Shown here in pieces: positions 1 to 64,000 of a stretch of DNA of 64,000 bases. The translations under genes were made by a program, and so were the position numbers. The stretch comes from Ectobacillus sp. JY-23 (GTDB lineage Bacteria; Bacillota; Bacilli; Bacillales; Bacillaceae_G): positions 3,452,001 to 3,516,000 of the forward strand of contig NZ_CP095462.1 of assembly GCF_023022965.1 (NCBI RefSeq). Reading direction: 5' to 3'. The notes under the pieces were generated by a model. That model saw only the letters and a list, made by a program, of their open reading frames with translations, had not been told where the DNA came from and did no database searches. Each line of letters starts with the position of its first letter. Within the stretch, counting starts at the first letter, position 1.

Positions 1-1
1 G

Positions 2-472
2 CTGAAACCTACGGCAATCGTCCTGTCGCCAGGACCGGGAAGGCCGGAAGATGCCGGTATGTGTACGGCGGTCATCAAACGATTTTATAAGCAAATCCCG
101 ATCCTTGGTATTTGTCTCGGCCATCAGGCAATCGTCCACGCGTTTGGCGGTGATGTCATTCGTGCGAATCTGGTGAAGCACGGTAAAACATCGATGCTGC
201 GTCATAGCGGTACAGGTATTTTTCAATACGTAAAGCAGCCGTTTCAAGCGATGCGCTATCACTCGCTTGTGGCGGATAAGCATACACTGCCATCAATGTT
301 TGAAGTATTGGCAACATCGATGGACGACGGTGAAGTCATGGCGATTAAGCATCATTACCATTCTTTGTATGGCATGCAGTTTCATCCGGAAAGTATTGCG
401 ACGGAAGAAGGAAGTAAATTAATTCAACAATTCATAATGGAGGCGAAGGCGTATGAATCAGTATCTGCGTAA
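2..472 (+). CDS. trpG: Anthranilate synthase component II (glutamine amidotransferase), 5' end missing
   Basis: This is the C-terminal three quarters of a class I glutamine amidotransferase that supplies ammonia to TrpE for anthranilate synthesis. The reading frame is open from the first bases of the window, so the start lies upstream. Visible motifs are the oxyanion-strand [11 protein letters not shown], the nucleophile elbow GICLGHQA with its cysteine, and the FHPES motif that carries the catalytic His and Glu. The gene overlaps trpD by 20 bp. Presence of a trpG inside the trp operon differs from B. subtilis, where an amphibolic pabA outside the operon does this job. PabA is the close alternative, but the trp context decides. 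Confidence 0.93.
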
Positions 473-1472
473 GTTGATCGAACGAAAGAATTTAAGTGAG
501 GCAGAGGTATATGAGGCAGGAATCGGTATGCTGGACGGGACGGTCACGGAAAGCGAAATCGCTGCGTTTTTGGTCGGACTGAAAACAAAGGGCGAAACGC
601 CTGATGAGATATACGGCTTGGTGCGTGCCTTACGAGAGAAGGCGCTGCGCTTTCGGGATGTAAAGGGTGCGATGGATAACTGTGGAACGGGTGGAGATGG
701 TGCGCAAACGTTCAATATCAGTACGACAACAGCGTTCGTTTTGGCCGGAGCGGGTGTGAAGGTCGCGAAGCATGGCAACCGCGCTGTTTCCAGCAAAACC
801 GGCAGCGCGGATGTGCTGGAATTGCTGGGTGTGAACATCGCTTGCCCGCCGCATGAAATTGAGAGGCTGCTTGAAGCAGTCGGTATCGCGTTTTTATTTG
901 CGCCATCCGTGCATCCAAACTTGCAAAAAATCATGAAGGTGCGAAAAGAGCTGAATGTACCGACAATTTTCAATTTAATTGGCCCTCTTACGAATCCGGT
1001 TGAACTGGAGACGCAGCTGGTCGGTATTTATAAACGGGAAATGCTTGTACCAATTGCGCAGGTACTGCAAAAAATTGGTCGCAAGCGCGCGGTTGTCGTG
1101 AACGGAAACGGCTTTTTGGACGAAGCCTCTTTGCAAGGGGAAAATCATATTGCTGTTTTACAGGATGGTATGATTACAGAAATGAAGGTGCATCCGGAAG
1201 AGTTTGGTTTACAGGTGGCATCAAACGAAGCGATTCGGGGTGGTGAACCAAAGGAAAACGCAGAAATTACGAGAAGTGTATTGCGAGGAGAACACGGTGT
1301 GTATCGTGACACGGTATTGCTCAATGCAGCTTTGGCGTTGTTCGCGAACGGCAAAGCCGAGACAATCGCTGAAGGTGTTGAGCTGGCAAAGCAGAGCATT
1401 GATTCAGGCAGCGCGCTTGCAAAGCTTGCGCTTCTTGTACAGGAAAGTCAAATTGTCGAAGAGGTGAGATGA
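453..1472 (+). CDS. trpD: Anthranilate phosphoribosyltransferase
   Basis: TrpD transfers the phosphoribosyl group of PRPP to anthranilate, the second committed step of tryptophan synthesis. The 339-residue length is normal for the family. The PRPP-binding glycine loop CGTGGDG sits at residues 77-83, followed by the [18 protein letters not shown] anthranilate/PRPP-site segment around residues 107-124. The start ATG at 453 is preceded by GGAGGCGAAGGCGT inside the end of trpG, and the two genes overlap by 20 bp, indicating translational coupling. The stop is followed directly by the trpC start codon. Confidence 0.96.
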
Positions 1473-2234
1473 ATGGGAACGATTTTAGATAAGATTATTG
1501 CGCAGAAGAAATTAGAAGTGGCAGACTTGCAGCGAAGTGGGTTTCGGTATGAGGAAGTAAGACCGCATGTATCTCTAGTCGAGAATTTGAAGAAACCAGG
1601 TGTGACAGTGATTGCTGAAATCAAGCGTGCTTCTCCTTCTAAAGGAGCGCTGAATTTAGAGGTTGATGTGCAGGAACAAGCAAAGCAATATGAATTATCT
1701 GGTGCAGGCGCGATTTCCGTTTTGACGGATACGAACTTTTTTAAAGGCTCGTTTCAAGATTTAAAAGATGCACGCAGTGTTGTGTCAGTGCCGCTTTTGT
1801 GTAAGGACTTTATAATAGATGAAGTGCAAATTCAAAAGGCAAACGAGGCGGGAGCAGATATTATTTTATTGATTGTGGCGGCGTTACCTGGCGAGCGTTT
1901 GCAAGAACTGTATCGCTATGCAACAGAACTTGGCCTTGAAGTTATCGTAGAGGTGCATGATGAAGAAGAATTGGAAGCGGCTTTGGCAATTGGGCCGGCG
2001 ATCATCGGTGTGAACAACCGCAACTTGAGAACATTTGAGGTAAATCTTGAAACAACAGAACGATTGGCGAAGCGGGTTGTATCATCGGGTGCATTGCTTA
2101 TTAGTGAAAGTGGCATTTTTACAAAAGAAGATGTTGTGCGTGTGCAGCGAGTTGGGGCACAAGGAATTTTGGTTGGTGAGGCGTTCATGAGAGCTGACTC
2201 AGTAGCCGACTTGTTCGGAGCATTGCGCATATGA
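1473..2234 (+). CDS. trpC: Indole-3-glycerol phosphate synthase
   Basis: TrpC closes the pyrrole ring of CdRP to form indole-3-glycerol phosphate. The protein is a 253-residue TIM barrel of usual length. The catalytic lysine segment [11 protein letters not shown], the CKDFIID strand, the GVNNRNL strand and the C-terminal SESGI phosphate-binding strand are all present. It starts on the base after the trpD stop and overlaps trpF by four bases (ATGA). The RBS AGAGGTGAG lies in the last trpD codons. Confidence 0.96.
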
Positions 2235-2839
2235 AGGTAAAGGTATGCGGCATTACGGATGTTGAAACAGCAAAGCGAACGTGTGAATACGGCGCTGATG
2301 CGCTTGGGTTTGTATTCGCCCCGAGCAAGCGAAGAATCACGCCGGAAGAAGCGGCCGACATCATTAAGGAGCTGCCGGCGCATGTGCAAAAGATTGGTGT
2401 GTTTGTGAATGAGACAATTGAGCGTGTAGAGGAAATTGCGGCCATGTGTGGTCTGAATTACGTCCAGCTTCATGGTGACGAGGATGCGTGTTACATGGAG
2501 AGACTGAATATTCCGTTTATTAAGGCGTTCGGCGTCGCTTCTCGAGAGGACGTGACCCGTGCGATGAACAGCAAGGCGGCATATGTGCTGCTTGACAGCC
2601 CGAAAGGCGTTTATCGCGGCGGGAACGGGACAGCATTTCCTTGGGAGTTGCTGCAGGAGCTTGGTGAGGAGGAGAGAGGGCGCGTCATTTTAGCGGGTGG
2701 ACTGGGTTCTCATAATGTGAGAGACGCCATTCGTATCGTCAGACCGTACATGGTCGATGCCAGCAGCAGCCTTGAAACAGAGGGAAAGAAGGATCTACAA
2801 AAAATTAAAACATTTATTGAAACGGTGAAGGAGTGTTGA
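2231..2839 (+). CDS. trpF: Phosphoribosylanthranilate isomerase
   Basis: TrpF performs the Amadori rearrangement of PRA to CdRP. The 202-residue protein begins with the typical MKVKVCGIT strand, which bears the catalytic cysteine, and ends with an LAGGL and a VDASSSLE phosphate-binding segment that also carries the catalytic aspartate. It overlaps trpC by 4 bp and ends three bases before the trpB start. As in most Firmicutes, trpF is a separate gene and is not fused to trpC. Confidence 0.95.
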
Positions 2840-2841
2840 AC

Positions 2842-4035
2842 ATGAATTACACATATCCAAATGAAACAGGACATTACGGTGTATACGGCGGCCGCTACGT
2901 GCCGGAAACATTGATGCAATCGGTACTGGAGCTAGAGGCGGCTTATAAGGAAGCGATGGCTGATGAGGAGTTTCAAAAGCAGCTGGATTATTATTTGAAA
3001 ACATACGTAGGACGGGAGACGCCACTTTATTTTGCGGAAAACTTAACGCGTTTGTGCGGCGGTCCGAAAATTTATTTGAAGCGCGAGGATTTAAATCATA
3101 CAGGTGCCCATAAAATCAACAACACAATTGGGCAAGCACTTCTAGCAGTGCGAATGGGGAAAAAGAAGGTTGTTGCGGAAACGGGCGCCGGCCAGCATGG
3201 TGTGGCAACGGCGACAGTATGCGCGCTTCTTGGTTTGGAATGCGTTATTTTCATGGGAGAGGAAGACATTCGCCGCCAGAAATTGAACGTATTCCGAATG
3301 GAATTGCTCGGAGCGAGAGTAGAGGGCGTGTCATCAGGCAGTGCGACGCTAAAGGATGCGGTAAACGAGGCGCTTCGTTACTGGGTGACAAATGTAGGGG
3401 ATACGCACTATATCATGGGTTCTGTACTAGGGCCACATCCGTTTCCGCAAATGGTGCGTGATTTCCAAAGTGTAATTGGCAACGAAACGAAAGCACAGTA
3501 CAAAGCCTTAGAAGGTAAACTCCCAGACGCAGTTATCGCCTGCATAGGCGGCGGTAGCAATGCGATGGGTATGTTTTATCCGTTTGTAAAGGATGAAGAA
3601 GTAAAGCTGTACGGTGTAGAAGCGGCAGGTGCCGGCGTGGATACAGATAAACACGCAGCAACCTTGACGAAGGGAAAGGTCGGCGTGCTGCACGGGTCCA
3701 TGATGTATTTGCTGCAGAACGAGGACGGACAAATTCAAGAAGCGCATTCCATTTCGGCGGGATTAGATTATCCGGGTGTGGGGCCTGAACATAGCTTGCT
3801 GAAGGATTTGCAGCGTGCAGAGTACCATGCAGTGACAGATGAAGAAGCATTACAAGCATTCAAGCTGCTGGCGTGTGAGGAGGGAATCATTCCGGCGCTC
3901 GAAAGCTCGCATGCGATTGCGTACGCACTAAAACTAGCGCCAACGATGAAGGAAGAGGAAGGCATCGTGATTTGTTTATCAGGACGCGGTGATAAGGATG
4001 TTGAAAGCGTAAAAGCATATTTGGAGGGGAAATGA
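2842..4035 (+). CDS. trpB: Tryptophan synthase beta subunit
   Basis: TrpB condenses indole with serine on pyridoxal phosphate to give tryptophan. The PLP lysine is in HTGAHKINN (Lys91 counted from the chosen start), and the phosphate-binding GGGSNAMG loop is present near residue 230. An in-frame GTG at 2833 would add three residues, but the AAGGAG at 2828-2833 sits eight bases before ATG 2842, so that ATG is preferred (397 residues). The gene follows trpF by two bases and precedes trpA by one base. Confidence 0.97.
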
Positions 4036-4036
4036 G

Positions 4037-4795
4037 ATGAATATTAATGACGTATTGAACAAGCTGCGTGAAGCAGGTGAAAAAGCGTTTGTGCCGTACA
4101 TCATGGCTGGTGACGGCGGAATGGAAAAGCTGAAGGAAAACATCCGCTTTTTGGATGAAGTAGGTGCAAGCATCCTTGAGATTGGTATTCCCTTTTCCGA
4201 TCCGGTTGCGGATGGACCGACCATCCAGCGTGCGGGCAAGCGTGCGCTAGATAACGGAACGACACTTGAGAGTATTTTCCAGGCGTTGACGGAGGTACGT
4301 CCGCAGGTGGAGGTGCCGTTCGTACTCATGACGTATTTGAATCCAGTTTTGGCATTCGGTGTGGAGCGATTTGTTGAGCGCTGCCAGGGAGCAGGGGTGA
4401 GCGGTATTATCGTGCCGGATCTTCCGTATGAGGAAAAGAACATCGTATCGGATGCGCTCGAGCGGGTTGGGATTGCGTTAATTCCGCTTGTAACGCTGAC
4501 GAGCCCGATTGAGCGCATCGCTAAAATCACAGAAGAAGCACAGGGCTTTATCTACGCTGTGACGGTAACAGGTGTGACAGGAGCAAGGCGCGATTTCGCA
4601 CAAAGTCAATTCGACTATTTGCGCCGCGTCAAGGAAGTAGCACACTTGCCCGTGTTGGCTGGGTTTGGCATTTCTACGCCGGAACAGGTACGAGAAATGG
4701 GGGATGTATGCGACGGTGTTGTAGTCGGCAGCCGCATTATTGAGCTGCTTGAGCAAGAGCGTTATGAAGAAATTCGCGAGCTGATTGGTAGCTGA
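4037..4795 (+). CDS. trpA: Tryptophan synthase alpha subunit
   Basis: TrpA cleaves indole-3-glycerol phosphate and channels indole to TrpB. The two catalytic acids are visible as Glu48 in [11 protein letters not shown] and Asp59 in VADGP, matching E. coli Glu49 and Asp60. Length (252) is slightly short but ordinary for Bacillaceae. An RBS GGAGGGGAAATGAG precedes the ATG. It is the last gene of the operon; a degenerate 21-bp repeat and a strong hairpin terminator follow. Confidence 0.96.
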
Positions 4796-4800
4796 AATAA

Positions 4801-4880
4801 AGTGAAAAGTGACCGGAATATATGTAAAAGTGACCGGAATGCAGGTGAAAGTGACCGAAATATATTCCCAAGTAGCCGGA
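4801..4880. repeat. Degenerate 21-bp tandem repeat, about four units
   Basis: Four copies of a unit with the core AAGTGACCGGAAT follow trpA. The GACCGG (or AGCCGG) core begins at 4811, 4832, 4853 and 4874, a constant 21-bp step. The last copy is the most decayed. The array lies between the trpA stop and the terminator hairpin. It has no spacers and is too short to be a CRISPR array. Because 21 is a multiple of three it keeps minus-strand frames open, which probably creates a spurious reading frame there. Confidence 0.75.
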
Positions 4881-4886
4881 TCAAAT

Positions 4887-4912
4887 AAAAAGACGTCCAA
4901 GGACGTCTTTTT
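4887..4912. terminator. Bidirectional terminator after trpA
   Basis: A perfect 12-bp stem AAAAAGACGTCC / GGACGTCTTTTT with a two-base loop, A-rich on one side and T-rich on the other. It ends the trp operon on the plus strand and the acetyltransferase gene on the minus strand, whose stop codon it touches. Confidence 0.9.
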
Positions 4913-5438
4913 ATTCAAAAAATGCCGATGCGTATGAAACAGTTCCTGAAACGCCTGATAGTGCACCTTTTTCAAGCTCAAGTGCCATAAACACTTCATC
5001 AGGGACGTCAAAAGGGGCCTTGATATTCCAAGTAGAGGCGCGTCTAAAGCCAAACTTTGGGTAATATTCTGAGTGGCCGAGGACGATGACGGAGCGGAAG
5101 CCGAGCTGAGCCGCAATCTCTAAAGCTTTGGCAATCAGCTTTTTGCCAACGCCTTGCCCTTGAAAATCCGGCAATACAGAAACAGGTGCGAGCGCCAATG
5201 TCTTAGTCTGCTTTTCTTCATCTACAATTGCTGCTTTTGTTAATAAAATATGGCCTATGATTTGTTCATCATCAGTTGCCACCAGAGACAGCTCGGGTAC
5301 GAATGCATGAGATTTTCTGAGTCGCGCTACTAAAGCATGCTCGCTATGGTCGCTATAAGGGGCATTTGCAAAAGCAGAACGAATAACCTGCTCAGTAAGT
5401 AGATGGTCAGCGGATGTTTCTTGTCGAATCGTTATCAT
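4911..5438 (-). CDS. GNAT-family N-acetyltransferase
   Basis: This 175-residue protein is a GNAT acetyltransferase of the kind often annotated as YjhQ-like; substrate unknown. The acetyl-CoA loop is visible in the segment LPDFQGQGVGKKL (motif Q/RxxGxG/A), preceded by the LALAPVSV strand and followed by LGHSEYYPKFGF, the usual C-terminal signature. A TTG at 5447 is in frame but directly abuts the AGAAGGAG ribosome site, so the ATG at 5438, nine bases downstream of it, is the likelier start. It is transcribed divergently from ppaC and shares a promoter region with it. Confidence 0.85.
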   Translation of the reverse strand: MITIRQETSADHLLTEQVIRSAFANAPYSDHSEHALVARLRKSHAFVPELSLVATDDEQIIGHILLTKAAIVDEEKQTKTLALAPVSVLPDFQGQGVGKKLIAKALEIAAQLGFRSVIVLGHSEYYPKFGFRRASTWNIKAPFDVPDEVFMALELEKGALSGVSGTVSYASAFFE

Positions 5439-5458
5439 ATGTATCAACTCCTTCTTAT

Positions 5459-5487
5459 AGCATAATCATTATGCATAAACCTTGCAA
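5459..5487 (-). promoter_or_regulatory. Predicted sigma-A promoter of the acetyltransferase gene
   Basis: On the minus strand TTGCAA (5482-5487) is followed after 17 bases by TATGCT (5459-5464). The TTGCAA hexamer is its own reverse complement, so the same six bases can serve as the -35 box of the divergent ppaC promoter. Prediction by eye only. Confidence 0.5.
5460..5474. promoter_or_regulatory. 7-1-7 palindrome resembling a Fur/PerR-family operator
   Basis: GCATAAT-C-ATTATGC is a perfect 15-bp 7-1-7 palindrome whose ATAATnATTAT core resembles Per and Fur boxes of Bacillus. It overlaps the predicted spacer and -10 of the acetyltransferase promoter and lies immediately upstream of the ppaC -35 box. 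The binding protein is an inference. Confidence 0.5.
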
Positions 5488-5510
5488 CTCCGTATGTACA
5501 CGTCTATAAA
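5482..5510 (+). promoter_or_regulatory. Predicted sigma-A promoter of ppaC
   Basis: TTGCAA (5482-5487), a 17-bp spacer and TATAAA (5505-5510), placing the transcript start about 40 bases before the ppaC start codon. Confidence 0.7.
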
Positions 5511-5558
5511 GTGTGATAAAATAGGAACGATTGAATTTATTTAGTAAGGAGAGTCATG

Positions 5559-6488
5559 ATGGAAAAAGTACTTATTTTCGGACATAAAAACCCTGATACA
5601 GATACGATTTGCTCTGCAATCGCATATGCGGCATTAAAGCAAGAATTAGGTATGGATGCTGAGCCGATTCGTCTTGGTGAAGTGAACGGTGAAACGCAAT
5701 ATGCGTTGAACTACTTTAACGTAGATGCGCCTCGTTTGGTAGAAAAAGTGGCGGCAGAAGTAAGCAATGTTATTTTGGTTGACCACAATGAGCGTCAACA
5801 AAGTGCTGATGATATCGACCAAGTACGCGTACTTGAGGTAATTGATCATCACCGCATCGCGAACTTTGAGACAAGCGATCCGTTATACTACCGTGCGGAG
5901 CCTGTAGGCTGCACTGCAACAATTTTAAACAAATTGTATAAAGAGAACGGTGTGACAATTCGTAAGGAGATTGCGGGCTTAATGCTTTCTGCTATCATCT
6001 CCGACTCCTTATTGTTTAAATCTCCAACTTGCACAGAGCAAGACGTAGCAGCTGCAAAGGAACTTGCGGAAATCGCAGGTGTTGACGCAGACAGCTACGG
6101 TCTGGAAATGCTGAAGGCTGGCGCAGATTTAAGCGATAAAACAGTGCCACAGCTGATTTCTATTGATGCGAAAGAGTTCCAAATGGGCGGTCATAAAGTA
6201 GAAATCGCACAAGTAAACGCGGTGGATACAGCGCAAGTAATGGAGCGTCAAGCAGAATTAGAAGCAGTTTTACAAGATGTAATTGCGAAAAAAGAGCTTG
6301 ATTTGTTCTTGCTTGTTGTTACTGATATTTTAAACAACGATTCTGTTGCGTTAGCACTAGGCAATGCTGCACATGCTGTTGAGAAGGCGTATAATGTTAC
6401 GCTTGAAAACAACACAGCATTGTTAAAAGGTGTTGTTTCTCGTAAGAAGCAAATCGTGCCTGTGTTAACAGCTGCGTTAGAGGCGTAA
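5559..6488 (+). CDS. ppaC: Manganese-dependent inorganic pyrophosphatase
   Basis: Family II (DHH) pyrophosphatase, which hydrolyses the pyrophosphate released by biosynthesis in the cytoplasm. The 309-residue length matches B. subtilis PpaC. Metal ligands are visible: His9, Asp13 and Asp15 in GHKNPDTD, the VDHNE motif near residue 75 and the DHH motif near residue 97. The C-terminal DHHA2 domain ends with SRKKQIVP, which supplies the phosphate-binding basic residues. Two ATGs occur at 5556 and 5559; AAGGAG at 5546-5551 is better spaced for the second. A terminator follows. Confidence 0.97.
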
Positions 6489-6495
6489 TTATAGT

Positions 6496-6525
6496 AAAAA
6501 AGCATCGCTTAGGCGATGCTTTTTT
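6496..6525 (+). terminator. Terminator after ppaC
   Basis: Stem AAAAAAGCATCGC / GCGATGCTTTTTT (13 bp) with loop TTAG, directly after the ppaC stop and ending in a T tract. Confidence 0.92.
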
Positions 6526-6566
6526 GTTATGATATAGAAAAGCTGTTGTATAACAGGAGGGGTGCT

Positions 6567-8054
6567 GTGCAAACCTTATTAGCGCTTTTGCCGCTGCTTA
6601 GCATTTTTGTATGCCTATTCGTTTGGAAGCAAACGGCGCTTCGGGCATCCGTTGCTTCTTATGGTGTAATAGTGTGTCTTGTATATTTCTATGCTCCGTT
6701 CGCTTTGCCGGCGAGCACGATTTTACATATGACCGCAAAAGGTGCACTCATTTGCTTGATTGTTGGTTATGTATTATTTTTTGGGATGTTTTTATTTCAC
6801 CTGATGAATGAAGCGGGAGCCATTGCTTCCATCGCATCTTTTATTTCGCATGCTACATCAAATCGCGTCGCACAAACCCTTTTGCTATGCTTTGGTCTCT
6901 GTCCGCTCATTGAATCTGTAAGTGGCTTTGGTATAGGTTTTATGGTTGTCGCACCTATTTTTTTAGCCCTCGGTTTTCCGCCGATGCAAGCGGCGCTTTT
7001 ATCGTTTATTGGATTGCTGGCCAGCGCGTGGGGGGCGTTAGCAACAGGAACGATTATCGGATCAGAATTAACGGGGCTGTCTTTAGCGAACATAGGGAGC
7101 GGTACGGCGTTTCTGTCCATGCCGATTTTTGTGTATTTCATGATGGTTGCCTTGTATATGGTCGCAGGCAAAGTAAGGGGTGTATTATGGCGACAGGCCC
7201 TTGTCATGCTGAGCAGCTTTTCCGGATCCATTGTGTTGTTTAGCTTATATGTCAGTGTGGAGCTTGCGGGCGTGCTCGCATCTATTGTAACAACTGCTTG
7301 TGGGTTGCTACTATTAAAAGAAAAAAACGTTGTACCATATGCGGAGCACGCGGCAGCTCTTCAAACCGGGGAAAGTATGTTGAAAGTTTTTAGTCCGTAT
7401 TTGTTTTTGACGATTTGTATTTTATTATCGCGTGTCATTCCAACCATGCAGCAATTTCTGCAATCTCATGGTGTTCTGAAGGTAGAACGGTACTCTTATA
7501 AACTGGCTTTCTTGTATTCTCCTGGTTTTTGGCTATTTTGCACCTGTATGTTCACCATTATTGTGTTCCGGCTCTCGTTTCATTCTGTAAAACAATCATT
7601 GCGTCATACATGTAAACAATGGCTGCCATTTGCACTCACTACGACGATGTTCATCTCATTATCGGAAATAATGGCAATCTCAGGGATGCATGCGTTATTA
7701 GCGCAAACGGCAGGTGATGCGTTAGACGTTTCTTTTATCTTTATTGCACCGCTTGTGGGGGCGATTGGCGGTTTTTTGACAGGAAGTAATGCCGGCAGTA
7801 ATGCAATGTTCATGAAATTACAGGTACAAACCGCACAGCATATTGGTGTCTCATGGCAATCTGTTGCGATCAGTCAAAATACAGCATCTTCCATTTCTAC
7901 GATTGCTTGTCCTGCTCGGAGTACGCTTGGTGCCCATATTTGCGCAATCCCCCATCGTGAAAATGAATTGCTGCGAAAAACAGTCATTCTCATTAGCGGT
8001 GCGGTGCTTCTTGTTGTTATTGAGATAGGGATTTGGTATATGATGAGCGGTTAA
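6567..8054 (+). CDS. L-lactate permease family transporter
   Basis: Hydrophobic 495-residue protein with about a dozen membrane segments, resembling the LctP/LldP lactate permease family. Family-like segments include LIESVSGFGIGF near residue 120 and, near the C-terminus, GGFLTGSNAGSNAMF followed by SQNTASSISTIACPA. The protein is shorter than the roughly 550-residue classical LctP. An upstream in-frame ATG at 6516 lies inside the ppaC terminator; the GTG at 6567, preceded by CAGGAGGGGTGCT, is the supported start. Substrate could be lactate, glycolate or another 2-hydroxy acid. Its 3' end overlaps the convergent gene by 38 bp. Confidence 0.8.
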   Translation: MQTLLALLPLLSIFVCLFVWKQTALRASVASYGVIVCLVYFYAPFALPASTILHMTAKGALICLIVGYVLFFGMFLFHLMNEAGAIASIASFISHATSNRVAQTLLLCFGLCPLIESVSGFGIGFMVVAPIFLALGFPPMQAALLSFIGLLASAWGALATGTIIGSELTGLSLANIGSGTAFLSMPIFVYFMMVALYMVAGKVRGVLWRQALVMLSSFSGSIVLFSLYVSVELAGVLASIVTTACGLLLLKEKNVVPYAEHAAALQTGESMLKVFSPYLFLTICILLSRVIPTMQQFLQSHGVLKVERYSYKLAFLYSPGFWLFCTCMFTIIVFRLSFHSVKQSLRHTCKQWLPFALTTTMFISLSEIMAISGMHALLAQTAGDALDVSFIFIAPLVGAIGGFLTGSNAGSNAMFMKLQVQTAQHIGVSWQSVAISQNTASSISTIACPARSTLGAHICAIPHRENELLRKTVILISGAVLLVVIEIGIWYMMSG

Positions 8055-8349
8055 CTTCCTTTTCTTGTGGCTGTACGTGTTTATATAGTTCGTCAATTGT
8101 TTGGATCATGTCAACAACCTCATTTCGTTCTAAATAAATTGCCATGCCTTCTCTTAGTAAGACCACGACATTGGCGCTATGAATAAACAATGTATTGAAT
8201 TTTCTTTTAATCTGCAACTTTTGCTCGTGCTCCTCTTGAAATAAAATACGCACAATATCAGGAGCTTGTGCGTCCAGCTTTTTTAATAAGTTTTCATAGT
8301 CTGCTTGAGCACGCTGATAGTCAGATGCTGTAATTTCTAATGCTTCCAT
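8017..8349 (-). CDS. Conserved hypothetical helical protein
   Basis: 110-residue protein that I do not recognise. It has no signal peptide or membrane segment and is rich in Glu, Gln, Lys and Leu, so it is probably all-helical. An ATG at 8358 abuts the AGAAAGGA site; the ATG three codons later (8349) has proper spacing and is chosen. It converges on the permease gene with a 38-bp tail overlap and faces away from the histidine kinase gene. Only the ribosome-binding site and the coherent length support it as a gene. Confidence 0.65.
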   Translation of the reverse strand: MEALEITASDYQRAQADYENLLKKLDAQAPDIVRILFQEEHEQKLQIKRKFNTLFIHSANVVVLLREGMAIYLERNEVVDMIQTIDELYKHVQPQEKEVNRSSYTKSLSQ

Positions 8350-8459
8350 TAGGTTCATCCTTTCTAGTTGTACGTATATAGGTGATTTTTACCGTCTTTT
8401 ATTATAGTAGCTTTCTGCTTTAAATAGATTTTCATTATCGTAGTGATGCGAAAATGTAA

Positions 8460-8488
8460 AATGACTGTAAAGATATTTATGGTATAGT
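8460..8488 (+). promoter_or_regulatory. Weak predicted promoter of the histidine kinase gene
   Basis: AATGAC at 8460-8465, 17 bp, then TATAGT at 8483-8488. The -35 match is poor, as expected of an activated promoter. It would give a leader of about 110 bases. Confidence 0.4.
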
Positions 8489-8505
8489 CATATAAAAATA
8501 CAAAA

Positions 8506-8559
8506 TTTTCGAAAAAATTAACCCTGTATGCGATGAGACTATTGTCGAATTATGCCGAA
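8506..8559. promoter_or_regulatory. Cluster of Spo0A-box-like sites
   Basis: TTGTCGAA at 8542-8549 is an exact match to the known 0A-box consensus. TGCCGAA at 8553-8559 fits the TGNCGAA core, and TTTTCGAA at 8506-8513 differs by one base. All lie between the predicted promoter and the start of a sporulation-type kinase gene, where bound Spo0A~P would be expected to repress or roadblock. Confidence 0.5.
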
Positions 8560-8603
8560 GGGGTTAAAATGGGGATAGGTCAGAGATAAAAGGAGAACGG
8601 AAC

Positions 8604-10235
8604 GTGGGGAAAAGGAAAGTAGTAGCTTATTATGCGGGGTTTAGTATCGTATGGTTTGCAATGACAGAAGTAATGCGAAATGTATCGCCCCCGACGCTGC
8701 GCAATATTTTAATTAATAGCCGTTTGACTGATGTGCTGTATGCGGTTTTTTCATGTGCATTCATATACATATTTATGCGTCGCCAAAGGGCATACGAAGT
8801 AGATAAAGAAGAACATCGCTTGAGCACATTAATGAATTCCATGACGGATTTCATTAGCTTTAAGGATGGTGAGGGTCGCTGGATTCAGACAAATGATTTT
8901 GGTTTGCGATTGTTTCAACTAGAACATGTAGACTATAAAGGAAAAACGGATCGTGAGCTTAGCGCATACACGGAGTTTTACAAAGATGCGCTGATCTATT
9001 GCGAGCAATCTGATGAAGAAACTTGGAAAAGCGGCAAACTGACCAGAGTTGAGGAAATTGTTCCTCTACCTGAAGGTGGATTTAGAACCTTTGACACAAC
9101 CAAGATGCCTTTATTTCATGAAGATGGCAGACGGAAAGCTCTCGTTGTCATCGGTCGTGATATTACAGAGCGAAAAACGGCGGAAAAGCGTCTTGCAGAA
9201 AGTGAACAGCGTTATAAGTCCTTATTTGAATATAATCCCAACTTAGTATATATGATTGATGTGGACGGTAAGGTGACGAATCTGAATGCGCAATTCGAGA
9301 TGATAACAGGTTATGCGCGTGAAAGCTTTATAGGTGGCAATTTGCTTGAAATTATAGATGAACCATACCGTAAACCGATTTCGGAGGCATTTCGTAAAGT
9401 ATTAGCTAAAGGCGAAGCATATGTTACGCAGGAGATTGATATTCATCATAAAGATGGTACAACACGAACATTGAGCTGTACGTTTGTACCGATGATGATT
9501 GAGCAAAATGTGGTCGGCATGATTGGATACAGTCAGGATATTACAAAAATGCGACAAACAGAAGAGCGTTTGCGTCGATCAGAATTGCTATCTACTCTTG
9601 GTGAGTTAGCTGCAGGTGTGGCCCATGAGATACGCAATCCACTTACCTCCTTAAAAGGGTTTGTCCAGCTACTACAAAAGAGCGATTTACAACAAGCATA
9701 TTATTATACCATTATGTTAGATGAATTGGATCGTATTAACAATATTGTCGGAGAACTACTTGTGCTGGCAAAACCGCAGCAGCTTGTATTTGAACGGGAA
9801 CGTGTAGGGCAAATCGTCAAAGATGTATTGGCTTTGTTACAGCCGCAAGCAAACTTTCATGGAATTGAACTTGTGTTTCAGGAAGAACATTTACCCGCCA
9901 TTGATTGTGAAGGCAACCAACTGAAGCAGCTGTTTATCAATCTTGTTAAAAATGCCTTCGAGGCAAGTGCGACGATGGTTAAAGTGATGATAAAAGAGCG
10001 AGATGGTTATATCTCTATTCGGGTTCAAGACAACGGCTGTGGTATGCCACCGGAACGTCTTACTCATTTGGGGGAGCCATTCTTTTCAGTGAAAGAAAAA
10101 GGGACGGGGCTTGGATTAACGGTAAGCTATCGCATTGTAGAAGCGCATGGTGGCAAGCTTACCTTTACGAGTGAAGTCGGAGAAGGTACAGTAGCTGAAG
10201 TATTGCTACCGATTAAAAATCACACTTCCGTGTAA
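8604..10235 (+). CDS. PAS-domain sensor histidine kinase, sporulation-kinase type
   Basis: 543-residue membrane sensor kinase. Two hydrophobic segments (residues about 6-25 and 41-59) are followed by two PAS domains (about 70-190 and 200-325; each ends in an RDITERK or QDITKMR linker), a HisKA domain with the phospho-acceptor His341 in GVAHEIRNPLTSLKG, and an ATPase domain with N box (NLVKNAFEA), G1 (DNGCGMP) and G2 (GTGLGLT). The HEIRNPLTSLKGF signature and lone-gene setting, with no response regulator beside it, match the KinA-KinE kinases that feed the Spo0A phosphorelay. The start is GTG with AAAAGGAGAACGG upstream. Confidence 0.88.
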   Translation: MGKRKVVAYYAGFSIVWFAMTEVMRNVSPPTLRNILINSRLTDVLYAVFSCAFIYIFMRRQRAYEVDKEEHRLSTLMNSMTDFISFKDGEGRWIQTNDFGLRLFQLEHVDYKGKTDRELSAYTEFYKDALIYCEQSDEETWKSGKLTRVEEIVPLPEGGFRTFDTTKMPLFHEDGRRKALVVIGRDITERKTAEKRLAESEQRYKSLFEYNPNLVYMIDVDGKVTNLNAQFEMITGYARESFIGGNLLEIIDEPYRKPISEAFRKVLAKGEAYVTQEIDIHHKDGTTRTLSCTFVPMMIEQNVVGMIGYSQDITKMRQTEERLRRSELLSTLGELAAGVAHEIRNPLTSLKGFVQLLQKSDLQQAYYYTIMLDELDRINNIVGELLVLAKPQQLVFERERVGQIVKDVLALLQPQANFHGIELVFQEEHLPAIDCEGNQLKQLFINLVKNAFEASATMVKVMIKERDGYISIRVQDNGCGMPPERLTHLGEPFFSVKEKGTGLGLTVSYRIVEAHGGKLTFTSEVGEGTVAEVLLPIKNHTSV

Positions 10236-10249
10236 GAAGTGTGATTTTT
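10215..10249 (+). terminator. Terminator of the histidine kinase gene
   Basis: Stem AAAAATCACACTTC / GAAGTGTGATTTTT (14 bp) with loop CGTGTAA; the stop codon lies inside the loop. Confidence 0.88.
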
Positions 10250-10271
10250 TCATTATTTTATGAAAAATAGG

Positions 10272-10300
10272 TTTACAAAGTGTGGTAGTGAGCATATAAT
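10272..10300 (+). promoter_or_regulatory. Strong sigma-A promoter of the micro-protein operon
   Basis: TTTACA (10272-10277), exactly 17 bp, then TATAAT (10295-10300). The leader to the first small ORF is about 35 bases. Confidence 0.8.
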
Positions 10301-10341
10301 TAGCAATGTAAGAAAAAAATTCCAAAAGGAGGTCGAATGAA

Positions 10342-10425
10342 ATGATGAAATTAGTTATGAACAAAGCTATCATGTTTACAATTGCATATGAAAACAACTA
10401 TTCGACCGAATGGATGGTACGCTAA
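10342..10425 (+). CDS. 27-residue small ORF at the head of the YrzI-type operon
   Basis: A 28-codon frame with a strong RBS AAAAGGAGGT nine bases upstream and a strong promoter before it. It starts with two adjacent ATGs; the second (10345) is also possible. The peptide is hydrophobic in the middle (KAIMFTIAY) and ends STEWMVR. It lacks the KERQxYY tail of the four proteins downstream. It is followed by two CCGCAGG hairpins, so it could be a leader peptide or an independent micro-protein. I do not know a homologue. Confidence 0.55.
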   Translation: MMKLVMNKAIMFTIAYENNYSTEWMVR

Positions 10426-10453
10426 AAAATTGCGTTTTTATGTAGACCGTTCA

Positions 10454-10481
10454 GCCGCAGGTGCGAGTAGTTTCCTGCGGC
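10454..10481 (+). terminator. Hairpin 1 between the leader ORF and the yrzI-type genes
   Basis: GCCGCAGG / CCTGCGGC, 8-bp stem with a 12-base loop, followed by only three T. Its stem sequence is nearly shared with the next hairpin, so the two could exchange arms. A weak terminator or processing site. Confidence 0.55.
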
Positions 10482-10494
10482 TTTGTTATGCCCT

Positions 10495-10525
10495 GCCGTA
10501 GGATGCGTATGCCTGCGGCTTTTTT
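10495..10525 (+). terminator. Hairpin 2 with T tract, terminator or attenuator
   Basis: GCCGTAGG / CCTGCGGC with one G-T pair, 9-base loop and six T. The 5' arm of hairpin 1 could also pair with the 3' arm of this one. It sits 34 bases before the first YrzI-type start, so downstream expression needs read-through or a second promoter. Confidence 0.7.
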
Positions 10526-10558
10526 GCGCGATTTTTTAAGAGAAAAGGAGAGATTTAC

Positions 10559-10678
10559 ATGGTATTACATTTCATTTTGTTCACAGTTACATTAAAACGA
10601 GAACAAAAAACAGCACATGATGCAGAGGTACAGCACAAGATGACGGAAATGAAGGAACGTCAAGCTTATTATTGCTAG
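10559..10678 (+). CDS. YrzI-family small protein, copy 1
   Basis: 39-residue micro-protein, RBS AAAAGGAGAGATTTAC. The N-terminus is hydrophobic (HFILFTVTL), then a basic stretch, and it ends in EMKERQAYYC. This pattern is shared with three following genes and fits the Bacillus tandem small-protein family named after B. subtilis YrzI. Function unknown; the hydrophobic start suggests membrane association. Confidence 0.75.
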   Translation: MVLHFILFTVTLKREQKTAHDAEVQHKMTEMKERQAYYC

Positions 10679-10693
10679 AAAGGAGGGATTTGT

Positions 10694-10825
10694 ATGACAC
10701 TTAATCTCTTACTCATTACAGTGACAATTACAAGACCGAAACGAACGCCAGCGCAAGTACAGCACGACATACATGTAAAACAGATGATGAACGAATTAAA
10801 AGAACGTCAAGTCTATTACCGCTAA
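10694..10825 (+). CDS. YrzI-family small protein, copy 2
   Basis: 43-residue paralogue with RBS AAGGAGGGATTTGT. It begins MTLNLLLITVTI and ends ELKERQVYYR. It is four residues longer than copy 1 in the basic middle. It starts 15 bases after copy 1, so the two are clearly co-transcribed. Confidence 0.78.
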   Translation: MTLNLLLITVTITRPKRTPAQVQHDIHVKQMMNELKERQVYYR

Positions 10826-10840
10826 AAGGAGAAGGTTTGT

Positions 10841-10960
10841 ATGACATTAAACCTATTATTGTTTACGATTACAGTGAAGCCAAGTGCGGCGAAGGAACAT
10901 GATCTTCGTGTGAAGGAATTAATGGCACAAGTCAAGGAGCGTCAAGCGTATTACCTGTAG
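10841..10960 (+). CDS. YrzI-family small protein, copy 3
   Basis: 39-residue paralogue with RBS AAAAGGAGAAGGTTTGT. It begins MTLNLLLFTITVK and ends QVKERQAYYL. The spacing and ribosome site repeat the pattern of the other copies, which points to origin by tandem duplication. Confidence 0.78.
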   Translation: MTLNLLLFTITVKPSAAKEHDLRVKELMAQVKERQAYYL

Positions 10961-10975
10961 AAGGGAGGGTTCTGT

Positions 10976-11098
10976 ATGACACTCAACCTGTTGTTGTTTA
11001 TGATCATATCAAAGAGAACGTTAAAGCAAGCGTGTCACGATGAGCGTGTACAAAGTATGATGGAAGAAGTGAAAGAACGTCAAACGTACTACTGCTAA
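10976..11098 (+). CDS. YrzI-family small protein, copy 4
   Basis: 40-residue paralogue with RBS AAGGGAGGGTTCTGT. It begins MTLNLLLFMII and ends EVKERQTYYC. It is the most diverged in the central basic part (SKRTLKQACHDER). Cysteines occur in copies 1 and 4 only. Confidence 0.78.
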   Translation: MTLNLLLFMIISKRTLKQACHDERVQSMMEEVKERQTYYC

Positions 11099-11133
11099 AG
11101 CAGTTTTATCATGAAGGAAGGGAGAGGAAGAAT

Positions 11134-11187
11134 ATGTTGATGAGAAGAAAGGAAATGATCTGGTTTGTGGAGGAAGATTCCGCGTAG
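11134..11187 (+). CDS. 17-residue small ORF at the end of the YrzI-type operon
   Basis: An 18-codon frame begins at ATG 11134 with GAAGGGAGAGGAAG just upstream. The peptide is MLMRRKEMIWFVEEDSA, basic then acidic. It is unrelated in sequence to the four YrzI-type proteins. From memory, the B. subtilis yrzI transcript also encodes an extra peptide of about this size; that parallel is unverified. The operon terminator follows. Confidence 0.45.
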   Translation: MLMRRKEMIWFVEEDSA

Positions 11188-11226
11188 CGTGAGCGGGAGG
11201 GATGTCTCTTCCGCGGATTATGGAGG

Positions 11227-11253
11227 GCCTCGATTTATAATCGAGGCTTTTTT
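11227..11253 (+). terminator. Terminator of the micro-protein operon
   Basis: Stem GCCTCGATT / AATCGAGGC (9 bp) with loop TAT and six T. Confidence 0.92.
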
Positions 11254-11326
11254 CGTCAAGCAATTTAAGTAAACTACTGCTTGTAAGAAGTTGTACAGAT
11301 GGAAATTTTCAAAGCACTGTTTCGTA

Positions 11327-12319
11327 CTATGCTTGCAAGCACCGCATCACTTCATCGCCAAATTCGCGCAAATAATGTAAATAGTGATTGCCACCGTAGT
11401 TGTAGCGTTTGTTATACATGCGTGCGATCACTAAATCATGCTCGGGGATCACGAGTAATAAGGGACCTGTTACACCTAAAATTTGATAGGAACCCGGTGG
11501 TACGAGTGCGCCTATTTCACTTAGGGCTGTGTCGCGTGTTTTTACATACCAGAAGAAGCCGTTTTCAGGTAATGCTGCGTTAGATAGGTCTGGACTTTGT
11601 AGAGAGGTGGCTAAATTAAAAACAGCTTCCGGAATGACTTGATTGCCAGCTATATTACCGCGTCGTAAATGAAGATATCCCCAATAGGCCAGCTCACGAG
11701 CTGAAACATATAAGTTTTTTTCATCGCCATTATCGCCCAAAGCAAGCGGGAGGTCTGAACCGTTTTCTGTAATCACGGAGACCATAGATTTGTTTGGTTC
11801 TGTCCGCCAATGCGTTTCTTTGAAATGAAGTTGTTTAAACACGCGCTTACGAAGCAATTCGCCGACACTTTGTCCCATCGTACGCCTTACAATCTCAGCT
11901 ATCATGACAACATTGATGTTTTCATAGGACCAATGTGTACCAGGCGTAAACTTGCGGTAGACATGGCCGTCAGGACGTTCACTTAACCCATGTGTATGTG
12001 TTAACAAGTGCCGAATGGTAGTGTGTGACAGTAAATCTTTGTCCCAATCGGGTAGATAAAAAGACACCGGGTCATCTATAGATTGGATTTTATGTTCGTA
12101 TAATGCTAAAGCAGCTGCAAAGCCGATATAGCTTTTACGGGCAGAAGCAATGTGAAATTGTGAGTTTTCCCGAATGGGAGGAGCTCCGGCATCATGGGTA
12201 TGATGCCCGCTGTAATAGGAGGTGAAATGGTCGCGGTGTAGGATGGCAAGTGCGCTACCAGAGGCTCCATTCTTTTGGCCGATATCCATGGTGTATGACA
12301 TAAGGCGATCGAATGCCAT
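11327..12319 (-). CDS. Serine hydrolase of the beta-lactamase / penicillin-binding fold
   Basis: 330-residue class C beta-lactamase-like hydrolase without a signal peptide, hence probably cytoplasmic. The nucleophile motif SxxK is visible as SARK near residue 60 and the YxN motif as YEN near residue 150. Family members act as esterases or D-amino-acid peptidases as often as on beta-lactams. RBS GGGGGCTAAGAG precedes the ATG. A small membrane-protein gene lies 12 bp upstream on the same strand, so the two may form an operon. Confidence 0.82.
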   Translation of the reverse strand: MAFDRLMSYTMDIGQKNGASGSALAILHRDHFTSYYSGHHTHDAGAPPIRENSQFHIASARKSYIGFAAALALYEHKIQSIDDPVSFYLPDWDKDLLSHTTIRHLLTHTHGLSERPDGHVYRKFTPGTHWSYENINVVMIAEIVRRTMGQSVGELLRKRVFKQLHFKETHWRTEPNKSMVSVITENGSDLPLALGDNGDEKNLYVSARELAYWGYLHLRRGNIAGNQVIPEAVFNLATSLQSPDLSNAALPENGFFWYVKTRDTALSEIGALVPPGSYQILGVTGPLLLVIPEHDLVIARMYNKRYNYGGNHYLHYLREFGDEVMRCLQA

Positions 12320-12331
12320 CTCTTAGCCCCC

Positions 12332-12574
12332 TTATAGTAAATAAAAGCCTAGCCCGATAAATACAGCTCCGAATAAACCGGTGCCCATTGCTTTGTTGTG
12401 ATTTTGCTCCTTCCAAGCATCCATTGCGTTCATGATGTCCATCAGTCCCAGTGCGAATAAAGCAAAGGAAACCGGTATCTTCTCAAGCACCAATAATATA
12501 ATAAAAAGTGCCGCAAGTACGCCGAAGAAGATTCGCGCGTAGAAAAACGGCGAGCGATTTGTAACGTTTATCAT
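12332..12574 (-). CDS. Small membrane protein, DUF3953-like
   Basis: 80-residue protein with three hydrophobic segments (about residues 10-28, 32-46 and 61-80) and a short polar loop MDAWKEQNHNK. It resembles the small Bacillus membrane proteins grouped as DUF3953; that assignment is from pattern only. RBS AAAGGAGCTAAAAC. It precedes the serine hydrolase on the same strand. Confidence 0.65.
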   Translation of the reverse strand: MINVTNRSPFFYARIFFGVLAALFIILLVLEKIPVSFALFALGLMDIMNAMDAWKEQNHNKAMGTGLFGAVFIGLGFYLL

Positions 12575-12659
12575 GTTTTAGCTCCTTTCTTTATCACCAT
12601 TAAACCTTTTTTCGAAGGAGTTCGTCAATATATAATAGAAGTAAAAGGGAGGAATTGGT

Positions 12660-13106
12660 TTGGGTGTAACTTTTTCAATATGCAAACTAGACGAATTAGA
12701 AACAAATGCTTTACAAGCATTAGTAGCAGAAAGTGAGCAGGAAGGATACCGTTTTGTGCGGCGTTTAGCTGAGGAGTATGTGTCTGGAAGGAACAGGTTT
12801 TCTAAAAAAGGAGAGGCGCTGTTCGCTGTTTCTCATGAAGGAGATATCGTTGGGGTATGCGGATTAAACCAAGACCCTTATATTCAGGAAGAGGCAGGAC
12901 GAGTCCGGCACTTATACGTGATGTGTGCCTATAGAAAACAAGGTGCGGCGCGGATATTGCTACATAAGGTGATGAAAACAGCCAAAGGACATTTTACTTA
13001 TATGACACTTCGAACGGACAACCCGGCAGCAGATGCGTTGTATCGTTCCGTTGGGTTTTCAGTTTCAGAAAAATTTCCAGAGACGACGCATTGGCTGAAG
13101 CTATAA
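12660..13106 (+). CDS. GNAT-family N-acetyltransferase
   Basis: 148-residue GNAT protein. The acetyl-CoA motif is degenerate but visible in VRHLYVMCAYRKQGAARIL, and the C-terminal ADALYRSVGF is the usual family ending. The start is TTG with AAAGGGAGGAATTGGT upstream; no better ATG exists before the conserved region. It is divergent from the small membrane-protein gene. Substrate unknown. Confidence 0.8.
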   Translation: MGVTFSICKLDELETNALQALVAESEQEGYRFVRRLAEEYVSGRNRFSKKGEALFAVSHEGDIVGVCGLNQDPYIQEEAGRVRHLYVMCAYRKQGAARILLHKVMKTAKGHFTYMTLRTDNPAADALYRSVGFSVSEKFPETTHWLKL

Positions 13107-13160
13107 AAGGGGTTTCCAATCAAATAGCGAAATAAAAAGTGAGGTAAAGGAGGTGGAAGG

Positions 13161-13574
13161 ATGATTCACATAGGAACGGCAGTATGTGTAAACGAAGAAG
13201 GAAAGCTACTTATGGTATTACAAGGAAAGCCAGAGGAAGAAAAGCGTTGGTCTGTGCCGGGCGGAAAGTGTGAGATTGGAGAAACGTTACCTGTATGCTG
13301 CGCTCGAGAAGTGTGGGAGGAAACAGGGTATAAGGTAGAAGTAATGGGGCATCTTCGCACCAAACCGGGATTTTATAAAGAGCCTTATGAAGTGCATTAT
13401 TTTGATGTAAAAGTATTGGAGGGGATAGCGTGTATCCAGGATCCCGACGGCTTAATATATGCTATTGCTTGGAAAAGCGTAGATGAACTCCAAGCGTTGC
13501 CGCTGTGCTTCGAGGAAGATCGGCACTTCTTACTACAACATATCATGAAGGTGACAGAGGAGGAAGTGACATGA
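13161..13574 (+). CDS. Nudix hydrolase (MutT/ADP-ribose pyrophosphatase-like)
   Basis: 137-residue Nudix protein; the Nudix box begins PGGKCEIGET and ends REVWEETGY (residues about 35-57) with all conserved Gly and Glu residues. RBS AAAGGAGGTGGAAGG. Substrate is not predictable from the sequence. Its stop overlaps the start of the nucleotidyltransferase-like gene by four bases, suggesting coupled translation. Confidence 0.86.
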   Translation: MIHIGTAVCVNEEGKLLMVLQGKPEEEKRWSVPGGKCEIGETLPVCCAREVWEETGYKVEVMGHLRTKPGFYKEPYEVHYFDVKVLEGIACIQDPDGLIYAIAWKSVDELQALPLCFEEDRHFLLQHIMKVTEEEVT

Positions 13575-14317
13575 AAAAGCAATTGTGGGAGCCAAAGCGC
13601 TTTTCAGAACAGGAGCGCTGGGAAATTATCAGTGAGATTGTAGAAAAACTAAAAGATACATATGAAGATGAATTGATTAGTATTGCAGTGGAAGGATCAA
13701 CTGCAAAGGGGCTGGCGAAGCCGCAGTCAGATCTGGAATTCCGTGTAGTCCTTAAGGGACAAAACTATCATCGCTGGCACGCGTTTTTTTATAAAGAGAT
13801 GTTTGTTGGAATTAGCTACAATTCTGTAGATCGTATTGAAAATAAAGGTCGCTTTATTGATTATGAATGGCCGATTAAAGGTGATACGGTACATACGGCT
13901 AAAGTGCTGTATGACCCGCACCATTTGTATGATTTCTGGCGGAAGGAAGCGAAAATTGGTGAGGCAGCGGCAGATTTTAAAGAGCTGCTGCGCGATGCGC
14001 TGGCGGATATGTACGAGCATGTGTATAAGATGTTTTTATGTGAGGATGATTTGTCACGAAGACAGCAAAGTGTGGCTATTGCGCACTGGGCAGTGATGAG
14101 TGTAGGTCTGGCCAATCGTCATCAATATCCTTCTAATAAAACGATGCTGCATGATAGCTTTCGTTTGCCTGATGTACCAGTACGTTATGAAGAGCTGTTG
14201 CGTACGCTACTTTGTGAGGAAACGGCAGAAGCGGCAGGAGAACTATGGTTTGCATGTAAAGAATGGGGACAATTACATGGTATTAATATGCATGATGAAC
14301 AATTAAGGGGACTATGA
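13571..14317 (+). CDS. Nucleotidyltransferase related to kanamycin nucleotidyltransferase ANT(4')
   Basis: 248-residue protein with the polymerase-beta-type nucleotidyltransferase motif VEGSTAKGLAKPQSDLEF (GS...DxE, residues about 42-59). The C-terminal half is helical, as in ANT(4')-type kanamycin nucleotidyltransferase, which is about 253 residues long. That family match is from motif and length only; aminoglycoside modification is not shown. A longer frame from 13505 exists, but the ATG at 13571 has RBS GAGGAGGAAGTG and the ATGA overlap with the Nudix gene. Confidence 0.72.
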   Translation: MKKQLWEPKRFSEQERWEIISEIVEKLKDTYEDELISIAVEGSTAKGLAKPQSDLEFRVVLKGQNYHRWHAFFYKEMFVGISYNSVDRIENKGRFIDYEWPIKGDTVHTAKVLYDPHHLYDFWRKEAKIGEAAADFKELLRDALADMYEHVYKMFLCEDDLSRRQQSVAIAHWAVMSVGLANRHQYPSNKTMLHDSFRLPDVPVRYEELLRTLLCEETAEAAGELWFACKEWGQLHGINMHDEQLRGL

Positions 14318-14349
14318 GAAGTGAAGTCGAGATGACCGACTTCACTTCT
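14317..14349. terminator. Bidirectional terminator between convergent genes
   Basis: Perfect 13-bp stem AGAAGTGAAGTCG / CGACTTCACTTCT with loop AGATGAC. It spans the ends of the nucleotidyltransferase-like gene and the minus-strand Nudix gene. Confidence 0.8.
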
Positions 14350-14746
14350 TACGTATAAGCATATCAGCTACTCGCTTTGGTCTTACATCAAGAGTAGATA
14401 ACTGTGCAAGCGGAACCCAGAGCGGTTCGTATGTACCGCGTTCCGGCATATTGAATTCTTCTCCTGTACCCGTGCCAAACGTTCCCGATACAATATAGGC
14501 ATAAAAATAATAATGTTTTCCGTTCGCGTGCAGTACAGTTAACAAGTCGCCAACAATGACGTGCACACCGAGTTCTTCATAAGCTTCGCGCTGTGCAGCT
14601 TGCTTGGGTGTTTCACCTTCCTCGATGCCTCCTCCCGGAAATACATAATAAACTTTGCCGCCTCGATTTCTTTTGATTAAGGCAACTTCTTTATTGCGAA
14701 TAACCACGACCGCGCCTCTATTGCGCACGAAAATTTCCCCCTCCAT
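14342..14746 (-). CDS. Nudix hydrolase
   Basis: 134-residue Nudix protein. The box starts FPGGGIEEGET and ends REAYEELGV (residues about 36-60). It is basic at the N-terminal strand (IKRNRGGK). It converges with the upstream operon and shares its terminator. The start at 14746 follows ACTATATGGAGG, where the RBS GGAG overlaps the ATG region, so a slightly later start is possible. Confidence 0.82.
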   Translation of the reverse strand: MEGEIFVRNRGAVVVIRNKEVALIKRNRGGKVYYVFPGGGIEEGETPKQAAQREAYEELGVHVIVGDLLTVLHANGKHYYFYAYIVSGTFGTGTGEEFNMPERGTYEPLWVPLAQLSTLDVRPKRVADMLIRKK

Positions 14747-14850
14747 ATAGTTTCTACTATGTATTTTTTCAGTGTATCATGTTTCTTTTATAAAGCCGAC
14801 CTTTTCTTATGTTTATATCATGATTATATCGTTATGCCAAGATTTATTCA

Positions 14851-14879
14851 TTGACTTCATGTAGGTACCTTACTATAAT
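14851..14879 (+). promoter_or_regulatory. Sigma-A promoter with palindromic spacer, upstream of the efflux gene
   Basis: TTGACT (14851-14856), 17-bp spacer, TATAAT (14874-14879). The spacer holds the near-palindrome GTAGGTACCTTAC around GGTACC, a plausible repressor site. The promoter position rules out translation starts upstream of about 14886. Confidence 0.8.
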
Positions 14880-14916
14880 GAAATCTTTGAGAGAAAATTT
14901 GATCGGGGGCGATTAC

Positions 14917-16098
14917 ATGGCGGCAGAACAAAGAAAAAAGATGATCATATTAATGATTAATATGTTTATCGCGATCGGGAGTTTCGGTATTATTATTCCC
15001 ATTTTACCTGCGTACTTGGAATCGATTGGGCAGGGGGGAACGGCTGCAGGATTAATGATCGCCATTTTTGCAGGAGCGCAATTTTTATTTTCACCGCTTG
15101 CAGGGAAATGGGCGGATCAGTATGGTCGTAGAAAGATGATTATTTATGGACTAGCAGGCTTAACGCTTTCGATGTTCATTTTTTATTTATCAAACTCAGT
15201 GTGGGTACTCTATATATCAAGGGTAATTGGCGGAATTGGAGCAGCTTTATTAATTCCAGCTATTTTTGCTTATGTGGCAGATATTACAACATTAGAGCAA
15301 CGTGCGAAAGGGAACGGTTATGTGTCGGCAGCGATGTCGCTTGGCATTGTAGTAGGACCGGGAATTGGTGGATTTCTTGCTGATTACGGTTTGAAAATGC
15401 CGCTTCTAGTTTCAGCGCTTGTTTCGCTCCTTGCGGTTATCTTTTCTGTTGTATGGTTAAAAGAAAGCGAGCGTCCGCATATGACAGAAATGCCAAAAGA
15501 TGAGCCAATGCTTACAAAATTAGCTCGTTCTGTCCATATGCCGTTTTTCATTCCTTTGGTCATCACGCTAGTAATGAGCTTCGGTCTGATGGCGTATGAA
15601 TCTGTTTTAGGCTTGTTTGTTGCAAATCAGTTTGGTGCAACGCCGCAGCAAATCGCAGTGATGATTACAGCCACTGGTATCATTAGTGTAGTGGTGCAAA
15701 TTTTTGTGGTGGAGCGAGTTGTAAACAAGTTTGGTGAGGCAATGGTGCTGAATATGTTCATTGCTGTAGCGGCACTTGGCTTCTTGCTTTCTCTATTTGC
15801 AAAGGGCTATGCGACATTCTTTGGCATTACGCTGTTAATCTTCTTAGCAACATCTATTCTTCGTCCGGTCTTAAATACATTGATTTCTAAACTTGCAGGT
15901 AACGAGCAAGGCTTTGCGATGGGTATGAATAATGCCTATATGAGCATTGGTAATGTACTCGGTCCTACCTTAGCAGGTGTACTATATGATGTAAATATAA
16001 TGGTTCCGTTCATGCTTGGGTTCGTCTTGTTGTTAGCAACATTGATGATTACAATCATGTGGCAAAAGCAGCAACAACTTAAAAAAGCAGGCGCTTGA
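14917..16098 (+). CDS. MFS multidrug efflux transporter, NorA/Bmr-like
   Basis: 393-residue major facilitator protein with 12 predicted membrane segments. The N-terminal IPILPAYLESIGQGGTAAG segment and the loop motif GKWADQYGRRKM are typical of the NorA/Bmr drug:H+ antiporters, as is the motif C-like GIVVGPGIGG. ATG 14917 is chosen because the promoter lies at 14851-14879; a frame open to 14851 is upstream of the transcript start. The RBS is an unusual GGGGGCGA. Substrate inferred only from family. Confidence 0.86.
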   Translation: MAAEQRKKMIILMINMFIAIGSFGIIIPILPAYLESIGQGGTAAGLMIAIFAGAQFLFSPLAGKWADQYGRRKMIIYGLAGLTLSMFIFYLSNSVWVLYISRVIGGIGAALLIPAIFAYVADITTLEQRAKGNGYVSAAMSLGIVVGPGIGGFLADYGLKMPLLVSALVSLLAVIFSVVWLKESERPHMTEMPKDEPMLTKLARSVHMPFFIPLVITLVMSFGLMAYESVLGLFVANQFGATPQQIAVMITATGIISVVVQIFVVERVVNKFGEAMVLNMFIAVAALGFLLSLFAKGYATFFGITLLIFLATSILRPVLNTLISKLAGNEQGFAMGMNNAYMSIGNVLGPTLAGVLYDVNIMVPFMLGFVLLLATLMITIMWQKQQQLKKAGA

Positions 16099-16113
16099 TG
16101 CGCTTGCTTTTTT
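16081..16113 (+). terminator. Terminator of the efflux gene
   Basis: AAAAAAGCAGGCGC / GCGCTTGCTTTTTT with one G-T pair, 5-base loop; it overlaps the last codons and the stop. Confidence 0.88.
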
Positions 16114-16215
16114 TATGGATTTTGTTGAAGCTTGTTTCTAATTAGCCACATCAGGTTTTAACACAGCTCAACGTTGTCTGTGTCTCTCATCTAACAAACA
16201 GCGTGAATGTTCCTG

Positions 16216-16632
16216 TTATATTAAGTATTCTTCACTCAATGCTGGATTTCGATAGCGCCCCATTGCGGTTTTCATTGGTCTAAAGCCGCTCTTGTGATAA
16301 AACGCTTCATTCCCTGTTGTTGCAATTAAATGAACACATGACACTTCGCGTAAATGCCATAATAGGTTGTCTATGATCTGTTTACCGATGCCGTTTCCTT
16401 GAAAATCTGGGTCCACTACAACATCGTAAATGGCTCCATTAAAAATACCATCCGAAAGAGCGCGTCCAAATCCTACAATTCGGTCTCCCGACATCGCAAT
16501 AGCTATAATGTGACTTGCTTCAAAAATTTGTTGAATGATAGCAGGCGTATGTTTGGTCCAGCCCACTCGTTGGTAGATGGATTGCAGTTGCTCCCAGTCT
16601 GCCTTTTCAAGAGTATTATAAATTTGAATCAT
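16216..16632 (-). CDS. GNAT-family N-acetyltransferase
   Basis: 138-residue GNAT protein. The signature VVVDPDFQGNGIGKQII (residues about 71-87) is the acetyl-CoA loop, and NEAFYHKSGF is the C-terminal family motif. RBS AAGGGGGATACGC. It is divergent from cysteine synthase. Substrate unknown. Confidence 0.86.
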   Translation of the reverse strand: MIQIYNTLEKADWEQLQSIYQRVGWTKHTPAIIQQIFEASHIIAIAMSGDRIVGFGRALSDGIFNGAIYDVVVDPDFQGNGIGKQIIDNLLWHLREVSCVHLIATTGNEAFYHKSGFRPMKTAMGRYRNPALSEEYLI

Positions 16633-16725
16633 GCGTATCCCCCTTATCTTAAAAATTGACGTGCTATACGATCAATGATACGTTATTTTCAAGAATTTTC
16701 TAGTATGTTGAAAGGGAGAAAAGTA

Positions 16726-17640
16726 ATGTCTGTTTATGAGAATATCACACAACTAATTGGAAACACACCTGTGGTTAAGCTTGCTCGTGTTGTACCAGAG
16801 GGAGCAGCAGAGGTGTTTGTAAAGCTTGAAATGTTCAATCCGTCTCGCAGCGTGAAGGATCGTGCAGCGTATAACTTACTGGCAAGGGCAGAGGAGGAAG
16901 GGAAAATTCGTCCCGGTGATACGATTATTGAGCCGACGAGCGGTAATACGGGGATCGGTTTGGCGATGACCGCTTCGGCTAAAGGCTACCGTGCCATTCT
17001 TGTGATGCCGGATAATATGTCAAAAGAGCGGATTAACTTGCTGAAGGCATACGGCGCGGAGGTTGTCTTAACACCAGCGGCAGAGCGGATGCCGGGGGCT
17101 ATTAAAAAAGCGCTTGCACTTCGTGATGAAATGCCGGGCAGCTTTATTCCGCAGCAATTTGAAAACAAAGCGAACCCAGATGCGCACCGCAATACGACAG
17201 CGCTTGAAATTTTAGAACAAATGGATGGGTATCTCGATGCGTTTGTAGCAACGGCTGGTACAGGGGGGACGATTACGGGTACAGGAGAGGTGCTTCGTGC
17301 GCATTTACCCAACCTCCATATTGCTGTTGTCGAGCCGGCTGGTTCACCGGTGTTATCAGGGGGGCAGCCTGGTCCGCATAAGCTTGTTGGAACGAGTCCT
17401 GGTTTTATTCCGGCGATTTTAAATCAAAAGGTGTACGATGAAATTATGCGAATTGAGGATGAGGATGCGCTCACCATGATGCGCCGTCTTGCGCGTGAAG
17501 AAGGGATTTTAGTGGGGCCTTCGTCAGGTGCATCCGTATTTGCGGCTGTTGAGATAGCGAAGCGTCTGGGAGAGGGAAAGCGCGTACTATGTATGGCACC
17601 TGATACAGGTGAGCGTTACTTGAGTATGGAGTTATTCTGA
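16726..17640 (+). CDS. cysK: Cysteine synthase / O-acetylserine sulfhydrylase
   Basis: PLP enzyme that makes cysteine from O-acetylserine and sulfide. Lys44 in NPSRSVKDRAA is the PLP lysine. The substrate loop PTSGNTGIG, the phosphate-binding GTGGTITG loop and the late SSGAS motif are all present. The 304-residue length is normal. An earlier in-frame ATG at 16675 lacks a ribosome site, while ATG 16726 follows AAAGGGAGAAAAGTA. The paralogue YtkP or a CysM-type enzyme is the alternative within the same family. It is monocistronic, with its own terminator. Confidence 0.9.
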   Translation: MSVYENITQLIGNTPVVKLARVVPEGAAEVFVKLEMFNPSRSVKDRAAYNLLARAEEEGKIRPGDTIIEPTSGNTGIGLAMTASAKGYRAILVMPDNMSKERINLLKAYGAEVVLTPAAERMPGAIKKALALRDEMPGSFIPQQFENKANPDAHRNTTALEILEQMDGYLDAFVATAGTGGTITGTGEVLRAHLPNLHIAVVEPAGSPVLSGGQPGPHKLVGTSPGFIPAILNQKVYDEIMRIEDEDALTMMRRLAREEGILVGPSSGASVFAAVEIAKRLGEGKRVLCMAPDTGERYLSMELF

Positions 17641-17648
17641 CAGTTCAG

Positions 17649-17676
17649 CATTCCTTTGCGAAAAGGAATGTTTTTT
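17649..17676 (+). terminator. Terminator of cysK
   Basis: CATTCCTTT / AAAGGAATG (9 bp) with a 4-base loop and six T. Confidence 0.88.
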
Positions 17677-17757
17677 ATATTTTGGATAGAAAAGTATGGC
17701 AATAAGGTATACAATGAAACTCGTTATGATGTACGTAAGGAGAGAGGGGAATTTGAT

Positions 17758-18957
17758 ATGGAGGCTGCAAAACAACAGGTCCTGCCAGCTGCAACGATGT
17801 ATCGTATTTTATTTGCTATCAGCTGTGGACATTTTTTAAACGATTCGATGCAGGCAGTGGTTCCAGCGATTTTTCCTATTTTGGAACGAGAGATGAATTT
17901 ATCGTATATGCAGGTGGGATGGATTGCGTTTGCACTCAATATGACATCGTCCATTATGCAGCCAGTTTTTGGATTTTACACGGATAAAAAGCCAGCCCCT
18001 TATTTATTGCCGCTCGGTATGTTTGCCAGCATGCTCGGGATGATTGGTTTGGCCTTTGCACCGAATTTTTACTTTGTTTTGCTTTCGGTGCTGTTTGTCG
18101 GACTTGGTTCGGCTGTCTTTCACCCTGAAGGTGCACGCGTTGCTTATATGGCAGCGGGCGCGAAGCGCGGTTTGGCACAAGCGATTTATCAGGTAGGCGG
18201 CAATACCGGAAATGCTCTGGCGCCGATTTTTACAGTGCTTGTGTTTGTCCCATTTGGACAGCGCGGTGCCATTTCTTTTACGGCACTCGCTGCGATTGGC
18301 ATTGTACTTCTTTTGTATGTATCGACGTGGTATAGGCGAGAGCTTTTGGCAGGAGCGAAACGTGTCAAAAAGAAAGCATCCCAAACCGCAGAAAAAGTGA
18401 GTAAAGAAGTTAAGTTTGCTATGATTCTACTTATCTTTCTTGTATTTGCGCGCTCGTGGTACAGTGCTGGGATTGGTAACTTTTATCAGTTTTATTTGAT
18501 TGAGCATTATAAGCTGACGATTGAACAGGCACAGTATTATGTATTTTCATTTATGATCGCAGGTGTGTTTGGTACGTTTTTTGGCGGACCACTTGCTGAC
18601 CGATTTGGAAAGAAGAATGTGATTTGGCTTTCTATGATTGGTTCGGCACCGCTTGCCCTATTGCTGCCGCATGTGTCGCTTGGGTGGGTGATTCCATTAT
18701 TTATTGCGATCGGATTTATTATGTCAAGCAGCTTTAGTGTAACTGTTGTATATGCGCAAGAGCTTTTACCCGGTAAGGTAGGAATGGTGTCCGGCTTGAT
18801 TGTCGGCCTTGCGTTCGGGATGGGTGCGCTCGGCGCAGTGGCACTCGGGAAATTGGCAGATGTATATAGTCTTCGATTTATTATGCTATGCTGCAGCTTT
18901 TTGCCGCTTCTTGGTATTTTGTCGTGGCTGTTGCCGCGTGATCAAAGGGTGAGTTAA
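17758..18957 (+). CDS. MFS transporter, fosmidomycin-resistance (Fsr)-like
   Basis: 399-residue MFS protein with 12 hydrophobic segments. The segments SCGHFLNDSMQAVVPAIFP and LQAIYQVGGNTGNALAP-like stretches resemble the Fsr family of fosmidomycin exporters, as do the loop YTDKKPAPYLLP and the strongly conserved FHPEGARVAYMA. An upstream open frame from 17656 runs through the cysK terminator; ATG 17758, with AAGGAGAGAGGGG upstream, is the supported start. Natural substrate unknown. Confidence 0.83.
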   Translation: MEAAKQQVLPAATMYRILFAISCGHFLNDSMQAVVPAIFPILEREMNLSYMQVGWIAFALNMTSSIMQPVFGFYTDKKPAPYLLPLGMFASMLGMIGLAFAPNFYFVLLSVLFVGLGSAVFHPEGARVAYMAAGAKRGLAQAIYQVGGNTGNALAPIFTVLVFVPFGQRGAISFTALAAIGIVLLLYVSTWYRRELLAGAKRVKKKASQTAEKVSKEVKFAMILLIFLVFARSWYSAGIGNFYQFYLIEHYKLTIEQAQYYVFSFMIAGVFGTFFGGPLADRFGKKNVIWLSMIGSAPLALLLPHVSLGWVIPLFIAIGFIMSSSFSVTVVYAQELLPGKVGMVSGLIVGLAFGMGALGAVALGKLADVYSLRFIMLCCSFLPLLGILSWLLPRDQRVS

Positions 18958-18964
18958 TATATGT

Positions 18965-18986
18965 CCCGTTGCCACTTGGTAACGGG
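18965..18986 (+). terminator. Hairpin after the Fsr-like gene
   Basis: CCCGTTGCC / GGTAACGGG with one G-T pair and a 4-base loop. The following CATTTGTTTT is only a moderate T tract. Confidence 0.65.
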
Positions 18987-19010
18987 CATTTGTTTTAACA
19001 CCTATTTTGA

Positions 19011-19054
19011 TATATACTAATAATAGACAAAATTTAGGATATGTTTAGTATATA
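19011..19054. promoter_or_regulatory. 10-bp inverted repeat in front of the small ribbon-helix-helix gene
   Basis: TATATACTAA (19011-19020) and its exact complement TTAGTATATA (19045-19054) are separated by 24 bp. A possible promoter (TAGACA 19024-19029, 17 bp, TAGTAT 19047-19052) lies across the second arm, so binding there would block transcription. Autoregulation by the RHH protein is an inference. Confidence 0.45.
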
Positions 19055-19071
19055 CTTGGAGGCTAAGAAAC

Positions 19072-19206
19072 ATGGAGCGCATTTCTAAATTAATTAAATT
19101 TCCTGCTGAGCTTGTTCTTGAAATTGAGAAATATCAAAAAGAAAACTATATTTCCAGCTTTTCCGGCGCTGTATATGAATTGATTCGTAAGGGATTACAG
19201 CGGTAG
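19072..19206 (+). CDS. Small ribbon-helix-helix (CopG-like) DNA-binding protein
   Basis: 44-residue protein with RBS TGGAGGCTAAGAAAC. The arrangement of a short basic strand (ISKLIKFP), a first helix (AELVLEIEKYQKEN) and a second helix (FSGAVYELIRKGL) is that of the ribbon-helix-helix fold; the VYELIRKGL ending is characteristic. It is probably a dimeric repressor. It is followed 35 bp later by the Ktr potassium transporter gene and preceded by an inverted repeat. No toxin gene is adjacent. Confidence 0.72.
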   Translation: MERISKLIKFPAELVLEIEKYQKENYISSFSGAVYELIRKGLQR

Positions 19207-19241
19207 TAAGCGTGTGAAATTTATATAAAAGAGGTTAGGCT

Positions 19242-20588
19242 ATGGCGGATAAATTGCGCGGAAGAAAGCTTTCCGCGGTTCAATTAATTGTATTGTTTTA
19301 TTTAATTGCTGTAGCAATTGGAACGCTGCTGCTTTGTTTGCCGGGTTCGTTAAAACCGGGCGTTGAATTGTCTGTAATTGATGCGCTGTTTACAGCGGTG
19401 AGCGCGATTAGCGTGACGGGTTTGACGGTTGTATCGACAGTGGATACGTTTAGTCATACAGGCTATTTCTTTTTGCTCGTTATGTTTCAGCTTGGCGGCA
19501 TTGGGATTATGACGCTTGGCACGTCCATTTGGCTTATGTTAGGTAAGCGCATCGGCTTTAAAGAGAGACAGCTCATTCGGGCAGATCAAAACCAATCAGG
19601 TCTAGCAGGGCTTGTCCAACTCATGCGCCAAATTTTATTGTTGATTTTATCGATTCAAGCTGTCGGCGCCCTTGTGCTGAGCTTGTACTATTTAAAGTAC
19701 TATAGCTGGAAACAAGCGATTTTACATGGTATATTTTCCTCAATTAGCGCTACAACAAATGCAGGCTTCGATATCACTGGAGAATCATTGATTCCGTATC
19801 AATACGATTACTTCATTCAATTTGTACACATTCTTTTAATTATTTCCGGTGCAATTGGGTTTCCCGTGTTGATTGAAGTAAAAGCATACCTAACGCATAA
19901 AGGGAAACAGCCTTACCGTTTTTCTTTATTTTCAAAGCTGACGACAGCAACGTACTTTTTGCTTACACTTGCGGGTACCATCGGCATTTATATATTGGAG
20001 CACAATCGCTTTTTAGCGGATAAAACATGGCATGCTTCGTTATTTTACGCCTTATTTCATTCCACATCTACCCGAAGTGCAGGCTTGGCTACGGTAGACC
20101 TTAATGAATTTTCAGAATCGACGCAGGTTTTTTTGTCTTTTTTAATGTTTCTTGGGGCATCTCCGAGCAGTGTAGGGGGCGGTATTCGAACGACGACGTT
20201 TGCGATTGTTGTTTTGAGTATTTTCTTTTATGCACAAGGCCGGGATACGATTAAGGTGTTTAAGCGTGAGATTGACTCGAAAGATGTACATCGAGCTTTT
20301 ATTGTTATTACGACAGCGTTCTTCATTTATTCAGGTTCGGTGTTTGTCATGAGCTATCTGGAGCCTTCTGTTCATATTGTAAAGCTTTTATTTGAAGTAG
20401 CATCAGCTTTCGGTACAACTGGGTTGTCATTAGGGATTACCGGAGAGCTTTCAACGGCAGGCAAACTTTTGCTGACAGTTCTCATGTTTATTGGTCGCAT
20501 CGGCATTTTCTCATTATTGTTTTTAGTACGAAATAAGGTACTTAGAGAAGCTTATCATTATCCAGTTGAAAAAGTGATTATCGGTTAA
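19242..20588 (+). CDS. Ktr/Trk-type potassium uptake membrane subunit
   Basis: 448-residue TrkH/KtrB-family protein with four M1-P-M2 repeats. Selectivity-filter-like segments are SVTGLTV (repeat 1), TTNAGFDI (repeat 2), STRSAGLATV (repeat 3) and FGTTGLSLGI (repeat 4), each with the conserved glycine. It would pair with a cytosolic KtrA/KtrC ring, whose gene is not in the window, as for B. subtilis ktrD. RBS AAAGAGGTTAGGCT. Confidence 0.88.
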   Translation: MADKLRGRKLSAVQLIVLFYLIAVAIGTLLLCLPGSLKPGVELSVIDALFTAVSAISVTGLTVVSTVDTFSHTGYFFLLVMFQLGGIGIMTLGTSIWLMLGKRIGFKERQLIRADQNQSGLAGLVQLMRQILLLILSIQAVGALVLSLYYLKYYSWKQAILHGIFSSISATTNAGFDITGESLIPYQYDYFIQFVHILLIISGAIGFPVLIEVKAYLTHKGKQPYRFSLFSKLTTATYFLLTLAGTIGIYILEHNRFLADKTWHASLFYALFHSTSTRSAGLATVDLNEFSESTQVFLSFLMFLGASPSSVGGGIRTTTFAIVVLSIFFYAQGRDTIKVFKREIDSKDVHRAFIVITTAFFIYSGSVFVMSYLEPSVHIVKLLFEVASAFGTTGLSLGITGELSTAGKLLLTVLMFIGRIGIFSLLFLVRNKVLREAYHYPVEKVIIG

Positions 20589-20622
20589 AAAAAGGATTCC
20601 GCCAGGTGCGGAATCCTTTTTT
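20587..20622. terminator. Bidirectional terminator, ktr gene and DUF4183 gene
   Basis: AAAAAAGGATTCCGC / GCGGAATCCTTTTTT, about 15 bp, loop CAGGT. It lies between the convergent stop codons. Confidence 0.9.
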
Positions 20623-20623
20623 A

Positions 20624-21007
20624 TCATGTTTCAACTGTTGTGGTGGTAGAAGGCGTGAAGCTAACAACTTCTAAAATAACGGGTGTGCCTGTTAAAATGC
20701 CATCTCCACCCGCAGGGACGTTAATAGCAAGAGAACCTACACCTGTTGCACCCGGTGTGTATGTTGAAATGTCATCCATTTGCAAAACCCCATTAATAAA
20801 TACATTAAAGTAAGAATTTCCCGCAGGCAACGTTGGTAAAGATGTGACAGCTGTGCCTGCATCGTTAAAAAAGCTAGCAGCGTCAATCGTCAAGGTTGCA
20901 CCTGCAGCTGTCCCGGAAGGTGTTACATAAAAAAAGCGTGATGGCGACGGAGTCGTTTCCGTTGTGGAACTAGCGTTTACTAAAATTTTCATAAGTTGAA
21001 GAGCCAT
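20624..21007 (-). CDS. DUF4183-domain protein
   Basis: 127-residue Thr/Ser-rich protein that matches the DUF4183 pattern: a strand region ending RFFYVTPSG, then NSYFNVFINGVLQMDD and a YTPGATGVGSLAI segment. Such proteins are common in Bacillus and several are linked to the spore surface; the exact function is unknown. RBS AAAGGAGTATTGGT. A sigma-K-like -10 lies upstream, which would fit late mother-cell expression. No signal peptide. Confidence 0.78.
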   Translation of the reverse strand: MALQLMKILVNASSTTETTPSPSRFFYVTPSGTAAGATLTIDAASFFNDAGTAVTSLPTLPAGNSYFNVFINGVLQMDDISTYTPGATGVGSLAINVPAGGDGILTGTPVILEVVSFTPSTTTTVET

Positions 21008-21038
21008 ACCAATACTCCTTTCTAGAATATCTCCGAAG

Positions 21039-21063
21039 TATTATATGACAGGAATGAAAGAGT
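21039..21063 (-). promoter_or_regulatory. Sigma-K-like promoter upstream of the DUF4183 gene
   Basis: On the minus strand CATATAATA fits the sigma-K -10 pattern CATANNNTA (21039-21047), and an AC pair lies 14 bp further upstream (21062-21063). The spacing is at the short end of the known range. Confidence 0.4.
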
Positions 21064-21095
21064 GAAATCTTGTCCCTATGAAAATAATCATATGG

Positions 21096-21818
21096 TTAGA
21101 AACATTGCATCACGCACATGGCTTCGTTAAAGCGCCGTTCGTTTAATGCATCATTAGCAATAACAAAGTACAGCATTCCCATTTCCCCCCACTGCATACC
21201 AGTTTGCGGATCGGAATCAATTTGAAGCAGCAGTGTAAAGTCATCGGTTTGTTTTCGCGTGTGAAGAGCGGCTATTTCAAATACATCTTCATGAATGGAA
21301 AACGGCTCTCCAAACATCTGATGGTTGTTATAATGGTCGGGCTGCAGCTGCTCTAGCATTTGCAGAAAGCGGTCGCTATCTTCTTCATCTTCAATAAATA
21401 GTTCTGGCAATTTGCAGGTCACGCTAAAGGATAATGCGCTTTGCGGATAAGGTGTTTCGACTTCATAAGGTGTAATACCATCACTTTCACTAAACATTAC
21501 ATAGCCAGGCTTCTCAAAGGAATCTTCGTGATAAAAAAAATAGAGTCTTCCTGTTTTAGGAAAAGCGGCAGAGAATGCTGTTTGGGGCACGTCGGCCAGT
21601 CGAATTTGTGCCACGAAACGTAAAGGTGTTCCGTTCACAACCGGATAAGTAAAGCCTGCAGGTAAGTCGGGGTGGCCTCCCATTTTAGAAGCGCCGATTG
21701 CTATATCTGCACGAGGAGACGGCGTTACCTTAATGCAAGGGAATACACTTGCTAAAAGCTCGTTTTGCAGGTGTGTTAGTCCGTATGTATGAATAAATTC
21801 TTCTATAGTATAGGGCAT
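21096..21818 (-). CDS. YwqG-like DUF1963 protein
   Basis: 240-residue cytoplasmic protein of the YwqG/DUF1963 family. Diagnostic segments are SKMGGHPDLPAGF (about residues 42-54), RFVAQIRLADV, GRLYFFYHED and the C-terminal LLQIDSDPQTG with GEMGMLYFVI. The biochemical function of the family is unknown. The frame is open far upstream to 22034, but the ATG at 21818 has RBS AAAGGAGGATTTTT and sits just after a good promoter, so it is chosen. Confidence 0.86.
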   Translation of the reverse strand: MPYTIEEFIHTYGLTHLQNELLASVFPCIKVTPSPRADIAIGASKMGGHPDLPAGFTYPVVNGTPLRFVAQIRLADVPQTAFSAAFPKTGRLYFFYHEDSFEKPGYVMFSESDGITPYEVETPYPQSALSFSVTCKLPELFIEDEEDSDRFLQMLEQLQPDHYNNHQMFGEPFSIHEDVFEIAALHTRKQTDDFTLLLQIDSDPQTGMQWGEMGMLYFVIANDALNERRFNEAMCVMQCF

Positions 21819-21839
21819 AAAAATCCTCCTTTTGCCTCT

Positions 21840-21868
21840 ACTATACCATTGGAAGCGCTTTACAACAA
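21840..21868 (-). promoter_or_regulatory. Sigma-A promoter of the YwqG-like gene with cre-like spacer
   Basis: Minus strand: TTGTTG (21863-21868), 17 bp, TATAGT (21840-21845). The spacer holds TGGAAGCGCTTTAC (21850-21863 on the plus strand), which resembles a CcpA cre site but deviates at the outer positions. Confidence 0.55.
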
Positions 21869-21894
21869 AGAGAGGACACGAATGGAAAAAATGT

Positions 21895-21923
21895 TTGCAC
21901 CAATTTGCAAGTAGGTAGATAAT
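21895..21923 (+). promoter_or_regulatory. Predicted sigma-A promoter of the aspartokinase gene
   Basis: TTGCAC (21895-21900), 17 bp, GATAAT (21918-21923). The leader is only about 35 bases, too short for a lysine riboswitch. Confidence 0.6.
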
Positions 21924-21965
21924 TGAATTTATATAATTTGTCAGACTATTTCTATAGGTGGGGAT

Positions 21966-23321
21966 ATGATGAAGGTAGTAAAGTTTGGTGGCACATCGCT
22001 TGCTTCTGCAGAACAAATCAAAAAGGTATTTCAAATTGTAACAAGTGACTCTATGCGAAAAGTGGTCGTTGTATCAGCGCCGGGAAAACGAACGAAGGAC
22101 GACAGCAAGGTGACGGATTTACTCATTGCATGTGCAAATGGCTATATGCAAGGAGATGGACAACGGTATTTGCATCAAATCTTGGAGCGCTACGTGGAAA
22201 TTACAAAAGAGCTTGATGTAGATATGATGGAACAAATTCGTGCAGACCTATACGAGGTTGTGGAGGGAGATAAGTCTGACCCGGCTGCCTATATGGATGC
22301 GGTAAAAGCAAGTGGTGAGGATAACTGTGCCAAAATTGTGGCTGCGTACTTTAGAAAGCAAGGCGTGCAGGCCCAATACGTAAACCCTGGAGTTGCAGGT
22401 CTTATTGTGACGAACGACCCTGGCAACGCACAAGTTCTGCCGCAATCCTATGATTATTTGTATAAGCTTCGTGAGGAAGACGGGATATTAATTGTTCCTG
22501 GTTTTTTTGGCTACTCGGAAAGTGGCAGGGTTGTAACGTTTTCTAGAGGTGGTTCTGATATTACAGGTTCGATTTTAGCGAATGGTATGAAAGCAACGAT
22601 GTATGAAAACTTTACAGACGTGGATGCGGTGTATGCGGTCAATCCAAACTTCATTAACAAACCGGCTGAGATCAAAGAATTAACATACCAAGAAATGCGC
22701 GAGTTATCCTATGCAGGCTTTGCAGTATTTCATGATGAGGCATTAATTCCAGCATTTCGTGCGGGTATTCCTGTTAATATTAAGAATACAAATAACCCGC
22801 AGGCCCCAGGGACAAAAATTATGCACACACGTCAGCATACGAACGGTCCTGTTATCGGCATTGCAAGTGACACTGGTTTTTGCAGTATAAATGTTAGCAA
22901 ATATCTCATGAATCGCGAGGTTGGTTTTGGACGACGACTTCTTCATATTTTGGAGGATGAAGGTATTTCTTATGAGCATACACCATCTGGCATTGATGAT
23001 ATTTCGGTGATTGTGCGTCAGCAACAATTGAATGAAGAAATAGAAGCGCGCGTGGTTGCGCGTATTACAGATGAGCTTGCGGTTGACAGTGTAGCAGTTG
23101 AGCGGAATTTAGCGATGATTATGCTAGTTGGCGAAGGTATGCGCAGCAACGTTGGAACGATGGCACGAGCGGCAATTGCGCTTGCAAATGCCGGTGTGAA
23201 TATTGAAATGATCAATCAAGGCTCGTCAGAGGTTAGTATGATGTTTGGCGTGAAGGAAGAAGAAGAAAAAAAGGCAGTATGTGCATTATATGAAGCATTT
23301 TTTACACTTTCTAAGGTTTGA
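21966..23321 (+). CDS. Aspartate kinase, YclM/aspartokinase III type
   Basis: 451-residue aspartokinase, first enzyme of the lysine, threonine and methionine pathway. The kinase starts KVVKFGGTSLAS, and SRGGSDITGSILA (about residue 197) and the DGxYxxNP-like DVDAVYAVNP segment are present. Two ACT domains occupy the C-terminus (GFCSINVSKY and AMIMLVGEGM). Length matches B. subtilis YclM (about 454) and not the lysC/dapG enzymes of about 405-410. Two ATGs occur at 21966 and 21969. No lysine riboswitch is visible upstream, unlike lysC of B. subtilis. Confidence 0.92.
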   Translation: MMKVVKFGGTSLASAEQIKKVFQIVTSDSMRKVVVVSAPGKRTKDDSKVTDLLIACANGYMQGDGQRYLHQILERYVEITKELDVDMMEQIRADLYEVVEGDKSDPAAYMDAVKASGEDNCAKIVAAYFRKQGVQAQYVNPGVAGLIVTNDPGNAQVLPQSYDYLYKLREEDGILIVPGFFGYSESGRVVTFSRGGSDITGSILANGMKATMYENFTDVDAVYAVNPNFINKPAEIKELTYQEMRELSYAGFAVFHDEALIPAFRAGIPVNIKNTNNPQAPGTKIMHTRQHTNGPVIGIASDTGFCSINVSKYLMNREVGFGRRLLHILEDEGISYEHTPSGIDDISVIVRQQQLNEEIEARVVARITDELAVDSVAVERNLAMIMLVGEGMRSNVGTMARAAIALANAGVNIEMINQGSSEVSMMFGVKEEEEKKAVCALYEAFFTLSKV

Positions 23322-23322
23322 T

Positions 23323-23346
23323 AAAAGGCGCTAATCAGCGTCTTTT
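23323..23346 (+). terminator. Terminator of the aspartokinase gene
   Basis: AAAAGGCGCT / AGCGTCTTTT with one G-T pair, loop AATC. Confidence 0.82.
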
Positions 23347-23445
23347 ATTTATTTTAACGCTATTAGAGCACTAGCAGGGATAAGCGGGACACCAAAATCA
23401 AATAATTGTAATATGTATGGAAATGAACAGCAGGAGAGACGCCTC

Positions 23446-24684
23446 ATGTATTATAAGCAAAGTAATAAGATGCGTATATACGCAGAGATGATATTGTTAT
23501 TTCTTGCGGTGTTTTGGGTAGATATGCTGTTTTCGTTACAGTTGACTACCTTGCAGCCGAGCCCATTTTTATTTCTGATTTTGTTGTTTAGTCTTCGTTA
23601 TGGCTGGAGAGCAGGCATTGTGAGTTTTGGATTCATTCTTGCATATGTCACGGCTTTAGAGGTTATGGCAAGAGGCGATGTAGTTGTGATGCTTTATAAG
23701 CTTTTGTCAAATCAATGGATGTTTGTATATTTGTTTATTGCTATTTTTGTGGGCGCAACGAGAACAGCCTGGAAGGAACGATATGACGACTTGTATTTTG
23801 TAAATGATGAGCAGAAGAAGGAGCTTCAATCTGCACAGCGGGCAGTAGCACAGCTGAAAAAGACCAATGAAGTATTAGAGCAGAGACTGCTGCAATCCGA
23901 GATGAGTATCGGATCTGTGTATGGTATGATTCGCGCACTTGATCAAGATAATATTGAATTTGTTACAAATAAAGCGATGTCTATTTTAACATCGTATTTT
24001 AAAGCGAATGATTTTGGTATTTATCATGCAGATACATCAGGGCGTGCTTTGCGAGTAAAAGTGCGAAAAGGTTCTCAAGAAGCGCTCCCACAAACCATTT
24101 TCTTAGATGAAGCCGAGCGGTTTTACGAGCGTTTATTTACTGAAAAAAAGCTTGTTGTAAAACGGGAAAGTGATGAAGCTGCTGCACCTGTCATAGCTGG
24201 GCCGATTGTCGTGAACGGTGAAATACGTCAGGTACTGATTATCCAAAGCATGGACTTCTATCAATTAACTGAGCATAATATCCAGTTGCTGCACTGGCTG
24301 TTGCGGATGATTTCAGATGCTCTTGAGCGTGCTGCAGCAAAAGCGCTGATTAAGCACCGTGCCAAAGTGTATCCACATACGCTGCTTTATAAAAAAGAAT
24401 TCTTTGATGAGTATATGCAAATTGAAAAGCAACGCTTTGATATGTATAAGCAGCCCTATGCTTGTTTTGACATATTTATAGGACGTCCAACCGCAGAGCA
24501 GCTTGTTGTGATGAGTGATATTATCCATAAGCATCTGCGTGAGGTAGATAAAGTAGGTTTTGATGCTGATACTGGCAAGCTCCTCTTTTTATTGCCGGGT
24601 ACAAATCAAACGTACGTAGAACAATTGCGTGAGCGTATTGTTACTAAGCTACAGGATGAGGTGGGAACGATTCATGGAACTTAA
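23446..24684 (+). CDS. pelD: PelD, c-di-GMP receptor of the Pel polysaccharide synthase
   Basis: 412-residue membrane protein. Four hydrophobic segments fill residues about 10-105, a coiled coil follows (about 115-150), then a GAF-like domain (about 160-300) and a degenerate GGDEF-like domain. The C-terminal domain keeps the RxxD I-site motif as REVD (Arg365-Asp368), by which PelD binds c-di-GMP. A start at 23413 lacks a ribosome site; ATG 23446 follows CAGGAGAGACGCCTC. It heads an operon with pelE-pelA-pelF-pelG, overlapping pelE by 11 bp. The identification rests on domain order, the motif and the neighbours. Confidence 0.86.
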   Translation: MYYKQSNKMRIYAEMILLFLAVFWVDMLFSLQLTTLQPSPFLFLILLFSLRYGWRAGIVSFGFILAYVTALEVMARGDVVVMLYKLLSNQWMFVYLFIAIFVGATRTAWKERYDDLYFVNDEQKKELQSAQRAVAQLKKTNEVLEQRLLQSEMSIGSVYGMIRALDQDNIEFVTNKAMSILTSYFKANDFGIYHADTSGRALRVKVRKGSQEALPQTIFLDEAERFYERLFTEKKLVVKRESDEAAAPVIAGPIVVNGEIRQVLIIQSMDFYQLTEHNIQLLHWLLRMISDALERAAAKALIKHRAKVYPHTLLYKKEFFDEYMQIEKQRFDMYKQPYACFDIFIGRPTAEQLVVMSDIIHKHLREVDKVGFDADTGKLLFLLPGTNQTYVEQLRERIVTKLQDEVGTIHGT

Positions 24685-25588
24685 GGTGTATACAGTACCT
24701 ATCGTCCTTTTTTATATCATTCATGCAGCGGTTGTCCTTGTGTTAATGAAGCTGGTAAAGAAAAAAAACCAAGAAGATCTTGGTGTATGGAAGTGGGTTG
24801 CTGCGATGAGTATCATACTGCCCATTATCAGCCCTCTTTTGGGCTATATTGTCTGGAGGGCTGCGAAGCGTATTCAGCATGATACCCTCCATTCCTACGA
24901 TACCTATATTGATTTTTCGTTTTTAAACTATGATGAAGTTGCGATTGAAGCAAGAAAGGGCTTAGAACTCACTTCATTTTCAGTGGGGCTACAAGGTGGA
25001 AATGCCAATCTGCGCAAACATTTAATTGTCCGATTGATGGAGATGGAATTTGAAAACAGAGGTGCTTATTTAGCAAAAGCCTTGCACAGTGTGGATACAG
25101 AAACCGTTCATTATGCTGCAACGACTATGAATCATGTGAAAGAAAGCTATGAAAGAATGATTGATGAGCAAGAAAAGCAGCTTTCTGAAGATGATGTACA
25201 TAGTTACTTGACATTGTGTAATACGTACAATCAGTGTATCCGCAGCAAAATTATGGATGAGGCTATGGAAAAGCGTTTATATGCAGAATTTCAGTATGTC
25301 TTGGAAGAAGCTTTGTCGTTATTTCCAAATCATCTTGTATTTGCAGATTATCTAGTGTTTGTTTATCAAGCAATGGGAGAGCGTACCGCTGCACTGGAGT
25401 TGGCGGAAGAGATGGTAAAGAAGTTTCCTACAAATAGTGAAGGGTATATTCGGTTGCTTGCCTTGTATTTTGAGCAGCATGACTTTCGCAGTATGAAATA
25501 CGTATATCAAAATTTGCAAAGAAATGTGAGAGAAGCGGATATCCCTGCATCTGTAAAACCAGTACTGGATGTAGTGAGGAGTGTATAA
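24674..25588 (+). CDS. pelE: PelE-like membrane protein with TPR-type helices
   Basis: 304-residue protein with two N-terminal membrane segments (VPIVLFYIIHAAVVLVL and a second around residues 36-54) followed by helical repeats resembling TPR units (for example around residues 205-270). In the Pel system PelE is a scaffold that works with PelD and PelG at the membrane. The chosen ATG lies inside the end of pelD after GAGGTGGGAACG. The stop codon is directly followed by the next start. Sequence alone would not identify it; position in the operon does. Confidence 0.75.
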   Translation: MELKVYTVPIVLFYIIHAAVVLVLMKLVKKKNQEDLGVWKWVAAMSIILPIISPLLGYIVWRAAKRIQHDTLHSYDTYIDFSFLNYDEVAIEARKGLELTSFSVGLQGGNANLRKHLIVRLMEMEFENRGAYLAKALHSVDTETVHYAATTMNHVKESYERMIDEQEKQLSEDDVHSYLTLCNTYNQCIRSKIMDEAMEKRLYAEFQYVLEEALSLFPNHLVFADYLVFVYQAMGERTAALELAEEMVKKFPTNSEGYIRLLALYFEQHDFRSMKYVYQNLQRNVREADIPASVKPVLDVVRSV

Positions 25589-27403
25589 ATGAGTCGACAT
25601 TCGTATATTGTGTGGGCGGTTACCGCAATCATACTGCTTCTATTGGTAGCCATTATACAAATGATAAGGGTAGATGGTTTTTATAAAGTATTCCCGGCAA
25701 AGGGAGTTAAGACGGGGAAAGTAGAAACAATGAGCAGTCAAGTCAAACCCACTGGTGAAGAGCTACAGGTTACACTTGTGCAGGAAATAGCTCAAGATCC
25801 GATTATGGATAATATTGCGCGTACGCTTACATATGCGAAAATTCCCTTCTCTTATAAGAAGCCGGCAGAAACAATCAATCTTATACCATCGCCTTATCAT
25901 ATTTTGGTTATAACCGATCGCGTGCTGCCTTATGAGCAAGTAAAACAGTTTGTTGCAAATGGTGGCCGTCTGTTTGTGGCGCAGCGTTTTCTGGATGAGG
26001 AATGGAATGAGTTGGTTGGTATCGAAGAAAACCAAGGTTATTTGGAAAATGATGCATATGGTTTGCAGATGCAAAAGCCCCTTTTTCCCGGATATGAAAC
26101 AATTGCGGATGATAACGGCGCAATCCCTAACAGCATGCTTGATGTAGTACTGTCTGAAAAAGCACAGGTGTATATAAGTGCAGAAGGCATTCCGATGCTG
26201 TGGACACATCAATATGGCAAAGGAAAAGTGGTTTATTGGAACGCTACCTTTTTGGTCACAAAATATACGCGCGGTCTGATTACGCAATCTATAGGCCTGG
26301 CACCTCCGCAATTTGTAAGCGGGCAGGCAGCGATGAAAGTAATGTTTATTGATGATTTTCCCGCACCGTTTCCGGCAGGATTCACAGATATGATTACAAA
26401 GGATTATAAGCTAACCACACAGGAATTCTTTGAACAGATATGGTGGCCAGACTTAAAGAAAATTGCTGATCAAGAGCGGGTGCATTACACGAATGTGTTT
26501 ATCGGTACATACCAAAATAATGATCGTGTAACAGCATCTCAATTGATACAAGAGCTGCGACATCCGATGATTTTCTTTGGAAGAGATGCTTTGCGCCGCG
26601 GAGATGAGCTTGGCTTTCATGGTTATAATCATCAGCCTCTCGTAACTGCTGATGAGCCAATGGATCCTAACCTGCAATATACACCGTGGCAATCGAGTGA
26701 GCATATGAGAAAATCTATCCGCAAGGCGCAGGAGGCATTTTCTCACTATTTTCCACGTCAAGTAGTGCATTCTTATGTACCGCCATCCAATATTGTAAAT
26801 CAAACAGGTTTGCAGGCTTTGAAAGATACGCTGCCATCTCTGCGCGTTATTGCATCTTTATATGATGCAGGTGAAGGGGTAGGGGTGTTTGAGCAGGAGT
26901 TTGAGGCGGATGCGCAATATCAGGATGTATTTTATTTACCGCGTATTTCCAGCGGATACAAGCAAGGCGCATTTGAAATGCTGGCCATTACAGATGCAAT
27001 CGCAAACTTCGGTATGTTTAATCATTTTATTCATCCCGATGATGTCCTAGATGTTGACCGCGCCGATAAAGGTGGCTGGAAGCAGATGCAGGCAGGCTTG
27101 TCTGACTTAATGAAGCGCATTCGCACTAAATATCCCTCATTGCGCGCGTATCGCGCTTTTGATGCTGCAAATACACTACAGCAGTATCAGCAGGCACAGA
27201 TGTATGTTCATTATAAACAGAAGGAAATTAGCATTTCCGGAAGAAATCTTGTAAATCCTTCTCATGCTTATATTCGGTTGGAAAACGGAGCGATAGCAGA
27301 AGGAAGATTTGCAGGTTATCGTGTGAAAAAGCTGGCTGAAGGACTATATGATGTGCAGTTGACGAAGCCGTTCGTCACGATTGAGGTAAAGGAAGTGAAG
27401 TGA
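25589..27403 (+). CDS. pelA: Pel polysaccharide deacetylase (PelA deacetylase-type, DUF2194)
   Basis: 604-residue protein with one N-terminal membrane anchor (residues about 7-27) and a large extracellular part. A Rossmann-like segment (about 100-230) precedes a carbohydrate-deacetylase domain. Its metal and catalytic residues are visible in FIDDFPAP (Asp-Asp) and GFHGYNH (HxxxH). It would partially deacetylate the GalNAc-rich Pel polymer. In Pseudomonas, PelA also carries a glycoside hydrolase domain; here that role appears to be split off into the gene at 30774. It starts on the base after the pelE stop. Confidence 0.82.
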   Translation: MSRHSYIVWAVTAIILLLLVAIIQMIRVDGFYKVFPAKGVKTGKVETMSSQVKPTGEELQVTLVQEIAQDPIMDNIARTLTYAKIPFSYKKPAETINLIPSPYHILVITDRVLPYEQVKQFVANGGRLFVAQRFLDEEWNELVGIEENQGYLENDAYGLQMQKPLFPGYETIADDNGAIPNSMLDVVLSEKAQVYISAEGIPMLWTHQYGKGKVVYWNATFLVTKYTRGLITQSIGLAPPQFVSGQAAMKVMFIDDFPAPFPAGFTDMITKDYKLTTQEFFEQIWWPDLKKIADQERVHYTNVFIGTYQNNDRVTASQLIQELRHPMIFFGRDALRRGDELGFHGYNHQPLVTADEPMDPNLQYTPWQSSEHMRKSIRKAQEAFSHYFPRQVVHSYVPPSNIVNQTGLQALKDTLPSLRVIASLYDAGEGVGVFEQEFEADAQYQDVFYLPRISSGYKQGAFEMLAITDAIANFGMFNHFIHPDDVLDVDRADKGGWKQMQAGLSDLMKRIRTKYPSLRAYRAFDAANTLQQYQQAQMYVHYKQKEISISGRNLVNPSHAYIRLENGAIAEGRFAGYRVKKLAEGLYDVQLTKPFVTIEVKEVK

Positions 27404-27404
27404 T

Positions 27405-28820
27405 ATGCGAATTGCCATTGTAACAGAGGGGAGCTATCCGTTTGTACGAGGGGGTGTGGCGAGCTGGGTGCATATGCTTGTGACAAGTCTCTCTCATATA
27501 GAATTTGATATTATTTCCATTATGCCAAGCAATTTTCAGGAACAGGGCTATACATATTCATTGTCAGCTAATGTTCGTAGGGTATGGCTGTATCGGTTAG
27601 GAGAATCTGTGAAGGAAGGCGGAGAAACAAGGCTATTAGCCAGTGAGGTAGAGACTGTCTCAAATTGGCTTTCTTTTGATACAGCTGTGCCGCAAGCGTT
27701 GCAGATTCTTTCTGATACCAACCGAGTAGGCAACGGGCAGTCCTTTTTACAAAGTACATATTTTTGGGATATTGTCCAGCAGGCTTATCTGGCAGAAGAA
27801 CAATCCAGTTCTTTTATAGATTATTTTTGGATATATCGTGCCATGTGTGAAAGTCTTATTTCCTTACTGCAGCAAGAGTTTCCAAAAGTAGATTTAATTC
27901 ATGCTGTATCAACTGGCTATGCTGGCTTGATTGCTGCGCACATAAAAGAAACACAAGGCATTCCGTTTATTTTAACGGAACATGGGATTTATACGCGGGA
28001 GCGCCAAGAAGAGATTTTGCGAGCATCCTGGATCCCGAATGTATACAAGGATCGCTGGATTCGCTATTTTTCCCATTTATCAGCGCAAGCCTATGAAAGC
28101 GCTAATCAAATTATTACGCTTTTTAGGCGTAATAGTGAACATCAAAAAGAACTTGGAGCACCTGTAAAAAAGCTGCGCATCATTCCCAATGGCATTGACT
28201 GTGAAAGGCTAAGCACGATTAAGAAGAAATATACTGGTAAGAAGCTCTGTATAGGTGCAATCGTCCGTGTTGTGCCAATTAAGGATATTAAGGCGATGAT
28301 TTACGCTGCTCGTATTTTGTTAGATGAGGAAATTGACTTTGCATTATCCATTATGGGTCCCATGGATGAAGATCGTGAATATGCGAGGGAATGTGTAGAA
28401 CTCGCTACGCGTCTGGAGGTGTTATCGCATGTAACGTTTTTGGGTCAGGTGCAAGTTGTAGATCATCTGCCGTATTTGGATGTGCTGCTTTTGACAAGCA
28501 TCTCAGAGGGACAGCCATTAGCGATATTGGAAGGGTTAGCTGCGGGTATTCCATTTATCGCAACAGACGTTGGTTCTTGTGCAGAATTGCTTCTAGAAGA
28601 TGATGGATTTGGGCCGGCCGGTTTTATTGTACCTCCTGTGAATCCTAAAGCAGTTGCGGAGAAATGTATATGGGTCTATCACAATCGAGAAGAAGCAAGA
28701 AAGCTCGGGGCAAATGGAAAGCGCCGCATGCAGGCTAAGTATGAATGGTCTGATGTTGCTAGACAATATATAACGATTTACGAAACGGAGGTGCAGCGTA
28801 ATGGCGGGAATTGGGTTTAA
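27405..28820 (+). CDS. pelF: PelF glycosyltransferase (GT4 family)
   Basis: 471-residue cytosolic GT4-type glycosyltransferase that polymerises UDP-linked sugars for Pel. The N-terminal MRIAIVTEGSYPFVRGGVAS segment is strongly PelF-like; LTEHGIYTRER and the IPNGID hinge follow. The donor-site pattern SEGQPLAILEGLAAG (Glu...Glu, near residue 370) is complete. It follows the deacetylase gene by one base and overlaps pelG by 20 bp. Confidence 0.92.
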   Translation: MRIAIVTEGSYPFVRGGVASWVHMLVTSLSHIEFDIISIMPSNFQEQGYTYSLSANVRRVWLYRLGESVKEGGETRLLASEVETVSNWLSFDTAVPQALQILSDTNRVGNGQSFLQSTYFWDIVQQAYLAEEQSSSFIDYFWIYRAMCESLISLLQQEFPKVDLIHAVSTGYAGLIAAHIKETQGIPFILTEHGIYTRERQEEILRASWIPNVYKDRWIRYFSHLSAQAYESANQIITLFRRNSEHQKELGAPVKKLRIIPNGIDCERLSTIKKKYTGKKLCIGAIVRVVPIKDIKAMIYAARILLDEEIDFALSIMGPMDEDREYARECVELATRLEVLSHVTFLGQVQVVDHLPYLDVLLLTSISEGQPLAILEGLAAGIPFIATDVGSCAELLLEDDGFGPAGFIVPPVNPKAVAEKCIWVYHNREEARKLGANGKRRMQAKYEWSDVARQYITIYETEVQRNGGNWV

Positions 28821-30264
28821 GATGCAAAAGCTATTTAAGGAAGACTACTTTTCCGCGCGTGTTCGCGCTTACGGCTTTGCGGTGCTTATTACCGCTGGAC
28901 CGTGGCTTGTCGTTGTAGTCACACTTGCTTTGGTGCAGTGGCTAATTGGTATGGCCGGTGTAACCATGCAGGTACGTGAATTGTTTTTAGCATCTATCTC
29001 GTATTGCTTTATTTTTTCTCAGGTTATCTTTGGAGTACAAAATTTAATTGTGACACGTTATATTGCGGATTTGTTTTATGAAAAGCGTTCCGATGAAGTA
29101 TACCCTACCTTTCTGGGGGCTTCTCAAACAGCAATCGGATTGGGAATCATTCTTTGGTGCGTGTTTGCCATATTTTCACCGTTGCCGTTTCTGTATAAGC
29201 TGCTGTTGCTGATTTTATTGAGTGTAATGAATGTCATTTGGATATTATTTTTATTTTTGACTGCTGCTAAATACTATCAGCCAATCGCCTACAGCTTTAT
29301 TCTGGGCGGGGCTGCGAGTCTCGGTGCGACGGCACTTCTGATATATCTGGTCGAGTTCAGTCAATATTCGGTACAAATGAATGCGTTTCTTCTCTTGGCT
29401 GCATTCACGTTCGGTATGGTTGTAACGTTGTTCGTTTTATATTTTTCGCTATTGATTAGCTTTCCAAAGCGAAGTGCCACAAATCCATTTACGTATCTTA
29501 CTTATTTTGATCGGTATCCGTCTCTCTTTTGGACAGGCTTTCTATATAATGCCGGTGTTTGGGGATGTAACTGGATCATTTGGTTTGGAGAAGGCGCGTC
29601 CTATATAGAAGGTTCGTTTCGGTATCATACGTTATATGATACGGCCGTTTTTTTGGCATATTTATCTATCATTCCAACAATGATGCTCTTTGTACTTTCA
29701 ATTGAAACACGTTTTTATCAGCGCTATCGCACTTTTTACGGCTATATCAATGAAGGCGGCTCTTTGCAGCAGATTAAAAGAGCTAAGGAGACGATGCAAA
29801 TTGTGCTGAGGCAAGAATTGGAGCGCTTGCTGCGAAATCAGGGCTTATTTTCAATTCTTGTGATGGCCACTATTGTGTACTTTGCGGAAAGATTCGGGAT
29901 TCAACAGCCGTTTTTTGGCATGTTATGTATCACAATTGTTGGTGCATTTGCGAATGCTATGGTGCTTGTAATCAGTTTGCTGCTGCTGTATTTTGAAGAC
30001 CGAAAGGGAGCTATGTATACAAGCATCATTTTCTTTACTTCCAACATATTGCTCACATTGCTTTGTATGCCGCTAGGTCTTGATGGATATGGCCTTAGCT
30101 TTGCTATTAGCTCTATTCTGACATTTGTATATACCTCCTTTAGACTGACTGCGTATGTGAAAGACATCGATTTTCACACATTTATGGGAGATAAAGGAGC
30201 AGCTGAACGGAAAACATCGTACTTTCACAGATTAGGGAGGTTCTTCAATCGCTTAGGACTATAG
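28801..30264 (+). CDS. pelG: PelG, membrane transporter of the Pel system
   Basis: 487-residue polytopic protein with about 12 hydrophobic segments, of the polysaccharide-transporter (MATE-like) type. The N-terminus MAGIGFKMQKLFKEDYFSARVRAYGFA matches the cytosolic lead typical of PelG in spirit and the SPFLYKLLLL-type inner helices follow. It would form the synthase complex with PelD, PelE and PelF. The start codon is inside pelF. It is the last gene of the core operon; a MITE-like element lies 30 bp downstream. Confidence 0.87.
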   Translation: MAGIGFKMQKLFKEDYFSARVRAYGFAVLITAGPWLVVVVTLALVQWLIGMAGVTMQVRELFLASISYCFIFSQVIFGVQNLIVTRYIADLFYEKRSDEVYPTFLGASQTAIGLGIILWCVFAIFSPLPFLYKLLLLILLSVMNVIWILFLFLTAAKYYQPIAYSFILGGAASLGATALLIYLVEFSQYSVQMNAFLLLAAFTFGMVVTLFVLYFSLLISFPKRSATNPFTYLTYFDRYPSLFWTGFLYNAGVWGCNWIIWFGEGASYIEGSFRYHTLYDTAVFLAYLSIIPTMMLFVLSIETRFYQRYRTFYGYINEGGSLQQIKRAKETMQIVLRQELERLLRNQGLFSILVMATIVYFAERFGIQQPFFGMLCITIVGAFANAMVLVISLLLLYFEDRKGAMYTSIIFFTSNILLTLLCMPLGLDGYGLSFAISSILTFVYTSFRLTAYVKDIDFHTFMGDKGAAERKTSYFHRLGRFFNRLGL

Positions 30265-30293
30265 AAGCAACAGCATTATTTTGCTTTTTAAAT

Positions 30294-30466
30294 AGGCTCT
30301 GTTAAAGTTCGTTGTTGATTTCCGTTACGGGGGTTCGCTTTCCGCGGGCAGTCAGGGAGCCTCCTCAGCGCTATGCGCCTGCGGGGTCTGCTTGTCCCGC
30401 AGGCGTCTCCCCCCTTCACTCCAGTCAACAAGTACCCATTATCAACATTAGGCTGTAACATAGCCT
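30294..30466. mobile_element. MITE-like element, copy C (173 bp)
   Basis: Terminal inverted repeats AGGCTCTGTTA (left) and TAACATAGCCT (right) differ at one base. They are flanked by an exact 6-bp duplication TTAAAT (30288-30293 and 30467-30472). The interior is GC-rich and can fold (CGCCTGCGGG / CCCGCAGGCG). No open reading frame. Related ends occur in the copies at 33264 and 39656. Confidence 0.72.
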
Positions 30467-30586
30467 TTAAATAAAGAAATATAAAAAACATGTATGAATT
30501 TACAGAAAAATAATATTTTTATTAAAGTATTATTTTTCATTTTATTGTTTATTATCTTATTATAAATTAAACTTAATATAAAAATA

Positions 30587-30731
30587 TGGTGATGGGCAAA
30601 CTTGTTGAAAAGCAAGGACGCAAAGACATGGGTCGTCGATATCTGAAACAATATAAGCGCTTTTTAGGGCCGAGAACCTTAGATTCTGTGCCAAAGCGGC
30701 CAGCTCCGCTTTTCAGGTATACCGATCGCCA
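30587..30731 (+). ncRNA. Class I c-di-GMP riboswitch (GEMM) with extended P2
   Basis: The GEMM core is visible: GGGCAAA at 30594, a hairpin CTTGT-TGAAAA-GCAAG with a GNRA-type loop, then GGACGCAAAG at 30616-30625. The closing helix P1 pairs TGGTGAT (30587-30593) with ATCGCCA (30725-30731), 7 pairs with one G-T. P2 is unusually long: CTGAAA and AAGCG arms find TTTCAG and CGCTT partners about 60-80 bases later, with an inner GGCCG/CGGCC stem. A 62-codon frame across this region lacks an RBS and is rejected. Ligand class (c-di-GMP or the related cGAMP variants) cannot be fixed without an alignment. Confidence 0.78.
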
Positions 30732-30741
30732 GTCTGCGAAA

Positions 30742-30765
30742 CCTCCCATCCCCCCATTGAGGAGG
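30742..30765 (+). promoter_or_regulatory. RBS-masking hairpin, expression platform of the riboswitch
   Basis: CCTCC (30742-30746) can pair with GGAGG (30761-30765), the core of the ribosome-binding site for the hydrolase gene starting at 30774. No T-tract terminator is seen, so control is probably translational. Confidence 0.6.
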
Positions 30766-30773
30766 GATTTGTA

Positions 30774-31607
30774 GTGAAGGTGGTAAAGTTTTTGTTTTGT
30801 GTGGTGGTGGCTTTAGCTGCATTTTGGCCAAGTATAGGAAAGGTGCAAGCTAGTTTGGTGAATCCGCTGAAGGGCGCGAAGACGTATAAGATTTTTTATA
30901 ATGCACCAAACAAACGGATGTTATCGCAGCTAGCGACATATGATTTTGTCATCATTGAGCCGTATCATTACAATGCTACAAAAATTCAGCAACTGCAAGC
31001 AAAGGGTACCAAGGTGTATGGATACATAAGTACAATGGAGGCTGCAAGCTGGAATCAAGAGCTGATGAAGCGTTTTGCCGCAAAGGATTTTTTTTATCGG
31101 GGTGGCAAAAAAGTACATTATGCGGAATGGGATTCTTATCTGATGGATATCACTTCTGTACATTACCGCGGTATCCTTATGGAGGAAATTAAAAAGCACA
31201 TTGTAGAAAAGGGATTTGACGGTATTTTTCTGGATACAGTAGGTGATATTGACAACGAGCATACGGGCTCTGTGCTGCTTCAGCAGCGACAAGGGATGAA
31301 AACCTTCTTGCAGGGAATCCAGAAAAAGTATCCTAACCTATCCTTGATTCAAAACTGGGGCTTTGCCACATTAAAAAGCACAACAGCACCATATGTAGAC
31401 GCTATTATGTGGGAGGGGTTTCACTATAAGAGTGTCGCACGTGATGAATGGTCTTTAAACCGCATCCGTGACCTTCACGCTCTGCGAAAGCAATACGAAA
31501 TAGAAGTGTTGACGGTTTCATCTGCGGAGAAGGAAAAAAGCACATTGCTTGCGAAGCAAAATGGATTTATCCATTTTCATACGAATCGCGGCTATGACGC
31601 TTGGTAA
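30774..31607 (+). CDS. Secreted endo-alpha-1,4-polygalactosaminidase-type glycoside hydrolase
   Basis: 277-residue protein with a signal peptide (basic MKVVKF, hydrophobic core, cleavage near VQA-S). The rest is a TIM-barrel of the GH114/TM1410 type: YDFVIIEPYHYN, GTKVYGYIST, a central GFDGIFLDTVGD strand with a candidate catalytic Asp, and IMWEGFHY with a candidate catalytic Glu. Such enzymes cleave galactosaminidic polymers, including Pel-like ones. Start is GTG after GAGGAGGGA. It is placed after the Pel operon and behind a c-di-GMP riboswitch, which suggests controlled release or trimming of Pel. Confidence 0.85.
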   Translation: MKVVKFLFCVVVALAAFWPSIGKVQASLVNPLKGAKTYKIFYNAPNKRMLSQLATYDFVIIEPYHYNATKIQQLQAKGTKVYGYISTMEAASWNQELMKRFAAKDFFYRGGKKVHYAEWDSYLMDITSVHYRGILMEEIKKHIVEKGFDGIFLDTVGDIDNEHTGSVLLQQRQGMKTFLQGIQKKYPNLSLIQNWGFATLKSTTAPYVDAIMWEGFHYKSVARDEWSLNRIRDLHALRKQYEIEVLTVSSAEKEKSTLLAKQNGFIHFHTNRGYDAW

Positions 31608-31634
31608 AAAGCAGGACATTGCGTCCTGCTTTTT
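31606..31634. terminator. Bidirectional terminator after the hydrolase gene
   Basis: AAAAAGCAGGAC / GTCCTGCTTTTT, 12 bp, loop ATTGC, followed by T. Confidence 0.9.
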
Positions 31635-31646
31635 TATAACCATAAT

Positions 31647-32435
31647 TTATAAAGAGCTTGGCAGTTGCCCTTGCGTTGCATTTTCATAACTCCAAGCAAC
31701 GATGGTGGCGCTGTCCGTTCCTTTTTCCTGTAGAAACTGCTCTAATGCAGCTTGGACGGCCCCAGGAACTGGCTTTGTAAATAAGTCGTATAGGGCTTTT
31801 CCGTTTTCGAAGGGGCGAGAGCCGAACTCCAGTAATCCATCAGTTAATAAAACAATGGTGTTGCGGCCTTCGCGCAGCTCGCGCACACCGGTTGTATAAC
31901 AAGGGATATCGAGCTCAAACGTGTTAACATGTCCCACCCATTCAAAAAATTGACGTTGATTCATCGCATATTGACCAAGACGAGCGAGGTCTGGGTGCAG
32001 AATATACAGCACACAATCCCCGATGGAAAGCCACCATACAAATTGATCCTTGCGAACGGCAAGCAGCAGGGCTGTTTCTCCTGTTGTCTGCTTACAGATG
32101 CTGCGAAAAGCAGGAGATGAAAGCAGAGATACAACTTCAGTCTGTATGTGTGAAAAAGCTAAGGAAACAGGCTGTGACAGGATCTCGTTAAATTGTGCTT
32201 CGTGTGCGCGCAGTAAATCCAGCAGCACCTCTACACTTTCCGCGCTTGCGTGCGCGTCCATGACGCATGCGAGCTCCCAATCTGCTCCTTCTAAAACAAA
32301 GGCGGCGTCTTCATTTTTGTAAGCACCACTTTCCGTGCAGCCGCCGCACACCCCTACATAAACAGCGCCAATTTGCTTTTGTAATATGGTATCTAAGTAT
32401 AGACCATTTTTGCCGGACCAGTTCCAGGAAGTCAT
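31647..32435 (-). CDS. PP2C-family protein phosphatase-like protein
   Basis: 262-residue cytoplasmic protein with the motif order of PPM/PP2C phosphatases: KNEDA, VMDAHAS, WWLSIGDCVLY, LLTDGLLEF and GTDSATIVAW. The metal-binding aspartates of these motifs are present, although the classic DGHG is changed to DAHA. RBS AAAGGAGCAAAACCT. It overlaps the upstream alpha/beta hydrolase by four bases, so the two are an operon. The phosphoprotein target is unknown. Confidence 0.8.
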   Translation of the reverse strand: MTSWNWSGKNGLYLDTILQKQIGAVYVGVCGGCTESGAYKNEDAAFVLEGADWELACVMDAHASAESVEVLLDLLRAHEAQFNEILSQPVSLAFSHIQTEVVSLLSSPAFRSICKQTTGETALLLAVRKDQFVWWLSIGDCVLYILHPDLARLGQYAMNQRQFFEWVGHVNTFELDIPCYTTGVRELREGRNTIVLLTDGLLEFGSRPFENGKALYDLFTKPVPGAVQAALEQFLQEKGTDSATIVAWSYENATQGQLPSSL

Positions 32436-33070
32436 AGGTTTTGCTCCTTTAGGAAATCTTGCATATGCACCATCATGCTGCGGTGTATATCCATGGTTTC
32501 GAGTACATTTTCTGTTTCGAGACTGTGATCGCCGCCTTCAAACAAAAGCGTTGTGGCAGCGCTATTTTCAATTGCTTTCCAAATATCTTCGCGAAAAAAA
32601 GGGTCTTCCTTACTGATGACGGCGAATGATTGCTTGGATGCAATCGCTTGCTGGACATCGTCTTGGGGAAGTAGCGGCGTCAGCCAAATCCGCGTTGCTT
32701 CTGGCAAGTGATGCAGGGCAAGGTGCGCCATGGGAATAGAGCCGATAGATTTGCTGATCATGGTGATACGGGTATATGTTTCTCCCAGCAAGGAGAGGAT
32801 AGCTTCCCCATCCGCTTGTAACCAAGCATTTCTACTTACTTCGTCCAGCTCTCGAAAAGCAGCGTTATCTTTATATGTATAGTTTACTAGGAGTATATCG
32901 TGACCGTTTTCCGCACATAAACCGGTCGGGTAATGAAGTAGCGGCCTTTGCGCCGTATAGCCTAGTCCAGGAAATACAATGCAAAGCTTGTGGCTATTGT
33001 CGTGACGGAAAAAAGTGTACGGGATAGTAGAATGGTGCTGCCCTGATAAGTGACCTTCTTCTATGTGCAT
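32432..33070 (-). CDS. Alpha/beta hydrolase-fold protein
   Basis: 212-residue protein with an alpha/beta-hydrolase layout: strand CIVFPGLGYTAQRPLLHYP as the oxyanion region, a nucleophile elbow ISKSIGSIP (Ser in SxSxGS), a late acid in SKEDPF and a His in GGDHSLE near residue 190. Start codons crowd at 33079 (GTG), 33073 and 33070; GAGGTG lies nearest optimum spacing to ATG 33070. Substrate unknown. It is co-transcribed with the PP2C-like gene. Confidence 0.75.
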   Translation of the reverse strand: MHIEEGHLSGQHHSTIPYTFFRHDNSHKLCIVFPGLGYTAQRPLLHYPTGLCAENGHDILLVNYTYKDNAAFRELDEVSRNAWLQADGEAILSLLGETYTRITMISKSIGSIPMAHLALHHLPEATRIWLTPLLPQDDVQQAIASKQSFAVISKEDPFFREDIWKAIENSAATTLLFEGGDHSLETENVLETMDIHRSMMVHMQDFLKEQNL

Positions 33071-33160
33071 CATATTCACCTCAATTTTATATAAATCTGA
33101 ATAAAAAGAATGTTTTAAATTATATCACATGAGGTACTTGTTTGTATGCTATCATCTTGG

Positions 33161-33180
33161 TAAACTAAATAGTCAGTTTA
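33161..33180. promoter_or_regulatory. Inverted repeat, possible TetR-type operator
   Basis: TAAACT-AAATAGTC-AGTTTA is a 6-8-6 inverted repeat upstream of the hydrolase/PP2C operon and on the same side as the TetR gene. Binding by that TetR protein is only a guess. Confidence 0.3.
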
Positions 33181-33188
33181 TTATATAA

Positions 33189-33240
33189 GAAAACTCCCTG
33201 ATTGCCCGCACTCCGTAACGGAAAGCAATAACGAAGCTTA
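33189..33240. repeat. Decayed fragment related to MITE copy C
   Basis: CTCCCTGATTGCCCGC and CCGTAACGGAAAGCAATAACG match, with changes and a short deletion, the reverse complement of the left part of the element at 30294. It seems to be the relic of an older copy next to which copy A inserted. Confidence 0.5.
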
Positions 33241-33263
33241 CAAGAAAAAAGTGTTTTAAATAA

Positions 33264-33397
33264 AGGCTCTTTTCTAAAAGATTGTGGTTTTTAGATAGGT
33301 TTCTTTGCTTTAGGTTGGTTGAAGCGAGCAAACTGGAGTAGAAATCAACCACTCCTCACTACTTGTTACATAGCAATAAAGTTTGCGAAAACAGCCT
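33264..33397. mobile_element. MITE-like element, copy A (134 bp)
   Basis: Ends AGGCTCTTTTC and GAAAACAGCCT form an imperfect terminal inverted repeat, flanked by exact 6-bp duplications AAATAA (33258-33263 and 33398-33403). The left and right thirds match the copy at 39656 closely, while the GC-rich centre is missing. Confidence 0.72.
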
Positions 33398-33505
33398 AAA
33401 TAAAAGAGAGAAACGGGCTACGGTCAGGGTTTAGAAGAAAAAAGGGCTCCAAGGCCGCCATGATGCTAAAAATAAGATTGAAATGAATATAAGAGGATGT
33501 GTCGT

Positions 33506-34120
33506 ATGCCAAAGGTTTCTGAGGAATATAAGGAAAGAAAGAGAGAGTTGCTGCTAGAAAGTGCATTGCAATGCTTTTCGGAAAAAGGATATGATGCTAC
33601 CACAATTGATGATATTGCCGCGTATTCTAAAACGAGCAAAGGGTTTATTTACAACTATTTCAGCAGCAAGGAAGAATTATATATTGCATTGATGGAAGAA
33701 AGAACAAGTCGAACGTTTACTGCGCTTCGTGAGCGTTTTGCGACGATTGAAGGTGCGACCGGAAAAATAAAAGAGCTGTTTCGTATGTATCGAGAGGCGA
33801 AAGTGGGTCTGCAGTGGCAAGGGTTAATTCGGGTGCATATGGAATTCTGGATTCATTCTGCTCGTCATGAGAATCTCCGCGACATTATGGTGTCGCGCTA
33901 TAAGTATCAATATCGTGATTTTTTGAAAGAGATCATTGAAGAGGGAAAAGCAAGCGGTGAATTCGAGGCGCATGTTGATGCGACTGTAATCGCCAGCATG
34001 TTTTGGGGCATAATTGATGGTTTATCGCTGCATTACTCGGTTATTGGTGACGAATATGAGTATCGCCGTCATTTTATACAAGCAGAACAGATGGTGCTCT
34101 TGTATGTAGGAAAAAAGTGA
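33506..34120 (+). CDS. TetR-family transcriptional regulator
   Basis: 204-residue repressor. The N-terminal helix-turn-helix is clear: ALQCFSEKGYDATTIDDIAAYSKTSKGFIYNYFSSKEEL (shown in part: GYDATTIDDIA, GFIYNYFSSKEEL). The C-terminal helices bind an unknown ligand. An ATG at 33497 abuts AAGAGG, so ATG 33506, nine bases later, is chosen. The next gene follows at once on the same strand and may be its target. Confidence 0.9.
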   Translation: MPKVSEEYKERKRELLLESALQCFSEKGYDATTIDDIAAYSKTSKGFIYNYFSSKEELYIALMEERTSRTFTALRERFATIEGATGKIKELFRMYREAKVGLQWQGLIRVHMEFWIHSARHENLRDIMVSRYKYQYRDFLKEIIEEGKASGEFEAHVDATVIASMFWGIIDGLSLHYSVIGDEYEYRRHFIQAEQMVLLYVGKK

Positions 34121-34146
34121 ACACACTGCTTGATAAGGAGGAGTAT

Positions 34147-35391
34147 ATGAAGAAAAAGGTCCAAGCCTATATGGATATGCTTGCCACGAGCAATTATTTT
34201 AACGGTGCTGTGCTTGTCGCACACAAAGAAGATGTATTGCTAAAAGAGAGCTATGGCATGTCTTCCTTTCAATATGAAGTAGCGCATACAACGAAAAGTA
34301 AATTTCGCATCGGGTCTTTGACAAAAGCGTTCACGGCGATGGCAGTTTTGCAGCTGCATGAAATGGGAAGGCTTGATATCGATGGTGCTGTCGAGACAGT
34401 ATTGCCAGATTTTCCGCATGAGCCTGTCACAATTCGGCATTTGCTTCAAAACACATCCGGCATCCCAAATTTTACATCGTTTCCGGCATATTGGGAGCAA
34501 AGTATGCGATTGCGGACGACCTTGGAGGCGGTGCTTAGTTCGTTTTGGCATATGCCGCTGGAGTTTGATCCGGGTACCCGCATGAGCTACAGTAATTCCG
34601 GCTACCTCCTTTTGACAGCCATTATTGAAAGGGTGTCGGGTATGTCATACGAAGCTTATTTGCGGAGAGAGATTTTCGATGTATTAGGCCTGAAAAACAC
34701 GGGTGTGGATAATGGGCGACAGATTGTACCATCATTGGCGACCGGTCATACGGTATGGGGCGATGTCATCCACACGGAATTCATCGACATGAGCTTTCCG
34801 CTTGGTGCCTATGGTGTATATTCCACAATAGAAGATTTATATATTTGGAGTGAGGCATTGCAAACGAACAAGCTGCTATGTAAAGAACTGCAGGAGGAAA
34901 TGTTCAAGGCTTCTCATGGTTATGGGCTTGGTTGGTTCATCGAGGGGCGGCAAGCGAGTCATTTTGGTGACATTAACGGATTTGTAAATTATTTTCTGCT
35001 GGATTTGGAAAACGAGTTGACTGTAATCGTGTTAAGCAACATTAACATTACACCCGTAATCAGCATCGGCAGGGATTTGAAAAAAATTGTGCTTGGGGAA
35101 GAGGTGCGGCCGCTACGGGCGTTCCGCGCGCTCGATCTGCCGATGCTGTATTTGACAGGAGAGTATGGGGCGCTGTCCATCGGCTTTGATGACACGTTGT
35201 ACGCGATCATTCCAAAAATGTACGGTGTTCCTTACAAATTCCGTTTGTTCCCTGTTGAAGCCACTGAAGAAAGGGTTGTGTGCAAAAGCGATTTCGTGCA
35301 TGATACGTATGTGTTCGAGCTGGAGATGAGACACGTGCGGGCGGTTACTGTGACAGGACCAGACGGCAGTACAACGAGGTATGAAAAGTGA
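34147..35391 (+). CDS. Beta-lactamase-fold serine hydrolase (class C / PBP4*-like)
   Basis: 414-residue protein without a signal peptide. SxxK is SLTK near residue 62, YxN is YSN near residue 145, and HFG near residue 280 stands for the third motif. The C-terminal 110 residues form an extra domain often seen in PbpE-like proteins. The frame is open from 34117, but ATG 34147 is preceded by AAGGAGGAGTAT. It is likely co-transcribed with the tetR gene, which may sense its substrate or product. Confidence 0.82.
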   Translation: MKKKVQAYMDMLATSNYFNGAVLVAHKEDVLLKESYGMSSFQYEVAHTTKSKFRIGSLTKAFTAMAVLQLHEMGRLDIDGAVETVLPDFPHEPVTIRHLLQNTSGIPNFTSFPAYWEQSMRLRTTLEAVLSSFWHMPLEFDPGTRMSYSNSGYLLLTAIIERVSGMSYEAYLRREIFDVLGLKNTGVDNGRQIVPSLATGHTVWGDVIHTEFIDMSFPLGAYGVYSTIEDLYIWSEALQTNKLLCKELQEEMFKASHGYGLGWFIEGRQASHFGDINGFVNYFLLDLENELTVIVLSNINITPVISIGRDLKKIVLGEEVRPLRAFRALDLPMLYLTGEYGALSIGFDDTLYAIIPKMYGVPYKFRLFPVEATEERVVCKSDFVHDTYVFELEMRHVRAVTVTGPDGSTTRYEK

Positions 35392-35489
35392 GGAAGTCCT
35401 GAAGGGGCCTAAAATTGGACCGCAGGAGGCCATTATTCTGATATGGATTCTTGTGTGAGCTGGTCTGAGCCTATCTGAGATATTGAAGT

Positions 35490-35515
35490 GAGGGAAGACG
35501 GTGTTTTCTTCCCTC
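35490..35515. terminator. Terminator between the beta-lactamase-fold and DinB genes
   Basis: GAGGGAAGA / TCTTCCCTC, 9 bp, 8-base loop, short T run. Confidence 0.75.
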
Positions 35516-35528
35516 TTTGTCCGTGGTA

Positions 35529-36047
35529 CTATTTCAGTATATATCTTTCTTGTATGATGTTTTGATGATGGAGCGCATGACCGGCGATGATATATGCGAT
35601 TGCGCGTACGGTAGTTGGATACTCCAAAACCGTGCCGGTTCGCTTCCATGCGTGATCGGGTAGGCACGTCAGTAAGGAACAGGTGCATTGACGGACCGCC
35701 GATAGCTCCGCAAGCACATGATGCAACTCGAGCCGGTGGAAGTCTGCGTTCGCTATATAGGCGTCCTCATCGAACGACGGCAGCGGCATTTGGTCGCCAC
35801 GGGCCACGACAAGAAGACGGTAGCTCATCACGCGCTCCGTATCCGCGATATGTCCGAGCGCCTCCTTTAGGCTCCACTTTCCTACAGCATATCGGTATTC
35901 CTCTTGCGCTTTTGATACGTTTTCGACCAAGCGATGTGTGTCTTCTTGTTGCTTCTTTAGAATTTCGAGCAAGTCTCCATCGGGAACGTGTGCGAGGTAT
36001 CCTGCGAAATATGGATTGTATTCGTTCGATTGCGGGCGTTGAAGCAT
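35529..36047 (-). CDS. DinB/YfiT-family putative metal-dependent hydrolase
   Basis: 172-residue four-helix-bundle protein of the DinB/YfiT superfamily. The metal-binding histidines fit the pattern: His in ALGHIADTERV (near residue 66) and the two of AGHALHH near residue 157. RBS AAGGAGGCAACTATC precedes ATG 36047; an upstream ATG at 36068 overlaps that site. In low-GC Gram-positives such proteins include bacillithiol S-transferases (BstA), so that role is possible but unproven. Confidence 0.8.
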   Translation of the reverse strand: MLQRPQSNEYNPYFAGYLAHVPDGDLLEILKKQQEDTHRLVENVSKAQEEYRYAVGKWSLKEALGHIADTERVMSYRLLVVARGDQMPLPSFDEDAYIANADFHRLELHHVLAELSAVRQCTCSLLTCLPDHAWKRTGTVLEYPTTVRAIAYIIAGHALHHQNIIQERYILK

Positions 36048-36238
36048 GATAGTTGCCTCCTTATGCATGATATCTTTTTATAAATATGTTAATTGACATG
36101 CATGTTAGACATGGATTACCAAGGTAATGAGAGAATGGAGCCTAGAATAATAGAAATTCCACCAAAGAAAATGGTGAGGATGTGTGCGGAAACGACTTTG
36201 GTAAGGAAAAGCCATTCTGAAGAATCTGATAGAAAGAA

Positions 36239-37066
36239 GTGTTTGTATTGTCTAATCAACGAAGTATAGAACAAAAATTGCGCTCGGATTGTATGAACTG
36301 CTTTGGCTTGTGCTGCGTGGCTTTGCCCTACGCAAAATCAGCCGATTTCGCTTTTAACAAAGATAGTGGTACACCGTGCCGGAATTTGCAGTCCGATTTT
36401 TTATGTGGTATTCATGACGAGTTACGAAGCAAGGGGTTTCGAGGCTGTGTAGCGTATGAATGTTTTGGTGCTGGTCAAAACGTATCGCAAAACATTTATG
36501 AAGGAAAAGACTGGGTGAAGCATCCCGAGCTTGCGAACGAAATGTTTCAAGTCTTTCCTATTGTGCAGCAGCTTCATGAGATGCTTTGGTATATAAAGGA
36601 AGCGTTAGAAGCACAAGTAGCGCAAGCGATTCATGATGAATTGCAAATTGCGTTTGAACGTACGGAGCAGCTGACAAAAAAAGCGCCTGCGGAAATCTTG
36701 GAAATTGATGTGCCAGGGCATCGCGCATATGTCAATGCATTGCTGCTAAAGGTGAGTGAGCTGCTGCGTCCTAAGCCTACAAATGCGAAGCTTGCGAAAC
36801 GAAGAGATTTTCTGGGTGCGAAGCTACAAGGTGCGAACTTAAGAGGAGTTAGCTTACGAGGAGCACTATTAATCGCAGCCGATCTGCGCGGCGCGGATTT
36901 GCGACAAACCGATGTAATCGGCGCAGACTTTAGAGATGCTGACTTGTGCGGTGCGGATCTGCGCGGAAGCATCTTTCTGACGCAGGCGCAGGTGAACGCG
37001 GCAAAAGGGGATACAGCTACGAAGCTGCCACACACGGTCCAAGTGCCGGCACATTGGAAAAAGTGA
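36239..37066 (+). CDS. Cys-rich metal-chelating domain fused to pentapeptide repeats
   Basis: 275-residue protein with two parts. Residues about 18-75 carry eight cysteines (C18, C21, C25, C26, C47, C56, C70, C75) in a YkgJ-like zinc/iron-chelating pattern. A helical middle follows. Residues about 190-255 are pentapeptide repeats of the A(D/N)LRG type, forming a right-handed beta helix. The start is uncertain: GTG 36239 has only a weak RBS, TTG 36248 is an alternative. Function unknown; it is followed by an MFS gene 44 bp later. Confidence 0.8.
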   Translation: MFVLSNQRSIEQKLRSDCMNCFGLCCVALPYAKSADFAFNKDSGTPCRNLQSDFLCGIHDELRSKGFRGCVAYECFGAGQNVSQNIYEGKDWVKHPELANEMFQVFPIVQQLHEMLWYIKEALEAQVAQAIHDELQIAFERTEQLTKKAPAEILEIDVPGHRAYVNALLLKVSELLRPKPTNAKLAKRRDFLGAKLQGANLRGVSLRGALLIAADLRGADLRQTDVIGADFRDADLCGADLRGSIFLTQAQVNAAKGDTATKLPHTVQVPAHWKK

Positions 37067-37110
37067 AGGAAAAAGAAATCATACGAGAGCGAATTTGGTG
37101 GTGAACAGCG

Positions 37111-38343
37111 GTGAAAGATAAAAGCATATTGACGGCTGCATTTTTTTCTTCCTTCGGGAGCACGATGTACTTTATCATTGTCGCTTGGATTTTATATGAG
37201 TTAACCTCCGATGCAACTTACACAGGATTGATGGTAGGTTTCGGATTTTTGCCAGGCGTGTTTATGAATCTCGTGTTTGGCGTATGGGCGGACCGCGCCA
37301 ATCGGAAAACGTTAACGATTTTGGCAACCGGTATTATTTTGCTGTCTATTACAGCCTTATGGGGTGCGATGCTCCTTGATGTAATACAGCCCTGGATGCT
37401 GATTGCTGTACATATGAGTGTCCAAACCTTCGCTTCCTTATTTCGGACGGCACAGCAGGCATTCATTACGGAGGTATATGAGAAAAAAGAGATTCCAAGA
37501 ATCTTTAGCCACCAGGGCTCAGCCGTCTCGGTGGGCGGTTTAATCGGCACAAGCTTTGGCGGCTTTGCGCTGCATTGGTTTTCAGCAGAAGGTGCAGTTG
37601 GTATTGTATTGGGATCGTTTTGTATTACGCTCCTTTGTCTTGGTATGGTGTCGTATGAATTGAAGGAGCGGGCTTATCAGCCTGCATCGGTATTTCGTGA
37701 TTTGACTGACGGCTTTCGCTATATTCACCGCGTGCCCCTTATGTACAGTTTACTAGGACTTATGTTTGTCGGACAGCTTGTGGTACATACAACGGCGGGC
37801 ATGCTGTCCGTATATACTAGCGCTCGTTTACATGGAGATGCGGCACTGTATGGCATCTTGGAAAGTGCTGCTTCGTTAGGGGCAATTGTCGCCGGGGTGA
37901 CAGCTACGTTCTATTTATATAAAGTAAAATATCATGTTCCGTTTTTCGCATTGTTGATAACAGCACTGGGCTTGCTTGGGATGGCTATTTTCAAGGAACC
38001 GGTGATTGCGTTTGGGTGCATATTTATAATCGGTCTTGGCACGACCTGGCTGCGCGTTTTAATGCAGTCTGTCCAGCAGATTGCCACAGAACCAGCCTTT
38101 TACGGCAGAATGGCTGCGACAAGGCAAACAATCAATCAAACCTCGGTGGCAATTGGTGCGCCCGTTTTAGGTGTAATTGCTGACGGATACGGTGTGCAGT
38201 ATTCATATGCCGCTTTACTCGTACCAGTGCTTCTATTGGGATTGATGAGTTTACGTATCGCCAAGCGGCGTGATTTCTCCGCCGTTATTTCGTCCGTTCT
38301 GCCAAAGGAGTCAGATCAAGGGTACCATAAGTCCATGTCGTAA
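37111..38343 (+). CDS. MFS transporter (MFS_3/DHA3-like)
   Basis: 410-residue major facilitator protein with about 12 membrane segments and the loop FGVWADRANRKTL (motif A-like). The general pattern fits the DHA3 drug or siderophore exporters. Start GTG 37111 with only a weak ribosome site. No terminator separates it from the convergent Lrp gene. Confidence 0.82.
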   Translation: MKDKSILTAAFFSSFGSTMYFIIVAWILYELTSDATYTGLMVGFGFLPGVFMNLVFGVWADRANRKTLTILATGIILLSITALWGAMLLDVIQPWMLIAVHMSVQTFASLFRTAQQAFITEVYEKKEIPRIFSHQGSAVSVGGLIGTSFGGFALHWFSAEGAVGIVLGSFCITLLCLGMVSYELKERAYQPASVFRDLTDGFRYIHRVPLMYSLLGLMFVGQLVVHTTAGMLSVYTSARLHGDAALYGILESAASLGAIVAGVTATFYLYKVKYHVPFFALLITALGLLGMAIFKEPVIAFGCIFIIGLGTTWLRVLMQSVQQIATEPAFYGRMAATRQTINQTSVAIGAPVLGVIADGYGVQYSYAALLVPVLLLGLMSLRIAKRRDFSAVISSVLPKESDQGYHKSMS

Positions 38344-38362
38344 CCCTAGCTTTGTTTTCTGT

Positions 38363-38770
38363 TTAGCTATTAATAACAATGGAAAGCTTATAGTTTACAT
38401 GTTCGTTGAGCCCAACTAAAAAACGGTCAAGCTCTTCGTGAGAGGGAAAGCGGCATTCCAGCAAATAGCACCCATCTCCGCTGATTTTAAAATTGTTAAC
38501 GATGTAGGGCTGTGTTTGAAGAAATGCAAGGTAGGGCTGATGATGAACATTTTTTGTGTATATATGTAGAAAGGTATGAACAGGCAGACCTAGCTTTTTG
38601 TGGTTCACTTTAATGGTATAGTTCTCAATGATGCCTTCGTCTTCTAGCTTCAAAACGCGCGTGGAAGCGGCTTGACCAGTAAGATGAACCTTTGCGCCAA
38701 GCTCCTTCATCGTTATACGTCCATTGTTTGATAATTCTTCGATAATTTTTTTGTCAGTAGCATCGAGCAT
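38363..38770 (-). CDS. Lrp/AsnC-family transcriptional regulator
   Basis: 135-residue regulator. The N-terminal winged helix starts MLDATDKKIIEELSNNGRITMKELG and the recognition helix is in LTGQAASTRVLKLEDEGII (quoted in part). The C-terminal RAM domain senses amino acids. ATG 38770 is preceded by GAAAGGAGTTTCAAA, which overlaps the upstream ATG 38794 option. It is divergent from the metallo-beta-lactamase-fold gene and may control it. Confidence 0.9.
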   Translation of the reverse strand: MLDATDKKIIEELSNNGRITMKELGAKVHLTGQAASTRVLKLEDEGIIENYTIKVNHKKLGLPVHTFLHIYTKNVHHQPYLAFLQTQPYIVNNFKISGDGCYLLECRFPSHEELDRFLVGLNEHVNYKLSIVINS

Positions 38771-38888
38771 TTTGAAACTCCTTTCAACATTCAAGTAGAT
38801 GGAGGAAAACTCTTGATTTTGTCTATGTACCTGTTCCTCTTCTTTATATTATCTTATAGAAGAAGCAAATGAAAAGGAGGAAGTGCTT

Positions 38889-39647
38889 ATGCAAATACGA
38901 CAAATTCGCAATGCGACGCTTGTGTTAGAATACGGTGGTAAGAGGTTTCTGGTTGATCCATTTTTTGCGGGACAGGGAACCATACCGGCATTTCCAAATA
39001 CGCCAAATCAAGATAAACAAAATCCGCTGGTGGGGCTGCCAGTTGCTGCAGAAGAGCTAGTGAAGGTGGATGCGGTGTTTGTGACACATTTGCACCTTGA
39101 TCATTTTGATGATGTAGCGAAGCAAGTATTGCCAAAGGATATGCCTATTTATACGCAAAATGAAGAGGATGCGGAAGCAATTCGGAAAGATGGTTTTGCT
39201 CATGTACAGTCCTTTGAACATGGTGTGCAAATCGGAGATGTTCTCATTGCAAAAACAGATGGTCAGCACGGCACAGGCGAAATTGGTAGGATGATGGGTA
39301 ATGTTTCTGGTATTGTGTATAAGCATCCCGATGAACAAACTTTATATATAGCAGGTGACACGATTTGGTGCGATGACGTACAGGAAGCGCTAGAAGCGCA
39401 CAATCCTGGGGTCATTGTGGTAAATGGCGGGGCTGCACAGTTCCTGCAAGGTGACCCGATTACGATGACAAAAGAAGATATCTATCAAACATATGAAGCA
39501 GCTCCGCAGGCGACAATTGTTGTATCGCACATGGAGGCGCTGAATCACTGTTTGTTAACAAGGGCGGAGCTGAAGAGCTTTATGGCGGAAAAAGTGCTGT
39601 CACAACGTGTGGTTGTGCCGGAAGATGGGGAAGTTTTGCAATTTTAG
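38889..39647 (+). CDS. Metallo-beta-lactamase-fold hydrolase (UlaG-like)
   Basis: 252-residue enzyme of the MBL fold. Metal ligands are visible in THLHLDHFDD (HxHxDH), DGQHGTGEIG, AGDTIWCDD and VSHMEALNHC. The opening lacks a signal peptide. The overall pattern fits the UlaG/YtnP-like branch that hydrolyses lactones or phosphodiesters. ATG 38889 is eight bases after AAGGAGG; the in-frame GTG at 38883 is too close. Confidence 0.84.
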   Translation: MQIRQIRNATLVLEYGGKRFLVDPFFAGQGTIPAFPNTPNQDKQNPLVGLPVAAEELVKVDAVFVTHLHLDHFDDVAKQVLPKDMPIYTQNEEDAEAIRKDGFAHVQSFEHGVQIGDVLIAKTDGQHGTGEIGRMMGNVSGIVYKHPDEQTLYIAGDTIWCDDVQEALEAHNPGVIVVNGGAAQFLQGDPITMTKEDIYQTYEAAPQATIVVSHMEALNHCLLTRAELKSFMAEKVLSQRVVVPEDGEVLQF

Positions 39648-39655
39648 ATACGTAA

Positions 39656-39837
39656 AGGCTCTTTTCTAAGAGCTTGTTGTTTTCAGATAGGTTTCTTTGG
39701 TTCAGATTGGTTGGAGCGGAAGGTGCGAGACTCCCGCGGGAGCAGCAGGTCCACAGGCTGTAAGGCGAGGAGGCTCAACGTATGCCCCGCGGAAATCAAC
39801 CACTCGCACATAGCAACAAAGTTTGCGAAAACAGCCT
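39656..39837. mobile_element. MITE-like element, copy B (182 bp)
   Basis: Ends AGGCTCTTTTC and GAAAACAGCCT match copy A exactly. Flanks ACGTAA (39650-39655) and AAGTAA (39838-39843) form a 6-bp target duplication with one change. The centre is GC-rich and foldable (CTCCCGCGGGAG). No coding capacity. It sits 8 bp after the metallo-beta-lactamase-fold gene. Confidence 0.72.
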
Positions 39838-39841
39838 AAGT

Positions 39842-39877
39842 AAAAACAATCTCCTTTTGAATCGGGAGATTGTTTTT
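39842..39877. terminator. Bidirectional terminator
   Basis: AAAAACAATCTCC / GGAGATTGTTTTT, 13 bp, 10-base loop. It separates MITE copy B from the VOC gene. Confidence 0.85.
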
Positions 39878-39943
39878 TTCTATGAAGTCAAAGGTGACAG
39901 AAAAAGGATAGTGGAGTTGATGTAGAAATACATTACAACAGAA

Positions 39944-40294
39944 TCAACATTTGCAAATCATTAAATGGTTGCCGTCAGGGTCTTTAAATTGAAACCAATG
40001 GTTATGCTCGATGTTGGTTGTGATTTCAATGTTTTTGCTTTTCATATACGTATAGGATTGTTCTATATCATCTGTGTTCAGATGAAAAGGCGGGATTTTG
40101 AAAACATGCTCCTCCGCATATATTTTGCTGTCTAACACGATGCTTGTTCCTTTCATAGGCACTATGTACAAATGACCGAATAATATTTCACCGTCTGCTG
40201 GTAAACCTAATAGATCACAGTACCAATCACGAGCGTCTCTAATGTTACGTACCGGGATAAACACAGTACCGATTTGATTTAAAACAGGATGCAT
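39944..40294 (-). CDS. VOC-superfamily protein (glyoxalase/dioxygenase fold)
   Basis: 116-residue single VOC module pair. It begins with the strand IGTVFIPVRNIRDARDWYCDLLGL (quoted in part: ARDWYCDLLGL) and ends with FKDPDGNHLMI, the hallmark of the family. Metal ligands and substrate are not certain. RBS TAGGGAGGTAAGCG. Confidence 0.86.
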   Translation of the reverse strand: MHPVLNQIGTVFIPVRNIRDARDWYCDLLGLPADGEILFGHLYIVPMKGTSIVLDSKIYAEEHVFKIPPFHLNTDDIEQSYTYMKSKNIEITTNIEHNHWFQFKDPDGNHLMICKC

Positions 40295-40415
40295 CGCTTA
40301 CCTCCCTATGTTAGCCTTATAGGTTTATTTTGACACAATACCAAGCTTTTTTAATATATTTTAACATAAATTACCTTTTCATGGGGGTACAATGAAAAAA
40401 GATGTACCTGCATAT

Positions 40416-40458
40416 AAAAAACGAGTACAGCATCGCAAAGATCCTATACTCGTTTTTT
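40416..40458 (-). terminator. Terminator downstream of the S51-like gene
   Basis: AAAAAACGAGTA / TACTCGTTTTTT, 12 bp, with a long 19-base loop. It lies 32 bp past the stop codon of the minus-strand gene. Confidence 0.7.
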
Positions 40459-40489
40459 ATACGTTTTCAATTGCTTGAAAAGCTATGTG

Positions 40490-42988
40490 TTATTTACTTT
40501 CCACACGAATCGGTGTGATGTCAAGTAGTACCTTGGTGAAGGAGTAGTCATCACGCTGACCGTCTGTGTTTGTCCAGTAGCCGTTTGTTTCTTTGCCCTT
40601 GCGGAATGTTAACTCAAAGCCTTTACCATTTTCAAAGCTGTAGCTTGTGATTTTGTCAGTGCCGGCATTGTCTACAAGGTCATAGGAGACGAATTGCTTC
40701 AACGTATTGTGCGGTGAGAAGACGCCGCCATTTGGTGCCACTTTTGTATCAGCGTATTCGTAGCCCTTTGTTTCATATTTTTTCGGGTTAATGGCAATTG
40801 CTTTTGTCTCCGGATTTACTGTATCGCCCGGTTTAATGAAAGATAGAGAAATATCTTGGTAGTTGCTCGCTTTTTTTGCTTTTACATTTGCTAAATCTAT
40901 GAGTGTAACGCCGCCGCGACCAACTACTTCAATTGTTTTTGCTTCATTGCGAACAACCATCGCTGTATCTTCGTCTACGCCGTAAGAAAGCTGTGCTTTG
41001 TTACCTTTTTCATAAGCTGTTGCGATAAGTCTGCCTAGTCTTGCTTTGTTGTCAAAATGCTGGTCAATAATGCCGTAGCGGAAGAAGCCAAGACCGCGTT
41101 CTAAGTAAGCAGGACCGCCTTCTTGCTGCGTCATGCCGTCGTATTGATTTGTAAAGCCGTTCATCAGTGCGCCGTAGCTGTCGCCGCCTGCTAGCATGAC
41201 ATCGCTCATGATGGCTGCTCCTGCGCTCGTGCCGCCAAGCACCCCGCCGTTTGCATACATATCCCAAATTGCGTTTAACACTTTGGAGTCGGAGCCGTCG
41301 TCGTTGCGAAGAGATCCAGTAATTAACGTTTGGTCACCACCCACGAACCAGATGCCGCCAAGACCTTTGATCTTATTTGCAAGCTCGTCGCTGTTCATAT
41401 TGCTTTTCCATGCAGATTCATTTTCTGGTGTACCTTTAAAGTCATGATTGGAGATTGGTAAAATTTCAATGTCCTCCGCTTTAAAGCCATATGAAATCAA
41501 ATCTTGTTTAAAGGCATTAGAAGAAGAAAGACGGTTACTTGCAGCTGGGACAATCCCAATTTTTCCTTTCGCAAGGGAGGTAAATGCATCGTACACAGCC
41601 CGGTTTGTACTGCCTAGTGCGCCGCCTGCGATAACGAGATTTCCTTTAATATCTGTGCGGTTTGTTGATTGTACTTTAAAGTCAGATGGCTTGTAGTTTT
41701 TCGTTACAGAAGCATCCGGTTTAAATTCCATAATGGTTGGAATGAGATCTAACGAAACATGTGCAACGGAATAATCATCTTTTTGTCCGTCTGTGTAGCC
41801 CCAATAGCCGTTTGTTTTCTCCGTTTTGCGGAATACGGCTTCATAGCCGATGCCTTTGCTGTCATATAAATAGCTGCTTACAGATTGGGCTGAAGAATTG
41901 TCAACAAGTGAGTAGGACAGATAATTTTTCAGCTTGCCGTAAGGTGTAAAGACACCTGTAGCCGGACGAGGTGCGAAGGAATAGTATTCATAGCCTTTTG
42001 TTTCGTCCTTGTTTGGAAACTCGAATGTTTTTGTATCGTAGTGCACTTTATCACCAGGTGCTAGATAGCTAACATCGATATCCGCAATACCGTTGCGAGG
42101 CAGTTTACCTTTTGTGAACTTTTTCGTTTTCATTTTGCTAACATCTACAACAGCCAAACCGCTGCGTCCGACAACTTCGATTGTGTTTGTTTTATTATCA
42201 ACGACCATTGCTGTGTCTTCATCAACGCCGTATGCAAAGTTTGCCGCCTTGTTTGTTTCGTATTCATGTGCTGTCATGGCAAGGCGCAGCAGGCGAGAAC
42301 GCTCGTCCACGTGCTGATCGACAATGCCGTGTTTAAAGAAGCCAAGTCCTTTTTCAATGTATACCGGCGCATATTCCTTATCTGTTGTTGTCTCTTCTGT
42401 AACAAAGCCCGCTCGCAATGCCCCAAGGCTGTCACCGCCTGTAATCATCACATCGCTCATGATGGCCGCTCCGGCACTGGTACCACCAAGCACGGCGCCA
42501 TCTTTGTAAATATCCCAAATCGCGTCAAGTGCTTTAGAATTGCTGCCGTCATCGTTGCGAAGCGAAGAAGTAATGCGAAGCTGATCGCCGCCAACAAACC
42601 AAATCGCCGTATAATTCTTGAGCTTGTCCACAAATGCAGCGTTGTTCACATTTGCTTCCCAAGTGGATTCATCTTCTGGCGTATCGGAAAAATCATGATC
42701 AGAAATTTGTAAAATATCAATCTTGCTTTCACTGATGCCGTAGCTTTGCAAATCTTTTTTAAAGTCTTTAGAAGAGCGAAGCTTACCACTGGCTGCCGGA
42801 ATAATCCCGATTTTACCTTCACCGGCTCGCTTGATAAAAGCTTCATAGATTGCTTTGTTCGTTGCGCCCACGGCACCGCCGGCGATAACGAGACTTCCCT
42901 TAATGTCATTGCTTTCGGCTTTGACAGGCGCCCCAAGCGGCGTTAATAATGCCAAGCAGGCGGCAATGGAAATAATGTTGCGTTTCAT
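40490..42988 (-). CDS. Secreted tandem-duplicated S51/cyanophycinase-like protein
   Basis: 832-residue secreted protein. A signal peptide (MKRNIISIAACLALLTPLGA, cleavage near VKA-E) is followed by two homologous halves of about 400 residues. Each half has GxLVIAGGAxG, PAASxxLxSS, WFVGGDQ, the nucleophile elbow GGTSAGAAIMSDV and DQHxDxxxRLxRL, the pattern of S51 peptidases and cyanophycinases. Each ends with a strand-rich region and NGYWxxTDGQxDDYS. Both nucleophile serines are intact. ATG 42988 is preceded by AAAGGGGGATC; the frame is open to 43027. It is divergent from the giant DUF11 protein. Substrate unknown. Confidence 0.85.
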   Translation of the reverse strand: MKRNIISIAACLALLTPLGAPVKAESNDIKGSLVIAGGAVGATNKAIYEAFIKRAGEGKIGIIPAASGKLRSSKDFKKDLQSYGISESKIDILQISDHDFSDTPEDESTWEANVNNAAFVDKLKNYTAIWFVGGDQLRITSSLRNDDGSNSKALDAIWDIYKDGAVLGGTSAGAAIMSDVMITGGDSLGALRAGFVTEETTTDKEYAPVYIEKGLGFFKHGIVDQHVDERSRLLRLAMTAHEYETNKAANFAYGVDEDTAMVVDNKTNTIEVVGRSGLAVVDVSKMKTKKFTKGKLPRNGIADIDVSYLAPGDKVHYDTKTFEFPNKDETKGYEYYSFAPRPATGVFTPYGKLKNYLSYSLVDNSSAQSVSSYLYDSKGIGYEAVFRKTEKTNGYWGYTDGQKDDYSVAHVSLDLIPTIMEFKPDASVTKNYKPSDFKVQSTNRTDIKGNLVIAGGALGSTNRAVYDAFTSLAKGKIGIVPAASNRLSSSNAFKQDLISYGFKAEDIEILPISNHDFKGTPENESAWKSNMNSDELANKIKGLGGIWFVGGDQTLITGSLRNDDGSDSKVLNAIWDMYANGGVLGGTSAGAAIMSDVMLAGGDSYGALMNGFTNQYDGMTQQEGGPAYLERGLGFFRYGIIDQHFDNKARLGRLIATAYEKGNKAQLSYGVDEDTAMVVRNEAKTIEVVGRGGVTLIDLANVKAKKASNYQDISLSFIKPGDTVNPETKAIAINPKKYETKGYEYADTKVAPNGGVFSPHNTLKQFVSYDLVDNAGTDKITSYSFENGKGFELTFRKGKETNGYWTNTDGQRDDYSFTKVLLDITPIRVESK

Positions 42989-43226
42989 GCATGATCCCCC
43001 TTTAATATGATTACGATATATGCGCACGGACCGTGAACGAAAAGGTGCAACGTCCGTAACAGCTGATTTAGTTGAACCTATTATACAAGAGGAAGAAGTA
43101 ATAGAATAGTATAATTTTTAGAAAATTCTAATTTATATATTGCGATTTTTAAGCTTTGGATAAGCTTATTTTTTATGAAAATACAAGCAAAGACAGGGAC
43201 ACTTGAATATGTTATAGCTATGGGTT

Positions 43227-43328
43227 CATATAAATGCATTTCGTATCACATGTAGCTCTTATTATATGTGAATTAGGTGAATTGCTCTATTAGGTGAATA
43301 TGCATTTATATGGCAGGTTCATATTATA
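43227..43328 (+). promoter_or_regulatory. Repeat-rich control region upstream of the giant gene
   Basis: A perfect 13-bp inverted repeat CATATAAATGCAT (43227-43239) / ATGCATTTATATG (43300-43312) encloses a direct repeat TTAGGTGAAT (43273-43282 and 43290-43299, 17-bp step). CATATTATA at 43320-43328 fits a sigma-K -10 but no AC pair is seen at the right distance. The rest of the 400-bp divergent intergenic region (42989-43387) shows no clear gene. Confidence 0.55.
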
Positions 43329-43387
43329 TGAAAATAATATTAGATATGTACCAAATTTTTGATTATATCAAGTATAGAGGTGAATTT

Positions 43388-46300
43388 ATGGCAATTGTAA
43401 ATCGCTATTCCACCACAACAAATGGTGGACTCGCTATCACCGGCAATACAGTGGGGCTTAGTAAGCTTGCCAACGCGAACCAGGCCGGAGATGTTCATGC
43501 AATCGGTGCTTTTACTACAATCAATACGGCCCAGCAAGTACCGACGTTTCCAGCCGGTACGACGCTCAATTATACAAGCAATAGTTCGTCGGCCATTTTA
43601 ACTCTCCCTGCAGGAAGTACGGTGTTATATGCGGAGCTGGTATGGGGCGGGAATTATTTATCGCGCGATCAAAATATATCAGCTGTTTTAAACAATCCAA
43701 TCACTTTTCGCTCTCCCGCTGGATTTTTCAATATAACCCCTGATTCCACGACCGCAAGTAACCTTGTGACGGGTAGCAGTCCACAAATTGGTTTTTATGT
43801 TCGTTCAGCGAACGTCACAACCATTGTGCAAAACGGCGGGACCGGCACGTATACAGCAGGATCTGTACCGGGACTTGTGGATCCTTTGGAAGCATCAAAT
43901 GGTGTGGTGAATCATTCTGGATGGACACTGCTTGTTGCCTATCAAAATGGAGCGGAACCCGCACGGAATTTAAATATATACGTGGCAGGTAATATTGTTT
44001 CGGGAAGTACAGGCACATCTGATATTGTTGTATCTGGATTTTTGACTCCTACAGCAGGGCCGGTTAGTGGTCGTCTGTTTTTAAGTGCGGGCGAGGGTGA
44101 TGCTGTTATCAACGGTGACCAGGCTTTATTCGGTCCGAATTTAAGCTCGTTAACAGCTCTGTCGGGACCCAATAATCCTGTTAACAACTTTTTTGCATCG
44201 CAAATTAATAACTCAGCAGGAACTCTTGATACAACGGGTACGTTTGGAAGCCGCAACCAAAATGCGCAGAGCGGCACCAATATTTCAGCGGGCAGACAGA
44301 GCTGGGACATTACGGCTGTGGATGTATCACCATATTTGGCGAATTCCCAAACAACGGCCGCCATTCGTCTCCGTACGTCTGGAGATACGTATGCGCTCAA
44401 TACGGTTGGTATTCAAATCAATATTAACGCTCCTAATATATTTCCAACGAAAAGCGTCAATAAATCTGTCGCAAAAATCGGAGATGTTCTGACATACACC
44501 ATTACAGTTCCTAACACAGGTAATTTACCGGCGAACAATGTGATTTTGACGGATGTACTACCGAATGGTCTGGCGTTCGTGCCAGGTAGTGTAACCGTCA
44601 ATGGTACGGCTCAGCCTACAGCCAATCCGGTGTCTGGAATTAACTTAGGAACGATTGCAAACGGCGCAACACGAACGATCGTGTTTCAAGTAACTGTCGT
44701 CAGCTATCCCACGCCAAATCCTATCGCTAATCAGGCAAACGTTAATTATCAATATACACCGATAGCCGGTCAAACCTTAAATGGAACAGGTACGAGCAAT
44801 GCTGCGACAACAACTGTCAACAAGGCAATCATTGAAGCAAGCAAGTCGGTTGATCGGACGTTCGCTACCATCGGAAATAATTTGACGTATACCATTACAC
44901 TTAGAAATACAGGAAACATTACCGCCAATAATATTGTATTGACTGACGCCATTCCATCAGGAACGGTTTTTGTACCGGGCAGCGTGACGGTTAATGGAGC
45001 AGCGCAACCTGCTGCTAATCCTGCGACGGGCATTAATGTGCCGTCGATTGCAGCCGGTGCTGTGGCCACGGTCACGTTTCAAGTAAATATTCCCTCTGTC
45101 CCTGCAATCAACCCGGTCGTAAACGCCGCAAATGCTTCTTTTCAATATACGCCGATTACAGGCGAACCTGCGATTACAGAAAGCACAGCTACAAATAATG
45201 TTTCCACACAGATTAATGATGCTACCGTTACCATTAATAAAACAGTCAACCGTAGTTTTGCCGATATTGGAGATGTGTTAACCTATACGCTTCTTTTCAC
45301 AAACAGTGGAAACGTACCGGCTAATAATGTGATTTTGACTGATGCGACTCCAGCAGGTACAACATTTGTTCCAAACAGTGTATTTGTTGATGGTGTGCAA
45401 CAGTTCGGTGTAAATCCAGCAAATGGGATTAATATTGGTAGTGTATTAAATAATGGCACAAAAACGGTACGATTCCAAGTCACCGTCCAGTCTACTGGCG
45501 TCGCAACAAACAGTGGATCCGCTACGTATCAATATACAGTTGATCCAAATCAACCACCACTGAGTAAAAATGCCACATCTAACACAGTCAGCACACAGGT
45601 GAACAATGCGAATATTACAGTCACGAAAGCAACAGACCGTGCTTTCGCTACCCTAGGGGATGTGATTACGTATACGTTGAACGTGACAAACAGCGGAAAC
45701 ACAGCAGCAAACAATGTCGTACTGCAGGATGGTATTCCAGTAGGAGTCGCGTTCGTGCCAAATAGCGTATTCATAAATGGCTCGCAGGTAGCAGGAGCAG
45801 ATCCAGCGCTTGGCATCGATATTGGGACCGTTCCGTCAAGCACAAATATGACAGTGACGTTTCAGGTGACGGTAACGTCGATTCCACCGCTGAATCCGCT
45901 GATGAACATGGGGAATGCGACATACAACTATACAGTCGATCCGCAACAACCACCTATATCCAAAACGAGCACCTCAAACTCGGTGCAAACAACGATTAAT
46001 GATGCGACCCTAGTCTTAAATAAAAAAGTAGATAAGACGCTTGTTGTGACAGGAAATGAGCTGACATATACAATCACGCTTACCAATCAAGGAAATGTGC
46101 AGGCGTTCAATGTATTTTTTAGCGATGCTGTACCACCGGGAACCGTTCTTGTGCCAAACAGCGTTGTGGTGAATGGTGTGACGCAGCCGGGAGCGAATCC
46201 ATCAGGCATCACAATAGGCAGTATTGCAGCAGGTGGTACGGCACAGGTGTCGTTCACCGTACAGGTCGTAAGCATACCGACACCGAATCCGATTCCGAAC

Positions 46301-49300
46301 GCAGCTTCTGCTTCCTACAATTTCAGCGTTGATCCAAACCAAGCACCTGCCTTTGAAACAGCGTCATCTAATACCGTCCTCACACAGGTTACGGATGCAG
46401 ATGTTGTGGTGGTAAAAACAGCCAATCAAGCTACTATTAATGTAGGTGAAGTGCTGACATATACGGTGACGCTGACGAACAATGGTACGGCAGCGGCTGA
46501 GGCGCCGCAATTTACGGACGTATTGCCGCCCGGGCTTACTTTTGTAGCCGATAGTTTCACAATCAATGGTGTACCACAGCCTGGTGTGGATCCGGCAGGT
46601 CCGGTATTACTGAGCGATATTCCGGTAGGCGGAAGCGTCACGATTACCTTCCAGGCAACAGCGACAAGTATTCCGGCGGTTAACCCAACTGTTAATACTG
46701 CTTCTATCACGTATAATCCCTCTTTGCCTGAAACAGCTAGTAGCAATCCGCTTGCGACGCGAATCAACACAGCGATTGTTACGGCGCAAAAGAGCGCGAG
46801 CGCAGCGATTACCGATGTGGGTCAAACCCTCACGTACGCGATTAAGCTCACAAACAGTGGAAACGTAGCAGCTGATAATATCGTGGTAACAGATATTATT
46901 CCGGCAGGCACATCGTTTGTTCCGAATAGCTTCAATATCGGTGTGGTACCACAGCTTGGCGCTAACCCCGCCACGGGTGTTCCAATCGGAAGCCTCCCAG
47001 CAGGGGGTGTCGTAAATGTTACCTTCCAGGTCGTTGTAAATACGATTCCAGTATCAAACACATTGTCCAATTTCGCGGCAGCCACGTATCAATATACGTT
47101 CGATCCGACAAGACCGCCGGCCAGCGGCAGTGCGACGACAAACACGGTTGTCACCGAGGTACGAAACGCGACGCTTGTGCTGGATAAGTCTGTAGATGCA
47201 GCATATGCGGACGTTGGGCAGGTTGTAACGTATACGACGACGCTTACGAATACGGGAAATATTATAGCTAATGCAGTTACCTTTAGTGACAGCATCCCAG
47301 CTGGTACTGTATTCAACGCTGGTAGTGTACTTGTAAATGGTGTACCACAGGCAGGAAATCCGCAAGCTGGCTTTTCTATTGGTTCTATTGCGCCAGGTGC
47401 AACAACGACAGTCATATTTACGGTTACAGTCACAGCCATTCCGACGCCTAATCCGATTCCAAATACAAGCCGCGCGACGTATCAGTATACACCGGATGCA
47501 ACGACAATTTCGGCGACGGCCGTTTCGGATACGGTCACAACACAGGTCAATCGCGCCATATTGACAGCCGTAAAGCAGGTAAGTAATACGGTAGCCGATG
47601 TAGGCACTGTTTTGACCTATACAACCCAAATTACTAACACAGGAAATGTCGCGGCCACAGGCGTGATATTCACTGATGCAATTCCGGCTGGAACGGCATT
47701 TGTGCCGAACAGTGTAGTAGTAAATGGCACACCGCAGCCCGGTAATCCAGGAGCGGGAATTAATATTGGGACAATTGCGCCGGGCGCGACATACACGGTA
47801 AGCTTCCAGGTTACCGTCATCACATTGCCTGCGTCTCCGATTCAAAATAGCGCGAATGTGGCGTATGCGTATCAAGTGAATCCGCTTGGGCCTTCTGTGC
47901 CAGCATCGACAACGAGCAATACAGTCTCTACCCAAATTAATACCGCAGTGGTAACAGCGACCTTGAGCGTTAATGAGGCAACCGCCTCAATCAATGACAT
48001 TTTGACGTATACAATTGCATTAACGAATAATGGGAATGTCAATGCTACTAATGTTGAGTTCACCAGTGGTAATCCACCAGGAACGGTCTTTGTATCAGGT
48101 AGCGTGATTATCAACGGAGTCGCACAACCAGGTGTTGATATCACGAATTTTGCCACGGTAGCAAGTATTGCACCAGGAACGACTATTTTGGTGACTTATC
48201 AGTCCCAGGTGACAAGCATACCTCCTAGTAATACGGTAGTGGATACAATTATAGGTACGTATCAGTATGTAGTAGGTGCCGGTCAGTCCATTGTGACAAA
48301 ACCGTTCACTTCCAATAGTGTAACGACACAAATTATCGAAGCGATCGTGACCGGACAAAAGGTGGTTAGCTCCACATTTGCAAAGCTCAATGATACACTC
48401 ATATATGAAACAATTCTTACAAATACGGGAAATGTTGTTGCCAACAATCTCGTTTTCACAGACCTAATTCCACAAGGAACGACGTTTGTCGGGGACAGTG
48501 TTTCTATCAATGGTGTACCGCAGTCTGGCTTGAATCCAGCAAGCGGAATTCCATTTGGGCCACTAGCACCGGAGGCAACAGTAGCGGTTTCCTTCCAGGT
48601 GACGGTTACAAGTGTACCTGCGGTCAATCCAATTCCGAACAGCGGAACGTTTACGTACAGCTTTGAGCGCGGCGGTACTATTGCAAGAAGCGGAAGTACG
48701 AACACGGTGTTTACGCAGGTTAATGATGCGACAGTCGTTTCCATTAAAGAAGGAGCTGTTAATAACGGTGTGTTGCGGACTTCTGCAACGAACGCGGCGA
48801 CGATTGGGGATACAATCACGTATACGGTGACGTTGACAAATACAGGTAATGTGCCGGCGAATAATAGTGTTCTCACAGATATCCTGCCACCAGGAACGAC
48901 TTTTGTACCAAACAGCATTACAATTAATGGTGTGCAGCATCTTGGCATCAATCCGGCTAATGGCATTACAATTGGCACCATCGATGCGTTTGCGACAGTG
49001 ACTATTTCCTTCCAAGTGCAGGTTGTATCTGTACCAAGCATCAATCCCATCATCAATGCAGCTTCCACTGTCTATAACATCAGAGTTAATCCAGATCAGC
49101 CGCCGGTCGTGCAAACATCTGTCAGCAACCCTGTTACGACGCAAATCAATCAAGCGATTCTTTCCGCAACTAAGGCTGCAAATCTCACATTTGCACAAAT
49201 TGGCGAGCCCATTCTATATACGATTACTCTTTCCAATACAGGAAATGTTGCGGCAAATAATATTACAGTGACAGATATAATTCCAAGCGGAACAGCATTT

Positions 49301-52300
49301 GTACCAAACAGCGTCCGGGTGGGAGGCGTGACACAGCCAGGGTCAGATCCTGCGGTAGGTATTCCTGTTGGCACCCTTGCCGCTAATGACTCTGTGTCTG
49401 TCACCTTCTTTGTTAATGTGACAACATTGCCGACACCGAATCCCATTCCGAACCAAGCGCAAGTGTCTTATGACTTTGTTGTTGATCCAGCGAGGGCACC
49501 AGTAGCCGCGACAACTTCTTCTAATACGGTATTTGTGACAGTAAACAATGCCAATGTACAGGGTGTGAAGAGTGTTGATAAAGCATTCGCGACAATTGGT
49601 GATACAGTGACATATAGCTTCGTGCTGACAAATACGGGTAACGTGTCTGCAAATAATATTACGCTTACTGATAGTATTCCAGCAGGCTTAGCGTTTGTAC
49701 CAAATAGCGTCACTATCAATGGCACAACACAACCAGCAGCGAGTCCGAGCGTGGGAATTTCCGTGCCGAGCATCCTTGGCGGCGCGACTGCAACGGTAAG
49801 TTTTCAAGCGGTAGTAACAGGTGTTCCCACTCCGTCCACTGCAACAAATACAGCCTCTATTTCCTATAATTATGTTGTTACACCTGGGCAGCCTCCTGTT
49901 GCGGGAAGTTCGCAAACAAATGCGGTTTCCACGGAAATTCGTGAAGCGACCATTACAGCTGTGCAAAGTGCTACACGGGTGGCATCGGTCGGCGATACGA
50001 TTACGTATACAACTGTATTAACCAATATAGGAAACGTGACAGCCATAAATCCGTTTTTCATGAACATTGCACCTTTGGGAACGGCGTTCGTACCGAACAG
50101 TGTGACTATCAATGGCGTTCCGATAACGTTCGATCCCGCGAATGGATTCAATGTAGGAGATATTCCTGTGGGAGGAAGTGTGACGGTTTCGTATCAAGCT
50201 ACCGTTATTTCAATTCCGCCTGGAGGTATTATTCCAAATACGAACTTCACTTCCTACACATTCGTTGTCGATCCAGCCACTGCACCGGTCACAAAAGTGG
50301 TCACAGCGAACGAAGTCACCACGACAGTCGTGGATGCGACTCTTGTTATCAACAAAGCGGTGAATCGTACGCTTGCCAGGGTTAATGATATTCTAGCGTA
50401 CACGTTCACCATCACAAATACGGGTAACGCGAATGCGTCAAATGTTGTATTTACTGATTTGATTCCACAAGGAACAGCGTTTGTGCCGAACAGTTTGATT
50501 ATCAATGGAGCAATCAACAATATAAATCCTGCGGGCGGTGTGAATTTGGGAATGGCTCCTACGGGCGGCAGCATTTCCTTGAGCTTTGAGGTGACAGTGA
50601 CAAACATTCCTGCGGTGAACCCGATTCCAGACAGCGCCACCCTTTCTTATCAGTTCATAAAAACGGCGCAGGATCCGCCAGTATCGCGCACCGCTTCCTC
50701 TAATACAGTGTTCACGACGGTTACGGACGCTATCGTTCTTTCCAATAAAACTGTGAATACTACCCAGGCGGCGATTGGCGATGTATTAACGTATACGATC
50801 ACCTTGACGAATGAAGGAAACACAGTAGCTAATGATGTTACCCTTACAGACACCATTCCAAGCGGTACTGTATTTGTACTTGACAGTGTGACTGTTAATG
50901 GTATTTCGCAGCCGGGCGTAACTCCTGCCAATGTGAACGTAGGAACTCTTGCGGCACTCGGCACGGCAACAGTGTCGTTTCAGGTGACGATTACAGGCAG
51001 TACAGCTGTATCCAACATGTCTGCAACAAATTATACGTTCCAAACGGACCCGCTCAATCCGCCCATTTCACAAACATCTCTCAGCAACATGGTGACGACG
51101 CAAGTAAACTTAGCGCAATTGTCCATCACCAAGTCAAGCTCGGTGGAATTCGCCGATATTGGCACGACGTATTGGTATATGTCCAACATTGTCAATACTG
51201 GAAACACTACTGCCAGCAGCATTAGGTTCACTGATATTGTAGACGATGACTTGATCTTTGTACCGAACACGTTGTTCGTAAATGGAGTGTTATTCCCAGG
51301 TGACCCGAACACTGGTATCGACCTTGGCAGCTTGGCACCAGGTGCTGCGGTGCATGTCCTGTTCAGCGTCCGAGTCATCAACTTCCCGGTTGTGAATCCG
51401 ATTCCGAACGTGAGCAACGCTACATTCAGCTACACGGGAGATCCGGCTAAACCACCTGTACAGGGAAGCACTACTTCTGGCACAGTCCTCGTTCAAATCA
51501 ACCGTGCGAATATCGTTGCGGAAAAATCGGTAACACCTGCGTTTGCCAACATAGGCGATACGTTAACGTACACGATTCCGCTGACCAATACAGGAAATGT
51601 CAACGCATTGAACGTCATTGCCACGGATAACCTGCCAAGCGGCATCACATTCGTGGACGGTACGCTGCAGGTAGATGGTGTGCCGCAAGCCGGAACACCG
51701 GCGAATATTGCTGTGGGCGTCATTGCACCAGGGGCAACTTCAACCATCACCTTCCAAGTGACTGTAACAGCACTGCCATCTGCTAATGACGTTGTGAATA
51801 CAGTCGGTGTGTCCTATACGTATCGGGTAAGTCCGATCGGCGCATCCTCGTTGCGAACCACAACATCTGGGCCGGTGACGGTACAGGTGAACAATGCAAA
51901 TCTTGTAGTTGTAAAAGAAGCAGACTTAGCCTTTGCAGATATTAACAGTACCATCACGTATACGATTACGATTACGAATACAGGAAACACCCCTGCAAAT
52001 CAGGTGATATTCACCGACTTGCTTCCGCCGGATACAGCACTGGTGAACGGCACCCTTACAGTTGATGGTGCACTTGTTTCTGGTAATCCAGGAGCGGGAT
52101 TAGAGCTGGGAACCATTGCGCCAGGACAGAATGTAATCGTCCGATTCGGCATCACACCAACGGGGATTCCGCAACAAAATCCAGTATTGAATACGGCAAA
52201 TGCACAGTATAGATATACGGTAGATCCGACTGCTCCGCAAGTGTCGGCTTTGGCAACGTCAGGACAAACGCAAACAAGAATTAACACAGCCATTTTAGGA

Positions 52301-54322
52301 GCTGTCCAAATTGTTGATAAAGCAACTGCGCAAGTAGGAGATACGCTAACGTATACTGTTACGGTAACAAACACGGGCAATACAGTAGCACAAACGGTTT
52401 TCTTGTCTTCATCGAGCAACCCGAGCACGTCTTTTATTCCAGGTAGTGTCACGGTAAACGGTGTAGCTAATACGAACGCTGATGCCCGAACGGGAATTGC
52501 CTTGCCTGATTTACAACCAGGTGAGAGCGCACAAGTTACGTATCAAGTGGTGATTACGTCAGCACCGGCGAATGCATTAGTGCGCAACAATTCGACGACA
52601 AATTATCAATATGTGGTTGATCCGCAAGCATTGCCAGTACCGGGTAACGCAGCGTCTAATATTGTCACAACATCTATTGATCAAGTGGTTCTAGGCATTA
52701 CGAAAACAGCGGACGTTGTGCAGGCGCGAATTGGTGATACGATTACGTATCGAGTGATTGCAAACAATCCAAATACGTTTGTAATTATGAATCCTATATT
52801 CCGTGACGTTCTTGTTCCTGAGCTACAATTTGTTGAAAACTCTGTGAGAGTGAATACTGTACCTGTTCCAGGTGCTAATCCAATTAATGGTTTCCAAATT
52901 GCTGATATCCAGCCAAATACCTCTACTACAATCACATTTCAAGCGGTGGTCATCGTCGAACCGGCTCAAGATCAATATGTGAACGTAGTGAGTATTTCGT
53001 TCATGTACCGTCCAACACCGACTGACCCAATCATTTCGCAAACGAACACAAGTAATCCGAGCACAGTCACTTATCAAGCACCATTACCGACGTTATTGGG
53101 TGTCACTAAAACATCGGATGTGAGCGAAGCGTCTCTAGGGCAAACAATCGTTTATACAGTTCGTGTGGAAAATGCGGCAACTATTCCAGTTACAAGCGTG
53201 TTCTTCCGTGACTTACTCACACCAGAGCTTGCTTTCAATGAAGGAAGCGTGACACTTAACGGAGAAGCGTTTACGGACTTGAATCCGATCGCCGGCTTCA
53301 CAATTGATACGTTAGCCGCCGGAGAAACCGCTATTATCACTTTTTCGGCAACTGTTACTGCAGAACCAGAGGATGAAAGCTTTGATAATACAGCGACTGT
53401 CACGTACACGTATCAGCCGTCCGGTGTAATCGCGCCAATTCCAGGAACGACGAGAAGCAATTCGAATAGCGTCAATTATGTGCAGTTCCCGTTACCAGTC
53501 GTAATAAAAACAGCAAACGTATCCAGTGCGACTGTGGGAACAAGGTTCACGTACACGGTCAGCATTCAAAACGTACTAGAATTCCCTATAACAGAGGTGT
53601 TCTTCCAAGATCCACTTCCACCAGAGCTAGACTTTGTAGAAGGAACAGTTCGTGTAGACGGTGCAGAGTTTGGAACTGCTAGTCCTGTAGCAGGATTTAC
53701 AATTGGTACAATCGCTGCACAAGATACAGTAGCAGTAAGCTTTGATGTCACTGTTGTGAGTGGGTCGGAAGATGAGGATATTGCAAATACAGCAACACTG
53801 TCGTTTGTATATCAACCACCTGGTAGCGTTGCAGCTCGAGGCACAGCAGAAAGTAATACAAATATTATTCCATTCGAACAAGTGCCGCAACAGGTCACGT
53901 TACGGAAGCGGGCGGACAGAAGTAGTGCTAGAAGAGGGCAAACTATTGTGTATACCGTTGATATTATTAATCCAAACACAGTTCCATTGACGAAAGTGAT
54001 TTTCCAGGATACACCGCCGCAAGGAACAGAGTTTATCATCAATTCTGTAACTGTCGATGAAGAGCCTTTGCCAAACGTCAACCCAATACAAGGAATATAC
54101 CTTTCTGACATTGCACCTGGCGCAACCGTAACAGTCAGCTTTTCTGTAAGGGTTGTTGCTGTACCGCCGCGGTTTGTCTTCCTTAACACAGCTAATCTAT
54201 CTTTCATACTCGGTTCATCATCAAATCGACAAACCGTACAAAGCAATACAAACATTATTTCGTATCCGCAACCGACACAATCGCCGCAACCGCTTTGCCG
54301 ACCAGTATATCCGCGCTGTTAA
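43388..54322 (+). CDS. Giant DUF11-repeat ('B. anthracis repeat') protein, 3644 residues
   Basis: Among the longest proteins expected in a Bacillus genome. Residues 1 to about 350 form a non-repeated head with many Asn, Thr and Ser (YAELVWGGNYL, HSGWTLLVAYQ). Then 25 DUF11 repeats of about 131 residues run to near the end, with the frame TNTGN-xANNVxxTD-xxPxGTxFVPxSVxxNG. The protein ends in a short Pro-rich tail with two Cys (LCRPVYPRC). I see no signal peptide, LPxTG motif, S-layer domain or membrane segment, so how it reaches a surface is unclear; a spore-surface role would fit. The frame opens at 43310, but ATG 43388 has AGAGGTGAATTT upstream. No frameshift is seen. Confidence 0.92.
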   Translation: MAIVNRYSTTTNGGLAITGNTVGLSKLANANQAGDVHAIGAFTTINTAQQVPTFPAGTTLNYTSNSSSAILTLPAGSTVLYAELVWGGNYLSRDQNISAVLNNPITFRSPAGFFNITPDSTTASNLVTGSSPQIGFYVRSANVTTIVQNGGTGTYTAGSVPGLVDPLEASNGVVNHSGWTLLVAYQNGAEPARNLNIYVAGNIVSGSTGTSDIVVSGFLTPTAGPVSGRLFLSAGEGDAVINGDQALFGPNLSSLTALSGPNNPVNNFFASQINNSAGTLDTTGTFGSRNQNAQSGTNISAGRQSWDITAVDVSPYLANSQTTAAIRLRTSGDTYALNTVGIQININAPNIFPTKSVNKSVAKIGDVLTYTITVPNTGNLPANNVILTDVLPNGLAFVPGSVTVNGTAQPTANPVSGINLGTIANGATRTIVFQVTVVSYPTPNPIANQANVNYQYTPIAGQTLNGTGTSNAATTTVNKAIIEASKSVDRTFATIGNNLTYTITLRNTGNITANNIVLTDAIPSGTVFVPGSVTVNGAAQPAANPATGINVPSIAAGAVATVTFQVNIPSVPAINPVVNAANASFQYTPITGEPAITESTATNNVSTQINDATVTINKTVNRSFADIGDVLTYTLLFTNSGNVPANNVILTDATPAGTTFVPNSVFVDGVQQFGVNPANGINIGSVLNNGTKTVRFQVTVQSTGVATNSGSATYQYTVDPNQPPLSKNATSNTVSTQVNNANITVTKATDRAFATLGDVITYTLNVTNSGNTAANNVVLQDGIPVGVAFVPNSVFINGSQVAGADPALGIDIGTVPSSTNMTVTFQVTVTSIPPLNPLMNMGNATYNYTVDPQQPPISKTSTSNSVQTTINDATLVLNKKVDKTLVVTGNELTYTITLTNQGNVQAFNVFFSDAVPPGTVLVPNSVVVNGVTQPGANPSGITIGSIAAGGTAQVSFTVQVVSIPTPNPIPNAASASYNFSVDPNQAPAFETASSNTVLTQVTDADVVVVKTANQATINVGEVLTYTVTLTNNGTAAAEAPQFTDVLPPGLTFVADSFTINGVPQPGVDPAGPVLLSDIPVGGSVTITFQATATSIPAVNPTVNTASITYNPSLPETASSNPLATRINTAIVTAQKSASAAITDVGQTLTYAIKLTNSGNVAADNIVVTDIIPAGTSFVPNSFNIGVVPQLGANPATGVPIGSLPAGGVVNVTFQVVVNTIPVSNTLSNFAAATYQYTFDPTRPPASGSATTNTVVTEVRNATLVLDKSVDAAYADVGQVVTYTTTLTNTGNIIANAVTFSDSIPAGTVFNAGSVLVNGVPQAGNPQAGFSIGSIAPGATTTVIFTVTVTAIPTPNPIPNTSRATYQYTPDATTISATAVSDTVTTQVNRAILTAVKQVSNTVADVGTVLTYTTQITNTGNVAATGVIFTDAIPAGTAFVPNSVVVNGTPQPGNPGAGINIGTIAPGATYTVSFQVTVITLPASPIQNSANVAYAYQVNPLGPSVPASTTSNTVSTQINTAVVTATLSVNEATASINDILTYTIALTNNGNVNATNVEFTSGNPPGTVFVSGSVIINGVAQPGVDITNFATVASIAPGTTILVTYQSQVTSIPPSNTVVDTIIGTYQYVVGAGQSIVTKPFTSNSVTTQIIEAIVTGQKVVSSTFAKLNDTLIYETILTNTGNVVANNLVFTDLIPQGTTFVGDSVSINGVPQSGLNPASGIPFGPLAPEATVAVSFQVTVTSVPAVNPIPNSGTFTYSFERGGTIARSGSTNTVFTQVNDATVVSIKEGAVNNGVLRTSATNAATIGDTITYTVTLTNTGNVPANNSVLTDILPPGTTFVPNSITINGVQHLGINPANGITIGTIDAFATVTISFQVQVVSVPSINPIINAASTVYNIRVNPDQPPVVQTSVSNPVTTQINQAILSATKAANLTFAQIGEPILYTITLSNTGNVAANNITVTDIIPSGTAFVPNSVRVGGVTQPGSDPAVGIPVGTLAANDSVSVTFFVNVTTLPTPNPIPNQAQVSYDFVVDPARAPVAATTSSNTVFVTVNNANVQGVKSVDKAFATIGDTVTYSFVLTNTGNVSANNITLTDSIPAGLAFVPNSVTINGTTQPAASPSVGISVPSILGGATATVSFQAVVTGVPTPSTATNTASISYNYVVTPGQPPVAGSSQTNAVSTEIREATITAVQSATRVASVGDTITYTTVLTNIGNVTAINPFFMNIAPLGTAFVPNSVTINGVPITFDPANGFNVGDIPVGGSVTVSYQATVISIPPGGIIPNTNFTSYTFVVDPATAPVTKVVTANEVTTTVVDATLVINKAVNRTLARVNDILAYTFTITNTGNANASNVVFTDLIPQGTAFVPNSLIINGAINNINPAGGVNLGMAPTGGSISLSFEVTVTNIPAVNPIPDSATLSYQFIKTAQDPPVSRTASSNTVFTTVTDAIVLSNKTVNTTQAAIGDVLTYTITLTNEGNTVANDVTLTDTIPSGTVFVLDSVTVNGISQPGVTPANVNVGTLAALGTATVSFQVTITGSTAVSNMSATNYTFQTDPLNPPISQTSLSNMVTTQVNLAQLSITKSSSVEFADIGTTYWYMSNIVNTGNTTASSIRFTDIVDDDLIFVPNTLFVNGVLFPGDPNTGIDLGSLAPGAAVHVLFSVRVINFPVVNPIPNVSNATFSYTGDPAKPPVQGSTTSGTVLVQINRANIVAEKSVTPAFANIGDTLTYTIPLTNTGNVNALNVIATDNLPSGITFVDGTLQVDGVPQAGTPANIAVGVIAPGATSTITFQVTVTALPSANDVVNTVGVSYTYRVSPIGASSLRTTTSGPVTVQVNNANLVVVKEADLAFADINSTITYTITITNTGNTPANQVIFTDLLPPDTALVNGTLTVDGALVSGNPGAGLELGTIAPGQNVIVRFGITPTGIPQQNPVLNTANAQYRYTVDPTAPQVSALATSGQTQTRINTAILGAVQIVDKATAQVGDTLTYTVTVTNTGNTVAQTVFLSSSSNPSTSFIPGSVTVNGVANTNADARTGIALPDLQPGESAQVTYQVVITSAPANALVRNNSTTNYQYVVDPQALPVPGNAASNIVTTSIDQVVLGITKTADVVQARIGDTITYRVIANNPNTFVIMNPIFRDVLVPELQFVENSVRVNTVPVPGANPINGFQIADIQPNTSTTITFQAVVIVEPAQDQYVNVVSISFMYRPTPTDPIISQTNTSNPSTVTYQAPLPTLLGVTKTSDVSEASLGQTIVYTVRVENAATIPVTSVFFRDLLTPELAFNEGSVTLNGEAFTDLNPIAGFTIDTLAAGETAIITFSATVTAEPEDESFDNTATVTYTYQPSGVIAPIPGTTRSNSNSVNYVQFPLPVVIKTANVSSATVGTRFTYTVSIQNVLEFPITEVFFQDPLPPELDFVEGTVRVDGAEFGTASPVAGFTIGTIAAQDTVAVSFDVTVVSGSEDEDIANTATLSFVYQPPGSVAARGTAESNTNIIPFEQVPQQVTLRKRADRSSARRGQTIVYTVDIINPNTVPLTKVIFQDTPPQGTEFIINSVTVDEEPLPNVNPIQGIYLSDIAPGATVTVSFSVRVVAVPPRFVFLNTANLSFILGSSSNRQTVQSNTNIISYPQPTQSPQPLCRPVYPRC
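44441..54264 (+). repeat. 25 tandem DUF11 repeats in the giant gene
   Basis: Each unit is about 393 bp. The recurring landmark (V/I)GDxLTYT marks each start. Units are diverged at protein level, so the array is old. Units 1-21 keep the TNTGN-like motif. Units 22-25 replace it (NNPNTF, ENAATI, QNVLEF, INPNTV) and end in SNTNII- or SNSVNY-type strands, forming a separate sub-family at the C-terminal end. Unit 12 has an insertion of about nine residues near its start. Confidence 0.88.
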
Positions 54323-54326
54323 ATCC

Positions 54327-54356
54327 AAAATCCCCAGGGGCGTCCCAGGGGATTTT
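54327..54356 (+). terminator. Terminator of the giant gene
   Basis: AAAATCCCCAGGG / CCCAGGGGATTTT with one A-A mismatch and loop GCGT, five bases after the stop codon. Confidence 0.85.
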
Positions 54357-54526
54357 ATATGATGTGACAAATGAAATAATTAAGATTAGAATCATCGCGA
54401 CTGATTTTTGTTTAGATGATTTAGAAAGAGGCTAGCGTTTTTGGTAATCTGCTGTTTTTCTCTAAATTTCATAATGGTCGCAATACGCATTGTAAAGCGA
54501 GGAAACCTTCATGTAAAAGTCAGCTG

Positions 54527-55132
54527 TTACTTCCGCCCAAAATCAGCCTTAATTTCACCAAGCTGTGCGGTATCCCATTTGATAATTTTATTGGGATAGG
54601 TGTTTTCACGCAGCCATTTCTCTGCACGCTCCACCATTGTCCACACCTGTTCGGTACCGGCATCGCGGCGCAGTGTGGTGTTTGCTTTTTTATTGCGTAC
54701 CCAAGCGAGTGCCGTTTTAGAGTCCGTGTAAATGGTTTTTGCTGAGCCTTGTTTTTTCAGCATGCTAAGTGCATGCACGATTGCTAAAAATTCACCGATA
54801 TTATTTGTACCAAGAATAGGACCAAAATGAAAAAGTACTGCCCCTGTTTTGGTATCAACACCTTTGTATTCCATCATACCTGGATTGCCGCTGCAGGCAG
54901 CATCAACGGAAATGCTGTTTTCGTCAATAGCAATCGGTTCCGTTGCTTTTGCTTTTGGCTTGCTTGCAGTTGTTGCAGTACCGTTAAAGGCAGCTTGTGC
55001 CTCCGCCAGCGTTGGAAATGATTTGAAGCGAGCGCCAGTAAATCCTTTTGTTTGTGCCTCACATTCCGCCCATGTGTTGAAAATGCCTGTTTTTCGTCCC
55101 TTCCAGACGACATAGTATTTTTTAGCAGCCAT
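54527..55132 (-). CDS. rnhA: Ribonuclease HI with viroplasmin-type N-terminal domain
   Basis: 201-residue protein. Residues 1-50 (KYYVVWKGRKTGIF, GFTGARFKSFPT) form the hybrid-binding viroplasmin-like domain. A short Ala/Lys linker leads to the RNase H fold, with acidic residues in SVDAACSGNPG, NNIGEFLA, YTDSKTAL and, at the C-terminus, IKADFGRK. It removes RNA from RNA:DNA hybrids in the cytoplasm. RBS AAGGAGAATATT. The opposite-strand stretch 54357-54526 contains nothing recognised. Confidence 0.9.
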   Translation of the reverse strand: MAAKKYYVVWKGRKTGIFNTWAECEAQTKGFTGARFKSFPTLAEAQAAFNGTATTASKPKAKATEPIAIDENSISVDAACSGNPGMMEYKGVDTKTGAVLFHFGPILGTNNIGEFLAIVHALSMLKKQGSAKTIYTDSKTALAWVRNKKANTTLRRDAGTEQVWTMVERAEKWLRENTYPNKIIKWDTAQLGEIKADFGRK

Positions 55133-55296
55133 AATATTCTCCTTTAGATATAGTCCTTTCAGTATAGCGTAGTTTGCAGATTTGCTTCAAATGAAGTTTT
55201 TCAGTCATTTTATGACTGATTTTTATCCGAAAGTCAGGTTAGGGTATTACTTTTTCTGCCTATAATGAAAGTATCAAGAAAAGGGAGTGTTGTAGA

Positions 55297-55740
55297 ATGA
55301 GGCATATGATGATGGCAGGCATTGCCGTTTTATGTTTAGCTGGTTGTTCGTTTGATGTAGAAAAAAAGGCAAAGCAGCTTGAGGAGAAGGTAAATCAATT
55401 CGAACAAGAAGCAGATGTATTTGCAAAACAAGCGGATGCATTTGGGAAGAAAGTGGAGATGTTTCGAGATGATGTGAATGATTTCATGAAGCAAGGACAA
55501 CAGATAGATCAGCAACAGGTCAAAGACGCGATGGCACGTATGAGAGATGAAATTGCCAAATTTCAAAAGCAGGATCTGCCTTTAATGCCTGAAAAAATGA
55601 AAGAGCTGGTGAGTGAGGAGCTTAAGAAAAGAGATGCTATGCTGGCAGATTTGCAGGAAAAGGGAAATGTGACAATCGCAGATTTGCAAAAAGTAAAAGA
55701 CATGTTTTATGAGGACATCAAACTCAATATTATGCAGTAG
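55297..55740 (+). CDS. Coiled-coil lipoprotein, possibly DUF6376-like
   Basis: 147-residue lipoprotein: a short signal with lipobox LAGC (Cys17), then almost entirely charged heptad-like helices (EEKVNQFEQEADVFAKQAD and onward) that predict coiled coil. Size and layout resemble small Bacillus lipoproteins of the DUF6376 type, but the match is only by impression. RBS AAGGGAGTGTTGTAG. It is monocistronic with its own terminator. Confidence 0.8.
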   Translation: MRHMMMAGIAVLCLAGCSFDVEKKAKQLEEKVNQFEQEADVFAKQADAFGKKVEMFRDDVNDFMKQGQQIDQQQVKDAMARMRDEIAKFQKQDLPLMPEKMKELVSEELKKRDAMLADLQEKGNVTIADLQKVKDMFYEDIKLNIMQ

Positions 55741-55745
55741 CTATA

Positions 55746-55781
55746 CAAAGAGCATCGTTTCTAGAGAAACGATGCTCTTTG
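55746..55781 (+). terminator. Terminator of the lipoprotein gene
   Basis: Perfect 16-bp stem CAAAGAGCATCGTTTC / GAAACGATGCTCTTTG, loop TAGA, weak T tract. Confidence 0.85.
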
Positions 55782-55861
55782 TTGTTGTGAAATAACACAA
55801 GAAAAAACAATAAAAGGTCAAAACTTTACGTTGCATTCTTAAAAACGGCAAGCTACTATTT

Positions 55862-55876
55862 ATGAAAGCGTTTTAC
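55862..55876 (+). promoter_or_regulatory. cre-like site upstream of the two-component system
   Basis: ATGAAAGCGTTTTAC matches the cre consensus WTGNAANCGNWNNCW except at the last two positions. It lies about 90 bp upstream of the kinase gene. Confidence 0.4.
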
Positions 55877-55967
55877 ATATCTAGTATTAAAGTGTGATTT
55901 ATAGATGTAGTATATCAAAAAGAAGGAGCGCCTCTCTTCACGATATTCATAGAGGGTTTAATACAGG

Positions 55968-57776
55968 ATGAAAAAGAGAATACTGCAATTTTTTCAAGAA
56001 ATCAGTTTGTCAAAACGACTGACGTATGTCCTACTTTTTTATACCATTTGCTTAATCGCGGTCGTATTTATTTCCTACAGCAGCATGATTCATTTGATGC
56101 AATCGAAAACAATTGAAAATACACAAATTCTAGGAGAACAAACCACAGCAGCCATAGAGAGTATTATTGGTGATGCGCTTAGTACGGCAGATATTCCGAA
56201 TCGTTCCAGTGATATTCAAAGCTTTCTCATTCAATCTAATAACATAGCTATGTATACGATGAATGTAGAAGAGAAAAAAGAGGTGTATCGCAGGGAACTA
56301 GACTTTATTAGAAGTCTTAAAGTCTATAACAATTTAGGGAAAGGCAGTAACTCTCTTTATATTTTTAATCGCGATGGGCGAGCGTATTACGATAAAAAGA
56401 ACTCACAAACGTCTGCTTATACAAGGGAAGATTATATTACACTGCAAAATTTGCTGTATAAAGCGAGAACACAAGGTGTTCCCATTGTTATCTTGAATCA
56501 AGTGCCAGCGGAAAATCACTCCAAAACCTTTTATACATTTTCCGTACTAAGGGAAATTCGGGATTTGTATACGCAGGAAGTACTCGGCATGGTTGTGGCG
56601 GAAACAGATGTTTCTGTTGTGGAGGATGCCCTCGAGAAGCTGAATTCGATTACAAAAGGAAAGGTGACGATTACAGAAGCGAACGCTGATGAACAGCGTA
56701 CAGAGCGGAAACAATCGTGGAATCAGAAGATTTTTGATATGTGGATGCCAAACCCAGAATACTATGATGCTGCTAAACAGGCCATTACGATTGAAGTGCC
56801 GTCGAAGTTGTATAATTGGAAGCTATCTATTACGGTGCCTGTACATCAGCTTGTGTCTGATATCACGCAGATTCAGGTTGTCCTGCTGGGGGCAATTGTG
56901 TTTTTGATGTGCATTACAATCTTGGTGATTTTACTTATATCCAAAAACATTGTCACTCCTTTGCAGGGGTTAATGAGAAAAATGAGAAGCATCAAAGAAA
57001 CAGATGATTTAAAGGCGACATTTAATACGGATCGGAAGGATGAAATCGGGCAATTATATTTGCAGTTTAATAGTATGTTTCAAAATATACGCGAGCTGAT
57101 GCTGCAGACGAAGCAAATGGAGCGAAAGCACAGAGAGGTAGAACTCGATGCTCTGCAGGGCCAAATTAATCCGCATTTCATTTACAATACGCTAGAAACA
57201 ATTCGGATGAACGCGGAAATGCATGATGATGAGGAAACAGGAGACATGATTTATCAGCTAAGTCAGCTGATGAGGTACAGCATGAAGCGCGGTTTTGAAA
57301 CATGTACGCTAGGCGAAGAATTGCAATATGTTGAGAATTATATGAAACTCATGAACTTTCGATTCGGTAATCAGTTTATGCTGCACCTCCAGACAGAAGA
57401 GATATATCGAGGGTATCCAGTAATGAAGATGCTGCTGCAGCCGCTTGTGGAAAATGCGACCATGCATGGCTATGATAGTAACACCGAAAAGATGAACATT
57501 ACGATTTCCTGCAAACGAACGGAGGAGGCCTTCTATTTATATATAAAAGATGACGGTGTTGGCATGAGCGAGGAGAGGCTGACGCAGGTTCGCAACAATC
57601 TGAAGACAGAGCAGCAGTATCCAATCGAAACACAAAAGAAAAGCATTGGTCTGCGAAATGTGAATGAGCGCATTCAAGTCCTGTACGGAAAGATGTATGG
57701 TCTGCAGGTTTACAGTGTGAAAGGAGCCGGCACAACAGTGGAAGTCAAACTTCCGTGTGTTATGGGGAGGGAATAG
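55968..57776 (+). CDS. YesM-family sensor histidine kinase
   Basis: 602-residue membrane kinase. One N-terminal membrane segment (about residues 17-38), an extracellular sensor of about 260 residues, a second segment (about 300-323), a HAMP linker (TPLQGLMRKMRS, DEIGQLYLQFNSM) and a His_kinase domain with NPHFIYNTLETIR carrying the phospho-His, then the HATPase with DDGVGM and GIGLRNVNERI-like motif (SIGLRNVNER). This YesM/LytS architecture goes with AraC-type YesN regulators and sugar ABC transporters, as here. Confidence 0.92.
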   Translation: MKKRILQFFQEISLSKRLTYVLLFYTICLIAVVFISYSSMIHLMQSKTIENTQILGEQTTAAIESIIGDALSTADIPNRSSDIQSFLIQSNNIAMYTMNVEEKKEVYRRELDFIRSLKVYNNLGKGSNSLYIFNRDGRAYYDKKNSQTSAYTREDYITLQNLLYKARTQGVPIVILNQVPAENHSKTFYTFSVLREIRDLYTQEVLGMVVAETDVSVVEDALEKLNSITKGKVTITEANADEQRTERKQSWNQKIFDMWMPNPEYYDAAKQAITIEVPSKLYNWKLSITVPVHQLVSDITQIQVVLLGAIVFLMCITILVILLISKNIVTPLQGLMRKMRSIKETDDLKATFNTDRKDEIGQLYLQFNSMFQNIRELMLQTKQMERKHREVELDALQGQINPHFIYNTLETIRMNAEMHDDEETGDMIYQLSQLMRYSMKRGFETCTLGEELQYVENYMKLMNFRFGNQFMLHLQTEEIYRGYPVMKMLLQPLVENATMHGYDSNTEKMNITISCKRTEEAFYLYIKDDGVGMSEERLTQVRNNLKTEQQYPIETQKKSIGLRNVNERIQVLYGKMYGLQVYSVKGAGTTVEVKLPCVMGRE

Positions 57777-57777
57777 C

Positions 57778-58500
57778 ATGTTGAAAATCATGATTGTCGA
57801 TGATGAAGAGATTATTCGTGCTGGCTTGGCACGAATGATTGAGAAGGGAAATGATGCTTATCAGGCTGTAGCTCTTTGCCGAAATGGAAAGGAAGCACTA
57901 GAACGTTTTACGCCAGATATCGATGTAATTATTACCGATATTCAAATGCCTGAAATGGATGGTTTAACCTTGGTCAAAGAAGTGAAAGAGACTTATCCCA
58001 ATTTGCCATGCATCATTTTGTCAGGCTTCAGCGATTTTCCTTACGCACAGCAAGCAATCCGCTACGGTGTGCAGGACTATTTAGTAAAGCCGGTCAATAA
58101 ACGGGAAGTATTTCATGTACTACAAAGCATTCATGGGAAAAAGGAACAAGCTTACGATCTGGGTGAGCATCAAACGGTGCGGAAGGTAAAGAGCTATATT
58201 GTTAATCACTATCAAGAGAAAATTGAACTCCAAATTCTGGCGGAACAGGTATTTCTTGATCCGAGCTATTTAAGCAGATTGTTTAAAGAAAATACAGGAG
58301 AAACCATCACGGACTTTATTATGAGTGTGCGAATTGAAAGGGCTAAGGAGCTGCTAGTAGCATCAGCAGCATTGAAAACATATGAAGTAGGACATGCAGT
58401 GGGGTATAGCGATCCTATTTATTTCAACAAAGTATTTAAGAAAAGAGAAGGGGTTACACCTAAGGAATATAGGACCTCAAAATTGAACAAGAAAATGTAA
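57778..58500 (+). CDS. YesN-family response regulator with AraC-type DNA-binding domain
   Basis: 240-residue regulator. Receiver domain: acidic pair in IVDDEE, phospho-acceptor Asp54 in VIITDIQMPEMDG, and Lys in YLVKPV. The C-terminal 100 residues are two AraC helix-turn-helices (LDPSYLSRLFKENTGE and VGYSDPIYFNKVFKKREGVTPKEY, quoted in pieces). RBS GGGGAGGGAAT; it follows the kinase stop by one base. It likely activates the ABC transporter operon that starts 100 bp later. Confidence 0.93.
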   Translation: MLKIMIVDDEEIIRAGLARMIEKGNDAYQAVALCRNGKEALERFTPDIDVIITDIQMPEMDGLTLVKEVKETYPNLPCIILSGFSDFPYAQQAIRYGVQDYLVKPVNKREVFHVLQSIHGKKEQAYDLGEHQTVRKVKSYIVNHYQEKIELQILAEQVFLDPSYLSRLFKENTGETITDFIMSVRIERAKELLVASAALKTYEVGHAVGYSDPIYFNKVFKKREGVTPKEYRTSKLNKKM

Positions 58501-58510
58501 AGAGCGTACA

Positions 58511-58571
58511 TTGTGACCATAAGGGGAGTAAGAGATAATGAGTGTGTAAGCGTTTCCTGATAGCGTTTGCA
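58511..58571 (+). promoter_or_regulatory. Promoter with overlapping cre sites before the sugar transporter operon
   Basis: TTGTGA (58511-58516), 17 bp, GATAAT (58534-58539). TGTAAGCGTTTCCT (58545-58558) matches the cre consensus TGWAARCGYTWNCW at every position and covers the expected start point. A second site with one mismatch, TGATAGCGTTTGCA (58558-58571), follows. Together they form an imperfect palindrome GAGTGTGTAAGCG / CGTTTGCACACTC. CcpA repression by preferred sugars is strongly suggested. Confidence 0.72.
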
Positions 58572-58603
58572 CACTCATTTCGGTTTATAGGGGGTTAAAG
58601 GGG

Positions 58604-59875
58604 ATGAAGAAGGTAACGAAGGTGTTGTCTGTCGCTTTTTTGACAGCTTCTCTCGCATTAGTGGGCTGCAGCAGCAAAGAAAGCACAAGTACAGAGAAAC
58701 AAAGCGACAAAATAGGTGGTACGATCACTTTTATTACGAATCGTACGGATTTGGTAGATACAGAATACAAGAAAATTGAAGAGGCCTTTAAGAAGAAGTA
58801 TCCGGATGTAAAGGATGTAAAATTTGAAGCGCTGCGTAATTATGACGGTGATATTAAAGTGCGTCTTTCCTCGAAGCAATACGGCGATGCGCTTTTGATT
58901 CCAAATGGAGTATCTCCTGAGCAATTTGCCAATTATTTCGAGCCGCTCAATGATTTGGGACTAGAAGACAAGGTATATTTCCCTGATATCAAGGCATATA
59001 AAGACAAAATGTACGGTGTGACATCTGGTGTGGTTGCGGAAGGCATCGTATACAACAAAAAAGCTTTTGAAAAAGCAGGTATTCAGCAGGTCCCGAAAAC
59101 CTTAGATGAATTATATGCAGCTGCTGAAAAGTTGAAGCAGGCTGGCATCGTGCCGCTGGCGACAAACTTCAACGCGCAATGGCCGCTGCAGCAGTGGGAT
59201 AAGCTGCCGCAAATCATGACAGGCAATGCAGATTTCCGCAACACACTGATTAAAGAAAACGAACCGTTTGCCAAGGGCACACCATATGAACAATCGTTGA
59301 GCATTTTGAAAACGTTTATTGATAAAGGCTACACAGAGCCTGATTTGATCGCGACTGACTGGGAAAGCTCAAAAGGCGACATGGCGCAAGGAAAATTCGG
59401 CATGATGTTCTTAGGCAACTGGGTGATCAACCAGATCATTGAAAACGGCGCGAAGCCAGCAGATATTGGGTTCTTCCCATTCCCAACGGACAATTCCGGC
59501 AAAGTGAAATCCTTGATGGGCAGCGACTGGTGCTACGCAGTCAGCAAAAACAGTAAAAACGTGGCAACAGCGAAAGCGTTCGTGAAATTCCTGGTAGAAG
59601 AGTCCGGCTATGATGATTTTTCTGGTTTGATTCCAACAATTAAGGATAAAGAACCGAAAATTCCGCAGCTACAAGAATTCTTAAGCTACAAGCCTGAGCT
59701 GATTTACAGTGTATCTGACCAACCGGAGCTGACGAATATCGCGAACAAAGCGCAAATCGATTTCTACGGCGGTAAATACGTACAAGATTTGATGCTGAAT
59801 AAAAATTACGAAAACGGTCTGAAGGACTTAAATGAAAAGTGGAAAAAAGCAAAGGATAGCTTGAACATCAAGTAA
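58604..59875 (+). CDS. Sugar ABC transporter substrate-binding lipoprotein
   Basis: 423-residue extracellular lipoprotein: signal with lipobox LVGC (Cys22), then a family 1 solute-binding fold. Segments such as GVTSGVVAEGIVYNKKAFEKAGI (in part), QGKFGMMFLGNW and VSKNSKNVATAKAFVKF are typical of CUT1 binding proteins for oligosaccharides. RBS AAAGGGG. Ligand unknown; the ROK kinase and mannose-6-phosphate isomerase downstream point to a mannose- or fructose-containing sugar. Confidence 0.9.
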   Translation: MKKVTKVLSVAFLTASLALVGCSSKESTSTEKQSDKIGGTITFITNRTDLVDTEYKKIEEAFKKKYPDVKDVKFEALRNYDGDIKVRLSSKQYGDALLIPNGVSPEQFANYFEPLNDLGLEDKVYFPDIKAYKDKMYGVTSGVVAEGIVYNKKAFEKAGIQQVPKTLDELYAAAEKLKQAGIVPLATNFNAQWPLQQWDKLPQIMTGNADFRNTLIKENEPFAKGTPYEQSLSILKTFIDKGYTEPDLIATDWESSKGDMAQGKFGMMFLGNWVINQIIENGAKPADIGFFPFPTDNSGKVKSLMGSDWCYAVSKNSKNVATAKAFVKFLVEESGYDDFSGLIPTIKDKEPKIPQLQEFLSYKPELIYSVSDQPELTNIANKAQIDFYGGKYVQDLMLNKNYENGLKDLNEKWKKAKDSLNIK

Positions 59876-59880
59876 TCCTA

Positions 59881-59908
59881 GGAAGAGGCGGCGCAAGCCC
59901 CTCTTTCC
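59881..59908 (+). terminator. Intergenic hairpin between binding-protein and permease genes
   Basis: GGAAGAGG / CCTCTTTCC with a bulge. No strong T tract. Such hairpins after binding-protein genes often stabilise the upstream mRNA and lower permease expression. Confidence 0.45.
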
Positions 59909-59938
59909 TTCATTGTGATGCAAAAGGGGGCTGGCCAT

Positions 59939-60811
59939 ATGTCGAAACTCAGCTATAAAGCACAGCGATATATCATTTTGTTTTCGTTCTTATTGATACC
60001 TTTGACCTTGCTGGTCACATTCACGTACTATCCCGCCACACAGCTCTTTTACTACAGCTTCACCTCTTGGGACGGCTTAAGTCCGGAGAAAAATTGGGTA
60101 GGACTCGGAAATTATAAGGAAATCTTCAGCAGCTCCGATATGTTTAAGGTGTTCGGCACGAGCATCTATTATTTCATAGGCGGATTGGTTCAATTGGCAT
60201 TGGCCTTGTATTTCGCAGTCATCCTCAATTCGAAGGTACGTGGGAAAAACTTTTTCAAAGCGACGCTGTTTCTCCCTTTCATCATGAACAGCGTGGCGAT
60301 CGCGTTAATTTTTACCGTGTTTTTTGATCCGAAAGGAACGCTGAACAGCTTTTTGACACTGTTGGGTTTGGAGTACTGGAAGCAAAGCTGGCTTGGAAAT
60401 CCGGATTTAATCAACTATTCCTTGGCGTTTACGTCCATTTGGCGATACATGGGCTTGAACTTGATTATCTTCTTCGGTGTTCTGCAATCGATTCCGCAGG
60501 ATGTATATGAGGCGGCAAAAATTGACGGCGCTTCAGAGTGGCAGCAATTCCGGTATATCACGCTGCCGAGTATCCGCCGTATTTTAGAGCTCAACATGAT
60601 TTTGACCATTTCAGGGGCCATTTCCGTGTTCGAAATACCGTTCATCATGACAAAGGGTGCAAATGGCAGCATGACGTTTGTCATTCAAACCGTCGACACT
60701 GCGTTCCGGTTTAGCAATATCGGCCTTGCTTCTGCGATGGCAATTGTGTTGCTGGCTGTGGTCGTAGTGGTCATTTCCCTGCAAAGAATTTTGCTGAAGG
60801 AGCGTGACTGA
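59939..60811 (+). CDS. Sugar ABC transporter permease, MalF type
   Basis: 290-residue inner-membrane permease with six predicted segments. The cytoplasmic EAA loop is clear as VYEAAKIDGASEWQQFRYITLPSI (residues about 190-213; quoted in parts: YEAAKIDGASEWQQF). ATG 59939 has AAAAGGGGGCTGG upstream; the frame opens earlier at 59915. It pairs with the permease that follows. The ATPase is missing here, so a shared MsmX-type ATPase is likely. Confidence 0.92.
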   Translation: MSKLSYKAQRYIILFSFLLIPLTLLVTFTYYPATQLFYYSFTSWDGLSPEKNWVGLGNYKEIFSSSDMFKVFGTSIYYFIGGLVQLALALYFAVILNSKVRGKNFFKATLFLPFIMNSVAIALIFTVFFDPKGTLNSFLTLLGLEYWKQSWLGNPDLINYSLAFTSIWRYMGLNLIIFFGVLQSIPQDVYEAAKIDGASEWQQFRYITLPSIRRILELNMILTISGAISVFEIPFIMTKGANGSMTFVIQTVDTAFRFSNIGLASAMAIVLLAVVVVVISLQRILLKERD

Positions 60812-60812
60812 T

Positions 60813-61703
60813 ATGCAAACCGTGAAAACGAATCTCAAGGCGCGTGCCGACGTGCAGCCAGCGTTGCCGGACCGCCGCGTATCGGCGCTGCTTTGGAAAA
60901 TTATGAAATATCTATCCCTGGTGGCAGGAGCGTTCACCGTGTTGCTTCCGCTCATTGTGATCGTGTTCTCCGCCTTTAAAACAAAGGAAGAATATAACTT
61001 GACGAGCCGCCTTGCGCTCCCGGAAAGCTTTCTGCATCTCGATAACTTTGTGAGAGTGTTTGAAGCCGGAGGATTAGGTATCGCCTTTAAAAATACGATT
61101 ACCATCATTGGGTTGGCCGTCATTGGTAACGTCATTATCGGAACGATGGTCGCCTATGCGCTGAGTCGCTTTGATTTCAAGCTGAAAAAGCTCATTTTGG
61201 GCGCATATTTGGTTGCTACGTTAATTCCTTTGGTAACCACGCAGGTATCTACTTTTGGAATTGTAAGCAACTTGGGATTGGTTAATACCATTTGGGCACC
61301 GATTCTCCTGTATTTGGGAGCGGATGTAGTGATGATTTATATTTACATTCAATTCATCGACACGATTCCAATGGAGCTTGATGAAGCAGCGATGCTTGAG
61401 GGTGCGTCGTATTTTAAAATCTATCGTTCTATCATTTTCCCGATGCTCGCGCCAGCAACCGCAACAGTTGTTATTATCAAAACAATTAATATTTATAACG
61501 ACTTTTATATTCCGTTTTTGTATATGCCAGGTGAGGACATGGGGGTTGTATCAACGGTTGCCTATAAATTCATGGGGCCGCTCGGAGCGGAATGGAATGT
61601 GATTTGCGCAGGCGTTCTTATCGTCCTCATTCCGACGATTGTGCTGTTTTTGTTCCTGCAAAAGCATATTTATGAGGGCATCTCCAATGGTGCCGTGAAG
61701 TAA
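60813..61703 (+). CDS. Sugar ABC transporter permease, MalG type
   Basis: 296-residue permease with six membrane segments and EAA loop ELDEAAMLEGASYFKIY near residue 190. ATG 60813 follows AAGGAGCGTGACTGAT; an in-frame GTG at 60804 is too near the ribosome site. One base separates it from the preceding permease stop. Confidence 0.92.
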   Translation: MQTVKTNLKARADVQPALPDRRVSALLWKIMKYLSLVAGAFTVLLPLIVIVFSAFKTKEEYNLTSRLALPESFLHLDNFVRVFEAGGLGIAFKNTITIIGLAVIGNVIIGTMVAYALSRFDFKLKKLILGAYLVATLIPLVTTQVSTFGIVSNLGLVNTIWAPILLYLGADVVMIYIYIQFIDTIPMELDEAAMLEGASYFKIYRSIIFPMLAPATATVVIIKTINIYNDFYIPFLYMPGEDMGVVSTVAYKFMGPLGAEWNVICAGVLIVLIPTIVLFLFLQKHIYEGISNGAVK

Positions 61704-61715
61704 GGAGGAGAAAGG

Positions 61716-62333
61716 ATGCCACAGAATAAAGGTACGCTTTGGCTGTATACCGCTTCCTTGTGGATTGCGAGATTGGCATGTTTGAACATCTTGTTTTTAC
61801 TCTTTACTCTTCTCGGCTTCGGGCTGTTCGGTGTCTTTCCAGCTCTGTTCGCGATGATATCGGTGCTGCGGCAATGGCTGCGCGGCGAGGAGACACGGCC
61901 TGTCCGCATGTTTTGGCGGACATATAGGCGTTCTTTTCTGTATGCAAACCGGTTGGGTGCTTGTTTGTTAGTGTGCGCTGCCATTCTCCTATCCGATCTG
62001 TATGTGCTTTGGCACATGAAGGGCACTTTTTCACAGCTAGCATTCTTTGTGCTGCTGTATGTCGGCTGTGTCCTTCTCATCGCCTCGTTTTATATGCTGT
62101 GCTTGGGCGGAGGTACTTGGAAAGTGAAAGAGCTGGGTAAGCAAGGCTTGCTGCGGGTGTTTTACAAGCCAGTGTCCAGCATCGCGATTTTGGCGACGCT
62201 GCTGCTGTGCGGGTGGGTAAGCCTACATATGCAAATTCTGCTTTTCTTTTTCACCTTTAGCGTGACCTGTCTTGCTTGCCTTTTGCTCAGCGGAACGGAC
62301 GAGGAGGTAAAGGCTAGGTTACAAGTTTTTTAG
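61716..62333 (+). CDS. YesL-like DUF624 membrane protein
   Basis: 205-residue membrane protein with about five hydrophobic segments and the family-like segment FGVFPALFAMISVLRQWLRGE near residues 37-57 (quoted at limit in part: FGVFPALFAM). DUF624/YesL proteins accompany YesM/YesN two-component systems and CUT1 transporters, as seen here; their role is unknown. RBS GGAGGAGAAAGG. Confidence 0.85.
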   Translation: MPQNKGTLWLYTASLWIARLACLNILFLLFTLLGFGLFGVFPALFAMISVLRQWLRGEETRPVRMFWRTYRRSFLYANRLGACLLVCAAILLSDLYVLWHMKGTFSQLAFFVLLYVGCVLLIASFYMLCLGGGTWKVKELGKQGLLRVFYKPVSSIAILATLLLCGWVSLHMQILLFFFTFSVTCLACLLLSGTDEEVKARLQVF

Positions 62334-62360
62334 AAGCATAGGGAAGCAGGAGGTATTGAT

Positions 62361-63242
62361 ATGCTATTTGGGGGAATCGAAGCCGGCGGCACAAAGTTTG
62401 TTTGTGCGGTCGGCGATCAAAACGGAAACATCATACAAAAAGTGCGGATTCCCACGACTGTGCCTGAGGAAACGATGGGCCGGGTGATGGACTTTTTCAA
62501 AGCGTTCGAGCTTGTGGCCATTGGCGTAGGTTCGTTCGGACCAATTGATGTAGATCGGGGCAGTGCGACATACGGCTGCATCACGACAACACCGAAAGTG
62601 GCATGGCGCCAGTATCCGATTGTGCGTACGCTGCAGGAAGCCTTTCACATTCCTGTCGGTTTTCATACCGATGTCAACGCCGCGGCGCTCGGAGAAGCGA
62701 CGTACGGTGCGGCAAAGGGATTGGATAGCTGCTTGTACGTAACAATTGGTACAGGAATCGGTGCGGGAGCAATTGTTGGAGGGAAGTTACTAGAAGGCTT
62801 ATCTCATCCTGAAATGGGTCATACCGTTGTGCGGCGTCACCCTGAGGATTTATATCGAGGAAGGTGTCCGTATCATGCGGATTGTCTAGAGGGTCTTGCG
62901 GCGGGACCGGCGCTGAAGGAGCGCTGGGGTGCAGAGGGCGCTGCTTTAGCGGACCGCAGCGAGGTTTGGGAAATGGAAGGCTACTATATTGCACAGGCGC
63001 TGCTGCAATACATTTTAATTCTTTCTCCGAAACGAATCGTTCTTGGCGGCGGCGTGATGGGACAAAAGCAGCTGTTTCCGCACATTTTTAAGCATGTGGA
63101 AGCGTTGCTGAGCGGGTACGTGAAGCTTCCGGCGTTGGAGTCGTATATCGTGCCCCCTGCTCTGGAGGATCCAGGTGTGATCGGTTCATTGTTAATCGCC
63201 GAGCAGGCATATAAGAAGGAGTATACAAGCATAGTTTCATAG
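62361..63242 (+). CDS. ROK-family fructokinase
   Basis: 293-residue sugar kinase of the GmuE/YdhR type. ATP-binding GGIEAGGTKF at the N-terminus, TDVNAAALGE catalytic segment with Asp, ATYGAAKG, and the ROK zinc signature CPYHADCLEG (CxxHxxC with the upstream His of GHTVVRRH). Phosphorylates fructose or mannose. RBS AGCAGGAGGTATTG. It lies just before manA, the same pairing as gmuE-gmuF in B. subtilis glucomannan utilisation. Confidence 0.9.
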   Translation: MLFGGIEAGGTKFVCAVGDQNGNIIQKVRIPTTVPEETMGRVMDFFKAFELVAIGVGSFGPIDVDRGSATYGCITTTPKVAWRQYPIVRTLQEAFHIPVGFHTDVNAAALGEATYGAAKGLDSCLYVTIGTGIGAGAIVGGKLLEGLSHPEMGHTVVRRHPEDLYRGRCPYHADCLEGLAAGPALKERWGAEGAALADRSEVWEMEGYYIAQALLQYILILSPKRIVLGGGVMGQKQLFPHIFKHVEALLSGYVKLPALESYIVPPALEDPGVIGSLLIAEQAYKKEYTSIVS

Positions 63243-63260
63243 GAGTTTGGAGGGATTGAG

Positions 63261-64000
63261 TTGCAACCGCTTTTTTTTACACCAGTATTCAAAGAAAGAA
63301 TTTGGGGCGGAACAGCGCTTCAGAGGGAGTTTCAGTATGATATTCCTTCTGAAAGAACGGGGGAGTGCTGGGCGATTTCAGCACATCCAAATGGCTCCTC
63401 TCGCGTCGCCAACGGCATATACGCCGGTAAAACATTAGCGCAGCTGTGGGACGAGAACCCGGAGCTGTTCGGAAATCCGGTACATCCTGTATTTCCGCTA
63501 TTGACGAAGATTTTGGATGCGAACATGGACCTTTCTGTACAGGTGCATCCCGACGATGTGTATGCGAATGTCCATGAAAATGGCGAACTTGGCAAAACGG
63601 AATGCTGGTACATCATTGACTGTAAGGAAAACGCTGAAATGATATTCGGTCATCATGCACAAACGAAGGAAGAATTGGCAGCTGCGATTGACCATGGTGA
63701 TTGGGACGGCTTGCTGCGGCGGGTGCCGATTAAGCCTGGCGACTTTTTTTATGTCCCAAGCGGCACGATTCATGCACTCTGTGAGGGAACGCTCGTGCTA
63801 GAAACGCAGCAAAGCTCAGATACGACCTATCGGGTGTACGACTATGATCGGACGGACACAGATGGCAATAAGCGGGAGCTACATTTGGACAAAGCGATTG
63901 AGGTGACCACGGTGCCTCATCGTGCCGAAGGTGGCCAAGTCTTTGTGGAAACAAGAGAAGCTGTGGTTGTCACAGCGTTTGTTCAATCAGATTTCTTTTC
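63261..64000 (+). CDS. manA: Mannose-6-phosphate isomerase, class I, 3' end beyond the window
   Basis: Zinc enzyme that interconverts mannose-6-phosphate and fructose-6-phosphate. 246 codons are present and the frame is open to the last base; the usual length is about 315. Zinc ligands are seen in QVHPDD (Gln, His), GKTECWY (Glu) and SGTIHAL (His). The N-terminal ERIWGGTALQ is diagnostic. The start is TTG 63261 with GGAGGG six bases before; no ATG is available. It could be called gmuF by analogy. Confidence 0.92.
   Translation, partial: MQPLFFTPVFKERIWGGTALQREFQYDIPSERTGECWAISAHPNGSSRVANGIYAGKTLAQLWDENPELFGNPVHPVFPLLTKILDANMDLSVQVHPDDVYANVHENGELGKTECWYIIDCKENAEMIFGHHAQTKEELAAAIDHGDWDGLLRRVPIKPGDFFYVPSGTIHALCEGTLVLETQQSSDTTYRVYDYDRTDTDGNKRELHLDKAIEVTTVPHRAEGGQVFVETREAVVVTAFVQSDFF

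Follow-up and report, generated by a model that had tools for sequence, protein, structure and literature searches.

How the making and the cutting of one biofilm polymer are coordinated is mostly unknown in general, and the pel locus of Ectobacillus sp. JY-23 raises the question of whether a single messenger, c-di-GMP, could act on synthesis through a protein and on degradation through an RNA. The window analyzed here, the whole 64-kb stretch of DNA, carries on its forward strand a complete Gram-positive pel operon, in which pelD (23413–24684), encoding a membrane protein that combines GAF-like and degenerate GGDEF-like domains (weak PF13492 match), is followed in order by pelE, pelADA (DUF2194), pelF and pelG (24629–30264; PF09960, 359 bits; NF038011 PelF, 341.8 bits with a cut-off of 100; PF16933 PelG, 447 bits). 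Between the end of pelG at 30264 and a downstream hydrolase gene lie 509 non-coding bases, the last part of which holds the riboswitch leader considered below; a second structured, repeat-looking stretch occupies 30300–30440, between pelG and the riboswitch. Elsewhere in the window, a 3670-aa open reading frame spans 43310–54322.

The predicted PelD retains a c-di-GMP I-site, R376-E-V-D379 with R408. R376, E377 and D379 are present in all 13 aligned PelD proteins and R408 in 12, the remaining row being gapped and ending earlier, and both the Pel operon directly upstream and the conserved RxxD motif (R376-E-x-D379) asserted in a preliminary description of this DNA are borne out. R376, D379 and R408 have the same spacing as the Bacillus cereus I-site residues R363, D366 and R395, and the Pel biofilm of B. 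cereus is reported to need c-di-GMP binding to PelD (PMC7112168). A single-sequence search of the PDB with PelD returned no matches, and a PelD profile matched GGDEF chains only.

The hydrolase gene (30774–31607, forward strand) starts with GTG at 30774 and encodes 277 aa with a PF03537 match of 56.5 bits (cut-off 27). Its N-terminus resembles a signal peptide by eye, suggesting secretion. Searched against the PDB, the protein matches PelA chains (9cgy, E 2.1e-12), and the candidate catalytic residues E214 and D160 are found in 13/13 and 12/13 relatives, respectively; family score, glutamate and PelA kinship together point to a PelA-type enzyme (PelAH; GH114 Pfam model) with predicted hydrolase activity and Pel as its likely substrate. 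The closest named counterpart, in Ectobacillus antri, is 77% identical and was the only match in a search of named genomes, while a plasmid search gave three distant matches in Deinococcus and Caballeronia. According to PMC7112168, B. cereus ATCC 10987 has the same five-gene operon, pelDEADAFG, with the PelD I-site, and a separate secreted hydrolase, PelAH (BCE_5582), of nearly the same length, whose catalytic E213 corresponds by position and motif to E214 here; unlike in the window, its gene is divergent. PelAH cuts the Pel biofilm of B. cereus, and its loss raises biofilm (PMC7112168). The hydrolase domain of Pseudomonas aeruginosa PelA (PDB 5tcb, 9cgy) is also related in sequence to the window enzyme. 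P. aeruginosa PelD senses c-di-GMP via RxxD, as the window PelD would, but hydrolase and deacetylase there form one protein within the operon, unlike in the window. We know of no RNA switch for P. aeruginosa pel.

Is the leader of this gene a c-di-GMP riboswitch, as first proposed? The Rfam GEMM model (RF01051), suggested at that stage as a check, gives a gathering-level match at 30585–30695, the only one of any Rfam family across the 64 kb; the score is marginal (35.4 bits, 0.4 bit above the gathering cut-off of 35; E 0.0032). A covariance model, R1, built from the leaders of seven relatives with the window leader left out, gives the stretch 30580–30776 a score of 116.8 bits (E 1.2e-27 in a search of 907 kb). 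The long second arm upsets the model fit, so the Rfam match falls short of the full aptamer; the relatives place its 3' end near 30743, which puts the c-di-GMP-I (GEMM-I) aptamer at 30585–30743 on the forward strand, ending 30 bases 5' of the hydrolase gene. The core elements listed in the preliminary description are all in place: GGGCAAA at 30594–30600, the GAAA (GNRA) hairpin at 30601–30616 and the GGACGCAAAG joint at 30616–30625. They are closed by a short P1 (GGT 30588–30590 with ACC 30741–30743) and followed by the second, receptor hairpin at 30624–30735, whose base (30624–30635 with 30723–30735) and extension (30639–30648 with 30711–30720) derive from a constrained fold with pairs counted over 20 leaders. 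The closing helix first described, with strands given as 130 bp apart, is seven base pairs with one G-U between TGGTGAT (30587–30593) and ATCGCCA (30725–30731). It does exist as a possible pairing but is not P1; one of its strands belongs to the 3' side of the second hairpin, so it excludes the aptamer fold, to which it is an alternative.

The pocket is intact, with G20 at 30595, A47 at 30622 and C92 at 30737 in the numbering of Vc2, and the letters G, A and C stand at these positions in all 20 leaders examined. The 3',3'-cGAMP variant of GEMM-I has A at position 20, and the G at 30595 speaks against that specificity. G20 is the selectivity base of the c-di-GMP-I riboswitch (PMC9262584). On Rfam score, pocket and R1 match, the window leader is almost certainly a c-di-GMP-I aptamer, with c-di-GMP as its predicted ligand.

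The window genome (3.89 Mb) has four RF01051 matches, three of them above the cut-off. One strong match (L002, 1918928–1919012, minus strand) lies directly before a 45-aa SinI-like anti-repressor (PF08671, 47.5 bits), and a c-di-GMP switch before sinI is reported for Bacillus methanolicus (PMC4342826). Another (L001, 2744823–2744907, minus strand) precedes a membrane GGDEF protein, a possible feedback loop, and a sub-threshold match of 34.5 bits (L004, 2964346–2964427) precedes a reading frame judged PAS-like by eye.

The unusual length of the P2 arm, remarked upon from the outset, is real: its tip holds the 3' half of a dispersed-repeat copy (30655–30714, forward strand). This stretch has 15 matches in the window genome, 15 in E. 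antri (G001) and at least 40 in the genome G003; none was found in G002. Intact copies are about 120 bases long and self-complementary, and had no Rfam match. The E. antri leader carries several copies in the same arm (L048, approximately 9490–9930), a larger insert than that of the window leader around the same pocket, and outside the genus the loop at this position is short in the relatives. The long arm is a dispersed repeat lodged in the aptamer and not a feature of the aptamer itself. Relatives' leaders L035, L037 and L039 score 43–70.6 bits with RF01051, and the short-armed L037 and L039, for which this is the best family, reach 58–71 bits; the marginal score of the window leader is thus attributable to its long second arm. 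The sister family RF03167 fits leaders L040 and L038/L047 better than RF01051.

Covariation supports both the GNRA hairpin and the second hairpin in alignments of 7 and of 20 leaders. In the 7-leader MAFFT alignment, which was not fitted to the model, 97.0% of cells pair and 22 cells show double changes, compared with 8.0 in shuffled and 0–6 in slid versions. The 20-leader alignment, made to the model and hence biased towards it, pairs in 94.5% of cells with 78 double-change cells (24.1 shuffled, 3–17 slid); eight of these leaders belong to a single family, and some are almost identical. P1 is weak, with only 69% of cells pairing in the 20-leader set. Of the seven pairs in the hairpin that masks the ribosome site, six show double changes over the 20 leaders, partly because two sequence groups differ. 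Taken together, the alignments show the aptamer and the hairpin over the ribosome site to be conserved, covarying structures. The pelAH leaders share with c-di-GMP-I riboswitches of RF01051 the GAAA hairpin, the GGACGCAAAG joint, the G20/A47/C92 pocket and the two-hairpin layout, and differ in the receptor arm, which bears GGGUC(G/U)UCGA in 19/20 leaders instead of the usual receptor letters, in the dispersed repeat within the arm of the window leader and in having a matrix hydrolase as target. Among 83 GEMM cores of other loci this motif occurred twice, both times in pelAH leaders. The pelAH leaders do not follow the common tetraloop receptor (CUAA..UAUG), whose letters, by a crude pattern, are present in 40 of the 83 other cores and so are not universal.

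We searched 397 genomes of the order with A1, built from 13 hydrolases, and found pelAH at 46 places in 39 genomes; with two further places in G003, the neighborhoods (20 kb, less at contig ends) of 48 places in 40 genomes were read. An intact aptamer, defined as an R1 match with E ≤ 1e-6 directly before pelAH, is present at 14 places (the window, L048, L052, L054, L056, L057, L091, L093, L101, L103, L104, L107, L114 and L115). In six of these pelAH lies behind pelG as in the window (the window, L048, L056, L057, L103, L104), in three it is divergent from pelD (L091, L093, L101), in two convergent with pelG (L114, L115), in L107 some kilobases from pel, and L052 and L054 have no pel in the locus. 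The other 34 places lack an intact aptamer, so its control of pelAH is not essential. In one of them, L050 in G003, a remnant of 35.1 bits (11655–11735) keeps both ends before pelAH but has lost the core, including the pocket joint and the second hairpin; L053 and L089, with non-significant R1 scores of 20.6 and 15.6 bits, may also be remnants. Upstream of pelAH in L053, L089, L098 and L099 there are possible degenerate aptamers (GGGGCAAACTCGT.., GGGCGCAA..) with little or no model support, which could reflect decay or changed specificity.

R1 stems from seven such leaders and is expected to find similar ones, the gene downstream being the independent part of the comparison. Across the order, pelAH leaders fill the first 11 ranks of the R1 matches (at least 73.7 bits; next 69.9). 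The ten best matches in 398 genomes of the class (at least 86.8 bits; next 71.9) comprise the window and nine further loci, each of the nine with pelAH downstream and pelD divergent, and in 398 genomes of the phylum only the window exceeds 75.1 bits. Among 56 lower-scoring or phylum loci, pelAH was found at four: E. antri again and L149, L152 and L155 of family f80. By eye, the aptamers of these three f80 loci are followed by a terminator-like hairpin rather than a ribosome-site mask. In total, the Bacilli sampled include 26 genomes, from 14 families, in which the aptamer precedes pelAH, and it very probably controls the gene.

The means of control is suggested by the expression platform (30745–30768), in which ATCCC (30748–30752, with CC 30754–30755) can pair with GG (30761–30762) and GGGAT (30764–30768) and so hide the AGGAGG ribosome site (30760–30765); this mask is supported in the 7- and 20-leader sets. 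Hiding of the ribosome site, as originally proposed, is supported, but the proposed masking strand, CCTCC at 30742–30746, is not: in several relatives it reads CCACC, CTACC or CCAACC and cannot pair with GGAGG. It is the stretch directly after it, ATCCC(T)C paired with GAGGGAT, that is conserved as the mask. On the 5' side, GATGGG (30591–30596) overlaps G20/G21 of the pocket and can pair with CCCATC (30745–30750) in a proposed ligand-free helix. The helix is mostly invariant (in one count no pair had double changes), with one compensatory change, AATGGG:CCCATT in L107, and has no clear counterpart among group II leaders. A search for an intrinsic terminator as platform found none at 30200–30800; U-runs after the mask in L054, L056 and L057 may add a partial termination effect in those leaders. 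Just 5' of the aptamer lies a candidate promoter-like site, TTTTCA-18-TATTAT (30534–30563), of a kind found four times where shuffles lead one to expect 1.5 and hence weak; no forward-strand promoter-like site was seen between the aptamer and the hydrolase gene.

The direction of the switch, on which the preliminary description took no position, was modeled by folding 20 leaders freely and with the aptamer enforced and comparing the cost of opening the ribosome site, using a nearest-neighbour model that ignores ligand energy and tertiary contacts. In 17 of the 20, opening is costlier with the aptamer formed; the cost drops in the window (−1.1 kcal/mol), L054 (−1.7) and L103 (−0.5). The window's own modeled difference thus goes against an OFF switch, and for this reason its direction rests on its relatives. 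Swap and shuffle controls covered 15 leaders other than that of the window. Native platform combinations gave a mean of +2.66 kcal/mol (n = 15), swaps within a sequence group +2.17 (n = 102) and swaps between the two groups +0.34 (n = 108). When the 5' flank was shuffled, six of the 15 native leaders exceeded all 15 shuffles and nine did not, and the shuffled means were above zero in 12/15, so that part of the effect is generic. The modeled relatives favor translational OFF, which is somewhat more likely than not the direction of control.

An ON switch built from the same riboswitch would work if the ligand favored a closing helix of the 5' flank with the masking strand (e.g., GATG:CATC, with G20/G21 staying in the pocket) and so freed the ribosome site; the hydrolase would then be made alongside the polymer and serve to trim it, comparable to the hydrolase domain within P. 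aeruginosa PelA. The negative differences of the window, L054 and L103 speak for this, as does the complementarity of 5' flank and masking strand, complete in group I and partial in group II, and in the Geobacter pilM switch ligand stabilization of P1 turns expression ON (PMC9262584). The other 17 leaders show the opposite, although the constrained model allowed a partial closing helix, and the perfect helix of group I runs into the pocket; we regard ON control as possible but rather unlikely. An unlikely alternative is that the riboswitch has decayed in the window strain, the repeat having weakened the aptamer and left the gene to a lasting ribosome-site hairpin or to its promoter. The low Rfam score would agree with decay, as would the modeled cost of forming the aptamer, which at 8.9 kcal/mol ranks in the top three for the 20 leaders (range 3.1–9.2), and the same-genus copy without an aptamer core (L050) together with the possible remnants L053 and L089. 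However, the leader keeps its pocket bases and the basal part of each hairpin intact, R1 scores the leader at well over 100 bits, and E. antri keeps the same pocket despite its still larger insert. That the resemblance is due to chance and no riboswitch exists is highly improbable: the marginal window score, taken alone, is its only support, and it is contradicted by the covariation and by the repeated occurrence in front of one gene across 14 families.

The best overall explanation, which we consider somewhat more probable than its alternatives combined, is a c-di-GMP-I riboswitch acting as a translational OFF switch of the pelAH-like gene, reciprocal to PelD. A promoter of its own, lying between pelG and the aptamer, probably drives transcription of the leader. 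At high c-di-GMP the aptamer would form and hold GATGGG in the binding pocket, so that ATCCC(T)C could pair with the ribosome site and hydrolase translation would be OFF; as c-di-GMP falls, GATGGG:CCCATC would take up part of the masking strand, and hydrolase would be made and exported. Because PelD needs c-di-GMP in B. cereus and its binding residues are kept here, one signal would promote Pel synthesis and restrain Pel degradation, and a drop in c-di-GMP would reverse both, with less synthesis and more degradation.

Related switches are known for other genes. The Vc2 riboswitch of Vibrio cholerae is described as a translational OFF c-di-GMP-I switch (PMC9262584); it shares the aptamer class and the proposed translational OFF control, while gene and platform differ. 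Bc1 in the mcpE leader of Bacillus thuringiensis is of the same aptamer class, also in Bacilli and with a ribosome-site effect, but unlike the window leader has a long platform with two terminators and precedes a chemotaxis gene (PMC11218506). The word riboswitch is absent from the main texts of PMC7112168 and PMC13254593, and open-licence papers gave no account of riboswitch control of a Pel hydrolase or polygalactosaminidase, or of a c-di-GMP riboswitch with a glycoside hydrolase. The Pel hydrolase would be a new target, and its leader a new subtype, within a known riboswitch class, and the reciprocal circuit is plausible.

For biofilm biology, two receptors for one messenger, a protein and an RNA, would be neighbors in this locus, and whether the hydrolase serves dispersal or trimming depends on the sign of the switch. 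The nearby losses of the aptamer offer natural comparisons, and the repeat in the receptor arm gives an idea of how large an insertion such an arm may accommodate. With about equal weight for and against, we propose a conserved two-receptor circuit in Bacilli, in which c-di-GMP turns Pel synthesis ON through PelD and, through a dedicated GEMM-I subtype distinguished by its receptor motif and masking hairpin, turns the hydrolase OFF, so that a fall in c-di-GMP would lead to enzymatic dispersal, and in which a repeat grew within the arm in Ectobacillus while the pocket was kept.
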